Source: an uncultured Lachnospiraceae bacterium (GTDB taxonomy: Bacteria > Bacillota > Clostridia > Lachnospirales > Lachnospiraceae). From it: a stretch of DNA of 57,849 bases. Each line of letters begins with the position of its first letter. Position 1 is the stretch's first letter. Positions 1 to 57,849 of the stretch are shown here, in pieces. A program made the position numbers and the translations under genes. Below the pieces are notes generated by a model. The model did no database searches. It worked only from the letters and a program-made list of their open reading frames with translations, and was not told where the DNA came from. The DNA is taken from contig CANOMQ010000026.1 in NCBI GenBank assembly GCA_947567595.1, positions 1-57,849 on the forward strand. Reading direction: 5' to 3'.

Positions 1-51
1 TCTATAGTGGAAAGTTATCCACATCGAAGAATAAAATCATTTAACAATTAC

Positions 52-1944
52 CTAATCTTCATATTTGTAAACCTTATGAGGCCCCATAATCTTTCTTTTT
101 GCATTTATTACATTTACAAATACCTCTTTAGGTAAAATCCTCTTTAAAAAATACTTAATTCTATAATCCCATCCATGGTAATTAATCTTCTTCCCACCTT
201 CAAAAAATTTAAGCAGGCTTTGATTTCCATAATGCATTGCATAATGCATCAAGGTTGTGTACTCTATTTTAGAATACTCATCATTCATGACAACCGAAGA
301 ATAGTATCCGGCAGATTGCGCCACATAGGCATATATCCGTTCTATTGCATGCGATATTGTACCATCAATTGGCAATGGCTCCTCTGGAAAGTCATCGTAT
401 TTCCATTCATATTCAAACAATTTTTTCACTGCATCAGAACGAAACCAAAAACAAGAACCGTGCGGGGCAATCGGCACCTTATATTTATCTATTGGCACCT
501 TTATGTCAAGCTTCTCTAATAATTTAACAGCATTAGAATAATTCCTTTCCCATGTTTCCATCAGCCCAAACACATAAGGTCCATGAAGAGGTCTGGGCGG
601 ACATGCAACCCCCAAGTGCTTATTATTCTCAAAAAGCTGAAGAATATTCTCCACATATTGTTTACTTCCAAGCACATTTTCATAACATATATACGCAAAT
701 CCCTCACCAACAGATCCCGGTTTTTCCTGTGTTACTTTCTTATCGTGTATAAAGCATATATACTCATACTTTTTTACCAGTTCTTTTCCTACCATCATTA
801 GCGCAGAAACATCTCTTCCTCTGTTTTCTACAAGTTTTACTTCTATTTTGTAGGGTAAATCAAAGCAAATATTTTCTATGTATTTCTTCTTTTCTTCTGT
901 CTGCGTAGTAATGTAGACATCTGCATATAAGGGCATATTGCAAATATATTTCTTTAGCTTTTCCAATTCTTCAGTATAATAGATATGTAATAAAAGAGCT
1001 GTTTTCCTTAAATTGTTATTTTTAAATTCTTTTGGCGCCTTTAATACAGATAATGGCAGTGTATAGTTCAACTGTAAGTTTTTCGCTATATCCGTGTGAT
1101 CCATAGTCCTAAGTATATTCTGCCAAATTAGTTCTGTGTCATATAGCCCGCTCTCCTTCAAAAACTTGTATAATTCATAAACAGATTGCCCGGTTGTCGT
1201 TTCCAGCAGTTGTCCATAGTCATGAAAAAAGGATCTGCGCTTAAATATAGGACATCTCTTTTTCTCTACCATATGCCTTGCACAATAAAACCCCGGATAA
1301 TCAGAAACGTCCTCCAAATCACTCACATCTACCGATACGTCCCATTTATATCCTAAATCAGCAAAATATTTTGTGAAATAGGATTCATGAAAGCATACAG
1401 AATCTCTGTAATTTCTAATCTCCCTAAAATTATCCCAATAATGTTGAAACTCTTTAGAACAAAGCAGCCTTTTCCTATACACCATAAAGTGCGACTGTAT
1501 ATGCTCTGGAAGATATCCATATGGATTTAGCCCATATGGATCATCATCAACTTTTGCATGCTTTGTAATTCCCCAAAAATCAACGTCTTTTCCGCTCATC
1601 TTGCCAAAAGTTTCCGCAAAGGGGTACACAGGTCCCATTATTGTATGATTGAGCATTACCAATTCATCCAATGCCTCTATTTTATCCCATCCAAAATATG
1701 ACAAACCTTCTTTATATGCCCATACATCCAACCCCTCGTTTGGTCGGACAATTATCTGTGAATGATATTTCTCAAGTTTCTTTTTTCCTTCATCACTTAA
1801 CTTTCCATTACAGACGATAACTAATTCATCAATATTCTGTATCAGGTCATCCAACAGACAAATAATATAGTCATCCACTATTCCGTCTTTATCAAAAAAG
1901 AAATATATGCAACCTCTCTTTTGTCCATCCTCAACTCTTAGCAT
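52..1944 (-). CDS. Rhamnan synthesis protein F (RgpF) family protein
   Basis: 630-aa protein of the RgpF family, which takes part in building rhamnose-rich cell-wall polysaccharides in Gram-positive bacteria. The protein has two similar halves. The N-terminal half carries the stretches LVMLNHTIMGPVYPF and DFWGITKH; the C-terminal half carries VENRGRDVSALMMVGKEL, ICFIHDKKV and GSCFWFRSDAV, all typical of the family. It has no signal peptide and is probably cytoplasmic or membrane-associated. The ATG at 1944 follows a GGGAGAATAGGA ribosome site, and a good sigma-A promoter lies just upstream. Two glycosyltransferases follow upstream on the same strand after an 0.9-kb gap, which suggests a surface-polysaccharide region. 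The exact linkage made is unknown. Confidence 0.85.
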   Translation of the reverse strand: MLRVEDGQKRGCIYFFFDKDGIVDDYIICLLDDLIQNIDELVIVCNGKLSDEGKKKLEKYHSQIIVRPNEGLDVWAYKEGLSYFGWDKIEALDELVMLNHTIMGPVYPFAETFGKMSGKDVDFWGITKHAKVDDDPYGLNPYGYLPEHIQSHFMVYRKRLLCSKEFQHYWDNFREIRNYRDSVCFHESYFTKYFADLGYKWDVSVDVSDLEDVSDYPGFYCARHMVEKKRCPIFKRRSFFHDYGQLLETTTGQSVYELYKFLKESGLYDTELIWQNILRTMDHTDIAKNLQLNYTLPLSVLKAPKEFKNNNLRKTALLLHIYYTEELEKLKKYICNMPLYADVYITTQTEEKKKYIENICFDLPYKIEVKLVENRGRDVSALMMVGKELVKKYEYICFIHDKKVTQEKPGSVGEGFAYICYENVLGSKQYVENILQLFENNKHLGVACPPRPLHGPYVFGLMETWERNYSNAVKLLEKLDIKVPIDKYKVPIAPHGSCFWFRSDAVKKLFEYEWKYDDFPEEPLPIDGTISHAIERIYAYVAQSAGYYSSVVMNDEYSKIEYTTLMHYAMHYGNQSLLKFFEGGKKINYHGWDYRIKYFLKRILPKEVFVNVINAKRKIMGPHKVYKYED

Positions 1945-1981
1945 TATATCCTATTCTCCCTCTTGGATTTAACACACAATT

Positions 1982-2010
1982 ATTATAATTCTATAAACTT
2001 TGATTGTAAA
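1982..2010 (-). promoter_or_regulatory. sigma-A promoter for the rgpF-like gene
   Basis: On the minus strand TTTACA (2005-2010) and TATAAT (1982-1987) are separated by exactly 17 bp. The -10 lies about 40 bp before the ATG at 1944, so the gene probably has a short leader and its own promoter. Confidence 0.7.
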
Positions 2011-2228
2011 CAAATTTCCGCATTTTGCATGATATGATATTGTAATGCAACAATTTCCTTAATGTCCAATTCTTTACAATCTCAATGCCAGCAAATCCAG
2101 TGCTACTAGTACATCAAATAATTAATAGCTGGTAATTAACCACTGCAAAATATATATGATTGATTATGTGCCATGCAAGTATAATTTACAGTTATTTATT
2201 TTATAATATACTAAAACTTTCCCTATTT

Positions 2229-2540
2229 GCAGTACTATAGAAACTACCTTTTGAAGCATTAAAATCACTGATTTTTGCCTTTTGGTTTTATTTCGCACGG
2301 AATTTTATATTGCAAATGTTCTGTTGAGCATCAGACCACAAATCTTTAACAAATTGTCCGTTAAACACCCAAAAATACAGTACTGCAAACAATGAACTGT
2401 ACTATATTATAAGTGATTTTATGGCTATACCAGAATACATTCGCAAATGGTTTAGACCTGTTAATACTGTTGTTGCGGATAATTTGCTATTCTGTTTTGC
2501 CTCTATAGTACGGTGGATTGGGAAACTTTTAATATACTAA
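2229..2540 (+). mobile_element. Possible degraded transposase or MITE remnant
   Basis: The 0.9-kb stretch 1945-2844 is AT-rich and has no full gene. Inside it a 39-codon frame (2421-2540) begins MAIPEYIRKWFRPVNTVVAD and then stops. From memory this start resembles transposases that begin IPEYI-x-RPxNT in Lachnospiraceae, but I could not run a search. The inverted motif GTACTATAGA occurs near 2230-2240 and again (reverse complement) near 2502-2512, which could be terminal repeats of a roughly 280-bp relic. Both signals are weak. The rest of the gap shows nothing I can name. Confidence 0.3.
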
Positions 2541-2844
2541 TAATTATACTGATGAACGTTAAGTTTTTCCAATTTCCGCACAGCCCATATCGCATAAGCG
2601 GTCAATACGTGCTGTGCAGAAAGGAAAATCTAATCGCTCGTGAGTATTACATATTTTCATCTATGTCCCCTAACCAAACAACTTTCAACAGCAATGCATT
2701 TCATATTATAAGCCATTTTTATAATCATTGTAAATACTTTTCTTGATTTTATATACTTTACCGGAAATGAATTTTTTATACAAATAATTTATATTATAAT
2801 GATAATTTTTCTGACACATTCATAAAAATAAAACAAATCCCTTT

Positions 2845-3648
2845 TCATAATTTCAAGCGCACAGCCGCATACAACCCTCTATGCAACAAATGACCCACAA
2901 TCAACCTGAAATACGCTCCATAAAGCCTGCACTCCTTAAAAAAACGCATCCGCGCTCTCTGCGCCTCCAAATCTGCCTCTGCTGCCTCTTTTGTATATGT
3001 CCTGCTGATGCTTTTGCTCCGTCTGCGGTAAAAATATAATTTTTGATTTGTAATTGCTATCGTATTAGAAAAGCTAACAAATAGATGGCTTGTATAAATA
3101 TCTTCATGCGTTTTTCCCTCCGGAAATATCTTATAATTTCCAATACATTCAAGTATTTCACGATTGTAAAGTTTATTCCATGCTACTGTTTCAATTGACT
3201 TACGCTTACCATGCCATTCTTTTAACATTTTTTCCGATGTGATTATATAGTCCTCTGTAACTGCTTCTGTCTCTAATTCATTTGGGTTACGGGTATAGGC
3301 GCAAATCGCAATCTGTGCATTATTTTTTGTGGCAAGTTTGTGAAGAGTTTCTATGTAGGTATGAGAAACCGTATCGTCCGCGTCAACAAAAGCGATATAT
3401 TTGCCACTCGAAACCTCATAACCCCTATTTCTCGCTGCTGATAATCCTTGATTTACTTGATGCACAACGCTAATGCGCCTATCCTTCAGCGCATATTCGT
3501 CGCACAATCCCGGACAGTTATCCGTAGAGCCATCGTCCACTAAAATAATTTCCAAATTCTGATACGTTTGTGATAAAATGGAGTCAACGCATTCGCACAA
3601 ATATTCGCCTACATTATAAACAGGCACTATAACGCTGATTAAATCCAT
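2845..3648 (-). CDS. Glycosyltransferase family 2 protein
   Basis: About 267-aa GT-A-fold transferase. It starts MDLISVIVPVYN and continues with VDSILSQTYQNLEIILVDDG and GKYIAFVDADD, the nucleotide-sugar-binding core of family 2, where the Asp triplet binds the metal. The frame is open further upstream, but the ATG at 3648 is preferred because GGGGGAGGT lies about ten bases before it and it overlaps the 3' end of the GT4 gene (3639-3648), showing translational coupling. It probably adds one sugar to a surface glycan on the cytoplasmic side. At 267 aa it is short for a family member but keeps the whole catalytic domain. Confidence 0.85.
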   Translation of the reverse strand: MDLISVIVPVYNVGEYLCECVDSILSQTYQNLEIILVDDGSTDNCPGLCDEYALKDRRISVVHQVNQGLSAARNRGYEVSSGKYIAFVDADDTVSHTYIETLHKLATKNNAQIAICAYTRNPNELETEAVTEDYIITSEKMLKEWHGKRKSIETVAWNKLYNREILECIGNYKIFPEGKTHEDIYTSHLFVSFSNTIAITNQKLYFYRRRSKSISRTYTKEAAEADLEAQRARMRFFKECRLYGAYFRLIVGHLLHRGLYAAVRLKL

Positions 3649-4778
3649 TGCTCCACAACCTCCCCCATCCGTTCCCAAGAAAACCGATAAGCCTCCGCCG
3701 CAATGTTCCCCGTAAATTCCGCTTCCTTATCCTCCGCAAAATACCGCACAACCGCCTCGGCGAGCGCCTTCTCGTCCTGCGGCGGGGCGACGTAGCCTGT
3801 CCTGCCGTCGCTCACCACGTCCGGCAGTCCTCCCACATTCGTAACGGTTACAGGCTTTCCAAAGCCGTATGCAATCTGGACAATCCCGCTCTGCGTGGCG
3901 CTCTCATAAGGAAGAACAACCATATCGCACGCGGCAAAATATTTTTCCACCTCGCGGTCGGGCATGTAGCCGTCATTTATTATCACGTCAGCCTCTAACC
4001 CCGGGCTTGACAGTGCCAAATGCTTTATCTGGCTGACATATCCTTCCTTATACTCCGCATTCCCAAACTCCCCGACAATCAGAAGCTTTACATTCCCCAA
4101 CTGCTCTTTTATCTTGGGCATGGCGGCAATCAAGTGCTTCAACCCCTTATACGGGCGCACAAAGCCGAAAAACAAAAGCACCTTCTCATCCATAGAAAGT
4201 CCAAGTCTCTCCCGCGCCTGTGCCTTCGTCATATGCTCAAAACAAAACGCATTATACGACGGGTGCGGTGTCACGCGGCAGTCGGGGTTGGGCATTATCT
4301 GTCTTAGCTCCGCTTCCTCCTCCTTGGCGTGCACGATAAAATGCTTTCCGTTTTTCAGGGTAAGCCTTGTTAATTTCTTGTCAAGCGGAAAGCGTTCGTG
4401 CGGGAAGACATTGTGGCACACAAAGGTCAGGTTCTGCTTTCCCATAAATTTGGCAAGCAGAAAATAACAGGGTGCAAAATAAGGGTGCCACCACTGTATG
4501 ATGACCATGTCCGGCTTTTTTTTCTTAATATAATTTGCGGTGCGAATGATATTGAACGGGTTTGCCGTATTAATCATGAAGTTCGTCTCATCTATCTTAA
4601 AGCTGTCATTTTTATAATCCCGCTGCTCTTTCTTAAACAGAATTTTGGGGTACTGCATTTTATAGGAAAGCATTTCCACATCATAATGCTTGGAAAGCTC
4701 CCGGTACATTAAGCCGGTGTAGTGCGAAATTCCGCCCCTGTACGGGTACACGGGACCGATTAGAATGATTTTTTTCAT
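3639..4778 (-). CDS. Glycosyltransferase family 4 protein
   Basis: 379-aa GT-B-fold retaining glycosyltransferase. The N-terminal domain begins MKKIILIGPVYPYRGGISHY, with the glycine-rich acceptor loop. The C-terminal donor domain has LLFFGFVRPYKGLKHLI, LLIVGEFG and the E-x7-E-like region VLPYESATQSGIVQIAYGFG, followed by VTNVGGLPDVV. These are hallmarks of family 4. Its ATG overlaps the stop of the upstream hydrolase gene (ATGA at 4775-4778) and its own end overlaps the GT2 start, so hydrolase, GT4 and GT2 form one coupled operon. It likely extends a cell-surface glycan or glycolipid. Confidence 0.88.
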   Translation of the reverse strand: MKKIILIGPVYPYRGGISHYTGLMYRELSKHYDVEMLSYKMQYPKILFKKEQRDYKNDSFKIDETNFMINTANPFNIIRTANYIKKKKPDMVIIQWWHPYFAPCYFLLAKFMGKQNLTFVCHNVFPHERFPLDKKLTRLTLKNGKHFIVHAKEEEAELRQIMPNPDCRVTPHPSYNAFCFEHMTKAQARERLGLSMDEKVLLFFGFVRPYKGLKHLIAAMPKIKEQLGNVKLLIVGEFGNAEYKEGYVSQIKHLALSSPGLEADVIINDGYMPDREVEKYFAACDMVVLPYESATQSGIVQIAYGFGKPVTVTNVGGLPDVVSDGRTGYVAPPQDEKALAEAVVRYFAEDKEAEFTGNIAAEAYRFSWERMGEVVEQWI

Positions 4779-5701
4779 AGGTGATTTTCCAGCCAGCGAA
4801 GTATGTCGCCATAAACCTGTTCCCTGTCAAGCTCGTTTAAAATCTCGTGGCGGTCGTCAGGATAGAGCTTCATGCTAACGTCGTTAATTCCTTTCTTTTT
4901 GTATTCGCAGCAGATTTCGTTCACTGCCTTGCCGTAATTGCCCACGGGGTCCATGCCGCCTGCCAAAAACAGGAGGGGCAGCTCGCGCGGGATATTTTCG
5001 ATGTTTTGGTCGTTCTGAATAAAGGTCAGCACCTCAAACAGCGTCCGGTATCCGTTCACGGTAAATTTATAATTGCAATATTTGTTTTCACGGTACAAAT
5101 CCACGATTTTTTCGTCTCTTGTAACCCAGTCGTTCTCCGAGCGCGGATTTTTGATGCGGTCTAAATAGTGGTGGAACGCGCTCCATTCCAGCAGCTTGGA
5201 GCGGTAACGGTCTCCCTTCGTGTACCTGATGAGCGCTGCCAGTGCGTTTCCGCAAATCAGGGTGAGGGCGCTCTGACTGCCTGTTCCAATGATGACTGCC
5301 CCTGTAAGCTCGTTTCCGTAGGTCATGATGTAGCGTCTTGCCATGAACGAGCCCATGCTGTGTCCCAGCAGAAAATAGGGTACCTCGCTGTAATGCTTTT
5401 TCGCATACCGTGTGACGCGGTGCAAGTCTGCCACCACTGTCGCACTCATGTTCTTTCGGCAGAAATAGCCAAAATCCTCGTCCCCTCCTGCGGTTTGCCC
5501 GTGCCCAAGGTGGTCATTTCCGATGACTGCAAAGCCGTTGTCATTCAGGTAACGGGCAAAGTCGTCGTATCGTTCTATCATTTCAATCATGCCGTGTGAG
5601 ATTTGCACCACGCCGCGCACCGGCTGCTCCGGCTTCCAAAATACCACGTGCAATTTATGCTTTCCGTCCTTTGACGGCAGTCTGCTTTCCGTTTTTCCCA
5701 T
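4775..5701 (-). CDS. Alpha/beta hydrolase, lysophospholipase / monoacylglycerol lipase type
   Basis: About 308-aa serine hydrolase of the Hydrolase_4 (PF12146) type. Seen are the oxyanion region VVQISHGMIEMIERYDDFA, the lid-proximal DHLGHGQT and the nucleophile elbow GHSMGS. LFLAGGMDPVG holds the likely acid Asp and YPDDRHEILNE the His. The frame is open to 5836, but the ATG at 5701 has an AGGAAAGG ribosome site and gives the usual family length. No signal peptide is seen, so it probably acts in the cytoplasm on lysophospholipids or monoacylglycerols. The tight overlap with a GT4 gene suggests glycolipid or membrane-lipid handling, which is inference. Confidence 0.82.
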   Translation of the reverse strand: MGKTESRLPSKDGKHKLHVVFWKPEQPVRGVVQISHGMIEMIERYDDFARYLNDNGFAVIGNDHLGHGQTAGGDEDFGYFCRKNMSATVVADLHRVTRYAKKHYSEVPYFLLGHSMGSFMARRYIMTYGNELTGAVIIGTGSQSALTLICGNALAALIRYTKGDRYRSKLLEWSAFHHYLDRIKNPRSENDWVTRDEKIVDLYRENKYCNYKFTVNGYRTLFEVLTFIQNDQNIENIPRELPLLFLAGGMDPVGNYGKAVNEICCEYKKKGINDVSMKLYPDDRHEILNELDREQVYGDILRWLENHL

Positions 5702-5816
5702 ATCCTGCTTTCCCTTTCCTTCTGCGTCCGTACGCTTGTACAAAACTTTTGTTCCATATGCTATTAAGTATTTCAATTTGCTTCCGATATTATTATTGTA
5801 AACCCCTACACCTTTA

Positions 5817-5850
5817 GAAAAAGGGAGCAGTCCCACCTACTCCCTTTTTC
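5817..5850 (-). terminator. Intrinsic terminator-like hairpin
   Basis: An 11-bp perfect stem (GAAAAAGGGAG / CTCCCTTTTTC) with a 12-nt loop lies between the 71-aa gene and the hydrolase gene. The U-rich arm serves as the tract, and the hairpin is nearly symmetrical, so it could act on either strand. Confidence 0.6.
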
Positions 5851-5973
5851 AAAGCTTTAATTCACACACTTGTTCTACTATTTAATTTTCATTTGATGCA
5901 GCCTTTTTGAGAATTTTCCCAAAAGCTTATGCGTCTTTGCGTAATTGCATTCCGTCGGTAGTACCAGCAGGTA

Positions 5974-6189
5974 TTACATTTTAGAAATCATTACAACGGA
6001 AAGATCATATTCCTCGAGAAATTCGTCAATGTCTCTCTCATCGCTAATGTCCATAGCTGCCTCAAACACTCCCGTTTCAGGATCAAGAAAGCCTCCTACC
6101 ATCTCTCCTGTAGTCTGGTTTTTTCTAATCATCGGTTTCTTGTTTGCTACGTTAATTCTTTTCGATACTTCTTTTTTTGCTACTAACAT
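5974..6189 (-). CDS. Hypothetical 71-aa protein
   Basis: Small basic-to-acidic protein with no signal peptide and no family I recognise. It begins MLVAKKEVSKRINVANKKP and contains RKNQTTGEMVGGFLDPETG and the acidic DISDERDIDEFLEEYD before a hydrophobic tail, LSVVMISKM. The frame is open to 6297, but the ATG at 6189 has a good ribosome site (AAAGGGG, ten bases away). It lies downstream of a long, strongly structured leader (6300-6530), which may control it. The function is unknown. Confidence 0.5.
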   Translation of the reverse strand: MLVAKKEVSKRINVANKKPMIRKNQTTGEMVGGFLDPETGVFEAAMDISDERDIDEFLEEYDLSVVMISKM

Positions 6190-6302
6190 TCTTGTTGATC
6201 CCCTTTCAACCCTTCTTCTGTTTGTCTCCTTATCGGTGATTTTATCTCTCTCCTGCTTCGAAGTCAGCACGGCCTGCGCTTGGCCTGCTGTGTACACGAG
6301 AA

Positions 6303-6530
6303 TAAAAAAACCTTCCCTTTTTCAAAGTGCGTATGTAAAATTAAAGCTTGCCGCGGCTGTTTGATCCTTCATCACCGCGTTTATATGACCAGCTCCGCCG
6401 CAGAGTCACCTTCTCCCTTGGTGGCAATACCTGCGAAGCTAAATCATCTGTGTAACCGGCAGTTTTATCCTGCCCTTCCCCCAAATAGCCCTGTCCAAAG
6501 GCACATATTTCAGACGCGCCGTGGACACTT
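6303..6530 (-). ncRNA. Structured noncoding RNA or riboswitch-like leader (unassigned)
   Basis: The gap 6190-6812 has no convincing gene. Read on the minus strand, 6530 to 6300 folds into a series of hairpins. They are GTCCACGGCGCGT pairing with ATGTGCCTTTGGAC (6493-6526), GGCAG/CTGCC, CACC/GGTG, CTC-loop-GAG and GCGG-GAT/ATC-CCGC. The region is GC-rich inside an AT-rich gap, and a run of seven U follows at about 6304-6310. I compared it by eye with cobalamin, c-di-AMP, c-di-GMP, SAM and TPP riboswitches, RNase P and tmRNA and could not match any of them. It may be a cis leader of the 71-aa gene or a free small RNA. Confidence 0.4.
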
Positions 6531-6812
6531 TATGTAAATACTATCATATGTGTTTTTATATTGCAATGGTTATTTGTCGAAAAAATAATTTTTTTAAAAC
6601 TTTTTATGTAAACCATATGCCTCACTATTATTCTACCACATTTTTTGATTTTGAAAAGCACATTTTTATTTTTTCCCCGTTTTTTTTATTTTTTATATAC
6701 AAATTTTGTTATTTTTGATATGATATTGGTGATAGTTTATCTATTGAAAATGCATTTGGCACTGAAAAACGGAAAAGGCAGCTTCCGCTGCAAACCATAT
6801 ATGGAGGTAAAT

Positions 6813-7865
6813 ATGTACAATTTGTCAACTCAGTCCCTTAAGCCGGGCATGATAACTTATGAGGATATCTACTCTCCCTCAAAAGAACTGATTTTGAAAG
6901 CCAACACACGTCTTACGCAGGACAACATACAGGCTTTGTGCGAGCTGAATTTTGATGAGGTAACGCTTGCCGAGCCGAATGAGGTTGATATGCCGCGCTA
7001 CAAGCATCTTCATCAGCACCCGCATTTCCAGAAATTTAACGCAATGTATACCTTATCCCTCACGACCTTTAATAAGCTCATTCGTACGCTTGACACGGGC
7101 ATTGACTTAAACACGTCAAAGCTGCTGTCACTGCGCGATGACATGATGCAGACTGTCATGAACGGCGAACAGCTTATCGATTATCTGTATAATATGATGC
7201 CCGATGAAAATGAGATTACATATAACCACTGCTTTAACTGTGGTCTGCTGTGTTACATTTTGGGCACATGGATCGGACTTGACGAGGAGGATTTGGACAA
7301 TCTTACCATTGCGGGCTTTTTGTTTGATGTGGGCAAAACCAAAATTTCCGACGAGCTTTTATGGAAGCCGGATAAGCTCACGCCGGAGGAGTTTTTGCAG
7401 ATGCAGCATCATATCCATCTAGGGTATGATTTATTGAAGAACAGGAGCTTCCCGCCCCATGTGGTCAGTGTCATGATTATGCACCATGAGCGGTGTGACG
7501 GCAGCGGTTATCCTGCCCGTATCAAGGAAGACCGCATTGACCCGTTTGCACTGATTGCCGCGATTGCGGATACCTATGAGGCAATGACGCACCCGCGTTC
7601 GCATCGTGTGGCGCTGACGCCGTTTCAGGCAATCCGCGTGTTTGAGGAACAGGGCTTTGAGGTCAAATATGGCAAAAACATCAAGCCGCTTCTGACGCGT
7701 ATCGCAAACATGTATTTGGGCAGACGCGTATGTGTGACGGGAAATGTGGAAGGACGCATCATTGAAATCCATGAAGACGCGCTCTCGCGCCCGACTGTAT
7801 TTGTGGGCAATGTCGAATTTGATTTGCGTACGAAGCCGAAGGCGGAAATTATCCGCATGATTTAA
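6813..7865 (+). CDS. HD-GYP domain protein with degenerate HD motif
   Basis: 350-aa protein of the HD-GYP family, whose members hydrolyse the second messenger c-di-GMP. A short N-terminal region (DUF3391-like position) is followed by the HD-GYP domain from about residue 135. Seen are NHC (H139), FLFDVGKTKI (170-179), HHER (224-227), GSGYP (231-234) and IADTYEAM with D253. The conserved His of the HD pair is Phe (F171-D172), so metal binding and catalysis are doubtful; it may bind the nucleotide as an effector. The ATG at 6813 has GGAGG six bases before it; the longer frame upstream has no ribosome site. It ends in a strong bidirectional terminator. Confidence 0.85.
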   Translation: MYNLSTQSLKPGMITYEDIYSPSKELILKANTRLTQDNIQALCELNFDEVTLAEPNEVDMPRYKHLHQHPHFQKFNAMYTLSLTTFNKLIRTLDTGIDLNTSKLLSLRDDMMQTVMNGEQLIDYLYNMMPDENEITYNHCFNCGLLCYILGTWIGLDEEDLDNLTIAGFLFDVGKTKISDELLWKPDKLTPEEFLQMQHHIHLGYDLLKNRSFPPHVVSVMIMHHERCDGSGYPARIKEDRIDPFALIAAIADTYEAMTHPRSHRVALTPFQAIRVFEEQGFEVKYGKNIKPLLTRIANMYLGRRVCVTGNVEGRIIEIHEDALSRPTVFVGNVEFDLRTKPKAEIIRMI

Positions 7866-7881
7866 AATTATTCTTTCAAGT

Positions 7882-7907
7882 AAAAAAACGCCGTCTGGCG
7901 TTTTTTT
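7882..7907. terminator. Bidirectional intrinsic terminator
   Basis: Perfect stem AAAAAAACGCC / GGCGTTTTTTT with a 4-nt loop between two convergent genes. The minus-strand lipoprotein stop codon (7906-7908) sits inside the T-tract. Confidence 0.9.
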
Positions 7908-8322
7908 ACTGCTTTTCTGCTTCAAAAATATCAGAAATATTTTTTTGGATTTCGTCTACGGAAAGTCCCTTGGCACTTTCCAAAAATTCCTCAACAGTCT
8001 GCTTTGCTGCCTTGAGCTGTTCCTCGTCAAGCTCGTAGCTGTCAATGTAGCTTTGAATAGACTCGTTGAGACGTTCCTGCTCCTTCGCGTCAATTCCCAA
8101 GGTCACCGCCAAATCATCGCTGTTGATAAATGCCTTTACTTCCTCTGCAAGCGCGCTCTTGATGTCGTCGCTTACCTGCTTTTTGGTCTTTGCAATGGTA
8201 TCGCTCACCGACTCGCTGATTTTATCGCCTACGTTGTCAATCGTCACATCACTCTGACAGCCTGTCAGCATTACAGCAAGCAGTGCCAGTGCCGCCATCA
8301 CCCTTATGCTTCCCTTATACAT
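7906..8322 (-). CDS. Small hypothetical lipoprotein
   Basis: 138-aa lipoprotein. A signal peptide MYKGSIRVMAALALLAVMLTGC ends in a lipobox with Cys22 as the lipidation site. The mature part is acidic and helical, with heptad-like stretches (ISESVSDTIAKTKKQVSDDI and EEQLKAAKQTVEEFLESA), suggesting an extracellular coiled-coil protein anchored to the membrane. I recognise no family. It lies 22 bp downstream of the 133-aa unknown gene and may be transcribed with it. Confidence 0.7.
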   Translation of the reverse strand: MYKGSIRVMAALALLAVMLTGCQSDVTIDNVGDKISESVSDTIAKTKKQVSDDIKSALAEEVKAFINSDDLAVTLGIDAKEQERLNESIQSYIDSYELDEEQLKAAKQTVEEFLESAKGLSVDEIQKNISDIFEAEKQ

Positions 8323-8344
8323 ATCGCCCTTCTACCCCTTAATA

Positions 8345-8746
8345 TTATTCTGTCTGTGCACCCTCCACTTCATCGACTACCGTTTTGTTGATAATCGGCT
8401 CCTTCTTTTTCTTGCGCGTCGTGACAGGCTTATCGGGCCATGCCATCGCTTTTACGCCCGGTGTTGTCGTCTTAATTCTTAAATAGCTTTTCCCATCTTC
8501 CACAAATCTTATAATGGAAATATTTTTCCATGCGTAAAATTCAAACGGGGCAAACTCGATTTTCAGCTCCTTGAGCATTCCCTTTGCCTCAAAATTTACC
8601 AGCTTTTCATCGACTCTTACGGGCATACAGTAGATATACTTGTTATCTGTCGTGTGAATGACCGTGGTCTCGAATACTGCGGATTTATTTTCTTTACTTA
8701 CCTTGATTGTCGCCATTGATGGTACGGGGATATCTTCTACGTTCAT
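8345..8746 (-). CDS. Hypothetical 133-aa protein
   Basis: Soluble protein beginning MNVEDIPVPSMATIKVSKEN. Its beta-rich pattern (AVFETTVIHTTDNKYIYCMP, LVNFEAKGM, LKIEFAPFEFYAWKNISIIRF) resembles an OB- or YcgR-N-like barrel. I see no PilZ motifs (RxxxR, DxSxxG), so c-di-GMP binding cannot be claimed. The C terminus is basic (TTRKKKKEP). The ATG follows GTGAGG at good spacing, and a strong promoter lies about 60 bp upstream. Confidence 0.6.
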   Translation of the reverse strand: MNVEDIPVPSMATIKVSKENKSAVFETTVIHTTDNKYIYCMPVRVDEKLVNFEAKGMLKELKIEFAPFEFYAWKNISIIRFVEDGKSYLRIKTTTPGVKAMAWPDKPVTTRKKKKEPIINKTVVDEVEGAQTE

Positions 8747-8799
8747 ATTTCCTCACATTCTGCCTATTAACGGCTGTTCACCTTTTTCTCAATATTCGT

Positions 8800-8828
8800 A
8801 TTATATGACGCAAAACGCCAATTTGCAA
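8800..8828 (-). promoter_or_regulatory. sigma-A promoter for the 133-aa gene and lipoprotein
   Basis: On the minus strand TTGCAA (8823-8828) and TATAAT (8800-8805) are 17 bp apart, about 55 bp upstream of the ATG at 8746. Confidence 0.75.
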
Positions 8829-9058
8829 TACCCTTTTACATATATAGTATAGTCCGTCTGCCGTTTTATTGTCAAGCATTTCGCAGTCCGCTTTTTTATC
8901 GCTTTTTTACCGCGTCGGCAATTGCTGCTGACAATTTTAAAAATTGGGTATTTATTTTTTTGCGGTTTTGTAGTACAATGGTTGCATGTGTCTATTATAT
9001 GACAAAAATAGATATGGCAAAAGGAAAAGAAACTATAAGAAGTAAGGTAGGTTTTGAT

Positions 9059-10378
9059 ATGGCAAAGGACAAAAAGAAGAAGTCCGCTGAAATTACGGAC
9101 ATTAGTAAAAGTAAGGCAAAGCGCGAGGAGCGCAGGAAGGAAGTCGCAAAAACGAAGAGAAACCGCATCATTTCGCGTGCTATCAGCTTTGCAATTCTTG
9201 GTTTTATAGCAGGTGTTATTATTGTTTTTGTTGGAAAAAACATTTATCTCGCGGCAATCCGCACAACGCCAAGCACGGATATGAGCGCTGGTCTGACTGC
9301 GGACGGTAAGATTGAGGGCATCAATGTTTCCGATGCGCTTACATTGGTGGATTATGATAATATCACGATTTCCGATGAGGACGTCAGCACGGACGAGCAG
9401 GTTCAGGAGGAAATCGACAAGCTTTTGGAAGAGTATAAGGAAATTGATTATGATGTAAGCCTTGAGGTTGCTGACGGCGATGAGGTGAACATTGACTATG
9501 TGGGAACGATTGACGGGGTAGAGTTTGAAGGGGGTAACAGCAACAATGCGGGTTACGACCTTACAATCGGTTCCGGTTCCTTCGTTGATGATTTTGAGCA
9601 GCAGTTGATTGGCTCCCACCCCGGTGATGATGTAACTGTTTATGTTACATTCCCTGACGATTATACTGATGATGCAGTTGCCGGAAAAGATGCGGAGTTT
9701 GCAGTTTCTATCAACGGTATTTACAGGGAGCCTGCGTTTGACGATGCGTTTCTTGAGAAAAACGGCTTGATTACGGACAAGATAACGAATGTGGACGAAT
9801 ACCGTGCATCGATTGCAAAGAATTATTATGAGGACAACCTCAGAAACTTCCTCTCAACTTATATTGTAGAAAACTCAACTGTTAATTTTTACCCGAAGGA
9901 TTATGTAAAAATCACGAAGGCGACGACAAAGGCTAATGATGAAGCAATGGCAAACTATTATAGTCAGATGTTCTCATCATCAGGAATGCAGGCTTCCACA
10001 AACGTATGGGAAATGGCAGGAGAAGATAGCGAGCTTGCTTATGAAAAAGCACTTGTCGGACGTGCGCAGGACGCGGTGAAGGAAGCGATGGTATATCAGG
10101 CTATTTTTGAAAAAGCCGGATTGACAATTGACATGGAAGCTGCAAAGGCTGAAATGAGCGAGACAAACGGTGACGAGAACTACGCAGACAATATGGTTGA
10201 AACATATGGTGAAGGCTATATGGCACAGACCGAAATGCAAGATGCCGTTATGGATTACCTTGTAGACCGTTACAAAAATCCCGACTTAATGCCTAGTGAG
10301 GAAGCAGATCCGGAAATGGATATCACGATGGAAACGGAAGAGAATGCCGAAACCGCTACGGAGACAAGCGCGGAATAA
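9059..10378 (+). CDS. Membrane-anchored FKBP-type peptidyl-prolyl isomerase / trigger-factor-like foldase
   Basis: 439-aa protein. A lysine-rich cytoplasmic tail is followed by one membrane segment (about residues 37-60, SRAISFAILGFIAGVIIVFV). Next comes an FKBP domain (GDEVNIDYVGTIDGVEFEGG, then SGSFVDDFEQQLIGSHPGD and VYVTFPDDY) and a trigger-factor-like helical C-terminal part. FKBPs catalyse prolyl isomerisation; here the domain would face the cell exterior, so it likely folds secreted proteins. The start at 9059 follows GGTAGG; an in-frame ATG at 9014 is possible. The acidic tail ends METEENAETATETSAE. The giant secreted proteins in this window are plausible clients (inference). Confidence 0.85.
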   Translation: MAKDKKKKSAEITDISKSKAKREERRKEVAKTKRNRIISRAISFAILGFIAGVIIVFVGKNIYLAAIRTTPSTDMSAGLTADGKIEGINVSDALTLVDYDNITISDEDVSTDEQVQEEIDKLLEEYKEIDYDVSLEVADGDEVNIDYVGTIDGVEFEGGNSNNAGYDLTIGSGSFVDDFEQQLIGSHPGDDVTVYVTFPDDYTDDAVAGKDAEFAVSINGIYREPAFDDAFLEKNGLITDKITNVDEYRASIAKNYYEDNLRNFLSTYIVENSTVNFYPKDYVKITKATTKANDEAMANYYSQMFSSSGMQASTNVWEMAGEDSELAYEKALVGRAQDAVKEAMVYQAIFEKAGLTIDMEAAKAEMSETNGDENYADNMVETYGEGYMAQTEMQDAVMDYLVDRYKNPDLMPSEEADPEMDITMETEENAETATETSAE

Positions 10379-10393
10379 TATGATATTTATATT

Positions 10394-10434
10394 GAAAAAG
10401 GGAAACGTGTTTATTGCACGATTTCCCTTTTTTT
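10394..10434. terminator. Intrinsic terminator between convergent genes
   Basis: Stem AAAAAGGGAAA-CGTG / (G)CACG-ATTTCCCTTTTT with a short loop and T-tract, lying after the foldase gene and before the convergent LRR gene. Confidence 0.85.
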
Positions 10435-10452
10435 ATACACAAGTATAGGGAT

Positions 10453-11361
10453 TTACCAGTCCAGTTCAAACGCCGAAAACGCGTCTGCTGCCTTTAAATG
10501 CTCGTCCTTATACTTTAGCATGTACGCCTTAATCTCCGCTCCGGCGTCCGCCAAGTCTGTTAAAAATGTATCAAAGTTTTCCTCCGTAATACAGCCCGCG
10601 TCCGCAAACAGCTTATAGTACGCCAAATCATCGGCATGTTCTTCCATGATAATATCCCACGCCTCACGGGAAGCCTTTAGGTAATCCTTTAGCTCCTGCA
10701 CAATCTCCGGCGCAAGCTTACAGGGGTGAAGCAGCCGGAAATACACAATGCGCAGCTTCATCTTGCGCTTTTCGACCGGATAGGATTTAATGTCGTAATC
10801 TTTCCCCTCGTAATCCTCCTCGCCGCACGTCCACAGCTCCTCGAAGCCGTCCAAATCATCAAGCCGGATTAAGTCTATCAGCTTCGCGTCCCAGCGTGTT
10901 ACCCACGGTTCGGTTCCAACCTCCAATGGTTCGAACAGGAAATAGTCGTGCAGCACGGTTACTGCCATTGCAAGCATTCGCGCAAGACCGAGCGTGCGCA
11001 ATTCCTCCTGTTCCCGAATGCAGATTTCCTTTAACCGCAGGCAGCCTAAAAACATCTCTTTTCCCCGTGTCAGCGCGCGGTTTGGTATGGTGATGGTGCG
11101 CAGCCGTTCCGCGTGCGCAAATGCCCAGTCGCCGATTTCCTCCATAGTGTCGGGAAGGCTGATTTCCTTGATGGTCTTGCAGCTTAGGAATGCCTTTTTT
11201 TCAATGGCAATCACAGGTTTTTCGTCAATATACGCGGGAATTTCAACGGTTGCGGCAATGCCGCGGTAGCGCCTGATTACAATGCCGTTTTTGTATGGTG
11301 CATACGCAAGCTGCCCGCCGCCCTTGGGGTTTTCGATGGTCTGCGTTTCCGTGTTGTTCAT
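10453..11361 (-). CDS. Leucine-rich repeat (BspA-like, LRR_5) protein
   Basis: 302-aa protein with no signal peptide, so probably cytoplasmic. Residues about 35-115 hold three or four LRR_5-type repeats (VEIPAYIDEKPVIAIEKKAF, TIKEISLPDTMEEIGDWAFA, LRTITIPNRALTRGKEMFLG), a protein-binding fold. The rest is helical and acidic, with two Asp/Glu-rich stretches around LIRLDDLDGFEELW. The start is taken at ATG 11361; a TTG two codons upstream (11367) sits closer to the AAGGTAG ribosome site and is also possible. It is the last gene of a run with the MoxR and VWA genes and may be their partner or substrate adaptor. That link is inference. Confidence 0.75.
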   Translation of the reverse strand: MNNTETQTIENPKGGGQLAYAPYKNGIVIRRYRGIAATVEIPAYIDEKPVIAIEKKAFLSCKTIKEISLPDTMEEIGDWAFAHAERLRTITIPNRALTRGKEMFLGCLRLKEICIREQEELRTLGLARMLAMAVTVLHDYFLFEPLEVGTEPWVTRWDAKLIDLIRLDDLDGFEELWTCGEEDYEGKDYDIKSYPVEKRKMKLRIVYFRLLHPCKLAPEIVQELKDYLKASREAWDIIMEEHADDLAYYKLFADAGCITEENFDTFLTDLADAGAEIKAYMLKYKDEHLKAADAFSAFELDW

Positions 11362-11421
11362 AAGCAAACATCTACCTTTCCAAATATCAAACTGTATTTT
11401 ATCCTGCTGATTTTATCACTT

Positions 11422-12936
11422 TTACAGCTCAAGTCTGTCGATTTCCTGCATGATGTCGTCCTCGCGTTCGTGGAGCATTAAGTCCTCGTTGTGCTTTGCA
11501 TAGTCGGGACTTCCGTACAAGCCGATAAAACGCGAGCTGTACACGTTGACTGTCAGCTCCGTGACAAGCACAAGCAGCTCATTTCCGTCCATAAACGCGA
11601 CCTCGCTGAACGCGAATACATTATGCAGGCGCGCCTGAATGCGGGCGTTTTCTTCCTTCATCGCCGCGACCTCGCCGTCAAATGCATTTTTCAACATGGC
11701 AAACGGATTTTCGCTTGGGTTGAGCCGCAGCTCTTTTTCGCGCGCCTCAAGGAATTGCATGATTGCGCGGTTCTTCCTTCTGTCCTCGCCGGAAAGCGTT
11801 CCTGCGGAGCGCATGGAGTCAAGCAGCTTCTGTCTTGCCTGCACCTGCGACGCGATGATTTCGCCAATCTCCTTTGTTTCGCCGTTTCCTGCTTTTTCAT
11901 ACAGCGCTTTTATGATTTTGAGCACCTTCATTAGCTCCGCAAGATAATCGGCGGTTTCCAAATTTTCCCGCATTTCGCTCTCAAGCTTATCCAGCAGCAT
12001 TCCGACCAAAGAAAGCCGCTCGTCAAACTTGGCAATGCGGGCGCGCTCTACCTCCTGCGCGGAATTGGTGCCGTTTAAAATGTCTTCTACCTTATAATCC
12101 TTTTTGTACTTATTATAAAGCTCGTAATAGGCTGTAAATTCTTTCACAATCTTTTCATTGTGAAGATACTGCCCGACAAGCGTCTCATCGACCAAAATGC
12201 CCTCCTCCTCACAAAGGAGCATGGTTGCGGACAAATCCTCCCAACCGCGCGCCGTCACGTAGGACTTGCCGCCGACGTTTGTCTCGACGCGGTAAAAATC
12301 GTTTTTCTTCATATCCAAATACGTCGTGACTGCGTTGTGAATGCCCTGCTTTAGGGCGTATTCCTTCCATGTGGGGTAATCCGCCTCGACCTCCACAAGC
12401 TTCATTCTGTCCATTGTCACCACATCGAACTCCCGTACGGACTTGTTGTACTCCGGCGGATTTCCTGCCGTCACAATCACCCAGCCGTCGGGAACCTTAT
12501 GCTTTCCGAAGATTTTATACTGCAAAAACTGGAGCATTGACGGCGCGAGCGTCTCCGACACGCAGTTGATTTCGTCGAGGAACAGGATACCCTCCTCAAT
12601 GCCTGAGCCTTCCATGACCTCATAAATCGAGGCAATAATTTCGCTCATGGTGTACTCGGAAATGTCAAATTCCATGCCCTTGTAGTTTTTGTGCGTGATA
12701 AAGGGAAGTCCGAGCGCGGACTGTCTTGTGTGGTGCGTCATGGAATAGCTGACGAGCGCAATGCCAAGCTCCTGCGCAATCTGCTCCATAATCGCCGTTT
12801 TTCCGATACCGGGCGAGCCCAGCAGGAAAATGGGGCGCTGCCGTACGACAGGAATGCGGTAATCGCCGTATTCGTCCTTTTTCAGATATAATTTTACGGA
12901 ATTTTTAATATGGTTTTTTGCCTGTTTGATATTCAT
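11422..12936 (-). CDS. MoxR-type AAA+ ATPase
   Basis: 504-aa AAA+ protein. Walker A GSPGIGKT (about residues 40-47), Walker B GILFLDEIN and the sensor-1 region VIVTAGNPPEY are intact, followed by an arginine-containing DRMKLVEVEADYP. MoxR ATPases usually work with a VWA-domain protein as chaperones that load cofactors or remodel complexes. Such a partner is encoded immediately upstream in transcription order, 13 bp away. The C-terminal 200 residues are helical, with repeated Glu/Arg, and unlike the classic short MoxR. The ATG follows GGAGGAT. Its client is unknown. Confidence 0.88.
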   Translation of the reverse strand: MNIKQAKNHIKNSVKLYLKKDEYGDYRIPVVRQRPIFLLGSPGIGKTAIMEQIAQELGIALVSYSMTHHTRQSALGLPFITHKNYKGMEFDISEYTMSEIIASIYEVMEGSGIEEGILFLDEINCVSETLAPSMLQFLQYKIFGKHKVPDGWVIVTAGNPPEYNKSVREFDVVTMDRMKLVEVEADYPTWKEYALKQGIHNAVTTYLDMKKNDFYRVETNVGGKSYVTARGWEDLSATMLLCEEEGILVDETLVGQYLHNEKIVKEFTAYYELYNKYKKDYKVEDILNGTNSAQEVERARIAKFDERLSLVGMLLDKLESEMRENLETADYLAELMKVLKIIKALYEKAGNGETKEIGEIIASQVQARQKLLDSMRSAGTLSGEDRRKNRAIMQFLEAREKELRLNPSENPFAMLKNAFDGEVAAMKEENARIQARLHNVFAFSEVAFMDGNELLVLVTELTVNVYSSRFIGLYGSPDYAKHNEDLMLHEREDDIMQEIDRLEL

Positions 12937-12949
12937 GGTAATCCTCCAT

Positions 12950-14281
12950 CTATGTTAAATTATCCTCAAAATTCTCGATTTCCTCCACCGGAAGCACAAG
13001 CTTGATTGCCCACGGCGGAGTTGGCGGCTTTTCGTAGTCGTCCTCCAAAAACACAAACGCCGTGTCATAATTGTAGGGCGGTTTGCGCTCGGGATACACG
13101 CCGTAGCCGTCCGTGAAATAAATGAGTCCCTTTAAATTCTCAAATTCCCCGTTCTCTATCGCATTGTTTACATACGTAAACACAGGGCGAAAGTCCGTAG
13201 AGCCAAAGCCCTCAAGCTGCCCTTCCTTCATAAACGCCTCAAATTCCTCGTCGTTCGTGATTTTCGTGTCACGGCGCACCTCGGAGTCGCACTGGATAAT
13301 GTGGATATTGACCTTGCGGAAAAAGTTTTCACTGCTCTTTAAAATACTGTAGGTTTTGTTCAAAAAGCACTGCACAAGCTCCCCGCGGCATGAGCCGGAG
13401 GTGTCGATTGCGACCACGAACTCCTTGATTTTATTGACGTCCTTATACTCAAGCGGCTCCACAAGCGGCAGGTTTCCATAAAGGGAAAGTCCGTACGTAT
13501 AGTACACATAGTCAAACTCGTCGTCATTGACTTGTATGTCCTCCCCCGACACGCTGAACCGCCGCAGAAAATCGCCGTAATCGTAGGTTTCCTTCGTCGC
13601 CTCCTCAAGGTTTTGCAGAATGCTCTTGTCGTCCGATTTGTCCTCCGAAAAGGATTTCAGCTCTGCCTTAATCCGCTCGCTGAGCTTCTTCCACTGCTCC
13701 TGCGTTATCTCAAGCGTTTCCGCATTCTCTGTGGGCTCCCAGCCCTCGTGAATGTCACGGCGGAACAGATTGGCAAGCTCCAAAAGCTCCGTCGTGCCAA
13801 GACGGTCGTTTTTCAGGCTTCTGTATATGCGCTCCGCAGTCAGTGCGCCTACTTTTTCCCGCCATTCGTCAAGCGTTTCTTTCCGCTCGCGGTCGCCTGT
13901 CACGTCAATGCCCGATATGCCAAGCGAGAGGACTGCATTCTCCACCGCCATATCCGCCGCCACGTCCCAAAGCTCCTGCTCCATGCGCCCGTAGCGGTAG
14001 GAATGGCTGAAAATGCAGTGCAAAAGGATATGAAGGTGCGTCCGGATAATGCTGTTTGGATTTTTTTTGTACAGACGGACGATGGTGCGCGGGTCGTAGT
14101 AGATGACCGCTTCGCCGGGTGCATTGATGTCGCAGCGGATTGCGTCCGTTCCTGCCTGTTCTTTGAGCCTGATGCCTGACAGCGCCGCGTCTAGGAAGCG
14201 CAGGTTTACCAAAATCCGGTCCCTTGACAGGCTCCATATGCGTGATGCTATTTGTGACACTTGTGTCATATTTTCTTCCAT
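12950..14281 (-). CDS. VWA-like domain protein, DUF2201-type (putative metallopeptidase fold)
   Basis: 443-aa protein. The N-terminal part resembles the DUF2201 metallopeptidase-like domain, with a His-rich helix THLHILLHCIFSH. The HExxH glutamate is missing (HILLH), so protease activity is doubtful. The C-terminal half is a VWA fold with the MIDAS motif DTSGS in FVVAIDTSGSCRGELV and the later LEGFGSTDFRPVF and GLIYFTDGYG, which complete the metal site. It is the expected partner of the adjacent MoxR ATPase. It starts at ATG 14281 behind TAGGAG, nine bases after the upstream stop, so it is translated in one operon with the reductase and esterase genes. Confidence 0.82.
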   Translation of the reverse strand: MEENMTQVSQIASRIWSLSRDRILVNLRFLDAALSGIRLKEQAGTDAIRCDINAPGEAVIYYDPRTIVRLYKKNPNSIIRTHLHILLHCIFSHSYRYGRMEQELWDVAADMAVENAVLSLGISGIDVTGDRERKETLDEWREKVGALTAERIYRSLKNDRLGTTELLELANLFRRDIHEGWEPTENAETLEITQEQWKKLSERIKAELKSFSEDKSDDKSILQNLEEATKETYDYGDFLRRFSVSGEDIQVNDDEFDYVYYTYGLSLYGNLPLVEPLEYKDVNKIKEFVVAIDTSGSCRGELVQCFLNKTYSILKSSENFFRKVNIHIIQCDSEVRRDTKITNDEEFEAFMKEGQLEGFGSTDFRPVFTYVNNAIENGEFENLKGLIYFTDGYGVYPERKPPYNYDTAFVFLEDDYEKPPTPPWAIKLVLPVEEIENFEDNLT

Positions 14282-14290
14282 TCCTATCTC

Positions 14291-14881
14291 CTAATAATTC
14301 ACAATCTCCCCACTACAAGCCGCTTCCATAATCGCCTGCACATCTGCGCCGTCTAAGTCAAGCCCTTCGGCGCTCACAAAGTGCGTGTTTTCCACGCCGT
14401 AGAGCCTGCAAATCGCATTTACATATTCAAAGCCGAAATTGCAGTCCCCGATATAGCCGCCGCTGGTCGTGACGTAGTACATGTCGCTGGCGTTTGTCAA
14501 GCCGATTGGCGTGCCGTCCTGCGCGTAGGTGAACGTAATCCCATCCACGCTTGCCAGCTCCAGAAAAATTTTAAGCGATGCCGGAAACGACATGTCCCAG
14601 TAAGGCGCTGCGATGACGAGCATATCCGCGCCTGCGACGGCGTTTGCGTAGTCAAACATCGTGTCGTCGGTCTGCCCTGCTGCTAGAAGCTCGTCGCGCC
14701 GCTGCAGCCGTTCGTAGTTGAGTGGCAGCATGTTTTCCGTCGATAACCGTATTTCTTCTATATGAAATGCCATGTCGTGGCTGTTTGCTTCGCGTATCCG
14801 TTCCAAGAGCTGCTCCGCCAAAGCTAACGTCCTTGAGTCCTTTCCGCGCACACACGCGTTGATAAAAAGTAATGTTGGCAT
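14291..14881 (-). CDS. NAD(P)H-dependent FMN oxidoreductase, flavodoxin-like fold
   Basis: 196-aa protein of the AzoR / NAD(P)H dehydrogenase (quinone) type. It begins MPTLLFINACVRGKDSRT, where the loop after strand 1 binds the FMN phosphate. The motifs ADMLVIAAPYWDMSFPASLK and YYVTTSGGYIGD follow, both typical of the FMN and quinone site. It likely reduces quinones, nitro- or azo-compounds in the cytoplasm. It lies between the SGNH esterase (12-bp gap) and the VWA gene (9-bp gap), clearly in one operon. The reason for this pairing is not evident. Confidence 0.85.
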   Translation of the reverse strand: MPTLLFINACVRGKDSRTLALAEQLLERIREANSHDMAFHIEEIRLSTENMLPLNYERLQRRDELLAAGQTDDTMFDYANAVAGADMLVIAAPYWDMSFPASLKIFLELASVDGITFTYAQDGTPIGLTNASDMYYVTTSGGYIGDCNFGFEYVNAICRLYGVENTHFVSAEGLDLDGADVQAIMEAACSGEIVNY

Positions 14882-14893
14882 ATCGCTCGCTCC

Positions 14894-16012
14894 TTATCTC
14901 AAAATGTCCTTCGGCACCTCCGCCGCCATGCGCTCATACGCTTTCAAGGACGGGTGAAGGTGGTCGCCGCTGTCGTAGCCCTGTGCAAACGCCGCAGGAT
15001 TTGCGCTGTCCCGAAGCGCCTTGTCGAAATCAATGCAGCCCTCCGCCTCATGCGTGGTGCGAATCCACTCGTTGACCTCGTTTCTTAAATCGTTGCGGAA
15101 CGGCTCATATGTCCGCCAGCCGTAAATCGGCAGCAAGGTACCCATATATACCTTCAAGCCGTACTCGTGCGCCCACTCGATGTAGCGTTTCAAGCCGTCA
15201 ATCAGCTCCTGCGCCGTCGGAAGGTCGCTCCACGGGCGAAACGGATTGACCTCCACGCCGACCGGGTGGATAATGTCGTTGATACCGTGCTGGATAATAA
15301 CCGTGTCCGCGCCGCTCACACGCGCCTCGTGCGGGAAGCGGATATCACCCTTTAAGCCGTAGGAGTCGTATGTGATGTTTTCATACTGGCGTAAAATCCT
15401 TGTGCCGCTTGCCGCCTTTCTCACAATTGCAGTATGCTCTATTTTTTCATGAAATAACCGCAGGGACAGGTAATCCGGCCACGCCTGCGACGTAATGCTG
15501 TCGCCGTAGCAGATTACCGCCCTGTTTTCGGCAGATGTGTAAAGCTCCACATCGCTTAGAAAATAAAACCAGTTTGTCTTTCTCGTCAAATCCGCCGGAA
15601 GCGCGCCACACGCCGCATAGTCGCCTACCGTGTAGGTTCCCTTTGACAGCGGTCCGGTTGTCAGCACCGCCGAGCGCATCTGCGTGAAATCGCCTAAATA
15701 AATGCTGATGTTGAAATCCTCGCCGCGCGTCACCGCAAACGCCGTTTCATCGCTCACGCGCGACTCGCCTGCCGGAATGGTGACGCTTGTGCTTCCGTTT
15801 TCAAAGGTTACAGGGACTTTTCCGACGTATACCTTTGTGATTGTCACAGGCTCCGTTCCGCAGAAATTGTCGAGTGTTATTTTTAATTTATCTGCATCAA
15901 ACATCGGACGGATTGGGTAGCGCAAGGTTAAGTCCTTTGCGTAGTTTTCCGGCTTTCTGTCCGCGATGGAAATTGCATTTCCCCATGTGGTTACGTACTT
16001 TTTCTCCTCCAC
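14894..16012 (-). CDS. SGNH/GDSL-family hydrolase (carbohydrate esterase-like)
   Basis: 372-aa two-domain protein. An N-terminal beta-sandwich (about residues 1-150) precedes an SGNH domain. Block I is VICYGDSITSQAWPDY with the nucleophile Ser, block III is IIQHGINDIIHP (G-x-N-D), and block V is GDHLHPS, supplying Asp and His. Related two-domain enzymes remove acetyl groups from plant polysaccharides. No signal peptide is visible, so it may act on imported oligosaccharides. It starts with GTG at 16012, chosen because AGGAGGT lies six bases upstream. It heads the five-gene run 16012-10453. Confidence 0.85.
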   Translation of the reverse strand: MEEKKYVTTWGNAISIADRKPENYAKDLTLRYPIRPMFDADKLKITLDNFCGTEPVTITKVYVGKVPVTFENGSTSVTIPAGESRVSDETAFAVTRGEDFNISIYLGDFTQMRSAVLTTGPLSKGTYTVGDYAACGALPADLTRKTNWFYFLSDVELYTSAENRAVICYGDSITSQAWPDYLSLRLFHEKIEHTAIVRKAASGTRILRQYENITYDSYGLKGDIRFPHEARVSGADTVIIQHGINDIIHPVGVEVNPFRPWSDLPTAQELIDGLKRYIEWAHEYGLKVYMGTLLPIYGWRTYEPFRNDLRNEVNEWIRTTHEAEGCIDFDKALRDSANPAAFAQGYDSGDHLHPSLKAYERMAAEVPKDILR

Positions 16013-16100
16013 TGGCGTACCTCCTGTAGCATTGGCTTTTCAAAATACTTACATAAGTATACCACATATCACCCGTTGGGGGAACTTATTTTCTTTTTTT

Positions 16101-19100
16101 TCACTTTTTTAATGAAGCCTTTTTCCAAAGTACGAGTACCGACACAATGCCCGCCAAAGAAATCAAAGAAAGAACCAGCGCAGCCGCAATGCCGCGTCCA
16201 AAAGGCGCTTGCGAAGGATTGTTGACCAATTGCACAAATTTGTCCGTAGTGACAAGAAAATCGGTTTTCGCGTTTTTTTCATTCTGTAAGGTTCGCACCT
16301 CGTTTCCTGCCGCGTCTGCCGCATTGTATAAAAGCGATACTTCCTCGTCGTGTTCCGCGATGGTAATGGTTGCCGTATCGCCCTCCTGTTCCACCAAGTC
16401 AAAATAATTCCAGCGCCCAAGAACCTCTCCGTCCCCGTTGACAAGCGTAAGCTCCATGTTGGCAAGCTTGAAGTTATCTTCCGCAACGACGCGCACCTCC
16501 TGCGATGACACATTGTAAACCGCATTGTTTTCCACGCCGTCTATCATCACGCGCGGCACGGTGTTGTCAATCGCAAACTGTATCTCCTCACCGTTTTGCC
16601 GAAGCATGTTATTTACCTCATTTCCTGCCCTGTCCTTTGAATAAATGCCAAGACGGTATACGCCCTCTCGCGCGAAATTTTCCCGATAGACTGTATAGGT
16701 GTAGACGTAGCCTGTATCTTCATTTCCTGACACATCTACGCTGTATAATATGGCTTCCTGCGCTGCGTTTTCTCCCTGCGCCGAAGGTCTGCTGCCGCGT
16801 TTTCCATAAAGGATATTTGCGTTGTGGGACAGATACATGGTAAATTCCTCAACCTTGTCCACGTTCATTTCGACAATTTGAATGTCCTCCAAATTGCGGT
16901 AGCAGTTGTAATAGTTTTCCTTTAATTTTGCCAAATCCGCAAGGTCGTATGCAGAGCCACGTCTGTTCAGGGAAAAGCGTACCGCAAGCTCTGAATGATT
17001 TCCCGCAAGGTCAGCGGCGTTTACGGTCAGGTAATAAATATCGTCCGGTTTTGCGTCAAGTCCGTTTAAGGTATAGCAAAAACCGTTGTCCGCAAATGCC
17101 GCCGTGATATCGGCGCTGATGTCAACTGCGGCGCCCTTTCCTGTTGTAAGCATGATGGTTACATGTTCGAAATCGAAATTTGTGTCCTGCACTGTTATGC
17201 TGGGAATTACCGTTCCTGCATTGGCGGAGTTGTCCTCGACACCTGCTATTTCAATCACGGGTTTTGTTGTATCTATGACAAATTCCAACGGCATTTTCGC
17301 CCTGTCCTCATCTGAAATTCCATTTCCTGCCAAGTCCTGATAATCACAGGAAACCGCATATTCTCCCTCTGACAGGCATTCCACTTTTATGACATGCGTG
17401 TCATTTTTGTGCTCCCACGAGCCGACGCTGCCGCCCGGCTGTATGTTGATGTGAAAATCGTCCGCATTAAAATTATGCTCTGTTACTGTAATTGTTACGG
17501 TCTGTTTTTCGTTATAATATCCCTTTTGCGACGCGCCGCTTTCCAGTGCAATTTCGACCTTTGGCTTTGTCTTGTCAATGATAAAAGGCTCTACCCTTTC
17601 TTTTTCCGACTCGTTATCCGCCAAGTCCCTGCACTGCGCTGTCAGCGTGTAGGCTCCGTCCTGCGAAAAATCGATATATGCGTAATGCTGTGTATCATCA
17701 TGCTTCCAGTCGGAAATTGTCGGCATATAATCCGCGCCATTTCTTGTCGCCTTTAGTTTCACAAGTGATGCGTCAAAATTCAACTCTTTTATTGTTATTT
17801 TTGCCCTTCTGTCAGCATTATAGTAGTTTCCGTTCGTCGCGTTTTCATTGTCAAATGTTATCGCAAGCTCCGGCTTTGTCACGTCGATTTTAAGCGCCTG
17901 CGTATCAGTACACAGATTTTCGCAACGGTCTGTTGCGCTCACAGTGATTAATGCGTGGTTTCCCTCATTTGCCTTTGCATCAATTGTTTCTATAATCTGA
18001 AAGCGTTCCGTCTCGCTCAGCAAGCCCTCGGAAACCAATTCCTCCGTACTGGAAAAGAGTGTTTTATCCGAAATGGCAGTTCCTTCATCTGTACCAACTG
18101 CACACGTCACAAGCTTTATTCCGGCGCTGTTTCCGTCATTTGGTGCGTCCTGAATGCTGATTTTTACATTCACGTCTTTATTGAAAAAGCCATGCTTATT
18201 GGCTCCGCTTGGCTCCACTATCAGATTTGTCGTCCCTTCGCCCGACGGCGCCTCATTGTCAACGATAATGCCCCGCGTCCAGCCCTCCGTCATATTGCCT
18301 GCGCCGTCAATTGCCCTGATGTAGAGCAGGCATCTCATATTGGGGGCAATCTCACACCGCTCCGCTGCGTCCGTTGGCTCCTTGTCCTTCCACTCATTCA
18401 CGGTTTTGGCTTTTAAAAGCTTTATGCTTCCCTTTCCACTTATTCCGTACTCCGCCGAAGCCTCGCCCGAAACGCTGTTTTGGTAAAAATGCTCATAGAC
18501 CAGCGTATTCTCATTTCCAATCACCTGCTGCACGCCATCTAAGACTAATTTCAGCCCGGTCGGTTCATGGCAGTCTACCCGATAAGTATACGTATCTGTC
18601 CCGCTCTCGTTTCCCGCCGCGTCCGTAATCCAATAGTCAAGGGTATAAATACCGTCGTCAGACAGCTTTGCCTGCATTTGTGAAAGGTCATCGGAAATGG
18701 TGGTAAAACCGATTGGGGAATTGATTTGGGAGAAATCCGCACGAATTGTCGCTGTTTTATTTTCAGCAAGAGAAGTGACTGCTTCTTTTTCATCGTTTTT
18801 GTTTAGATTGTAATGGATTGTAATTGGCGCGGCATATTCACCGGAACTGACACCTGTGTCATATTTTGGATACGCAAAATCAATGACCGGTGTCCCGGAC
18901 GCCTTGTTATACCACCCATTATGACATTTTTCAAGGTCTGCTCCGCTTTCCGCAATGGGCTCCTTGTCCGCCATTTTCTGCCACAAGAGAATACGCACCT
19001 TTGTATCCGACGCGCTCCTTACGCCGGAGCGTGATACGCCTCTGAAATAATAGTATCCGTTTTGATTGACAGGATTTTCACAATCACCGCCAAGCGAAAG

Positions 19101-22007
19101 CGCCGCAATTCCCTGTTCATTTGCTGCAAGCTCCTGCCACTGGTCAGGGTTAACCGGTTCCTTGGCAAGTGCTGCCGCAATGCTCTGATAAGCGTATTCC
19201 ACCCTGCAAAGTCCTGCGAAGCTTCCGTAAACAGGTGCAATTACCGAGCTGCTCCCTTCGTCCGGCAGGACTTCCTTTTCGGCGATTTGGAACCGGATTT
19301 CACGGTTTGTCCAGTTTTCGTTGTCCGCGTTATAAGCCTGCCATTCGCCCGCGTCCGCCTTTTCGTCAACGGATACTGTAATGCTTGGCGGGGTATTGTC
19401 TACAATGATTTTGATGAATGCGCCGTCTTCATTTTTCAGGCAAGCCGGTTCGCTGACGTTTCCTGCCGCGTCCACCGCGCGGACTGCGATTGCCGGATAG
19501 ATACCGTTTTCCAGCACGAGAGAAAAATGTCCGTTGTCCGGTTGCTTTCCAAGTGGTATCCAGCTTGCACCGTTCTGCGCATTCATGTCTGCCGTATACT
19601 CAATTGTTTCCACGCCGCTTGTCTCGTCGGTAAAAGAGCCTGTCAGCACAAAATTTCCGGGGAAATATTGCACCTGCTCCGTGCTTGTCGGGGCGTAAAA
19701 ATCAAGGTCAGGGACAAACTGCGCGATGACTGGCGCGATGGTGTCAATTCCCAGCTCAAAGCTTCTTGTTCCCTTTTCTTTGTCCGCAAAATGCTGTGTG
19801 TCTGCTCCTGTTTTGGTGTTTTGCGCCCAAAATGTATAACTTGTCTTTTTCCGGTCGCCTGTGATGTGAAACGGTTCTGATGGATTTGTCTGACCTTCCT
19901 CATTTGGTGTAAGGTTTAACAGGTCATAATAAGTCTTTCCAACGTCTGTCAGGCAAATCTGCACGCTGCCGTTTATCCAGCCATTATGCGCTTTCAGGTA
20001 CATCTGCCATTTCTCAAAGCCTGTCTGATTTGCGTCGCCTGTAAAGCTCTTCGGTTTTGATGCATTATTTTCTGTGACACAAATCTCAAAATCCGTATCA
20101 TAAAGGGGGCTGTTTTTCACGGTGATTGTGATTGCATTGCTCTCAACGGTGTATACGCTGCTTCCGCCTCCCGTTACGGTGAGCGTTGTCGTTCCGGTTC
20201 CGTTGATGTGCAATGGGATTTTATTTTCATTTGCGGTGTATTGCACGGACTCGTCCACCGATGCCACATCAGGGTTTGTCGTACTGACCTGATACTTGAT
20301 TGCCCCCGCTTCTGCTGCCATTATGCTTTGATTTGGTTTTAGGGCTTCTGCGCTTTCGGGGGAAGCAATATCCTCAACTGACACAAAAAGAAGCGGCGGT
20401 GTGCCTCCATAACAGGTACGGTAATCATAAACGCCGTCCTGCTCCGCTGACAGCTTTATCTTTGCCCGCCGTCCGAGCAGCGTTATGCTTTTTGTGACGG
20501 TATTGGCTTTGTAAGGAAAAAATGCGGTTGTGTCGTCTCCTTTTATGCGGATTGTCATCGTATAGTTTGTCCCTTTGGAAAATTCCTTAAAAAAGTCACG
20601 CGTTACCGGGAAATGGAATTGATAGGGGCTGCTTTTTTCACTTGTCATAGTCTTGGAATTTACTTCATAGGATTGATTTTTGCAGCGAAGGACAAATTCC
20701 AAAGACATGCCGTTTTCTGCTTCCAATAGTTTTTCTGTTACATCCTCACCACCTTTTAAGATTTGTACATTTACCGCAAACATTTCATACAGATATGCCT
20801 GCGACGCGTCTGTTTGTGCCTTCAAGGTAAGCCGTATCGGGTTAACAATTATTTTAAGTGTTCTTATATCGGAGGCTTTTATCAAGGCATTTTCCTTGAG
20901 CTGTATCGTCACGGCTGTCAGCCCTTTATCCGCCCCATTTAATCCGCACGCCTTGATGTAAATCCGTCCATACTCTTCGCCGATTTCCAATATTTTATTC
21001 CGCTCGCCGCTTTCTTCCTTTATTTCGTACTCACTTAGGTGCGCATATGGCATATCCATGCGAACGATATCGTCTATATACAGCTTTTCCCCATATTCGA
21101 GATTTTGCGTATTTTTTTTCAGGGAAAGCTTTCGGCCTTCCTTCTCAATCGAAAAGTCATAGCAGGCAAATTCCACTTCCGTATCCTGCCTCCATGTTCC
21201 TTTTACGCGGATACAATAGTCGCCTGCCTGTTTGTACAGTGCCTCTATTTTTTGTGTGTGATTTATGCTGCTTTTCGGGGGGATTTCAAGTGTTCCTTCT
21301 TGCAAAGGAAGCTCGCCTTCATCGGTCTTTTGGCATATAACATAAGAAATGCGTTCATAGATATCCTCGGTTGTGCTATAAGGTTTTATTTGGGATAATA
21401 TGTTCTTGTTTCCTGTGAGTGTGATTGTGTGGACTATTTTTTTGATGTACTGATGATTTTCGTCGAGAAATGCTGTTTGATTATCGTCCTTTATTTTGAC
21501 GGATATGCCTTGAGCGGCTTTTGCAGTCAAATCCTGCGTTTCGTAATCCGCATTGTCTGGCGCTTGGCTGTTTTCCGAGTCTGTCTGCTCAACTGTTGTT
21601 TCGGATTGCGGTTCGGTTGTGTTTGTATTCGGTTTCTCACCCGGTTCTGTCGGCTTTATTTCCGGTTGCGTCTCCGACTCCGTTTCTGTTCCTGTTGACC
21701 TGATTTCCGTCTCTGGTTCTGTTGACGCGTTTTCCGGTTCTTGCCCTGTTGGCGCGGTTTTTGGCTCCGAGCCAAACTCTTCATCCAGCGCCTCACTTTT
21801 TTGCGACACATGCGAGTCCACGTTTTCTGATTCTTCCGTTTTGTTTTCAAACGTGTTTTCATCGCTCTGCCACGATTCCGGTTTCGTTTCCGGCTCCGGT
21901 CTCATAGCAACTTTTTCCTTCAACGCCTGCACACTGCCCATCGGCAGCATCAGCGCAATCGTCAAGGCTGCAAGTACAATTGCAATCATTCTTTTTCTTT
22001 TTTTCAT
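16101..22007 (-). CDS. Giant Ig-like repeat surface protein
   Basis: 1968-aa exported protein. A signal peptide (MKKRKRMIAIVLAALTIALM, then PMGSVQA) is followed by an acidic Thr/Glu/Pro-rich linker (residues about 35-160, with repeats of TEPETE type). Many beta-sandwich repeats then follow, with the hallmarks DTTKPVI, DNTPPSITV, DAAGN, DLAGN and DRAGNEV typical of bacterial Ig-like domains. One BIG2-type repeat (VSTTNPDVASVDESVQYTA) is also seen. The C terminus has a membrane segment (GIAAALVLSLISLAGIVSVL) and a KKASLKK tail, but no LPXTG. It is probably a membrane-anchored adhesin or scaffold projecting through the wall. GAGGGA lies seven bases before the ATG. Confidence 0.85.
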   Translation of the reverse strand: MKKRKRMIAIVLAALTIALMLPMGSVQALKEKVAMRPEPETKPESWQSDENTFENKTEESENVDSHVSQKSEALDEEFGSEPKTAPTGQEPENASTEPETEIRSTGTETESETQPEIKPTEPGEKPNTNTTEPQSETTVEQTDSENSQAPDNADYETQDLTAKAAQGISVKIKDDNQTAFLDENHQYIKKIVHTITLTGNKNILSQIKPYSTTEDIYERISYVICQKTDEGELPLQEGTLEIPPKSSINHTQKIEALYKQAGDYCIRVKGTWRQDTEVEFACYDFSIEKEGRKLSLKKNTQNLEYGEKLYIDDIVRMDMPYAHLSEYEIKEESGERNKILEIGEEYGRIYIKACGLNGADKGLTAVTIQLKENALIKASDIRTLKIIVNPIRLTLKAQTDASQAYLYEMFAVNVQILKGGEDVTEKLLEAENGMSLEFVLRCKNQSYEVNSKTMTSEKSSPYQFHFPVTRDFFKEFSKGTNYTMTIRIKGDDTTAFFPYKANTVTKSITLLGRRAKIKLSAEQDGVYDYRTCYGGTPPLLFVSVEDIASPESAEALKPNQSIMAAEAGAIKYQVSTTNPDVASVDESVQYTANENKIPLHINGTGTTTLTVTGGGSSVYTVESNAITITVKNSPLYDTDFEICVTENNASKPKSFTGDANQTGFEKWQMYLKAHNGWINGSVQICLTDVGKTYYDLLNLTPNEEGQTNPSEPFHITGDRKKTSYTFWAQNTKTGADTQHFADKEKGTRSFELGIDTIAPVIAQFVPDLDFYAPTSTEQVQYFPGNFVLTGSFTDETSGVETIEYTADMNAQNGASWIPLGKQPDNGHFSLVLENGIYPAIAVRAVDAAGNVSEPACLKNEDGAFIKIIVDNTPPSITVSVDEKADAGEWQAYNADNENWTNREIRFQIAEKEVLPDEGSSSVIAPVYGSFAGLCRVEYAYQSIAAALAKEPVNPDQWQELAANEQGIAALSLGGDCENPVNQNGYYYFRGVSRSGVRSASDTKVRILLWQKMADKEPIAESGADLEKCHNGWYNKASGTPVIDFAYPKYDTGVSSGEYAAPITIHYNLNKNDEKEAVTSLAENKTATIRADFSQINSPIGFTTISDDLSQMQAKLSDDGIYTLDYWITDAAGNESGTDTYTYRVDCHEPTGLKLVLDGVQQVIGNENTLVYEHFYQNSVSGEASAEYGISGKGSIKLLKAKTVNEWKDKEPTDAAERCEIAPNMRCLLYIRAIDGAGNMTEGWTRGIIVDNEAPSGEGTTNLIVEPSGANKHGFFNKDVNVKISIQDAPNDGNSAGIKLVTCAVGTDEGTAISDKTLFSSTEELVSEGLLSETERFQIIETIDAKANEGNHALITVSATDRCENLCTDTQALKIDVTKPELAITFDNENATNGNYYNADRRAKITIKELNFDASLVKLKATRNGADYMPTISDWKHDDTQHYAYIDFSQDGAYTLTAQCRDLADNESEKERVEPFIIDKTKPKVEIALESGASQKGYYNEKQTVTITVTEHNFNADDFHINIQPGGSVGSWEHKNDTHVIKVECLSEGEYAVSCDYQDLAGNGISDEDRAKMPLEFVIDTTKPVIEIAGVEDNSANAGTVIPSITVQDTNFDFEHVTIMLTTGKGAAVDISADITAAFADNGFCYTLNGLDAKPDDIYYLTVNAADLAGNHSELAVRFSLNRRGSAYDLADLAKLKENYYNCYRNLEDIQIVEMNVDKVEEFTMYLSHNANILYGKRGSRPSAQGENAAQEAILYSVDVSGNEDTGYVYTYTVYRENFAREGVYRLGIYSKDRAGNEVNNMLRQNGEEIQFAIDNTVPRVMIDGVENNAVYNVSSQEVRVVAEDNFKLANMELTLVNGDGEVLGRWNYFDLVEQEGDTATITIAEHDEEVSLLYNAADAAGNEVRTLQNEKNAKTDFLVTTDKFVQLVNNPSQAPFGRGIAAALVLSLISLAGIVSVLVLWKKASLKK

Positions 22008-22104
22008 AATCTTCCCTCAATTATCTTAAATTTGCTGTTTTTAAACAGCCGCTAATTAACATAACTGATATCGACATTTTTTGCAATAGTACTTTAGTAC
22101 CAAT

Positions 22105-22905
22105 CTATAACACCCGCATTTTCTCCAAGCGTTCATGGAGCCGCCTGACATATTCCAATTCCTGTTCTTCCTTAAGCTCGCGCCCCGACGAAAAATATCT
22201 GACACGCGTGTCATTTTTCTCGTTATGCGCGTTACCCAGTTCCAGTTGATTGATGCTTTCCAAGATATGTGCAAGCTGCCTTACCGTCCCCTCGCTGCCG
22301 TCAATCATATGGACATCTTTTGGCAGGATTTTTCGAAAGGTATCCTTAAAATAATTAAAATGCGTGCAGCCAAGCACCAGCTCGCCATACGTATCAAGCG
22401 CATACTTCGAAAGTGCGTTTTTCAGGTATTGCTCTACTTCATCAGAAGCAAACTCGCCGCGCTCCGCAAATTCCACCAGTTTTGGCAGGGCAAGTAAATC
22501 AACCAAATGGGCGTCATCGACACGCTTTACCAAGTTGTGGAGCTTTTCCTCCCTGACTGTCAGGGGCGTCGCCGCCACAAGCACGCGTTTCCCGTGGCTT
22601 TCCTTCACCGCAGGCTTTACCGCAGGCTCTATTCCAATTATGGGAATGGGGTATTTTTCACGCATCACATCAGCCGCCGCAGCCGTCGCCGTATTGCACG
22701 CAATCACAACTGCCTTGCAGTCATGCGCCGTCATAAAACGCATCACATCATCCACAAGCGCAATTACCTGTTCCTTTGATTTTGTGCCATAGGGCGCATT
22801 GTCCGTGTCCGCATAGAATATGTAGTTTTCATTCGGGAGCATCACAAGCGCCTGATGCAGCAGCGTAATGCCGCCTATCCCGGAGTCGAATATTCCTATG
22901 TTCAT
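22105..22905 (-). CDS. murI: Glutamate racemase
   Basis: 266-aa enzyme that makes D-glutamate for peptidoglycan. MNIGIFDSGIGGITLL carries the first catalytic region, and the two catalytic cysteines are seen in VIACNTATAAA (Cys70) and LGCTHF (Cys181). YADTDNAPYG is also conserved. The frame is open to 22956, but ATG 22905 follows GGAAGGA and gives the standard N terminus. The C-terminal tail from about residue 230 (NQLELGNAHNEKNDTRVRYF) is slightly longer than in typical enzymes. It lies alone between the Ig-repeat gene and the tRNA cluster. Confidence 0.93.
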   Translation of the reverse strand: MNIGIFDSGIGGITLLHQALVMLPNENYIFYADTDNAPYGTKSKEQVIALVDDVMRFMTAHDCKAVVIACNTATAAAADVMREKYPIPIIGIEPAVKPAVKESHGKRVLVAATPLTVREEKLHNLVKRVDDAHLVDLLALPKLVEFAERGEFASDEVEQYLKNALSKYALDTYGELVLGCTHFNYFKDTFRKILPKDVHMIDGSEGTVRQLAHILESINQLELGNAHNEKNDTRVRYFSSGRELKEEQELEYVRRLHERLEKMRVL

Positions 22906-23060
22906 TGCTCTTATCCTTCCAATCTGTCGTATATATGGCAAGCTTTGTTTATGCAATTATACAATTAAACAACAATCCATGCAACACGAAATGCAACATT
23001 ATCAAAAAATAACCGGAAAATTTCAAAAAGAAAAAGCCTAGAACCTCTAGGCTTTTCAAG

Positions 23061-23133
23061 AGCGATAGACGGGGCTCGAACCCGCGGTCTCGACCTTGGC
23101 AAGGTCGCGCGTTACCAACTACGCCACTATCGC
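23061..23133 (-). tRNA. tRNA-Gly(GCC)
   Basis: Cloverleaf of 73 nt on the minus strand. The acceptor is GCGATAG/CTATCGC, the anticodon loop TTGCCAA is closed by CGACC/GGTCG, and the T loop is GGTTCGAGCC. CCA is not encoded. It is the last of three tRNA-Gly genes. Confidence 0.93.
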
Positions 23134-23226
23134 ATTTGCTGTCTGTATCAGACCTTTATTATATTACATGATTTATCGGGTTTTGTCAACTGTTTTTCAA
23201 AAAATATCTGCAAAAACCGATACAAG

Positions 23227-23297
23227 AGCAGGATACGGGAGTCGAACCCGCCTCTTCAGCTTGGGAAGCTAACATACTACCGATGTACTAATCCTGC
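23227..23297 (-). tRNA. tRNA-Gly(CCC)
   Basis: Cloverleaf of 71 nt on the minus strand. The acceptor is GCAGGAT/ATCCTGC, the anticodon loop TTCCCAA is closed by TTAGC/GCTGA, and the T arm is GCGGGTTCGACTCCCGT. CCA is not encoded. Confidence 0.92.
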
Positions 23298-23346
23298 ATA
23301 ACAACAAAGTCATAACAAAAGCTTTACCCGCTTTCTTTCGGCCAAA

Positions 23347-23417
23347 AGCAGGTGATGGGAATCGAACCCACGTATCTAGCTTGGAAGGCTAGTGTTCTAC
23401 CATTGAACTACACCTGC
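23347..23417 (-). tRNA. tRNA-Gly(TCC)
   Basis: Cloverleaf of 71 nt on the minus strand. The acceptor is GCAGGTG/CACCTGC, the anticodon loop CTTCCAA is closed by CTAGC/GCTAG, and the T arm is GTGGGTTCGATTCCCAT. CCA is not encoded. It is first in transcription order. Confidence 0.93.
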
Positions 23418-23543
23418 GCATTCCCTTCAAAATCTTCTTGCGAACAAACTTAATATTATCACAGGACTTTTCAAAAGTCAATCCTCTAGGTTAAATTTCT
23501 TTACATCATGTTTGTCGTTCAATCATTAAGGTTTTACAAAACA

Positions 23544-23568
23544 ACTGCCGTGTTTTACACACGGCAGT
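23544..23568 (-). terminator. Intrinsic terminator of the 92-aa membrane protein gene
   Basis: Nine-bp stem ACTGCCGTG / CACGGCAGT with a 7-nt loop, followed on the minus strand by TGTTTTGT, 20 bp after the stop codon. Confidence 0.85.
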
Positions 23569-23587
23569 ATTACGTTTCTTTTTTCCA

Positions 23588-23866
23588 TTAAATCTCGTCT
23601 GCAATCGGCGCTGTCGATACAACCGATGCAACCACCGTCACGACCACTGCAATAATAATCAGCAGCATTCCGCCCAAAAGAAGGAAAACGGCACTGCTGC
23701 CATCGTCCGCGCTCTCGCTTAACGGCACTTCCTCGTCTGCGACCGCCACATTTGCCTGCGCCTCCTGTGCCTGTACAGTCGATGCACCGAACGAAAATGC
23801 CGAAATCAAAATCCCCATTACCATTGCATATAGAAATTTCAAGATAGAAGCCTTCGCTGTTTTCAT
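23588..23866 (-). CDS. Small secreted/membrane hypothetical protein
   Basis: 92-aa protein. A signal peptide (about residues 1-33, LYAMVMGILISAFSFGASTV then QAQ) precedes an acidic linker, and a second hydrophobic segment follows (AVFLLLGGMLLIIIAVVVTV), ending PIADEI. It would be anchored with a short extracellular loop. The ATG follows GGGGGA, and the gene has its own terminator, so it is a real monocistronic unit. I recognise no family. Confidence 0.7.
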   Translation of the reverse strand: MKTAKASILKFLYAMVMGILISAFSFGASTVQAQEAQANVAVADEEVPLSESADDGSSAVFLLLGGMLLIIIAVVVTVVASVVSTAPIADEI

Positions 23867-23986
23867 ATAAATCCCCCATTCTCACTTTGTCGGTAAATTT
23901 GCACAATGCCCTCAATTCACCCTGACTATCATTTTACCATATTTTGTCTCAAAAGGGAACTGAATTAATTGCATAAAAATAGATTG

Positions 23987-24799
23987 CTATAATTGTACGA
24001 TTTCACCGCCCTTGACCTCAACAATCTTGTCGTCCTCGACGGCAAGCCACAGGCTCTGTACGCACGGATTGTATACAAACGAATTATCCGCCGCAAACTG
24101 TGCCATTTTTACCACGTCCATATAGTCCACTATCTCAATGTTTGTGGCATACCAGATATCGTCCCGTCCGCCCGCAAGCTCGCAGAACTCCTCCATCACG
24201 TTCCAGTTGTCGTTGTTTGTGAACTCATAGCTGTGCCCCCACACATACATCAGGCGAAGGTACTGCTTTTTCTTGTCCTCGATAAACTGGCGCCCCAGCT
24301 CCATAAGCTTATAATTATGATGGCAGGTCGCCTTCCACCGCAAAAAATCCTCCGGGATATCAAAGCTTTCGCTGTTGCCGACCACCCTTGCGTACCGGAT
24401 GCCAAGCTGCGGAAGCATGTCGCAGATTTCCTTGGAATAAGAACCATTCGGATAGGCAAGTCCGCGCACCGGATATCCCATAAGCTGCTCCAGCTTCATT
24501 CTGTCGTCAACCACCTCGCGCGCCACGCTGGTCAGCGGGCACCGCGCGATTGTCGGGTGCGAAATCGTATGACACGCAACTTCGTGCCCCTTGTAAAGCT
24601 CCTTGTACTCCGCCTGCGGAATACGCACCGGATCTCCCTCCAATCCACCATTCAGATTAAAGGTTCCCTTAATTCCATGCTTGTTGAAAAGCTCCACAAG
24701 CCGCCTGTCCTCGTGCTTTCCATCGTCATAGCTCATGGTCAGTGCCTTATGCTTGCCTCCGGGAAAGCATGTGTAAACTTTCTTAATGTAGGTTCTCAT
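23987..24799 (-). CDS. Polysaccharide deacetylase (CE4) family protein
   Basis: 270-aa NodB-fold protein. Motif 1 ALTMSYDDGKHEDRR holds the catalytic base and metal Asp, motif 2 is HEVACHTISHPTI with the metal-binding H-x3-H pair, and motif 3 is GLAYPNGSYS. The family removes acetyl groups from peptidoglycan or other glycans. No signal peptide is seen, so the substrate may be intracellular or exported in another way. The start at 24799 has GGAG only three bases away, an unusually short spacing. The MecA-like gene ends 33 bp upstream. Confidence 0.83.
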   Translation of the reverse strand: MRTYIKKVYTCFPGGKHKALTMSYDDGKHEDRRLVELFNKHGIKGTFNLNGGLEGDPVRIPQAEYKELYKGHEVACHTISHPTIARCPLTSVAREVVDDRMKLEQLMGYPVRGLAYPNGSYSKEICDMLPQLGIRYARVVGNSESFDIPEDFLRWKATCHHNYKLMELGRQFIEDKKKQYLRLMYVWGHSYEFTNNDNWNVMEEFCELAGGRDDIWYATNIEIVDYMDVVKMAQFAADNSFVYNPCVQSLWLAVEDDKIVEVKGGEIVQL

Positions 24800-24832
24800 T
24801 TCTCCTGCTCCAATCTTTCTGATAAAATTTTG

Positions 24833-25237
24833 TCAATGACTTATCTCACGCGTATTTTTTTCAAAATGCGCCACAAGCCTGCGCGCCTCGCTCTCGTCGG
24901 CTTCTTCAAGCGCTTCGATAAATTCCTTTAAAGGACCCATCGTCTGCTCGTCCGCCATCGCCATTGAATGCTTCAGGCTGATTACGTAATCCGCAATGCA
25001 TTCGCTGAACTCAAACGAAACGCGCTCGCCCGGCAGCATCGTGATGTTCAGGGTGTATGCCGTGTTTGTCCACTCCACCTTCTGCGTCTGCCCGCACAGC
25101 TCTTTTACACGCCGCAGAAAGTGCATTCCCGCCTCTGTCCTGTCAAGCACGTCGTCAAGGGTAACGCCGAAAAAATCAAAGTCCTCTTTTGCGGCGATGC
25201 ATTGTACCTTTAAATCTGCTATTTTATGATATTCCAT
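24833..25237 (-). CDS. MecA-like adaptor (N-terminal domain) protein
   Basis: 134-aa acidic protein. Its start (MEYHKIADLKVQCIAAKEDF, then FGVTLDDVL) resembles the N-terminal substrate-binding domain of MecA, the adaptor that feeds proteins to ClpCP. The family length is about 215-250 aa, so the ClpC-binding C-terminal domain is missing or strongly diverged. The C terminus (ALEEADESEARRLVAHFEKN) is helical. The ATG follows GGAGC. The resemblance is by eye only. Confidence 0.45.
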   Translation of the reverse strand: MEYHKIADLKVQCIAAKEDFDFFGVTLDDVLDRTEAGMHFLRRVKELCGQTQKVEWTNTAYTLNITMLPGERVSFEFSECIADYVISLKHSMAMADEQTMGPLKEFIEALEEADESEARRLVAHFEKNTREISH

Positions 25238-25365
25238 AACCGTAGCTCCGTTATTTGGTGGAAACCGCTAAAAGCAGGTTTCCGGTTTGCAGTTATTCTT
25301 ATTATAATTCCATTGACTTGATTTTACAACTATGTTGGGGGAAAATTTCACACTGCCCTTTTTCC

Positions 25366-26967
25366 TTATTTCCCATTCGCCGGCTCAATATTAATCGTCT
25401 TCCCTTTAATCTTGACATTCTTCATCGCCCGAAGCACCTCCGGCGCGTTCTCCTTCGGAACCTCGACAAACGTATACTTGTCAAACAAATCAATCGCCCC
25501 CACAAGATTACCGGGCATGTTCGCCTCGCCTGCAATCGCGCCGAGAATGTCCTTCGGCTTCACCTTCTGCGCCTTGCCGATATTGATAAACAACCGCGCC
25601 ATGCCTTCCTCTTCGGCACCCGTGTTGTCAAGGTTATAGCCGCCATACATCGCCGCCTCGCTGTTTTGCTGCTGCTCGCCCATGTACATCTTCAAAAACG
25701 CCGCCGCAATATCCATCGCCGTAAAATCCGACTCGTTGATGTGGCGCTCAATCGTATTAATCATCGAAGTCAAATCCTCTTCCTCGATAATCGTATCAAT
25801 CTGGTCAATAATCTTCTCAATCTTAATCTGATTGACATCATTCAGCGACGGAATGGGCATTGCATAGATTTTTGTCTTGCAATAGCGCATGATGTCCTTT
25901 AGCTTATAAACCTCTTTTCCCCGCACGAACGTAAACGAACGCCCCGTACGTCCCGCTCTTCCCGTACGTCCGATACGGTGCACGTAATACTCGTCGTCCT
26001 GCGGAATGTCATAGTTGAACACCGCCTCAACGTCGTCCACGTCAATTCCGCGCGCCGCCACGTCCGTTGCAATGAGAATGTCCGTCTTGCCGTTGCGGAA
26101 GCTCTTCATCACGCGGTCGCGCTGCGCCTGATTCATGTCGCCGTGCAGTCCTTCTGCGAAATATCCCCTGCCCTTGAGCACCTCCGTCAGCTCGTCCACC
26201 TGACGCTTCGTGTTGCAGAACACAAGCGAAAGCTTCGGCTCATAATAATCCAAAAGACGCGTGAGCACCTCGATTTTGTCCTTGCGCTTTACGTCCAGAT
26301 AATACTGCTCAATCTGTGGAACCGTCAGCTCCTTTTTGACCACCTTAATCATCTTTGCGTCGGGCTTCTGATAATTTTTCGTGATTTCCAAAATCTCACG
26401 CGGCATGGTCGCTGAGAACAAAATGGTCTGACGCTCCTCGTTCGGAATATACTCCAGCACCGTCTCAATGTCCTCCCGGAAACCCATGTTCAGCATTTCA
26501 TCTGCCTCGTCGAGCACAATCGTATCCACGTGCTCACAGCGTATCGTCTTTCTGCGCAAATGATCCATCACACGACCCGGTGTCCCGATAATAATCTGTG
26601 TGCCCTTCAACGCGCGGATTTGCTTGCTGATGTCCTGCCCGCCGTAAATCGGGAGCACCTTCACGCCATGCATGTATTTAGCAAGCTTTCTGACCTCCTC
26701 CGCCGCCTGCACGGCAAGCTCGCGCGTCGGACAAAGAACAAGCGTTTGTGGGTGCTTAATGTCCTTGCGCACCTTCTCCAAAACAGGAATGCCAAACGCG
26801 GCAGTCTTTCCTGTTCCGGTCTGCGCCTGTCCGATAATGTCAAAGCCCTCCATCGCAACAGGGATTGCCTTGCACTGGATAGGCGAAGCTTCCTCAAAGC
26901 CCATCTCCCTGACGCCGCGCAGAATTTCAGGGCTTAAATTTAATTCATCAAATCGTAATGTCTCCAT
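25366..26967 (-). CDS. deaD: DEAD-box ATP-dependent RNA helicase with DbpA RNA-binding domain
   Basis: 533-aa RNA helicase. The Q motif region (FDELNLSPEILRGV), motif I AQTGTGKT (48-55), DEAD (153-156), SAT (185-187) and HRIGRTGRAGRTG are all intact. The C-terminal 80 residues, from MARLFINIGKAQKVKPKDI on, form a DbpA-type RRM. Such helicases remodel structured RNA in ribosome assembly, mRNA decay and cold adaptation. It starts at ATG 26967 behind AAAGGAAG. An intergenic region of 383 bp with three hairpins lies upstream, suggesting a long structured leader as in other cold-inducible helicase genes. Confidence 0.93.
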   Translation of the reverse strand: METLRFDELNLSPEILRGVREMGFEEASPIQCKAIPVAMEGFDIIGQAQTGTGKTAAFGIPVLEKVRKDIKHPQTLVLCPTRELAVQAAEEVRKLAKYMHGVKVLPIYGGQDISKQIRALKGTQIIIGTPGRVMDHLRRKTIRCEHVDTIVLDEADEMLNMGFREDIETVLEYIPNEERQTILFSATMPREILEITKNYQKPDAKMIKVVKKELTVPQIEQYYLDVKRKDKIEVLTRLLDYYEPKLSLVFCNTKRQVDELTEVLKGRGYFAEGLHGDMNQAQRDRVMKSFRNGKTDILIATDVAARGIDVDDVEAVFNYDIPQDDEYYVHRIGRTGRAGRTGRSFTFVRGKEVYKLKDIMRYCKTKIYAMPIPSLNDVNQIKIEKIIDQIDTIIEEEDLTSMINTIERHINESDFTAMDIAAAFLKMYMGEQQQNSEAAMYGGYNLDNTGAEEEGMARLFINIGKAQKVKPKDILGAIAGEANMPGNLVGAIDLFDKYTFVEVPKENAPEVLRAMKNVKIKGKTINIEPANGK

Positions 26968-27068
26968 AATAGTTATTTCTTCCTTTCTTATTATACACCT
27001 TATATACCGTTAAATTGCTTCCATGAAAATTGATTAGAAATTGAGTTAGAAATTAATCCCATTATAAT

Positions 27069-27147
27069 CGAGTAGGGGAACGACCTTCTCCACTACTCGC
27101 CGCGCCGGGCGTCCGTCAGTTTACTGACATTTTTCCTTTGGACGCCC
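27069..27147 (-). promoter_or_regulatory. Hairpin-rich leader of the helicase gene
   Basis: Two stem-loops lie between ftsH and the helicase start: CGAGTAG/CTACTCG (27069-27099) and GGGCGTCC/GGACGCCC (27107-27147). The second contains a nested GTCAG-TTTA-CTGAC. They may regulate the helicase mRNA. The flanking gap 26968-27350 holds no gene. Confidence 0.45.
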
Positions 27148-27155
27148 GTGCGCAT

Positions 27156-27189
27156 AAAAGCGACAGCCGTACAATATGCTGTCGCTTTT
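27156..27189. terminator. Intrinsic terminator-like hairpin
   Basis: Twelve-bp perfect stem AAAAGCGACAGC / GCTGTCGCTTTT with a 10-nt loop and U-tract in both directions. It lies downstream of ftsH and inside the presumed helicase leader, so it could end ftsH transcription or act as an attenuator. Confidence 0.7.
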
Positions 27190-27265
27190 AGAGAAGGTAT
27201 TTCTTTATGGGGTATAGCAAAAAAATGGGGTTTGCTATATAAAATATTGGGGGGTTACAATATGT

Positions 27266-27293
27266 ATTATAGCATAACCCCCTATAAAATCCA
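27266..27293 (-). promoter_or_regulatory. Possible extended -10 promoter for the helicase gene
   Basis: On the minus strand TGCTATAAT (an extended -10) has TGGATT 16 bp upstream as a weak -35. It lies inside an imperfect palindrome GGGGGTTA/TAACCCCC (27249-27282). A start here would give a leader of about 290 nt. Confidence 0.3.
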
Positions 27294-27350
27294 TTTCTAT
27301 ATTACACAAAATTTACAATAAATGGTAAACATTTTTGGATATTTTTACCA

Positions 27351-29201
27351 TTATAACAGGCTGTCCTGCTCCTCGGTGTCATTATCCTGCACTTCCTGTG
27401 CAAAAAGTGCCTCAAATTCCTCCCTGCCGATTTTTTCCTTTTCCAGCAAAAGCGCCGCGCAGGAGTGCAGAACGCCCTCATTCTCAAGAATAATGTCCTT
27501 CGCCTTTTTGTAGCACTCGTCGATAATCGTCTTGACCTCGATGTCAATCTCGCTGGCAACCGCCTCCGAGTGGCTCCTCGTATGGGCAAGGTCGCGTCCG
27601 ATAAAGACCTCGTTGTCCTCCTCGTCGTAATTAATCACGCCGATATTGTCGGAAAAGCCGTAGCGCGTCACCATCGCCCGCGCCTCCTTTGTCGCCTTCT
27701 TAATATCGCTCGACGCCCCGGTTGTCACATCATCAAAAATAATCTCCTCCGCGATACGTCCACCCAAAGAAACCATGATGTCCTGCATCATCTGCCCCTT
27801 TGTGTTGAACATTTCGTCGCGCTCCGGCAAAGGCATCGTGTAGCCTGCCGCGCCAATTCCCGTCGGAATAATCGAAACCGTGTGCACCGGCCCCACGTCA
27901 GGAAGCACATGGAACAAAATCGCGTGCCCCGCCTCGTGGTATGCCGTAATCTTTTTCTCTTTGTCCGAAATAATGCGGCTCTTCTTCTCCGCACCGATAC
28001 CGACCTTGATAAAGGACTTATTAATATCCTCCTGAATAATATAACCCCTGTTATCTTTTGCTGCCTGAATTGCCGACTCATTCAGCAGGTTCTCAAGGTC
28101 TGCGCCCGTAAAGCCCGCTGTTGTCTGCGCAACCTGCTTCAAATTCACGTCCTCCGCAAGCGGCTTGTTCTTTGCGTGCACATTCAGGATTTCCTCCCTG
28201 CCGCCCACATCAGGGCGTGCAACGCTGATTTTCCGGTCAAAACGTCCCGGACGCAGAATTGCAGGGTCCAAAATATCCACACGGTTCGTCGCCGCCATCA
28301 CGATAATGCCCTCGTTCGTGCCAAAGCCGTCCATCTCCACAAGCATTTGGTTCAGCGTCTGCTCGCGCTCGTCATGTCCGCCGCCCATACCGGTACCACG
28401 ACGTCTTGCCACGGCGTCAATCTCGTCGATGAAGACGATACATGGCGCGTTTCTCTTTGCATCTGTAAACAAATCGCGCACACGCGACGCGCCGACACCG
28501 ACGAACATTTCCACAAAATCCGAGCCCGAAATCGAGAAAAACGGCACATGCGCCTCGCCCGCAACGGCTTTTGCAAGAAGCGTCTTACCCGTACCCGGAG
28601 CACCCTCAAGCAGCACGCCCTTTGGTATCCTTGCGCCGACCTTTGTGTATTTTGCAGGATCCTTTAAGAAATCGACGATTTCCTCCAAATCTTCCTTCTC
28701 CTCGTGCAGTCCCGCCACGTCCTTGAGCGTAATGTCGCCCCCGGTCGTCAGCCTTGCACGGCTTTTTCCAAAGTTCATCATTTTCCCGCCGCCGCTGTTG
28801 GAGTTCTGCGCCGTCATCATGCTGAACATAAACGCCACTGCCACCAAGAGCAGTAACAGCGGAAGCAGCTCCGTCAGAAACCAGTTTTCCTGCGGCACGT
28901 CCTGTATCACAGGATCCACGTTATATTTCGCCAAAATCGCTTCTATCTCCGTGACATCTGACACATAGAGCTTCTTTGGCTGCTGGATATTGCGCAGCGA
29001 GACATACACTGTACCCGTTGGTACCTGCACGTTCGGACGGATTTCCACCGAAACGACCTCTCCTGCCTCAAGCTGGCTGAGCAGCTCTCCCTTGGTGTAC
29101 GTTTCCTCCCGCTCTTGCACGCAGCTTAGCCAGATTGTCACGCCTATTAAAATCATTACTACTACAAATACAAGGTTAATCCCTTTTGAATTTTTTCCCA
29201 A
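27351..29201 (-). CDS. ftsH: ATP-dependent zinc metalloprotease FtsH
   Basis: 616-aa membrane AAA+ protease for quality control of membrane proteins. Two membrane segments (about 9-26 and 107-128) flank a short extracellular domain. Walker A GAPGTGKT (200-207), Walker B IVFIDE (255-260), an SRH region [19 protein letters not shown] and the zinc site HEAGH (422-426) are intact. It starts with TTG at 29201: an in-frame stop lies three codons upstream, so no longer start exists, and AGGGAAATGG provides the ribosome site. The order tilS-hpt-ftsH is the conserved Bacillota arrangement. Confidence 0.95.
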
Positions 29202-29233
29202 TGTTTACAACCATTTCCCTTTCTAGTCAATAT

Positions 29234-29758
29234 TTAATCAAATTCTACCACGCCAATGTATGGAAGATTTCTGTATTTCTGGTTATAGTCCAAGCCATAG
29301 CCGACTACAAACGCGTCCGGTATCTCAAAACCCGTGTAATCCACATTTACATTTACCACACGTCTTGAGGGTTTGTCAAGCAGTGTACACAGCGCAAGGC
29401 TTTTTGGCCCCCTTTTTCCCAAAAGCTCAAGCAGATACGAAAGCGTCCGCCCCGAGTCGATAATGTCCTCAACGACAATGACCTCCTTGTCCTTGAGCGA
29501 CTCGTCCAAATCCTTCACGATTTTTACCACACCGCTTGATTTCGTGTCCTTCCCGTAGCTTGACACCGACATGAAATCTATGGAAACAGGTATCGTGATG
29601 CGCTTGGCAAGCTCACACATAAAAAAGCTTCCGCCCTTCAAGACACATACCAAATGCACCTTTTTCCCCGCATAATCACGGCTAATCTCATCACCGATTG
29701 CCTGAATTCTTGCATTCACTTCCTTTTCAGTCAAAATGACTCTTACGTGCTCTGCCAT
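29234..29758 (-). CDS. hpt: Hypoxanthine phosphoribosyltransferase
   Basis: 174-aa purine salvage enzyme converting hypoxanthine or guanine with PRPP to IMP or GMP. The PRPP-binding signature VIVVEDIIDSGRTL lies around residues 93-106, KGGSFF forms loop I, and SSYGKDTKSSGVV is the flexible loop. The frame is open to 29875, but ATG 29758 follows AAAGGTG and gives the usual length. It lies 11 bp after the tilS stop and 32 bp before ftsH, in one operon. Confidence 0.95.
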   Translation of the reverse strand: MAEHVRVILTEKEVNARIQAIGDEISRDYAGKKVHLVCVLKGGSFFMCELAKRITIPVSIDFMSVSSYGKDTKSSGVVKIVKDLDESLKDKEVIVVEDIIDSGRTLSYLLELLGKRGPKSLALCTLLDKPSRRVVNVNVDYTGFEIPDAFVVGYGLDYNQKYRNLPYIGVVEFD

Positions 29759-29769
29759 TTTTAACACCT

Positions 29770-31239
29770 TTATCCTTTCTGTTCTTTGTTTTCTTTTATC
29801 AAATGGAGCTCCAACACGCGTTCCGTATTGTCGCTTACCTTGTAAAAGCTGCTGATGCGCCCGCCGACAATCCACAGGACATGGCTTTGCTCCGTCACGA
29901 GAAAAAGCGCGCCGCGCTGCTCCTTGGGCACCTTATTGTCTATCAAATACGACTTCAGGGTCTTTTTCCGAACTGCTCCCTCTGGCGTGTCAATCGTCAG
30001 ATAATCCCCTTCTTTTCGCGTTCTTATGACAATACTATTTTTTATTTTATCATAATCAAGCCATTTCGTATACTTATTTTGCGGAATATTTTTCCAAAGC
30101 GCCAAAGTATGTGCACTTTTTATGGAAAAAACAAGGATTTCGTCAGCATTCAGGTGCACTCTGACACACTCCCCGCGCAGCAGCCGCTCATGCTCCTCGG
30201 GCGACAAAAGATACTCCGGCACCTGCGTCGGCACTGTTTTTTCATTGGCGCGATACACAAAAACCCCCGTATAGTCGCGCTCGACGCAAAGCTGATAAGG
30301 CAGGTCGATTTGCCTCCCGCTCTGCCCCGAAAACAGCCGCCTGACCTGCTCCAAATGCACACGCTCCAAATTTTTCCGGCTCTCGGCGACTGCCTCCAGC
30401 ACCTTCATGACAACGGCGCCTTGTACTGTCGCATGCAGCGTCTCAAAAGATGCCTTTTCAATATGAAGTCCACAGGCATTTCCTTTCTTCACCGAAGAAA
30501 CGCAGGCAGAATAAGCAGTCTCCGCCAGCTCCTCAACAAGCGAATACGCCTCCCCGATTTCCGTGCACGCCCTGTAAATATGCGAAACCGCAGCAGGATT
30601 AATCTCCTCCTGCGCAGTCCCGAGAATATGGCGCCTGATTTTATTCCTTGTATAATTATCCTCCAAATTGGTACTGTCTATACAATATTTTATTCCATTT
30701 TTGTCCAAAAATTCCTCGATTTCACGCCGCTCAAGGCACAGGAGCGGGCGGATAATCTCATTTCGCACGGGCGGTATTGCGCAAAGTCCCTTCAGGGAGC
30801 TTCCCCGGAACAGATGAAAGAGGAAGGTTTCACAGCAGTCATTTTTGTTGTGTGCAATCGCAATTTTCCCCGTCCGGTTCCCCTTGTAAGACTCCAGTGT
30901 GCGATAAAACGCCTCATAGCGCACGTCGCGCCCCGCCTCCTCCGTCGAAACATGACGCTGCCTTGCAAGCGACTCCACATCACATTCCACGAGCGAAAAC
31001 GGTATGTTAAATTTTTCACATAATTCCCTGACATACGCGGCATCTGCCCCCGCGTCCTCCCGTATCCCATGATTGATATGTACAACGTGAAGCGTTATCG
31101 GAATTTCGCGCCGCAGTTCGCACAACAGCAAAAGGAGACAGACCGAATCTGCCCCGCCTGACACGCCTGCTACCACGAAATCGCCGTTCTCAAGCATATG
31201 GTGTCTTTGCACATAATCCAAGACCTTTTTTTCAATCAT
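29770..31239 (-). CDS. tilS: tRNA(Ile)-lysidine synthase
   Basis: 489-aa N-type ATP pyrophosphatase that converts C34 of tRNA-Ile(CAU) to lysidine, changing the codon read from AUG to AUA. The P-loop SGGADS lies at 27-32. VVHINHGIREDAGADA and IAHNKNDCCETFLFHLFRGS are the conserved substrate regions, and TilS-type C-terminal domains follow. The ATG at 31239 overlaps the TGA of the upstream SpoIIE-type gene (ATGA), showing translational coupling; the open frame above it is not used. Confidence 0.95.
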   Translation of the reverse strand: MIEKKVLDYVQRHHMLENGDFVVAGVSGGADSVCLLLLLCELRREIPITLHVVHINHGIREDAGADAAYVRELCEKFNIPFSLVECDVESLARQRHVSTEEAGRDVRYEAFYRTLESYKGNRTGKIAIAHNKNDCCETFLFHLFRGSSLKGLCAIPPVRNEIIRPLLCLERREIEEFLDKNGIKYCIDSTNLEDNYTRNKIRRHILGTAQEEINPAAVSHIYRACTEIGEAYSLVEELAETAYSACVSSVKKGNACGLHIEKASFETLHATVQGAVVMKVLEAVAESRKNLERVHLEQVRRLFSGQSGRQIDLPYQLCVERDYTGVFVYRANEKTVPTQVPEYLLSPEEHERLLRGECVRVHLNADEILVFSIKSAHTLALWKNIPQNKYTKWLDYDKIKNSIVIRTRKEGDYLTIDTPEGAVRKKTLKSYLIDNKVPKEQRGALFLVTEQSHVLWIVGGRISSFYKVSDNTERVLELHLIKENKEQKG

Positions 31240-32447
31240 TCGTAATCTCTCCCGCCGCTCTTTATCCCGTTTTGGTTTAAATACATCACAAGCACCGTCA
31301 TGTCGTCGCGTATATGCCCGCCCTGACAGCCGATTGCGCACTTTAACACATAGTCGGAAAGCTCCTTCGGATTTACATAATTCGCCTTTGCAAGAATGTC
31401 CTTGAGACGCCTTGTCCCAAACTCCCCAAACGCATCGGTCACGCCGTCGGAAACCATAACCAGCAAATCCGCATTGCGAAGCTGCACCATAAGCTGCATG
31501 GAGCCAAATGCCTCCACACTGCCAAGCGGAAGCGTGTCCGATGCGATTTCCTCCACATGCATTCCGCGCTTCAAAAAGCTTGCGGCAGCGCCCGCCTTGA
31601 TAAAATCAGCCTCCCCGCTTAACAGGTCTATGCTGCAAAGGTCAAGCGTCGTCAGATTGCCGCCCGGATTTTGCGAAAAAAGCGTGCCGTTTAGCATCAT
31701 CAGTGCCTTTTCCCTTGGGAACCCCGCCTCCATGAACTTTTCCATAAACTCAACCACTAAGCGGCTGTCCTGACACGCCTGCTCGCCGCTGCCCATGCCG
31801 TCTGATATCATCGCCACCATCTGATGATGGCTGTACTCCTCAACCGAGAAGTTGTCCCCTGAAATTTTCTCGTCCTCCTTTACCGCCCTTGACATTGCGC
31901 TCAGCACCGAAAAGCTTGGCTCCTCCTCGAAGATAAAAAGGTCATAGCCCCTGCCAAGCGATACCGCGCTGTCCAGTGACGGCATAAGACGCCTGTTAAA
32001 GTACACGGACAAAAGCCCCGCCAAATCCTCCGCCGGAATTTGCCCCCTTAAGGTGGAACGCGCCTCCATACTGATGCGCCGCGACGCTCCGCCTTCTATA
32101 AAAATAAGCTCCCGCGCCTGTATCCCGTGCTTTTTTAAGTGCTGGATTAACGCCCTTCTTTTATGCTCTACCGGTCTGCTCACCTGCACGACCGTATCCG
32201 CCACCTCCAAAAATGCCTCCGAAATTTCCTCCAAATGGTTCGCGAAAATCCGGTTTGTCTCGCGCAGCTCATTGCGGTAAAGGATATCCCTTCTGTCCGG
32301 TGCCGCCTGCTCTCCGGAAGACTCCGCCTTGTTTAACGTGCTGCGGTAGAGCTTCGCCAGCTCCTCATACGTTTCTGCCAGGCTGTACAGCTTCTTTTTG
32401 CTGTATCCTGTAAACAGCGATTTATTTTCTGCCGAATTTGTTTTCAT
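31236..32447 (-). CDS. spoIIE: SpoIIE-type PP2C serine phosphatase (short form, no membrane domain)
   Basis: 403-aa protein. A helical N-terminal region (about 1-130) with repeated Glu/Arg precedes a SpoIIE phosphatase domain. The metal-binding motifs are VAMISDGMGSGEQA and LLVMVSDGVTDAFGEF, and IRDDMTVLVMYL closes the domain. In Bacillus subtilis SpoIIE (about 827 aa) dephosphorylates SpoIIAA to activate sigma-F, and has ten membrane segments. Those are absent here, so this form is soluble. Its position between divIC and tilS is that of spoIIE in Bacillota. It may be a true spoIIE ortholog with lost anchor or a truncated gene. Confidence 0.8.
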   Translation of the reverse strand: MKTNSAENKSLFTGYSKKKLYSLAETYEELAKLYRSTLNKAESSGEQAAPDRRDILYRNELRETNRIFANHLEEISEAFLEVADTVVQVSRPVEHKRRALIQHLKKHGIQARELIFIEGGASRRISMEARSTLRGQIPAEDLAGLLSVYFNRRLMPSLDSAVSLGRGYDLFIFEEEPSFSVLSAMSRAVKEDEKISGDNFSVEEYSHHQMVAMISDGMGSGEQACQDSRLVVEFMEKFMEAGFPREKALMMLNGTLFSQNPGGNLTTLDLCSIDLLSGEADFIKAGAAASFLKRGMHVEEIASDTLPLGSVEAFGSMQLMVQLRNADLLVMVSDGVTDAFGEFGTRRLKDILAKANYVNPKELSDYVLKCAIGCQGGHIRDDMTVLVMYLNQNGIKSGGRDYE

Positions 32448-32551
32448 ACCCCTCTACTCCTCTTACCTATAATCATTCATAAGTAGAGTATAAAAGGTTA
32501 CATAATATTTTTTTGTCAAATCAAAGGCGCGCACCCCGTTTTTTTATTGAC

Positions 32552-32582
32552 AAAAAACGCAGGCTCTTTCACCCACGTTTTT
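32552..32582 (-). terminator. Intrinsic terminator after divIC
   Basis: Imperfect stem AAACG-TGGG / CCTG-CGTTT on the minus strand followed by TTTTTTG. It starts right at the divIC stop codon, so the upstream spore/division genes and the spoIIE-tilS-hpt-ftsH genes may be separate transcripts. Confidence 0.6.
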
Positions 32583-32928
32583 AATCCACTTCCTGAAAAA
32601 TGATTTCGTCTTCATATACAAGCCCGAGCTTATCCTTTGCCACTTCCTCCACGTATTTCTTTGTCTTTGTGTACGTCTCAAGGTCTACCAGCTCTGCGGC
32701 TCTTTTCTCCTCGACCGCAATCTGTCGCATCAGCTCCTCCTCACGCGCCGCATACTTTGCTTCCTTCTCCCGCAGGGAAACGGAATTGACGCCTACCACG
32801 AAGGTCATGATGATAATCGCAAGCAGCGCTGCTGTCATACCGAGGCGGTTCTCATTGCGAACGCGTCGAAATTCCGGTGTCTTTCTTTTTCTTAACGCTG
32901 ATGCGCTTACGGACGCGTTTCCTGCCAT
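32581..32928 (-). CDS. divIC: Septum formation initiator (DivIC/FtsB family)
   Basis: 115-aa bitopic protein. A basic cytoplasmic tail (LRKRKTPEFRRVRNENRLG) precedes one membrane segment (MTAALLAIIIMTFVVGVNSV), and an extracellular coiled coil (REKEAKYAAREEELMRQIAV) ends in DKLGLVYEDEIIFQEVD. DivIC works with FtsL and DivIB at the division septum. The ATG at 32928 follows AAGGGGTGAG. The first 77 bases overlap the 3' end of yabQ in another frame, an unusually long overlap. Confidence 0.85.
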   Translation of the reverse strand: MAGNASVSASALRKRKTPEFRRVRNENRLGMTAALLAIIIMTFVVGVNSVSLREKEAKYAAREEELMRQIAVEEKRAAELVDLETYTKTKKYVEEVAKDKLGLVYEDEIIFQEVD

Positions 32929-33448
32929 GAGACTCACCCCTTTCCCCTTTTTTATCGTCACTTACTTTTATTTTATGCCGAAACAGCCTATGCGTCAACC
33001 GATATCGGGAAATTTTTCGAATTTTGTTAAATATTCCGACTTTTTTCAGGAACTCCCTAATTCTGCGGTTTACAGAAGATACAATTTTATGTAACCTCTT
33101 GATAATTCTGCACAAAAAGCGTATCGCGCTTCCTATTGTCCTATTTATCAGAAAATAAGCAAATCTTACAAAAATTCTGCCGATTGTCACACTATAAAAC
33201 AGCATTCCGAGCGCCGCGCCCAGAACTGCCACAAAACGGATTACCCCATTGTTTGCATAATACAAAATCGTAAAGCTGGCAAAAAAACAGACAATCCAGT
33301 AAAGCAAATCCTCCACGTCAACCGCAAAGCGCCCATGACGCACCAGCCGCCGAAATAGGCGAAGGATATCATAGGCAAATGCCATGCACACACCTGCCGC
33401 GATTGAGACAAGCCATAAATCCAAGTCCGCAATGATATTCTTACTCAT
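32852..33448 (-). CDS. yabQ: Spore cortex biosynthesis protein YabQ
   Basis: 198-aa membrane protein required for the spore cortex in Bacillus. Three or four membrane segments are seen in the first 100 residues (WLVSIAAGVCMAFAYDILRL, LLYWIVCFFASFTILYYANN, FVAVLGAALGMLFYSVTIG). The C terminus is very basic (GRKRVRKRISVKKKKDTG). Its ATG overlaps the yabP stop (TGATG). The last 77 bases also code for the start of divIC in another frame. Confidence 0.85.
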   Translation of the reverse strand: MSKNIIADLDLWLVSIAAGVCMAFAYDILRLFRRLVRHGRFAVDVEDLLYWIVCFFASFTILYYANNGVIRFVAVLGAALGMLFYSVTIGRIFVRFAYFLINRTIGSAIRFLCRIIKRLHKIVSSVNRRIREFLKKVGIFNKIRKISRYRLTHRLFRHKIKVSDDKKGERGESHGRKRVRKRISVKKKKDTGISTRSQ

Positions 33449-33744
33449 CAGCTAAACAAACGTGTCAGAAGTCCTTCTCCCTTTTTGGCAAGCGTGTTTT
33501 TATCCGAATACGCAAGTGAATCCACCCTTCCGTCCACATCTGCTTCTCCCTTCTCAAGATTGAGACGGCTGACGTGCAGCCCGCTTCCTTTGATTGTCAG
33601 CATTCCGTCCACGGTTTCCATCAATATTGTGTTCTCGTCAAACGCATGGATATCAATTACACCTGTTATTCTACAATCGCGGCGCTGCTCAAGGCTGAAT
33701 TTGTGTTTTCCGACGTTAAAAGCTTCCGAACCGGTATTGAGCAT
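33448..33744 (-). CDS. yabP: Sporulation protein YabP
   Basis: 98-aa protein of the YabP/YqfC family involved in spore coat and cortex assembly. It has ITGVIDIHAFDENTILMETV and LTIKGSGLHVSRLNLEKGEA, both characteristic. It lies in the expected place between rqcP and yabQ. The ribosome site (GAGGAGAGGGG) is buried in the 3' arm of a strong hairpin, suggesting control of its translation. Confidence 0.85.
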   Translation of the reverse strand: MLNTGSEAFNVGKHKFSLEQRRDCRITGVIDIHAFDENTILMETVDGMLTIKGSGLHVSRLNLEKGEADVDGRVDSLAYSDKNTLAKKGEGLLTRLFS

Positions 33745-33751
33745 AAAACAA

Positions 33752-33793
33752 GCACCCCTCTCCTCATATTTTAATATATGAGAAAAGGGGTGC
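33752..33793 (-). promoter_or_regulatory. Hairpin enclosing the yabP ribosome-binding site
   Basis: On the minus strand GGCACCCCTTTTCTCATAT pairs with ATATGAGGAGAGGGGTGC around a short AT loop. The 3' arm contains the Shine-Dalgarno of yabP. It lies directly after the rqcP stop and could act both as a partial terminator and as a translation lock. Confidence 0.6.
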
Positions 33794-33801
33794 CTGTATG
33801 A

Positions 33802-34041
33802 CTAGATATACTTAAAAAGCTCTTTGGCTTCGTCCTTCTTGACAGTTTCCTGCACATCGAGGATTTCAACCTTTACGTCCTTATTTCCAAACTGAATTGT
33901 CAGAATATCGCCAACCTTCACATTTGTAGACGCCTTTGCAGGTTTCTCATTAATCAGAACCCTGCCCGCGTCACATGCCTCGTTCGCCACCGTGCGGCGC
34001 TTTATCAGGCGCGACACCTTCAAATATTTATCCAATCGCAA
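33802..34041 (-). CDS. rqcP: RNA-binding S4 domain protein RqcP (YabO)
   Basis: 79-aa S4 domain protein (MRLDKYLKVSRLIKRRTVAN, then GRVLINEKPAKASTNVKVGD). In Bacillus it is RqcP, which helps RqcH add alanine tails on stalled 50S-peptidyl-tRNA complexes. It starts with TTG at 34041, immediately after the HU stop codon. No ATG lies near, and GAGGT stands ten bases before the TTG, which settles the start and implies coupling with HU. Confidence 0.88.
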   Translation of the reverse strand: MRLDKYLKVSRLIKRRTVANEACDAGRVLINEKPAKASTNVKVGDILTIQFGNKDVKVEILDVQETVKKDEAKELFKYI

Positions 34042-34317
34042 TTATCTGTTTACCTCGTCCTTTAATGCCTTGCCGGGCTTAAACTTCGGTGCCTTTGATG
34101 CTTCAATCTTCATAGACTTGCCTGTCTGGGGATTTCTGCCCTCTCTGGCTGCTCTCTCTGTTACTTCAAATGTACCAAATCCAACGAGCTGGATTTTCTC
34201 ACCCTTCTTTAATTCTTTTGTAACGACCTCAGTAAATGCTGTTAAAGCCTTCTCTGCGTCCTTCTTTGTCATCTCTGCCTGCTCAGCAATTGCTGCTACT
34301 AATTCTGTTTTGTTCAT
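34042..34317 (-). CDS. hup: HU family DNA-binding protein
   Basis: 91-aa nucleoid protein. It begins [20 protein letters not shown] and has [20 protein letters not shown] with the DNA-binding arm, and the conserved [20 protein letters not shown]. It compacts and bends DNA. GGAGGAG lies just before the ATG, predicting high expression. It heads the run HU-rqcP-yabP-yabQ-divIC. Confidence 0.95.
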
Positions 34318-34476
34318 CGTTGAACTCCTCCTCTTGGTTTTTGTAAGATATCATAACCTTAAACGCTTATTTTGCGCGCATCACGCGCCTATATCTATTT
34401 ATAGGGGAAAAGTCCGCTTTTGTCAAGGAAAAATGCCCAATTTTTACCGCTTTTTTTAATATACGGGGCTTTGCGC

Positions 34477-35922
34477 CTATTCGTCCGACTCAAGCAGCTC
34501 TGTAAAGGAATAATTCACGTCTTTTTTCTCGCTGTCAATCTGTAACGTATAGCTTCTTGTCTGATATCCGTTCTTGCGAAGCGTCACGACATAGTTGCCT
34601 GCGTTCTTGGGGAAGCTGACGGGTGTCATGCCGATATAGCTGCCGTTGAGGTACGCCTCCACATCTTCGGGCGCGTCAATGTATACCTTATATTTTTCCG
34701 ACGCGGATAAAACGTCTGACGATGCCTCACTGCTGCGCTCCTCGCGGTCCTTTTCCTCTTTTTTGTCGTTATCTTCATCATCTTCATTCTCATCGTCATC
34801 GTTTGCGTTTAGGGCGTATTTTTTGCCAACAGGTGTTTCCTCCTGCTTGTCCTCCTGCGTCTTGGTATCCTGTCCGGATTCCGGCTCCTTGCTTTCCGGA
34901 TCACTGCTCTTTTCAAGCTCCACACTGATGTTCGCCGACGGCTCCGCCACCTTTATGTACTGCGCCACCGTATCGTAGCCCTCCGCGACAATGCGCATGG
35001 AATGCAGTCCGTAGGTCAGCTCTATGGGCTTTGAGGTATCGACCTCCCGTCCGTCTATCGCCATTCTTGCGGTCGCGGGGGTCAGGGTAAAGATGATTTT
35101 TCCGGTCTGTACCACCGTGATTTCAACGCTGCCTAAATCCCATACCATCTCCTCATTGCGCGCAAAGCTGATTTCCTGCATGGCACTGCTGCCTTTGTGG
35201 CTCACCATTGCGTTAAAGGTGCCCTCCGGTACGACAAGAAGCATGTCCTCCTCGATTTTTTGGATAACCTTGTCTCCGACATCGACCCAGCCATTGACAA
35301 AATAATCCTCATTTTGCAGGCGCAGATAGCCATGTCCTTTTTCCACGTTAATCCCGTAAATCCTGTCCTGATATCCCCATACGCTGATGACATCAAGCGC
35401 GTTGAGCTCCCACGGCTCCGTCTCCCTGCCGTCCGAGATGACGACCACGTTGCTGCTCAAAAGATAGGTCTGCGCGCCAACCGTGATTTTTCCCTCCCGC
35501 AGGTCAAGCTCGTAGTTGGATAAATCGGGCAGGTTTAGCGCGTCCGCATTTTCCTTTATATAGGAAAGCGATTTGTCCGATTTGTAAAAGCGCACCGTCA
35601 CTACGCTTCCCTCCTTGAGCTGCTGCATGGAAAGCGCTACGTCATTTTTGTCAAAAACCTCTGTCGTTCCGTCATAGTTTAAGGTATAGCGTTTTGCGGT
35701 GGCAATATTCTGAAGCTGTATCGTGCCATTTTCCGTGTCCTTTTTCACCACGACTGCCGCGTCTTCCGAGTCATAAATATTTGGTTTTTTAACCTGTGTA
35801 TCTTCTTTTGTCTCCTGCACCGGTTCACTGACGCTGCCAGCCGGCATGGCGCAGCCGCCAAGTGTCAGTATCAGGGCAGACAAAGCTGCACCGTATCTTA
35901 TTATTCCCTTTTTGTCAAGCAT
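34477..35922 (-). CDS. PEGA-domain lipoprotein
   Basis: About 481-aa lipoprotein. The signal LDKKGIIRYGAALSALILTL ends in a GGC lipobox. The mature protein has two SH3/OB-like beta regions and then two PEGA repeats. One is ATARMAIDGREVDTSKPIEL to GYDTVAQYIKV; the other is VYIDAPEDVEAYLNGSYIGM to NGYQTRSYTLQI, at the C terminus. Between them is a highly acidic linker (NANDDDENEDDEDNDKKEEK). PEGA domains occur on cell-surface proteins and bind wall or partner proteins. The ATG at 35922 is chosen because it starts the signal peptide and has AGGAG upstream. Confidence 0.78.
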   Translation of the reverse strand: MLDKKGIIRYGAALSALILTLGGCAMPAGSVSEPVQETKEDTQVKKPNIYDSEDAAVVVKKDTENGTIQLQNIATAKRYTLNYDGTTEVFDKNDVALSMQQLKEGSVVTVRFYKSDKSLSYIKENADALNLPDLSNYELDLREGKITVGAQTYLLSSNVVVISDGRETEPWELNALDVISVWGYQDRIYGINVEKGHGYLRLQNEDYFVNGWVDVGDKVIQKIEEDMLLVVPEGTFNAMVSHKGSSAMQEISFARNEEMVWDLGSVEITVVQTGKIIFTLTPATARMAIDGREVDTSKPIELTYGLHSMRIVAEGYDTVAQYIKVAEPSANISVELEKSSDPESKEPESGQDTKTQEDKQEETPVGKKYALNANDDDENEDDEDNDKKEEKDREERSSEASSDVLSASEKYKVYIDAPEDVEAYLNGSYIGMTPVSFPKNAGNYVVTLRKNGYQTRSYTLQIDSEKKDVNYSFTELLESDE

Positions 35923-35995
35923 GTATCCTGCCGTACTCCTTTCAACCGTTATTTTTGTCTTATGTAAACTATTATAGTACGACAGCCGCATTTAA

Positions 35996-36973
35996 TCAAT
36001 CAAAAAGTTTCTCAATCAGTTTTTCCTTCTGCCGCTCCTGATTGACGAGGCTTTCCAGCTTTTCATAGTTTCTGCCGGACACCCACGATTTGCGCGAATT
36101 ATAATAAAAATTGATGATTTTCCAAAATTTTTCAGGATACGCCAGCCGCAGCCGAAGGGAGCGCCACTCAATCGGCGTGAGGCGCCTTCTGTTCTGATAC
36201 GCGTCAAGCATTTCCTCCGCTATCTTGACCGACCAGTTGTTTTTCTCTGAAATTTTCCTGAATAAAAGGTAAAAATCACGCGCCCCCGTATCGCGCGCAA
36301 AATGCTCAAAATTAATCAGCCCCGGATTGCCCATTCCTTTGGGGTAAATGACGTTATGATACTGAAAATCCCCATGACAGTACAGCCCGTTGCTTTTTAT
36401 GTACGCCTCATACTCTGCCTTGGATTCCAGCAGCACCAAGGACGTGACCTCCTCCGCCTTTTTCAGGAAGTAGTCGTATTCCCGCATCAGCCTGCGCTCA
36501 AAGTCGGTCTTGGTATGCAGCTTATTCAGGTAGTTTTTGACGCGGCGGCATTCCTTCGTGTGCTTTTCCATTTCGTCCCCGTAAAAAAAGACCGGCATGT
36601 CATACGCCGCCTGCGTTTCTGTCATTTTCAGATGCAGCCTTGCCATCGTGCCAAATGCCTTCTGGATATCGTCCTCACTTTTGTAGCTGCACTCCCGTCC
36701 GTCAATCTGCCTTTTTAATATGTAGGTACTGTTGTCCGTATCCTTTACGGACAAGCCACCCTCCCTGTTTCTGACAAGTGTGTCCGTTTTGATACTGTCC
36801 GCTATTTTTTCCTGCAATCCATATAACAGCTCAAGCTTCTCCGATTTTCCCCGATATTCCTTCAACACACACATTCCCAAATCCGTCTCGCAGATAATTG
36901 TTCCCCTGCCCTTAAACGTGCGCGACACAGTTACATCATACTGTTCTAATACACCTACTGCCCTGTCATTCAC
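35996..36973 (-). CDS. CotS-like spore-coat / aminoglycoside phosphotransferase-fold kinase
   Basis: About 325-aa protein of the CotS/YsxE/YutH group, kinase-fold proteins associated with the spore coat in Bacillota. The P-loop-like start is TFKGRGTIICETDLGMCVLK with the ATP-binding Lys. The catalytic loop is LYCHGDFQYHNVI with Asp and Asn. The following metal-binding motif reads LINFEHF where an Asp is usual, so phosphotransfer may be weakened. GTG at 36973 is preferred over upstream starts because GGAGGGGGA lies about eight bases before it. The PEGA gene is 73 bp downstream and may be cotranscribed. Confidence 0.75.
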   Translation of the reverse strand: MNDRAVGVLEQYDVTVSRTFKGRGTIICETDLGMCVLKEYRGKSEKLELLYGLQEKIADSIKTDTLVRNREGGLSVKDTDNSTYILKRQIDGRECSYKSEDDIQKAFGTMARLHLKMTETQAAYDMPVFFYGDEMEKHTKECRRVKNYLNKLHTKTDFERRLMREYDYFLKKAEEVTSLVLLESKAEYEAYIKSNGLYCHGDFQYHNVIYPKGMGNPGLINFEHFARDTGARDFYLLFRKISEKNNWSVKIAEEMLDAYQNRRRLTPIEWRSLRLRLAYPEKFWKIINFYYNSRKSWVSGRNYEKLESLVNQERQKEKLIEKLFD

Positions 36974-37042
36974 CAAAAAATCCCCCTCCGCTTTTATAGA
37001 ACTGTCGTTACTGTTCACTCCGTCCGGTAACAGAACTGTATT

Positions 37043-37177
37043 CGTAACTATTCAGTACCCTCATAGTTACGAACAAAAATCCATGCAGAATCACCTTCGG
37101 TGATGGATTTTTGCTTGCTAAATTTACATTTTCTCACGGTCAGCGCAGTAAATGCGCAGACCTGCTGAACAGTTACG
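37043..37177. repeat. Short element with terminal inverted repeats (MITE/REP-like)
   Basis: CGTAACTATTCAG at 37043-37055 and CTGAACAGTTACG at 37165-37177 are inverted repeats with one mismatch, bounding 135 bp with no gene. Inside are an 11-bp palindrome TTCGTAACTAT/ATAGTTACGAA (from 37041) and a strong terminator. The structure looks like a non-autonomous mobile or repetitive intergenic element. Only one copy was noticed in this window. Confidence 0.45.
37074..37113. terminator. Strong intrinsic terminator after cca
   Basis: Stem CAAAAATCCAT...(A)TGGATTTTTG with an inner ATCACC-TTC-GGTGAT. It can act on both strands and lies inside the repeat element between cca and the CotS-like gene. Confidence 0.8.
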
Positions 37178-37242
37178 TGTATTCTAAAATATGTGCCAAC
37201 AGGGGGATTTATTCCTTTTATTTGTTGGTTATTGCAACGGTA

Positions 37243-38595
37243 TTACCGTGGTAATACTGTATTTTCCTTGATAAAGCTGTCCGCTCTTGCCAGCAGGTAA
37301 TCGCGGGTGTTGCGCGAAGGCTCCTCTATCACCTCCGCCAAAAGTTTTGACAGAATTGCCCCGATTGTCCTTCCCTGCGGCACGCCAAGCGCAATCAGGT
37401 CGTCTCCCGATACGGCAAGCGTTTTGAGCGATACGCACTGACGTTTGGCAAGGATTTCCTGATACAGTGCCTCCACCTTGTCAAGTGCGCCAAGCTTTTC
37501 GTCGCGCAGATACATGCTCTGTGCAAGGCAGTCCGCGCGCTTGAGCTCCAGCACGCCTTCAAAAAACGCCTCGCCGATTTTACCTATGCTGCGGCGCACG
37601 GACTTTGCCGCCGGATTGATTTGGTCGTCATGATGCCTGATATAAATCCGCACCCTTGCAATGGTATCATTATCAAATTTCAGACGCTTTAAAATGTCTG
37701 CTGCCATCTCCTCCCCAAGCTCAACATGCCCGTGAAAATGGTCTATCCCTTCTTCGTCCGTCGTCTTGCTGGCAGGCTTTCCGATATCATGCAGCAGTGC
37801 GGCAATCCGAAGGCTCCGGTCTGCCCTTACATGAAGCAGACAGTGCATCAAATGCTCCCCCACTGTGTACCTGTGGTGCGGATTGTTCTGCGGCGTCTCA
37901 AATGCGGCATCAATCTCAGGGAGCACCACTGCGGTAATTCCCAAATCATAAGCCTTGCGCATATAATCAGGATTGGGTGAGAGCAAAAGCTTGACGAGCT
38001 CCACCTGAACGCGCTCCGCACTGATGTTCGCAAGATTTGGCGCAAGCTCCACGATTGCATGCTCCGTGTCCGTATCAATCGCAAATCCAAGCTGCGCGGA
38101 AAAGCGCACCGCACGCATCATGCGCAGTGCATCTTCGCCAAAGCGCTCCCTTGCATTTCCCACACAGCGGATTATTTTACATTCCAAGTCCGCAATGCCG
38201 CCAAACACATCGACAAGCCCGCCCGTGTCGTTGTACGCCATCGCATTGATGGTAAAGTCGCGGCGCTTCAAATCCTCCACAAGGTTTTTAGTGAACACAA
38301 CCTCCTTCGGGTGGCGGCTATCCTCATACTCGCCGTCAATGCGGTAGGTCGTGACCTCAAAGTGCTCATGGTCAAGCATCACCGTCACCGTACCATGCTG
38401 TATGCCCGTGTCAATTGTCCGCTTAAACACTGATTTTATCTGCATAGGAGATGCCGACGTCGTGATATCCCAGTCGTCCGGTTCCCTTCCAAGAACGGAG
38501 TCCCTGATACACCCCCCGACAGCATACGCCTCGTATCCTGCTGCCTCTAACTGCGTTATGATGTATTTTACTTTTTCAGGTAGTTTAATCTGCAT
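37243..38595 (-). CDS. cca: CCA tRNA nucleotidyltransferase with HD domain
   Basis: 450-aa class II nucleotidyltransferase that builds or repairs the 3' CCA of tRNA, consistent with the tRNA genes here lacking encoded CCA. The catalytic motif is GGCIRDSVLGREPDDWDITT. EDLKRRDFTINAMAYN carries the conserved RRDxxxNA motif, and GEDALRMMRAVRFSAQLGF follows. The C-terminal HD domain (IAALLHDIGKP, with a downstream IRHHDDQ) has phosphohydrolase ligands. AAGAGGAAA precedes the ATG. It follows ackA, which ends in its own terminator. Confidence 0.93.
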   Translation of the reverse strand: MQIKLPEKVKYIITQLEAAGYEAYAVGGCIRDSVLGREPDDWDITTSASPMQIKSVFKRTIDTGIQHGTVTVMLDHEHFEVTTYRIDGEYEDSRHPKEVVFTKNLVEDLKRRDFTINAMAYNDTGGLVDVFGGIADLECKIIRCVGNARERFGEDALRMMRAVRFSAQLGFAIDTDTEHAIVELAPNLANISAERVQVELVKLLLSPNPDYMRKAYDLGITAVVLPEIDAAFETPQNNPHHRYTVGEHLMHCLLHVRADRSLRIAALLHDIGKPASKTTDEEGIDHFHGHVELGEEMAADILKRLKFDNDTIARVRIYIRHHDDQINPAAKSVRRSIGKIGEAFFEGVLELKRADCLAQSMYLRDEKLGALDKVEALYQEILAKRQCVSLKTLAVSGDDLIALGVPQGRTIGAILSKLLAEVIEEPSRNTRDYLLARADSFIKENTVLPR

Positions 38596-38648
38596 CTTTT
38601 TCCTCTTTAAAAACGTTTATCCGTAGTTTTTTCTTATTATAATATACA

Positions 38649-38681
38649 CGAAAACCGCTGACAATTCAATCAGCGGCTTCG
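38649..38681 (-). terminator. Intrinsic terminator of ackA
   Basis: Stem CGAAGCCGCTGA / TCAGCGGTTTTCG with an 8-nt loop about 40 bp after the ackA stop. Confidence 0.75.
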
Positions 38682-38720
38682 TAATATATTATCTTTTTGT
38701 TATTGACAAATCCTTCACAA

Positions 38721-39914
38721 TCACTTCACAAGCGCAAGTGTCTGACGCGCAATCGAAAGCTCCTCATTCGTCGGTACGCAAAGCAGCGCTACCTTGCTGC
38801 CGTCCTTGGAAATAACCGTGTCCTCGCCCCTTACATTATTCTTCTCAAGGTCAATTTCCGTTCCAAGATATCCCAAATACTTCGCAACCTCAACACGTCC
38901 TGAAATGTTGTTCTCGCCAACGCCTGCCGTAAACGCAATCGCGTCAACGCCGTTCATCGCAGCCGTGTACGCGCCGATGTACTTTGCAACCCTGTAATAG
39001 AACGCGTCGAGTGTCACCGCCGCAAGCTTGTTTCCGTCCTTAGCCGCTGCCTCGATATCCCTGAAGTCGGAAGAAACCTTTGACAGACCGAGCACGCCTG
39101 ACTTCTTGTTGAGCACGTTGTTCATTTCAGCGGGTGTGAGGTTCTCCTTCTGACAGATAAAGTCGCAGATTGCCGGGTCAATATCGCCGGAACGTGTACC
39201 CATGATAACACCCTCAAGCGGTGTCAGTCCCATTGATGTATCCACGCATTTCCCGTGGTCAACTGCCGATACGGAGCCGCCGTTTCCTAAATGGCATACG
39301 ATAATCTTTAAATCCTCCCGCTTCTTGCCAAGAATTTCAGCCGTCCTTGCGGATACATAATCATGGCTTGTACCGTGGAATCCATAACGGCGCACCTTGT
39401 ACTTCTCATAATACTCATAAGGAAGTCCGTAAAGATATGCCTTTTCGGGCATTGTCTGATGGAATGCCGTATCGAATACCGCTACCATCGGCACGTTCGG
39501 CATAATCTCCTTGCAGGAATTGATACCGATTAAATTGGCAGGATTATGAAGCGGCGCAAGGTCATTGCACTCCTCAATCGCCTTCAAAACCTCATCGTTA
39601 ATGATAACAGATGTAGCAAACTTCTCACCGCCATGTACCACACGGTGTCCGACCGCGTTAATTTCGTCAAGCGACTTGATTACGCCGTGTTCTGCGTTTG
39701 TCAGTGCGTCAATCACGAGCTTCACCGCAACCGTGTGGTTGGGCATCGGTGTCTCAATGACAACCTTGTCCTTTCCGGCAGGCGTATGCGTGAGCACGCT
39801 TCCGTCAATTCCGATACGCTCACAAAGTCCCTTTGCAAGAACAGCCTCGCTATCACTGTTGATAAGCTGGTATTTGAGTGATGAGCTTCCGCAGTTGATT
39901 ACTAAAATATTCAT
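38721..39914 (-). CDS. ackA: Acetate kinase
   Basis: 397-aa enzyme converting acetyl phosphate and ADP to acetate and [21 protein letters not shown] is signature 1, [14 protein letters not shown] is signature 2, and [11 protein letters not shown] plus [10 protein letters not shown] are conserved active-site regions. The ATG at 39914 has GGAGGG at good spacing; the seven residues above are not needed. pta is not adjacent, unlike in many relatives. Two cre-like sites lie 61 and 163 bp upstream; in Bacillus subtilis ackA is activated by CcpA through a cre box upstream of the promoter. Confidence 0.96.
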
Positions 39915-39974
39915 TTTTTTCCCTCCAATAAACAATTTTGTGATATATCCAGTTTACTACGGATTTCTGAAAAA

Positions 39975-39988
39975 TGAAAGCACTTACA
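39975..39988. promoter_or_regulatory. cre-like CcpA site upstream of ackA
   Basis: TGAAAGCACTTACA matches the cre consensus TGWAANCGNTNWCA at 13 of 14 positions (A for the central G). It lies 61 bp upstream of the ackA ATG, consistent with an activator position. A second exact copy lies at 40077. Confidence 0.6.
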
Positions 39989-40076
39989 TCAAATTTTTTC
40001 CAAATCGCTTTATTTCACTTTTTGAAAAAGTGCAAGCCAACTTGTCGTTTAATCCTTTGGGGTTGTTTTGGTAAAA

Positions 40077-40090
40077 TGAAAGCACTTACA
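40077..40090. promoter_or_regulatory. Second cre-like site, upstream of the recombinase gene
   Basis: Exact copy of TGAAAGCACTTACA (identical over 18 bp including flanking AAAA and T), 24 bp before the recombinase ATG at 40114. Here a bound protein could block the recombinase promoter or add to control of ackA. Confidence 0.5.
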
Positions 40091-40113
40091 TTAATTATTT
40101 AGGAGGTTTTACT

Positions 40114-41328
40114 ATGGCACTGATTTTATGTCCCGAATGTACACACACCATTTCAAACGTGACAGGCTTTTGCCCGAGCTGTGGCTATCCCTTAAAGGAC
40201 ACCCCCGCCAAACGGCGCAAGCTCCCAAACGGCACCGGAAGCGTCAAATGCCTCTCCGGCAATCGCTCCCGCAAATGGGCGGCGTATCCGCACGTCACCA
40301 GATTTTCCCAAAGCGGCTCCCCTATCCTTGAACCTGCAATCGGATATTTCAGAACCTATGAGGAAGCATATCAGGCACTCATTCTCTATAACGCCGCAGC
40401 ACCCGTAACGCCATTTTCAAGCAAAAGCACCGCAATCGGATTGCCGCCCGCAGCTTTGCCGCAATATCTGAACATGACGTTTGCCGAGCTTTATGAGCTT
40501 TATGAGCTTTATTACCATAATAAGTTCTGCAATTCCAAGAAAAAGTTTTCACGCGCCTCCGCCTACTCCAGCAAAGCGGCATTTAATAATTGCAAATCGC
40601 TGCATGGGAGAAAATTTTTGGAGCTGCGCAAGGCGGATTTGCAGGAAGTGATTGATAGCTGTCCGTTAAAGCACTCCAGCCTTGAGCTGATTGTTACACT
40701 TTTTAAGGGCATGTACACCTACGCGCTCCAAAATGACATGATAGAAAAGGATTATTCGAAATATGTGAGCATCAATATTGCTGACGATGATGAATGCGGC
40801 GTCCCGTTTTCGCAGGCAGCGCTTGAAACCCTTTGGAAAAATAAAAACCGTAAAAACGTTGGCATGGTTCTTTTGATGATTTATACGGGGTTTCGCATAT
40901 CCGCTTATAAAGATATCCGCTATGATAGGGAGGGGGAGTATTTTCAGGGTGGTGTCAAGACCGCGTCTGCGAAAAACAGGATTGTCCCGCTCCATCCTGC
41001 GGTTCGTGGCTTTGCGTTGAATTTTTTCAACAGGTTTCATTCGGAGGACGGGGAATGCTTTCATGCGCATAAGTGCCGAAAGGAATTTTATGAAGTGCTG
41101 AGTGCCTTAAATCTTACCTTTTCAGACAGTGGCACAAAACATACTCCCCACGACTGCCGTCATACTTTTTCATGGTTATGTGACAAATATAAAGTAGATG
41201 AATTGTCGAAGCATCTTCTTATGGGTCACTCTCTTGGAAGTGATATTGAGCGGTCTGTCTATGGGCATCGGACGCTTGATGAACTTCGTGCGGAAATTGC
41301 AAAAATTGAGGTGCCGCATTGTCGCTAA
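40114..41328 (+). CDS. Tyrosine recombinase/integrase with N-terminal zinc ribbon
   Basis: 404-aa recombinase. Residues 1-26 hold a CxxC-x10-CxxC zinc ribbon (C6, C9, C20, C23), followed by an SAM-like core-binding domain (about 115-215) and a catalytic domain. The catalytic residues are R261 (TGFRIS), a Lys near 287, H346/R349 (HTPHDCRHTF), H372 (LMGHS) and Y383 (SVYGH), all present. It should cut and rejoin DNA at specific sites. AGGAGG precedes the ATG. No excisionase, relaxase or phage genes are near, so it is an orphan or an element remnant. Four 11-bp repeats overlap its stop codon. Confidence 0.85.
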   Translation: MALILCPECTHTISNVTGFCPSCGYPLKDTPAKRRKLPNGTGSVKCLSGNRSRKWAAYPHVTRFSQSGSPILEPAIGYFRTYEEAYQALILYNAAAPVTPFSSKSTAIGLPPAALPQYLNMTFAELYELYELYYHNKFCNSKKKFSRASAYSSKAAFNNCKSLHGRKFLELRKADLQEVIDSCPLKHSSLELIVTLFKGMYTYALQNDMIEKDYSKYVSINIADDDECGVPFSQAALETLWKNKNRKNVGMVLLMIYTGFRISAYKDIRYDREGEYFQGGVKTASAKNRIVPLHPAVRGFALNFFNRFHSEDGECFHAHKCRKEFYEVLSALNLTFSDSGTKHTPHDCRHTFSWLCDKYKVDELSKHLLMGHSLGSDIERSVYGHRTLDELRAEIAKIEVPHCR

Positions 41329-41405
41329 CTTGTTGCTAACGCTTTGTGCGATTCTGCGGTTTTACTGGTGTTTTATGGAAAATTTGTCGCTAATTTGTCA
41401 CTAAT
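41319..41405 (+). repeat. Four 11-bp direct repeats TTGTYRCTAAY behind the recombinase
   Basis: Two tandem pairs: TTGTCGCTAAC (41319) + TTGTTGCTAAC (41330), and TTGTCGCTAAT (41384) + TTGTCACTAAT (41395), with 43 bp between. The first pair covers the recombinase stop codon. The helical spacing and the place suggest recombinase arm-binding sites or part of an attachment site. Confidence 0.5.
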
Positions 41406-41444
41406 GGTAATTTTTTATATTAATAGTGTACACTCTTCATTTCT

Positions 41445-41482
41445 ATATAAACAGGGGCAGTTTGCCTGCTCCTGTTTATATA
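41445..41482. terminator. Intrinsic terminator between convergent genes
   Basis: Long stem ATATAAACAGGGGCAG / CTGCTCCTGTTTATAT with a 5-nt loop, at the end of the Rpn-type gene. Confidence 0.75.
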
Positions 41483-41483
41483 C

Positions 41484-42470
41484 TTATATTGAAACCGTCC
41501 AGTATTGCTTCATTAATTCCTCTGCCTCTTCTTCATTTTTATCAAATACTTCCATAATAGATTTTTTTACGTTCTCCCTGTCAGCTCCCATCTTTTGTGC
41601 AAATGTGATAGCACCCTCAAGTCTGCCTTCAAGTTTGCCTTCAAGTCTGCCTTCAAGTTTGCCTTCTTCCCTTATTTCCTGTATTGCAATGCACACATCA
41701 ACCGACTCCTTTCCTTCATCAATTCTCATATTGGAATGTGTTGCCACATTCATAATCTCAACTGCGTCTCTTTCTACGCTCTTAAAACGTTCCTGCTCAT
41801 GAACTACCCTGTTTAGCGCGTTTTTATCTTTCGAATATTCGATATAGCGCATAATTTCCCTCATGTTTGACTGAAATTCATCAATTTCTTCATCAGATAA
41901 TTCAAATGGTGCAATTAAGTTTAAACGATAATCCGCGGTATATCTTAAAATGTCCTCACTACAATCCGCATACATATCGCGCAAACTAAGCGGACCGTCC
42001 CATTGCTCCGCCCCAAAATATATCACTAACGTTACCACGGGCAAAAGCCTGTCATCTTTCCAAAAGCCGCTTAAGAACTCATCACCTGACGGTTTTTTAT
42101 TCTTTTGCTTAGACTTTTTATGAGAGGCTGCTGCCAGCGATACCTGATTTGCAAGCTGAAGTGCATCATAAAGGCAGTTTTTTACAGGCATTGCATAATG
42201 AATTTTCGCCTCATTTTCTACGGCAAGTATACAATAGGCGGCTCTTCCATCCGTCATAGACATCAGCATTTTAGCCACATCCCGATATCGCTGCTGCGGA
42301 ACTGCTGACTTATCTGAACCAAATGGAATTGCGATTTCCGTCGTATCAATTTCAACAAGATTCTCTGGCACTATGACCTGTTTTCCATGATATAAAAATT
42401 GATTAAATACATCCGCAAACACAAACGGACGCCTCATATATTTCTTTGCAAGGATGTCAAGCCTTCCCAT
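41484..42470 (-). CDS. Rpn-type recombination-promoting nuclease / PD-(D/E)XK transposase-like protein
   Basis: 328-aa protein of the Rpn (YhgA-like) group, PD-(D/E)XK nucleases that nick DNA and stimulate RecA-independent recombination. The start MGRLDILAKKYMRRPFVFAD, the motif YCILAVENEAKIHYAMPVK with the likely catalytic E-N-E, and LVIYFGAEQWDGPLSLRDM are typical. The C-terminal part carries EGKLEGRLEGKLEGRLEG, coded by four 12-nt repeats (41616-41663), which is slippage-prone but in frame. ATG 42470 is preferred over GTG 42482 because AGGTGG lies six bases before it. Confidence 0.78.
   Translation of the reverse strand: MGRLDILAKKYMRRPFVFADVFNQFLYHGKQVIVPENLVEIDTTEIAIPFGSDKSAVPQQRYRDVAKMLMSMTDGRAAYCILAVENEAKIHYAMPVKNCLYDALQLANQVSLAAASHKKSKQKNKKPSGDEFLSGFWKDDRLLPVVTLVIYFGAEQWDGPLSLRDMYADCSEDILRYTADYRLNLIAPFELSDEEIDEFQSNMREIMRYIEYSKDKNALNRVVHEQERFKSVERDAVEIMNVATHSNMRIDEGKESVDVCIAIQEIREEGKLEGRLEGKLEGRLEGAITFAQKMGADRENVKKSIMEVFDKNEEEAEELMKQYWTVSI
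41616..41663 (-). repeat. 12-nt tandem repeat inside the Rpn-type gene
   Basis: Four units of YTCAAGTYTGCC on the plus strand, coding for alternating LEG-R/K on the minus strand. Copy-number change would add or remove four residues without a frameshift. Confidence 0.75.
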
Positions 42471-42552
42471 ATATTCTGCCACCTACTATCTTTTGTAATT
42501 ACAATAATAATACCATATCATATGGAAAAACTCAATATTTGCAATTTTTATA

Positions 42553-42591
42553 TTAAGGCATCCTTAAGGACCCCTTAAGGCGCGCTTAAAA
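42553..42591 (+). promoter_or_regulatory. Phased TTAAGG direct repeats (response-regulator-like operator)
   Basis: TTAAGG at 42553, 42564 and 42575 and TTAAAA at 42586 are exactly 11 bp apart, the spacing used by OmpR/PhoP-family regulators. They lie about 100 bp before the start of the PL9-like surface gene. Confidence 0.55.
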
Positions 42592-42592
42592 T

Positions 42593-42636
42593 CTGAAAAG
42601 TTTATAAAAAATAATTAAAATTTTATAAACTTTCAG
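42593..42636 (+). promoter_or_regulatory. AT-rich palindrome upstream of the PL9-like gene
   Basis: CTGAAAAGTTTATAAAA and TTTTATAAACTTTCAG form a nearly perfect 16-bp inverted repeat with an 11-nt AT loop, 50 bp before the ATG. It may be a leader hairpin or an operator. Confidence 0.5.
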
Positions 42637-42685
42637 GTGCGTGGAAGTGCCAGCGTATGACTGCACAAGGGAGGAAGGCGAACGT

Positions 42686-44626
42686 ATGAGTAAATTGAAA
42701 AGCAAATTGGCACGGCGTATTATGGCAATCGTACTATCGGGCGCGATGGTGATGTCCAATATGTCTGCCTATGCTGCGGAACTCGCTCCAGAAACAGAGA
42801 CGGAAGTGATTGAGGCTGTTTCCGAGACAGAGGAAAGCGAAAACGACGTTGCGGACGATGCCGACAATAATGACGGCGATAATGATGCCATACTCAGTGA
42901 CCAAAAGGAAGCTGAAACTGGCAATTCGGACGAAACGAAAAACGATACTGACGATACAAACGGTGTGGGGGGCGATGAGGGTACCACAAATCCGCAGGAG
43001 ACGGTAGATGCTCCTACAGGTCTGAAAGCTGAAAAGGTAAGTGAAAATATCCAATTTTCATGGACACCGGTAACCAAAGATGGTTATAACATCAAGTATT
43101 CTGTCAGCTTAAAGGAAAAGGACGCAACTGATGCACAGGAAATGCTTAGTACAACGGAAACAGAAAGTACATCCGTAGATGTTGCCGCAACGGGATTCAC
43201 TGCGGAAAAAACATATACATTTAGCGTCAAAACAGTTGCGACAAAGACTGGGGATGATTCATCAGGAAGCACCCCAATAGAGTCAGACGAAGCTACTGTT
43301 GAGTATACCGCACCAAAAGAGGATGGCGGAGATGTGACTTTGAGTGCTCCGACAGAATTGAGGGCTGAATTGAACGACGCAAAAGATGCTGTTACGGTTT
43401 CATGGAAGGCTGTTGATAATGCAGAGTCTTATGAAGTTACAGCAAAAGAACAGGGTGAAGGCGCAACAGCGGAAATTAAGAAAACAGCCGACAACACAAC
43501 AAGCGTTACATTTTCTGTGAACGACACAGATGGTCTTTCACGTGGTAAAAGCTATAAATTCAGCGTAATTGCAAAAAAGGGTAGTGTATCGTCGGAGGAT
43601 GCAGCGGAAACCGAAAATGCACTTGCAATTCCAGAAGATTCGACAAATCCTGTAGAAGTGCAGACGTATAGTCTTAACCCCGCCGACGTGGAGACAGCTG
43701 CGGCAGGAAGTTTGGTTGAGAGTGGTGATCATGCGGCAAGAAACGGTGAAAAAGTTGGAACAAAAAAGAATGATGCTGGTTATTTCACGATGTGGTATAG
43801 TGCAAAGGCAAAAGTGGATACAAGCAGCAAGAGTTGGTCCGACCTTAATAATACACCGGGTGACGATGGAAAAATTCCAAGCATAAACCGCATTAACTTT
43901 GGCGGTAAAATGTCAGTCACAAGTGATAAAGCAGAAAATGCCATTGAATTTACAACAGAAAATCCGGCAAGTGTAACAATATGGTGGGCAGCAAACTATG
44001 CCGGTACAGACGGAGCTTCTAAATTCAGAAATATAGCCATTCAGAAAAAGGATGACAGTGGTAAAGGAACAACTGTGACACAAACAAATATTGGTACCTT
44101 TACTGAAAAAAACGCTCCATATAAGTCAACATTAAGATTAAGTGAGGCAGGTACTTATTATCTTGGTTCCCTAGTAGGCGGAAACTATATCTTTAAAGTA
44201 GAAGTTGCAGAGAGTGAAACTGCTGTTGCAAGGAAGGAATGGGGCGAGGTCGGCAATCCTGCAATAACTGTTGCATTAAAAACAACTACTACTACAGACA
44301 CAGAAGGAAACGAGGTAACTGAAACAGATAATACAACAGTTGTCGTAAAAGTAACAAATGCAGTGCTTGAAGACAACGGTGGCGATGTTCTGGCAGTTAC
44401 GATGACCAAAGATGGTGAAACCGAGCCTTTGGAATCAAAAAAAGATGCAGTATCAAGAACGGAATATGCCTATGAATTTAAACCAACAGAAACTGGCAAA
44501 TATCAGTTCAAGGCAGAATTAGCACGGCTGAATGAAAATGGTGAGGAAGAATCTCCAAAAAAGGAAAGCAGCACGGTTGCTTTTGATTTTACGATGCCAT
44601 TTTTACCTCCAGCAAATCTGAGGTAG
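42686..44626 (+). CDS. N-terminal part of a Fn3/CBM-like/PL9-type surface protein (truncated)
   Basis: 646-aa open frame, the first piece of a broken giant gene. The signal peptide is MSKLKSKLARRIMAIVLSGA then MVMSNMSAYA; an acidic linker, two Fn3 domains (VDAPTGLKAEKVSENIQFSW and LSAPTELRAELNDAKDAVTV) and a carbohydrate-binding-like beta sandwich follow. The sandwich has RINFGGKM, SVTIWWAANYAG and LRLSEAGTYYLGSLVGG. Then comes an Ig-like domain ending AFDFTMPF. In the minus-strand paralogue this is followed by another Fn3; here the frame runs into a stop at 44624-44626 and coding sense continues in another frame, so a deletion is likely. ATG 42686 follows GGGAGG. The product would be secreted but truncated. 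Confidence 0.75.
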   Translation: MSKLKSKLARRIMAIVLSGAMVMSNMSAYAAELAPETETEVIEAVSETEESENDVADDADNNDGDNDAILSDQKEAETGNSDETKNDTDDTNGVGGDEGTTNPQETVDAPTGLKAEKVSENIQFSWTPVTKDGYNIKYSVSLKEKDATDAQEMLSTTETESTSVDVAATGFTAEKTYTFSVKTVATKTGDDSSGSTPIESDEATVEYTAPKEDGGDVTLSAPTELRAELNDAKDAVTVSWKAVDNAESYEVTAKEQGEGATAEIKKTADNTTSVTFSVNDTDGLSRGKSYKFSVIAKKGSVSSEDAAETENALAIPEDSTNPVEVQTYSLNPADVETAAAGSLVESGDHAARNGEKVGTKKNDAGYFTMWYSAKAKVDTSSKSWSDLNNTPGDDGKIPSINRINFGGKMSVTSDKAENAIEFTTENPASVTIWWAANYAGTDGASKFRNIAIQKKDDSGKGTTVTQTNIGTFTEKNAPYKSTLRLSEAGTYYLGSLVGGNYIFKVEVAESETAVARKEWGEVGNPAITVALKTTTTTDTEGNEVTETDNTTVVVKVTNAVLEDNGGDVLAVTMTKDGETEPLESKKDAVSRTEYAYEFKPTETGKYQFKAELARLNENGEEESPKKESSTVAFDFTMPFLPPANLR

Positions 44627-44904
44627 AAGCAAAAACATACACAAAGCCTGAAGAAATTTGGGAAGATGGATATACAGGCGGCTATCGTATCAGCTTTGGA
44701 GGCACTGCGTCCAAAGAAATGAATGCTATTAAGTTTACTACTACGCAGGATGAAGCTACCATAAAATTATGGTGGAAAGCAGGAGGCGATGGCAGGCATG
44801 TACAGCTTCTTGATGAAAATGGAAACCAGTTGGAGGTATCAAAAGAAACATCCACGGCAAATACATCTTACATAACAAAATTTAAACTGACTCAAAAGGG
44901 AACT
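44605..44904 (+). pseudogene. Fragment 2 of the broken surface gene (CBM-like module middle)
   Basis: In frame 1, TSSKSEVEAKTYTKPEEIW leads to RISFGGTASKEMNAIKFTT and IKLWWKAGGDGRHVQLLDEN, ending KFKLTQKGTY. It matches the middle and end of the same beta-sandwich module seen in fragment 1. It has no start codon of its own with a ribosome site, and coding sense is lost at about 44905, where an inverted segment begins. Confidence 0.65.
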
Positions 44905-45057
44905 TATAATAATCATTCACATAAGACTCTGGCTGACCATCTGTCCATGTTCCTGCCGGTTTTGCTTCGGTATAGATTTTAGCACCATCAAGAACCGTGG
45001 TTTTCGCAACAGCGCCTGCTTCATAAGTATCCTCTATTGATGCGCTGATAAGCCATC
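44905..45057 (-). pseudogene. Inverted coding segment inside the broken surface gene
   Basis: Between two plus-strand coding stretches, the open frame lies on the minus strand: LISASIEDTYEAGAVAKTTV, then LDGAKIYTEAKPAGTWTDGQ and PESYVND. Its composition and pattern fit the start of a CBM-like module of this protein family, so the DNA appears turned round. The junctions lie near 44904 and 45057. I saw no long inverted repeats at the ends. It could be an inversion, a copy from a paralogue on the other strand, or a misassembly. Confidence 0.6.
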
Positions 45058-45882
45058 GTTGAAGCAGAATGGACAACAGTAAAGGAAGCTACAGGTTACA
45101 TTGTACGTGCTTATTCAGATAAGGAATGTACGCAAACGGTTGTTGAAAAGAAAACAGAGTGCGTATTTGAAGAAGATGGCAAGACAATTAAGGAAGCAGC
45201 TCCTACCAGTGCTATTGTGGATAGTCTTGAAGTAGGGCAGACGTATTATTTTGCTGCTGCAGCAATCCGCGGCGAAGAACAATCCGCTTTTTCTGCACCG
45301 CTTGAGAAAAAAATTTCCGAAGAGCAACAAAGCAAATTGGCATTTGCAGCATACGGATCTTCAACAAGTATCACAGCGACTACAAAGGATAAGGATCTCA
45401 ACACAATTCCGAAAAACGGCTATAGTGGTGACTTCTATGATGGAGAAGTGAAGGTATGGTCGATGGGCGGAGCAGGTAAAATTGTTCCTGATACGATAGA
45501 TGGACTCGCATTTTATTATACGGAAATTGATCCAAATACAACAAACTTTACATTAAAGGCTACTGCCCATGTAAATGAATGGTCATTGTCAAATGGACAG
45601 GATGGCTTTGGACTTATGGCGACTGACCAAGTGGGTGAGAATGGTAACGGCGACTACTTATGGACGAACTCATATCAGGCAGTTGTTTCTAAGATTGAAT
45701 ACAACTGGGATGGAGAGAAAGTTACAACCGATACTACAAAACCCAAGATTGCCATGAAAATCGGCGTGGGCGCAACAGAAAAAGTAGGAGCGACAAAAGA
45801 AGATATTGAGCAAATTACTGCTGGTAAAATTACGAAACCTAATGTATGGTCGGCTTGCATACAGGAATGGTTATGTACTTAA
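45058..45882 (+). pseudogene. Fragment 3: Fn3 plus PL9-associated N-terminal domain
   Basis: The open frame starts VEAEWTTVKEATGYIVRAYS (an Fn3 domain) and continues with EVKVWSMGGAGKIVPDTIDG, FYYTEIDPNTTNFTLKATAH, SLSNGQDGFGLMATDQVGEN and IGVGATEKVG. This is the beta-sandwich that precedes the beta-helix in the minus-strand copy (VRVWSLGTYGKIVPNSTDGV there). Coding sense ends at about 45850, and the frame stops at 45882 after a deletion that removed the start of the beta-helix. It has no plausible start codon. Confidence 0.65.
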
Positions 45883-48241
45883 GAACAGCGATGGCGAACT
45901 TGATATTGCGGGCGAGCTGACAAATGCAGGTAACGGTAACGGCTTTAAGATGGGTGGTGATGGTCTTCCCGGAGGAAGCATATATGATCCGGATTATGAC
46001 AAAGAAAACAACGTTTTCTCAGGCCATAAGCTGAAAAATTCAGTTGCCTTTGAAAATAAATCAAAGGGATTTGACTCAAATAGCTGTTCAAACAATAAGG
46101 TAAGCAATTCCATTTCATTTAATAATGAAAGCTCAAACGTTGCTTTATATAGCTATAGTACAACAAAAACAACCGGATATGAGACACAAAATGTTATTTC
46201 TTTTAGAACAAAAGATACAGGTGTTGCTGATGAAATTTCAGCTAAGAATCAAAACAAACAGGATTATGAAAACAGCACAACATATCTTTGGGATGGTGCT
46301 AAACAACAGGCTGTAAACAGCGACGGAAAAGCCGTGGATGCTGGTTGGTTTGAATCACTGGAATTTAAAGCAGGAAAAACACCTTACAGTGATAAAGACG
46401 TAAACGGAGTACTTTTAGGCAGAAACAGCAATGGTACGATTGATATGGGAGGATTCCTTGTGTTAAAGCCGGATGCTGGCGTAGGCAATACAGGTCTTGG
46501 TGCAGGGCAAGGTTCCACAGGGAATGATGCACTGACAGAAGGAAGCATAGATACGGATGGAAGTATTTCTTCGGGGGATGTTACTATTACTGATAGTACC
46601 ACATCATCGGAGATTGCCAAGGAAGAGAATGATGTAAGCTCTGAACTTAGCAAGGATAAAAATTATGGTATTTATGTTAAATATCTTGAGGAAGTATCAT
46701 ATACCGGTACTGCTGTTAAACCGGAGTTCAGGGTATACTTAAACGGTGTGGCTTTTACGGATTATAAGGTAACTTATAAAAATAATGTAAATGCGTATGT
46801 GGAAGGAAACAAGAGATACGAGAATATTCCCGATGCAAAGAGACCTACATTAGTTCTTACATTGAAGGGTTCATATCAGGGTACATATGAGTATTACTTT
46901 GATATCAAGCCTGTTGATATTAATACCGTATCTGTATCCGGCTTAAGTGGATTAGCTGATGGAAGGGCAAAGAAAATTGCACCTACGTTAATTTACAATG
47001 GTAAAAAACTTACAGCAGACAAGGATTATACCGTAACATCTGCTGACTCTCAGTATACAGAAGCAGGCGAATATCCTGTAAAAATTGATGCAACAGAATG
47101 TAAAAGCGGAAACTTCACAGGTACGATAGAGAAGAAATTTATTCTCTTAAGCGAAGGTGAAGATATCAGCAAGATAAATCCTTGCAGCTTTACATCCGGT
47201 AATATTACAGCGAAGTCTGTAACTGATGTATTTACAAATGGAAAGCAAACCATTAAGCCTTCCGAATTAGAAAAGTCAAAGGTTGTTGTTACAAATGTCA
47301 ATAAAGTTCTTGCAAAGAAACGTGATTATACACTTCTTTATGAGTATGACTTAACTGTACCTTCCGAAGATGGAAAGACAGTGACAACACAGACCGTAAC
47401 ATACGAGCCACAAAATCCTTCCGATAAGGAGAAAGGAAGCACACCTATTGAGATACCTAAAGAAACAGGTCTTAATGTAAGAGTGTACGCTAAACCTGTT
47501 GATGGCGGAAACTTTAGTCCTATAAAGGATGCAAAGGGATTGCAGATCGCTGAATTCAGAGTAGCTTACTATAATATTGCACAGGCAAAGCTTCAGGTAG
47601 TGGATAAGGCAATCTATGAGTCAGAAAAGAAAGTAAAGACTACACCGTTGTATTTTGTTGATGATACGGAGACGCAGAAAGCGAACTTAGGTGCACTAAA
47701 CAGATTAAACAATTATACAACAAACGCAAATAAAGATGCGCCTTACTACATTATGCTGACACATCCTGCAATGGAAAATGAAACAAAGCAGCTTTCATTT
47801 GGCAGCTATGAAAACAGGGATTCTTTGGATCAGAAAGACCAATATACATATGACTATGAAAATACAGCAACAACAGTTGCCGGAAAGCATAGCGTAACAT
47901 TGTATGGTACAGGTATGTTTGGAGGTACAAGAGTATTTAAGTATAATCTTGTAAAGAAAACTTATGATTTAAAGAAACTTATTGTGGATATGAAGACTGT
48001 TGAAGCTCCGGCATTAAATCCCAGTGCGACAAAGGATGTAAATGATGCAGCTATCAAGGCTAAGCTTGAAGGTAAGATTATTATTAACGGAAACATACTA
48101 AAAACGGAATATATCAAATTAAACTATGATGCATCAACAATTCAGAGTGGAAAAGCACTCAAAGTTACCATTACAGGTGATGAAGTAAATGGCATTAAGG
48201 TTTATTCAGGCTTTAAAACAATTAGCATTAAGGTACAGTAA
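45806..48241 (+). pseudogene. Fragment 4: PL9 beta-helix end and C-terminal Ig-like repeats
   Basis: Genuine coding sense begins at about 45851 (LAYRNGYVLKNSDG). GNGNGFKMGG carries the PL9 catalytic-type Lys (45947-45949). NSVAFENKSKGFDSNSC and SISFNNESSNVALYS are beta-helix coils. After a Gly-rich linker, several Ig/MBG-like domains follow (VSYTGTAVKPEFRVYLNG, YKVTYKNN, TLVLTLKGSYQGTYEYYFDI and similar) to the natural end TISIKVQ. The calcium-binding coils that precede GNGFKMGG in intact PL9 enzymes are missing. A terminator follows directly. Confidence 0.7.
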
Positions 48242-48253
48242 GTATTTGGCACA

Positions 48254-48287
48254 AAAAGAAGGAGCAGGTAAAACCGCTCCTTCTTTT
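48254..48287. terminator. Intrinsic terminator between convergent genes
   Basis: Twelve-bp stem AAAAGAAGGAGC / GCTCCTTCTTTT with a 10-nt loop, 12 bp after the stop of the plus-strand surface gene. Confidence 0.9.
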
Positions 48288-48334
48288 CTATATAATATGC
48301 ATTATAAATTACCTCCGCACGAACAAATTATCTA

Positions 48335-49903
48335 TCATACAGAAATTCTCTCTATCACACAACAATGAGATTTATTCTCCTTAAAGTAACTAATACCAAC
48401 CAATAGAACTTCACCCTTATAACCTTCCAGTGCCTGTGCATATTTTCTGTCCTTTATCTGTTGGATTGCCGTATCAGCAGTTTTATCATATTTTAATTCA
48501 ACAATCAGTGCCGGTTTATTTGTATGTGGAAGCGGCAGGAATACCACATCCGCAAATCCCCGTCCCGCAGGCAGTTCACGAATTATTTTGTAATCCTTTC
48601 TTGCACTATAATACGCAAGTCCGATAGCACATCCAAGGGAATTTTCGTCATTATAGGTCAGTATGGAGGCAACCTCCGTATGCGCCCTGTCTAGTGCTTC
48701 GGCGACATTCTGTTCGTTGCCACTTAAGGTGTCTTCAAGCAGTTTTTCTGATGCCTTCAAGACACGCATAACCTCCGCCCAGCCGCCGTTGCTCATGGCG
48801 TTTTCAAATTCTTTGATGATTTCCTTGTTGGGAATGAATGCCTCTTCCCTTTCAGCATCATAGGCAAGATATCCCAAATGAATTAGCAGTGTCAGGACAT
48901 CATTCTTTGTGTTGAAATTGCGCATATCGTTTTGAAAGCTGAACGTGTTCACCTGAATGCGCCCGCCGCCGAGCATGTGCACAATGTCCGCCCGTAGTCC
49001 GTCAAAGTCCATATCAATATATCGTTTCAACGCTTCATAAGTTTCCGTGGAGCTCCAGTAACTTGAAAACTTATGGCGACGCATCGACTCAGCTACCGAT
49101 TTTGGATTATAAACATGTTGGAATTCCATAAACCTATAGCCGTCATACCAACTGCTTGTTTCCGTAAAACTCATTTGAAACCGCCTACATAATGTTTTCA
49201 CATCTTCTTCGGTAAAGCCCGTATATTCCTCCAAAACATCCTGATCCGTCATCGAATATTCCGTAAACATATTCAACGCAGAGTGAACCCCGTACTTTTT
49301 CACAGGCAAAATTCCTGTCATATAAGCGAGCGCGACATATGGCTGATCCTTTAAAAGATTCCGTAGAAAGTCAAGGTACTGTTTTTGCATCTCTTCCGAA
49401 TCCTGTCGTTCCCGCATCACACTGTCCCACTCGTCTATCAGGAAAATAAATTCTCGTTCTGTTTTTGTATAGATCCTTCGCAGTGCAGCCGCAAGCCCGG
49501 TATCCTGAATCCTTAGGACTTCCCCATATGCCTCCCGAAGCTCATCCAATACTTCCTGCTCCAAATACTGCGTCACGCGTTCTTCCTCTGCCTCAATCAA
49601 AAACTGTTGCATATTTAGGTAAATCACGTCATACCGGTTCAAATACTCTAAAAAAGTCTCATCCTGCGCAATCTGAAATTTCTGAAACAGCTCTGCGGAA
49701 TCACAGCCGCGACTGTAATACGCAGCAAGCATTTTGAGCGCCATCGATTTTCCAAAGCGGCGCGGTCTGCTGACACAGATAAATTTCTGCTCTGTATCCA
49801 AATACTTGTTTGTATACTTAATTAATCCTGTTTTATCCACATAAATTTCAGAGCGGATTGCTGTCAAAAAGCCTTTGTTATTCGGATTCAGATAAAATCC
49901 CAT
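48335..49903 (-). CDS. AAA-ATPase-like protein with C-terminal PD-(D/E)XK nuclease domain (DUF1703 type)
   Basis: 522-aa protein. The N-terminal AAA-like domain has VDKTGLIKYTNKYLDTEQKF, a Walker A-like SRPRRFGKSMALKML and Walker B EFIFLIDEWDSVM. The C-terminal PDDEXK_9 domain has GFADVVFLPL and ALIVELKYDKTADTAIQQIK with the D-ExK core. These proteins are common, often multi-copy, in gut Clostridia and Bacteroidetes; their role is unknown, and a mobile or defence link has been suggested. ATG 49903 follows GGAGG. It lies between the two convergent giant surface genes. Confidence 0.82.
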   Translation of the reverse strand: MGFYLNPNNKGFLTAIRSEIYVDKTGLIKYTNKYLDTEQKFICVSRPRRFGKSMALKMLAAYYSRGCDSAELFQKFQIAQDETFLEYLNRYDVIYLNMQQFLIEAEEERVTQYLEQEVLDELREAYGEVLRIQDTGLAAALRRIYTKTEREFIFLIDEWDSVMRERQDSEEMQKQYLDFLRNLLKDQPYVALAYMTGILPVKKYGVHSALNMFTEYSMTDQDVLEEYTGFTEEDVKTLCRRFQMSFTETSSWYDGYRFMEFQHVYNPKSVAESMRRHKFSSYWSSTETYEALKRYIDMDFDGLRADIVHMLGGGRIQVNTFSFQNDMRNFNTKNDVLTLLIHLGYLAYDAEREEAFIPNKEIIKEFENAMSNGGWAEVMRVLKASEKLLEDTLSGNEQNVAEALDRAHTEVASILTYNDENSLGCAIGLAYYSARKDYKIIRELPAGRGFADVVFLPLPHTNKPALIVELKYDKTADTAIQQIKDRKYAQALEGYKGEVLLVGISYFKENKSHCCVIERISV

Positions 49904-50010
49904 ACATTTCCTCCTTGCTCTGACTGTCACAAGTCTGTTATACCAACATCCAATAAATTAAATCTAGTATATCATGTACATTACGTAATTATCAATACAT
50001 TTTATAAACG

Positions 50011-50056
50011 GGAAACACCCGCAGAAAACCAAGTGCCCAAAGGCATAGGTTTCTGT
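50011..50056 (-). terminator. Intrinsic terminator of the minus-strand surface gene
   Basis: AAACACCCACAGAAACC pairs with GGTTTTCTGCGGGTGTTT around a small inner GCC/GGC hairpin, about 20 bp after the stop at 50075. Confidence 0.75.
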
Positions 50057-50074
50057 GGGTGTTTTCTGTTTGTT

Positions 50075-50872
50075 TTACTTCGCCAAAGACAAAGCAATAC
50101 CTTCATTCATTATAGAAATCAGCTCCTGTGAAACAACCGCATTTTGAGATTGTGTCGGCTGTGTCCACCAGAAGAAGTCCTGTGCGCCAATCTTAAAGGT
50201 AATTACCTTCTGCTCAACGTATTCTCCCTGACCTTCGATAATAAGCTTTGCAGTTCCCTTTCGGTCATTCTTGCTGTACGAAACAACCTTGTAATCTTTA
50301 CCAAATACAAGTGTTTTTTCTTCACTGCCTTCCTTTAAGGTTACTGTAAGTGTATCTTCATTCAAGGTAACTGTGCCGCCTTCTTTGTAATAGAAATACT
50401 TATTTTCAAATCCCGGATTATTCACCGGATCCTTGTCATAATTAATTACAAACTTTGCACTCTTGATAGAGTTCTTACCGTAGGCGATGCGATAGTACGC
50501 AGATAATGTATCCTCTGTATAGTTCTCGCCCGCTCCCTTTAGCGTAACCTTTACGGTATAATAAGTATTCTTGTCAGGAATGCGCAGCTCTGACCTATTA
50601 TCGGTAATCGGTTCTGCTGCATTTTTGTCTTCCAGTACTTTGTATGTCTTGTTATCAACATACTCATATTTGAAAATGGTATAATCCTTGTTTAGACTAA
50701 GTGTCTTACCCTTTGCATCCTTTACAACAATTTTTGTGTTATTCTTGCCTACAAAACCATTTTCATTATTTCTATCTTTGGATGTAAGCTTCACATCTGT
50801 CGCAGTAATCTGAAGCTTGTTCTCCGGATCGTTAAACGGTCTCTTTGCAATCTTGTAGGTTCCGGTAAGTGT
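50075..50872 (-). pseudogene. C-terminal fragment of the minus-strand surface gene
   Basis: Open coding sense from GTLTGTYKIAKRPFNDPENK to the end IMNEGIALSLAK. It holds Ig/MBG-like repeats (TVKVTLKGAGENYTEDTLSA, AKFVINYDKDP, YVEQKVITFKIG). No start or ribosome site lies at its beginning; it is out of frame with the previous piece, which ends GKDYTISSKAP at 50878. About 10-20 residues seem to have been lost at the joint. There is no LPXTG or SLH domain. Confidence 0.7.
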
Positions 50873-50877
50873 TCCTG

Positions 50878-51415
50878 TTAGGGAGCCTTTGAGCTAATTG
50901 TGTAGTCTTTTCCCGGTCTCATCAGGTTGCCGTTAACTCTAAGTGATATAGAAGGCTTCGCTCCGGATTTGTCATAGTATACGACATTCTTCATCATACC
51001 ATAGTTCATCGTATTTTTGCCGCCGTCGCTTGGCTTGCCGTCAAAATACTTCGATGTCTTATCTTCATTCAGCGTGAATGTTCCGCTGAGCTTCTCTGTA
51101 TTTGTGCCTGCACTGATGTCAAATGCCTCAATCTTAAATGTCTGTGTAATTGTTCCGGTATAATTGCCCTTTCCTTTTACTACAACACTTGCAGAACCAG
51201 CTTTATTGTTGCCTCTGTAAGAAAGGACGTAATCCTTGTTGCTTGTGAGTCTGTACCATGTGCCACCTATGTCTGCCGCTACCCCAAGCTCATCCCATAC
51301 AATTGCCTTTCCTTGATAATCGTAGGTAGGATTGAACGTAAATTCAACGCCATCCATCTTAGTAATTACACCAGTCTCTTTGTTGTAGTTTGCAGCTTCA
51401 CCCGCGCTGATAAGC
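50878..51415 (-). pseudogene. Middle fragment of the minus-strand surface gene (Ig/MBG-like repeats)
   Basis: Coding sense runs from NTSKLISAGEAANYNKETGV through GVEFTFNPTYDYQGKAIVWD and GSASVVVKGKGNYTGTITQT to GKDYTISSKAP and a stop. It is frameshifted from both neighbours by small deletions. The first joint (near 51415) comes where the upstream frame reads GTATAIIN and the usual strand GxxYxGxxxxxFKI is missing. Confidence 0.7.
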
Positions 51416-51424
51416 TTTGAAGTA

Positions 51425-54400
51425 TTAATTTATAATTGCTGTTGCCGTACCGATTTCAATGTTGTTGACATATTCTATTGTAATGTCGCCTTCTTTGGTT
51501 TCCGGATTGTAAAGCTTCAGCTCGCCACCAGTCTTTGTCTTTACATTTGCTGCAGTAAGCGGCTCTACCGGCAGATATTTTATAATCTTTCCAGTGTAAT
51601 CTGTTACATATCCTTTGCGGTACTGCGGCTCAATTTTATCTACCTTAAAGCTGCTTGCAAGATTTTCCTTAGGAGCAGTTGAGCCATCGCGTACTTCAAT
51701 CATGATTGTTCCTGCGAAATTGCCCTTTCCAGTAACCTTCATATATTCCTTGCCGTTCTCTTCCTTTTGGAGTGTTGCATCCGCAGTAAAATCTTTCGAG
51801 TCAGAAAGCTTCTTACCCATAAAGGTAATAACCGGCTTTGCTGCCTGATTTGCTTTAAGCAGCGTGATTGTAGGTGCACTGACTCTGTTTTGGTCGTCAT
51901 TCCCTAAATCAACAGGCTTTATCTCAAAATAGATATCCTTTGCCTGACCAATATAGTTGCCTTTTCCTTTTACAATAATGGTAGGTATTTTCTTCGTATC
52001 CGATTCGTATTCAGAACCAGCCGCAGGAGTACCCTTGTCTGTATCGCCAAGCCAAGCATTTAGCGTATTCTTGTACGTAACCGTATAGTCCTTCTTGGTC
52101 AATAATGTATTGTCATAGTATACTCGGATCTCCGGTTTTAAAGCTTTGCCTGTATAACCGATTTCGTCCTCATTCACAATTGAGAACCACAGTCCGACCT
52201 GATCCTTTGAGCTGCCCGGCTTTTTATTTAAATCGTCCGCATCAATGTTGCTGTCTGTTTCGTCGTCCGCATCACCCTTCTGAATCGTACCGTCTGTCTC
52301 TTCCACGCCGTCAAAATCCGTCGGGTTTTTCGAAACAACATCGTTTGTATTGCTGTCAGCGAGATTCGGAAGACCACTGCCTGTGATTCCGGCTTCTGCC
52401 GTAAGCTGTAAGAAGTTCCCTACATTAATTGTGCCATTTGCATTTCTCTCCACAACATAAGGCTTTCCTTCTGCAATACTCTTGTTCTGCAGATTTGTAA
52501 ACCAGCCATTCTCTCCGTCAAAGGCAACACTTCCAAACCAAGTATCTTTTACAATACCGTCGTGGTTACATGTCAAATCTTCTTCGTTGCCTCTTGTAGT
52601 GTAATGCTGTACAAAGTCTGTTGCATTTTCTGTTACACCGCTATAGCGGTTAAAGAAGTAGTTTGTATTGTTGAAGACCTTGCTCATGCCCTTTGGCTGT
52701 GTTGTTGTGATATTGGAAACCTTATTCGGTGCTGTACCCGTAAGTTCTCCGATACGGTCTTCCCAATTTTTATTTCTAAGGTCCTCAGGTTTGCCTGTTC
52801 TGTAAGAAATCACGCCTCTTGCTGCATAGTCTGTTGTCGAACCCTTGGTGTAGAATGCAATGTTATAGCTTTCGTTATTAAAGGTAATCGAATTATATAC
52901 CTGTATATCCGGACAGCTATTTGAGTCAAAGCCCTTTGCCTTATTATAGAATGCAAGTGATCCCTTCAAGGTATGGTAGCCGCTGAGAGAGCTTCCTCCC
53001 ATCTTGAAGCCGTTACCGTTACCTGCGCTTACTTCCTGGAAGTCAAATACCGGTCTCTTGCCTTCTGCGGGATCGGGAAACATATGAATCATCTTATCCT
53101 TTGTACCATTCGCGCCTCTTTCGATTCTTATGGTCTTTGAGAGATCATAGTTCTCACCCATCAGATAAATCGTCTGTCCCGACTGTACGTATCTCACTGC
53201 CGTGTAAATATCAAGCGGGTTATTCTTTGTACCATCACCTGTTGCCTTGCCTAGTGGTGCAACATATAGTGCCTGACCTTCTTGACCGTATTTCTTGTAT
53301 GTTACGGTAATTAACTCTGTCTTTGCGGTATAATCCTCCAAACGTGTCAGCGGATCACCGTCATAGGGATCATAATTCTCGTCCGGTTCAAAGGTTGTCT
53401 GGAACGTGTTATTGCCGGTATTCAGTGTAACCTGAAGCTCTGCTTTATCTGTTTCCTCCGGAGTTCCATCAATCTGAATATAGTAGTTTCCGCTCGCATC
53501 CTGCTTGCGCTTATTGATAGAAACCGCTTTGTCAGAAATGTCAGCGCCGTTCTCATCCTTTACATATAATTTTCCATGCCAGTTTGCCTCATATGTCAAT
53601 AGATACTCGTCGCTGTTTGATGTTGCCGCTGAAACAATCGAATAGTTCGGTTTCACATACTCTACTTCTTTTTCTTCCGGATGTGCGTTTTCTGCGTCAT
53701 ACGCTGTTTGATTAAATTCTATGTTGCTGAATGTAACCATTGCATTTCTTGACGCGAAGAATCCGGCATATATAGAACCCGTGTCAATCTTGCTTAAAGC
53801 ATTTCTGTCATAATACTTGTTTGTAACCTTTGTACCTACTTCCGTGACTTCACGTGTTTCCTGATTTACCGTAATCGGTGTATAGCTTACAAAATAACCT
53901 GTGTCGTTGAGTGCAATTTCCAGTCTTAAATCCGTTATAGGATTTTCGATTGACGCAGCATCACCGGGGTTTGTCATGTTGCCAATCAGGTTGTCAAATG
54001 ATTTGTCGTGCATCTGCGTGTCAAGCGGTTTTGAAGCAGTCTTAAAATACTTTTTCGTAGCATCCGCAACGGTAGCGTTATTCTTAAATTCGCTAATGTT
54101 TTCTGCTGTAACACCTGTTCTTGCAATGGACTCAATTCCCAGTTTCAGGGATACAGCGGAACCTGTATTGGATACCTTCTTGTTCTCATCATCCCATTTG
54201 TACTCTGTCTTTGATACAATTGCCATATAAGAGTTGTTCCAAACGTCTCCGCCTTCATAGCTTGCATCATCACTGCTGTCAGAAGGTGACGCACCAACCT
54301 GATCGAATACCGCTAAACCAAAACCTTCCTGACCATTTGAAAGTGTCCACTGGTCTACGTGCATATCAGCACTTAGCGTAAAGTTGTAGGTTGACGGATC

Positions 54401-57400
54401 AACCGTGGTGTAGTAGAACGAAACACCGTCAGTAGAGTTCGGTACAATCTTACCATAGGTTCCAAGAGACCATACTCTGACTTTCGTAGGATTTCCGTTC
54501 TCATCCGTTTTCAGGACTTTGTAGTCATTTCTCTTCATGTCCTTTGCGGTTGTATTAATATCGGCAAGTTTTTGTCCCTTTGTCTCGGAATCAGGATCCG
54601 TATCAATCAGGGAATCATCGCTGCATCCCGCCGGAACCTTGTCAGCCTTGCTAATCAAGCCTCTATTTGCTCTTGAACCAAAGTTTGCATAATTCCAAGT
54701 CTCTTTATTTTTACCAGATACTTCAAATTCCAAAGCTGCAGTTGCTGACCACTCATCGCCTTCGCCATATTCTGGCTCTTTGCCATCTTCGCCAACAGCT
54801 TTTGCGCGTACTGCTGTAACTTCAAGGGTATACTTTGACCCCACTGCAAGACCTTCTACGCCTTGTGCCCAACCGCCGTTTTCTTCTTTTTCACCGATTG
54901 TTACAAGGTTTGTCTTTGCAATTTTGTCGTATATAATGGTGCCTGCGTTGTCTTTAATTACTACTTTATAGACCGCCTCGGCTACTTTCGTCCATACCGC
55001 CTCTATTTTGCCGTAGTTTGTGCCTTCTACGGTACCTTTGTCCGTGACACTCTTGATTGCCACATTTCCTAAAGGAAGCTTGAACTCAACGGACTTGCGG
55101 ATATCTTTGCCTTCCGCGTCCGTATCCACGCTGTCAATTGTCGTTTCTTCGCCGTCACGCGCCATCTTTGCGCTGAAATAGTATGTGTTTGAGCTTTCCG
55201 GCGTAAACTCAAATGTGTGTTCTTTTCCTTCCATGACAGAGGCTGCATAACTTGCAGTCTGCTCTTTGCCTTCTGCGTCTTTGTATGTCATGTAAACGGT
55301 TACGCTGTCAGCAGATGCCTCCATACCAATGTCAGCAGTTACTTTTACAGTAATTTTGCCGCCTTCTTGTACAGCACTTGTGATTTCGGGAGCTTTTACA
55401 TTCTCCTTGCCTTCAACAGGCTCGGTTGTCCATTGAGGACGTTCTTTCTTTTCATAGCCATCGTATACAACAACTCGGGTGATACGAACCTTACCTTTAA
55501 CCTGTCCAAGGTAATATGTTCCAGCATCATCCATAAAGAACGATGTCATTAAAAGTCCGGCATTTGTTGTGTCATTTGTTGTATCACTTGTTTTGGAGCC
55601 AATCTGCTTTCCTTTTGCATCTACAATCTGTATACCATTTCCGGCAGTGTTTGTACGCCAGTATACATCTACACGTGATGCAGCGCTTGTCTTAAACTTA
55701 ATTGCAGTGCTTGTAGGAGCGCTTCCTTCTGCAATTCCGTTACTGCCAAGCTCCAGCCTGCTTGATGTAACAAAGTTATTTGGATAAATTTTTCTGTTGT
55801 CCGTGTTTACCTGACCGCCGCTGCCAATCATAAGCGTGAAATAGGTTGAATCCCCAAAATCTTTTAACAAATCCAATGTAGCTGTAACGGCAGCATCCAA
55901 TACATCACTGCTTACTTCATTACCATCACCATCTACATTCATGCCATTCACTTTAACGTATGTTTGTGGTTGGATATCCGGTGCGCCCTGATCCGCAGAA
56001 TACTTTCCTGTTTTTATAACAGAATTTGCTGCAGGTCTTGGGGACATAGCATAAAGCATTCCTGCATCCAAAATATATTTGCCTTTTTCAAAGCTATCCG
56101 CTTTTTCATTAATTGCCAAATCGTGTGTGCCCTTAGCGGATTCTTCTGTTTCGCCGTTTGCGCCTGTATAATTTCGGAACGCAGTAACGCCGAAACGATA
56201 TGTTTTTCCGATTACAAGCCCTTCCTTAATTGTCAAAGAGGTACTTGTTATCTTTCCAGAATGAAATGCTTCTACCGGCTTGCCCTCAGCATTAACGACT
56301 TCATTGCCTTCCCCGTCTAATTCAACTGCTGTTAAAATGTAGCCGTCAGCCTCGTCAACGGTGTTCCATGCTATTTCTACTGATCCGCTCTTGGGATCTG
56401 AGCCCTCCACTTCGCCCAAATTGACATAGTCTATAATTGTAGGCGCTTTTAGCGGAAGGGTGAACGTGAGCGCTGGTGTTTTTTCACTCTTCTTTTCTTT
56501 AATGGCTTCGCCTTCTACTGTACGCGAAAGCACTGCATCAAATTGATAACGTGATGTATAGGTTGGTGAGAATGTAAATTTATGCTCATTTCCTTTTGTA
56601 TCATCTTCCTGTGCCTTGCCAACCTCATTGCCAGCCATGTCGTACATGTGTACGGTTACTTTGTCAGTAGAGTCGCTTATCTGTGCATTTACTGTTACTG
56701 CAATTTTACCTGTACGTGATGCGTCATCGTATTCTGCTTTGACTGTTGGTTTTTCTATAGCCTCCCAATCTGTCGGACCTTCCGGTTCCGCTTTTTCCAT
56801 TGTTACAATAATCTTAAAGATATGGACACTTTCAACTGTCGTTAGCTCATAAGTTCCTTTTTCGCCCAGTGAAAATTCCGAATAATATGCTGCAGCTTTC
56901 TTTCCGTCTGGTAAGGTTATTTTTTCGATTTCCGTTGACGTGTCTTTATCCTTAAATAGTGCTAACCCACGTGGTTTTTCTGCTGTTGCATCTCCTGACA
57001 GTGCCCAAAATACCTTAACTTCCGCAGTCCCTGATGTTTCAAACTCGATATATCTTGAGGTCAGTTTTTTATCAGTACCGGCTTTATAGGATCCATTAAA
57101 ATTAATTCCTTTTAGCCCTGTAAGTGCAGATGGTTTAAACTGCTCTGAAACACTGCTTGCATTTACAGGAGTCCATTCCGTTGCTGTTATACTTTCTGTG
57201 GTATCGACTATTTTGCCTTTGTCACCATAGCTTATTGTAAAGATATCTTCTTTTTGTGTTGCTCCATTTGCTTTGGTTTCCGCTGCCCAGCCCGTAGCAT
57301 CGAGAATGTAATCTACAGTATCTCCTATTACAACTTCTTCAATTGTCACATCAGCAGTTTTGCTATCTTCGCTTAATGATTCCCCGCTTGTGCTCTTAAT

Positions 57401-57849
57401 TGTAAAGGTATAGGTTTTACCTGCCGCAAAGCTTGTTGCATTGTTTTCGCCATATCCTGTAGCGGTGTATGTGACTGTAGTCTTATCGTCTATAGAATAG
57501 GTTGCTAAAACTTCTGCCGCATCCTTTTCTGATACTGTAATCTGATATCCGTCTCCACCATTTACAATGTCCCAATCAAGCTTTACTTCATATTTGTTAG
57601 TAACCTGCTGTGCCGTAAAAGTCTCCGGCGCATTTGCAGATAAACTAACTGTTACAGACTCACTTTCATTTGTCTTCTGATTGGCTGTATCATCCTTATT
57701 TGTTGCTGTTTTGTTTGTATCATCATAGTCTCCGGCAATGGTTCTTGTCAGTGTTGCTTTTGCCTTATAGCTGCCGGAATCCGTAATTTGGTAGTCATAG
57801 CTGTATGATGTAATGCCTTGTTCCCTTATTACTTTTGTGTCTACAGGCT
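51425..57849 (-). CDS. Giant Fn3/CBM-like/PL9-type surface protein (partial, runs off the window)
   Basis: At least 2141 codons, open to the right edge, so the true start lies outside; a GTG at 57349 is not a real start. In order: Fn3, CBM-like sandwich, Ig-like domain, Fn3, second CBM-like sandwich (AIKFKTSAASRVDVYWRT, FFMDDAGTYYLGQVKGK), Ig-like, Fn3, PL9-associated sandwich (VRVWSLGTYGKIVPNSTDGV). Then comes the beta-helix start (LYVAPLGKATGDGTKNNPLD, GQTIYLMGENYDLSKTIRIE). FDFQ then joins directly to EVSAGNGNGFKMGG with the catalytic-type Lys (53003-53005), so the calcium-binding coils are absent. Ig/MBG-like repeats follow to 51425, where the frame breaks. Without the deletion it would be a secreted PL9 pectate lyase. 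Confidence 0.75.
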   Translation of the reverse strand, partial: PVDTKVIREQGITSYSYDYQITDSGSYKAKATLTRTIAGDYDDTNKTATNKDDTANQKTNESESVTVSLSANAPETFTAQQVTNKYEVKLDWDIVNGGDGYQITVSEKDAAEVLATYSIDDKTTVTYTATGYGENNATSFAAGKTYTFTIKSTSGESLSEDSKTADVTIEEVVIGDTVDYILDATGWAAETKANGATQKEDIFTISYGDKGKIVDTTESITATEWTPVNASSVSEQFKPSALTGLKGINFNGSYKAGTDKKLTSRYIEFETSGTAEVKVFWALSGDATAEKPRGLALFKDKDTSTEIEKITLPDGKKAAAYYSEFSLGEKGTYELTTVESVHIFKIIVTMEKAEPEGPTDWEAIEKPTVKAEYDDASRTGKIAVTVNAQISDSTDKVTVHMYDMAGNEVGKAQEDDTKGNEHKFTFSPTYTSRYQFDAVLSRTVEGEAIKEKKSEKTPALTFTLPLKAPTIIDYVNLGEVEGSDPKSGSVEIAWNTVDEADGYILTAVELDGEGNEVVNAEGKPVEAFHSGKITSTSLTIKEGLVIGKTYRFGVTAFRNYTGANGETEESAKGTHDLAINEKADSFEKGKYILDAGMLYAMSPRPAANSVIKTGKYSADQGAPDIQPQTYVKVNGMNVDGDGNEVSSDVLDAAVTATLDLLKDFGDSTYFTLMIGSGGQVNTDNRKIYPNNFVTSSRLELGSNGIAEGSAPTSTAIKFKTSAASRVDVYWRTNTAGNGIQIVDAKGKQIGSKTSDTTNDTTNAGLLMTSFFMDDAGTYYLGQVKGKVRITRVVVYDGYEKKERPQWTTEPVEGKENVKAPEITSAVQEGGKITVKVTADIGMEASADSVTVYMTYKDAEGKEQTASYAASVMEGKEHTFEFTPESSNTYYFSAKMARDGEETTIDSVDTDAEGKDIRKSVEFKLPLGNVAIKSVTDKGTVEGTNYGKIEAVWTKVAEAVYKVVIKDNAGTIIYDKIAKTNLVTIGEKEENGGWAQGVEGLAVGSKYTLEVTAVRAKAVGEDGKEPEYGEGDEWSATAALEFEVSGKNKETWNYANFGSRANRGLISKADKVPAGCSDDSLIDTDPDSETKGQKLADINTTAKDMKRNDYKVLKTDENGNPTKVRVWSLGTYGKIVPNSTDGVSFYYTTVDPSTYNFTLSADMHVDQWTLSNGQEGFGLAVFDQVGASPSDSSDDASYEGGDVWNNSYMAIVSKTEYKWDDENKKVSNTGSAVSLKLGIESIARTGVTAENISEFKNNATVADATKKYFKTASKPLDTQMHDKSFDNLIGNMTNPGDAASIENPITDLRLEIALNDTGYFVSYTPITVNQETREVTEVGTKVTNKYYDRNALSKIDTGSIYAGFFASRNAMVTFSNIEFNQTAYDAENAHPEEKEVEYVKPNYSIVSAATSNSDEYLLTYEANWHGKLYVKDENGADISDKAVSINKRKQDASGNYYIQIDGTPEETDKAELQVTLNTGNNTFQTTFEPDENYDPYDGDPLTRLEDYTAKTELITVTYKKYGQEGQALYVAPLGKATGDGTKNNPLDIYTAVRYVQSGQTIYLMGENYDLSKTIRIERGANGTKDKMIHMFPDPAEGKRPVFDFQEVSAGNGNGFKMGGSSLSGYHTLKGSLAFYNKAKGFDSNSCPDIQVYNSITFNNESYNIAFYTKGSTTDYAARGVISYRTGKPEDLRNKNWEDRIGELTGTAPNKVSNITTTQPKGMSKVFNNTNYFFNRYSGVTENATDFVQHYTTRGNEEDLTCNHDGIVKDTWFGSVAFDGENGWFTNLQNKSIAEGKPYVVERNANGTINVGNFLQLTAEAGITGSGLPNLADSNTNDVVSKNPTDFDGVEETDGTIQKGDADDETDSNIDADDLNKKPGSSKDQVGLWFSIVNEDEIGYTGKALKPEIRVYYDNTLLTKKDYTVTYKNTLNAWLGDTDKGTPAAGSEYESDTKKIPTIIVKGKGNYIGQAKDIYFEIKPVDLGNDDQNRVSAPTITLLKANQAAKPVITFMGKKLSDSKDFTADATLQKEENGKEYMKVTGKGNFAGTIMIEVRDGSTAPKENLASSFKVDKIEPQYRKGYVTDYTGKIIKYLPVEPLTAANVKTKTGGELKLYNPETKEGDITIEYVNNIEIGTATAIIN

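Follow-up and report, generated by a model that had tools for sequence, protein, structure and literature searches.

Introduction

In the PL9 enzyme Pel9A (PDB 1RU4), calcium is bound by Asp209, Asp233 and Asp237, and Lys273 is the base. These residues, which the initial annotation of this DNA had also named, are given in the available part of PMC10992409, where Asp234, a further ligand named in that annotation, does not appear; the equivalent residues of another PL9 enzyme are given in the available part of PMC6627557. According to the accessible portion of PMC7111523, local errors in metagenome assemblies lead to incomplete or incorrect protein-coding genes, the frames of metaSPAdes may be chimeric, and contig ends in IDBA-UD and metaSPAdes assemblies often overlap by as many bases as the longest word has, or by one base fewer.

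Here, we explored two neighboring PL9-like genes in which the lysine motif is kept and the calcium-binding core is missing. We consider it probable that they consist of pieces of two ordinary giant PL9 genes that were wrongly joined in assembly.

Two Convergent Giant Genes at a Contig End

The window, that is, the whole stretch of 57,849 nucleotides analyzed here, is an entire contig (C26) of a genome of 4.16 Mb in 99 contigs. Two convergent giant genes lie at its right end, with an AAA-ATPase_like/PDDEXK_9 gene between them. The plus copy spans 42686-48241 and the minus copy 57849-50075. The features are as follows.

42686..44611, plus strand: 5' part of the plus giant gene, with leader peptide, Fn3 domains and sandwich domain in one open frame (ORF 42641-44626; fn3 E 3e-17; leader 97% like the leader on C74 of the same genome)
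44612..44907, plus strand: piece B, in a different frame, 55% like residues 786-890 of a giant PL9 protein of L044 (blastx)
44906..45052, minus strand: piece A, reversed, with 44906-45022 resembling residues 749-787 of the same L044 protein (blastx) and a presumed limit at 45052
45058..45857, plus strand: Fn3 and PL9-associated sandwich, with an out-of-frame junction at the end (blastx)
45857..48241, plus strand: 3' part of the PL9 gene, from LAYRNGYVL via GNGFKMGG to the C-terminal repeats, core absent (ORF 45806-48241; no match in the Pfam search)
48335..49930, minus strand: AAA-ATPase_like and PDDEXK_9 gene, open (Pfam E 1.9e-29 and 3.2e-8)
50075..50890, minus strand: C-terminal piece of the minus copy past the last frame break, about 22 residues short relative to L047
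50893..51425, minus strand: middle C-terminal piece of the minus copy in a shifted frame; a small indel could account for the break at about 51425
51425..53035, minus strand: minus copy from EVSAGNGNGFKMGG on
53035..53036, minus strand: in-frame junction at which the PL9 core is gone (149-174 residues; alignment with 8 homologues)
53036..57849, minus strand: upstream part of the minus copy, with Fn3, sandwich domains and pre-core domain, leaving the contig (open ORF 51425-57847; fn3 E 1.4e-6)

Both copies keep the PL9 catalytic-lysine motif (GNGFK-GG), as GNGFKMGG at 45935 in the plus copy and at 53017 in the minus copy. The stretches that hold the calcium ligands Asp209, Asp233 and Asp237 (ADGF- and DDGWD-type) are missing from both: ADG[FY]A and DDG[WYF]D were absent from all three frames of each copy. 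Stretches of the ADG and DDG types were both found in 12 other ORFs that were compared. The arrangement described in the initial annotation, two convergent copies with the motif and without the core stretches, is thus confirmed. It had taken each copy for a single gene, which does not hold. As assembled, neither copy is a single open gene, and further breaks occur at about 44611, at 44907-45058, at 51425 and at 50890. The contig terminates within the minus gene, whose copy in the window has no start codon.

The start-codon regions of several giant genes are near-identical (41-50 exact bases) between window positions 42647-42696 and the ends of C6, C74 and C95. This suggests that leaders have recently been duplicated or have undergone gene conversion. 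AAA-ATPase_like/PDDEXK_9 genes are interspersed with the giants (window 48335-49930, L008 828-2411 and L048 281-3572) and are 73-78% alike in DNA. A tandem pair of them on C95 is 88% alike, with one exact stretch of 314 bases, and next to the giant PL9 gene of L044 there is a partial match (residues 10-276).

An open frame of 404 residues at 40114-41328, upstream of the plus copy, contains a zinc ribbon and weakly matches a phage integrase (E 0.005). The window also holds a 1968-residue open frame at 16101-22007 that encodes bacterial Ig-like domains (Big_13 E 5.6e-14), and three tRNA-Gly genes in a row at 23060-23417 (anticodons gcc, ccc and tcc).

How Each Copy Is Broken

In the minus copy, FDFQ is joined to EVSAGNGNGFKMGG, just as the initial annotation had read it, and the flanks FDFQ and EVSAGNGNGF align cleanly with 8 homologous segments. 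The loss at 53035 is in frame; it amounts to 149 residues relative to five of the eight homologues, and to 151, 158 and 174 residues relative to the others. Downstream, the frame shifts at about 51425 and at 50893/50890. About 22 residues are gone at 50893/50890 in comparison with L047, and at about 51425 there are 119 bases against 153 in L047 and 74 against 87 in L081. The break at about 51425 fits a small indel, so the set of lesions is not purely one of block joins.

In the plus copy, the first frame stops near 44611 and the frame jumps there. The left and right homologies share 22 bases at 44590-44611, but this overlap is undecisive because over-extended alignments may contribute to it and a deletion in the cell could produce an equal one. 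Piece B then follows in forward orientation and piece A after it in reverse, whereas in the L044 homologue A immediately precedes B. The flanks of this A/B block are 11-13 residues apart in seven homologues (L040-L043, the 3621-12410 copy of L044, L046 and L047). Therefore, the block is either an extra domain unit with missing parts or foreign to the site. Near 45857, the sandwich (KPNVWSA) passes to LAYRNGYVL with a change of frame; this jump had been noticed earlier as one from the PL9-associated sandwich to AYRNGYV. The loss takes in the end of the sandwich and the pre-core domain, and its size is 426 residues relative to L040, 427 to L041, 441 to L042, 485 to the second copy of L044 and 540 to C6.

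The initial annotation had held that the same part was lost twice. We found that the minus copy lost 149-174 residues in frame and the plus copy 426-540 residues out of frame; since the core alone is common to both losses, this is not one loss repeated. The post-motif sub-types also differ, the plus copy being like C6 and the minus copy like C74. These results bear on a collapse of cores identical in both copies, a reading that would explain why both lack the core. It is extremely improbable, because the left boundaries lie hundreds of residues apart, the sub-types differ and the two copies share no exact 21-base word. Collapse of an identical repeat was accordingly rejected, as no exact 21-base repeat occurs in the region.

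The breaks delimit seven stretches, and none of their 4,380 codons is a stop. Five or more of the junctions are block joins, and no more than one is a small lesion.

The Core in Relatives

We retrieved relatives by alignment of the post-core part, using the best 80 of 413 confirmed relatives; the genus-level search with this part gave matches in 12 of 38 genomes. Because the post-core part was the query, the loci were not selected for the core. The core was scored as present when a DDG-type stretch lay at most 300 residues upstream in the same frame. Among the matches listed, the core was in frame at 103 of the 105 distinct GNGFK-GG places, and the exceptions were the two window copies, a pattern that goes beyond chance. 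In this count, places were merged only if their 180-base neighborhoods were identical, and a place at a locus edge may count twice.

Frame-changing block breaks were found, over 92 queries with at least seven places doubled, in the two window copies and at one further place (L045/L095). None was seen in the 11 loci titled with a strain name, among the matches listed. The L045/L095 copy belongs to a MAG with a k141-prefixed contig name and keeps its core motifs intact despite the block break. Its break (L045 6191-6310) covers about 425 residues upstream of the PL9 part. The viral contigs, searched with two short stretches adjoining the motifs, gave no match to either.

A natural class of core-less pectin binders was rejected on the basis of the 103 of 105 listed places that have the core. 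Non-catalytic pectin binding, one of two possibilities given in the initial annotation, is not supported by the copies themselves, the plus copy being out of frame before the motif and the minus copy after it. A narrower version concerns the minus copy, which might be a working non-catalytic pectin binder whose calcium core was lost by a clean in-frame deletion. The in-frame junction, the conserved flanks and the retained lysine motif would suit it. However, the protein would be shortened by the frame breaks at about 51425 and 50890, no core-less relative exists in the 103 other places among the matches listed, and the neighboring plus copy is out of frame. We regard this version as very unlikely. 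It is slightly less credible still that the minus copy is an expressed, pectin-binding-only PL9 derivative from which exactly the calcium and active-site coils have gone without a change of frame; it would then represent a first core-less branch of the family. The pattern of breakage, in the draft genome of a gut-type bacterium, points to assembly error or recent gene damage and not to a new kind of protein.

Wrong Joins or Real Breaks

Other PL9 genes of the same genome are the core-bearing giants on C74 and C6 and a small gene on C10. An orphan PL9 core was sought in the genome and was not found.

Several contig ends may carry a trace of the assembly process. The ends of C95 and C6 have exactly 55 bases in common, and a 55-base stretch at the end of C74 recurs unchanged inside the same contig. 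Such overlaps fit a short-read de Bruijn-graph assembly, an assembler type that we infer from the overlap length only. For the end of C26, which lies inside the minus gene, the rest of the genome offers no good counterpart, the best being a match of 16 bases. The ends of C74, C75 and C84 (L008 1-54, L197 1-52 and the 3' end of L198) share 52-54 bases, and their genes are unrelated. We considered this shared end as a chimeric join and dropped it, so that it is not counted as evidence. Because three unrelated genes end there, it is likelier to be the end of a mobile element, which probably interrupts a leader-bearing gene at the end of C74.

The most likely explanation is that both window genes are ordinary giant surface genes of the PL9 pectate-lyase type with multiple domains, resembling the core-bearing copies on C6 and C74. 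Their proteins would be secreted surface enzymes, judging from the leader, the domains and the family. The loss of the core, the frame jumps and the reversed fragment would be wrong joins of short pieces in a de Bruijn graph with a word length of about 55, and they presumably arose in the assembler rather than in the cell. With related large genes and genes for ATPases so close together, the site would be hard to assemble. Wrong joins are the most likely reading because there are at least five block junctions and at most one small lesion, 4,380 codons are free of stops, and order and orientation are scrambled. The core at 103 of the 105 listed places, the scarcity of block breaks over the 92 queries, the 55-base overlaps, the contig end within the minus gene and the absence of an orphan core from the genome search also speak for them. 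The idea of an assembly error in the initial annotation therefore stands in its general form, though not proven, and its more specific form, collapsed repeats, falls for the want of an exact 21-base repeat and the different sub-types.

Some observations speak against wrong joins. The joins contain no N, a letter that is also absent from the rest of the window and from 167,106 bases of other stretches of the same genome. Within the window, positions 42001-57849, and with them the joins, take part in no exact repeat of 21 bases in either orientation. The minus junction is in frame with cleanly aligned flanks, the break at about 51425 fits a small indel, and block breaks are uncommon among the other copies from MAGs too (one place). 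We also considered a general assembly failure on giant genes. Ten matches were obtained with the leader search, and seven of them are open frames of 2068-3330 residues, two of which are weak matches (E 0.01 and 0.5). The other three are the window plus copy (665 residues), a C74 gene cut by the contig end (201) and a C15 gene (780; E 0.2). Since the seven other giants with similar leaders are open, assembly does not fail on such genes generally, and this candidate was rejected.

The breaks could instead be real, in recent pseudogenes or in deleted variants present in part of the population, with function kept by C6, C74 and C10. The route would be deletions at short repeats together with template switching. 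This is the main alternative, possible but less likely. It is in keeping with the joins without N, the seven open large genes, the 22-base overlap as a possible trace of a short-repeat deletion, the possible small indel at about 51425, the persistence of core-bearing copies in the genome, and the apparent mobile-element end that seems to interrupt another family gene on C74. However, gene decay of this kind would have left no more than one small lesion beside five or more block junctions, with 4,380 codons still open, and the reversed, out-of-order piece demands several template switches. Moreover, both neighbors are hit, yet the relatives are open save at one other place.

Significance and Comparison with Known Systems

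If wrong joins are the cause, a naive reading of this contig would place two false core-less pectate lyases in databases. A practical check is offered by the combination of several breaks of the block type and almost no small lesions, pieces in scrambled order, and a contig-end overlap that equals the word length. If the breaks are real, the locus would illustrate how large surface genes can be rearranged fast.

The situation would resemble the local errors in MAGs described in the available part of PMC7111523, which yield incomplete or incorrect genes. With Pel9A (1RU4), the window copies share the motif GNGNGFK-GG with its catalytic lysine, but unlike Pel9A they have no calcium-ligand stretch. 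As a yardstick, the core-bearing C74 copy matches Pel9A with an E value of 3.4e-29 across core and motif. The Pfam model PF22842 (Pel9A-like beta-helix) matched neither the window copies nor the core-bearing giants of C74, C6 and L044; among these and the small C10 copy, the latter alone was matched (E 2.5e-13).

Core-bearing proteins of relatives in the genus differ from Pel9A in their repeated domains and in their length, about 1800-3250 residues or more. The PL9 segment is 46-55% identical to that of seven relatives and 39% identical to that of the C74 copy of the same genome. The giant PL9 genes L040-L047 of the same genus have the same domain order as the window copies. Unlike the window copies, they all keep the core, and all except L045 are open.
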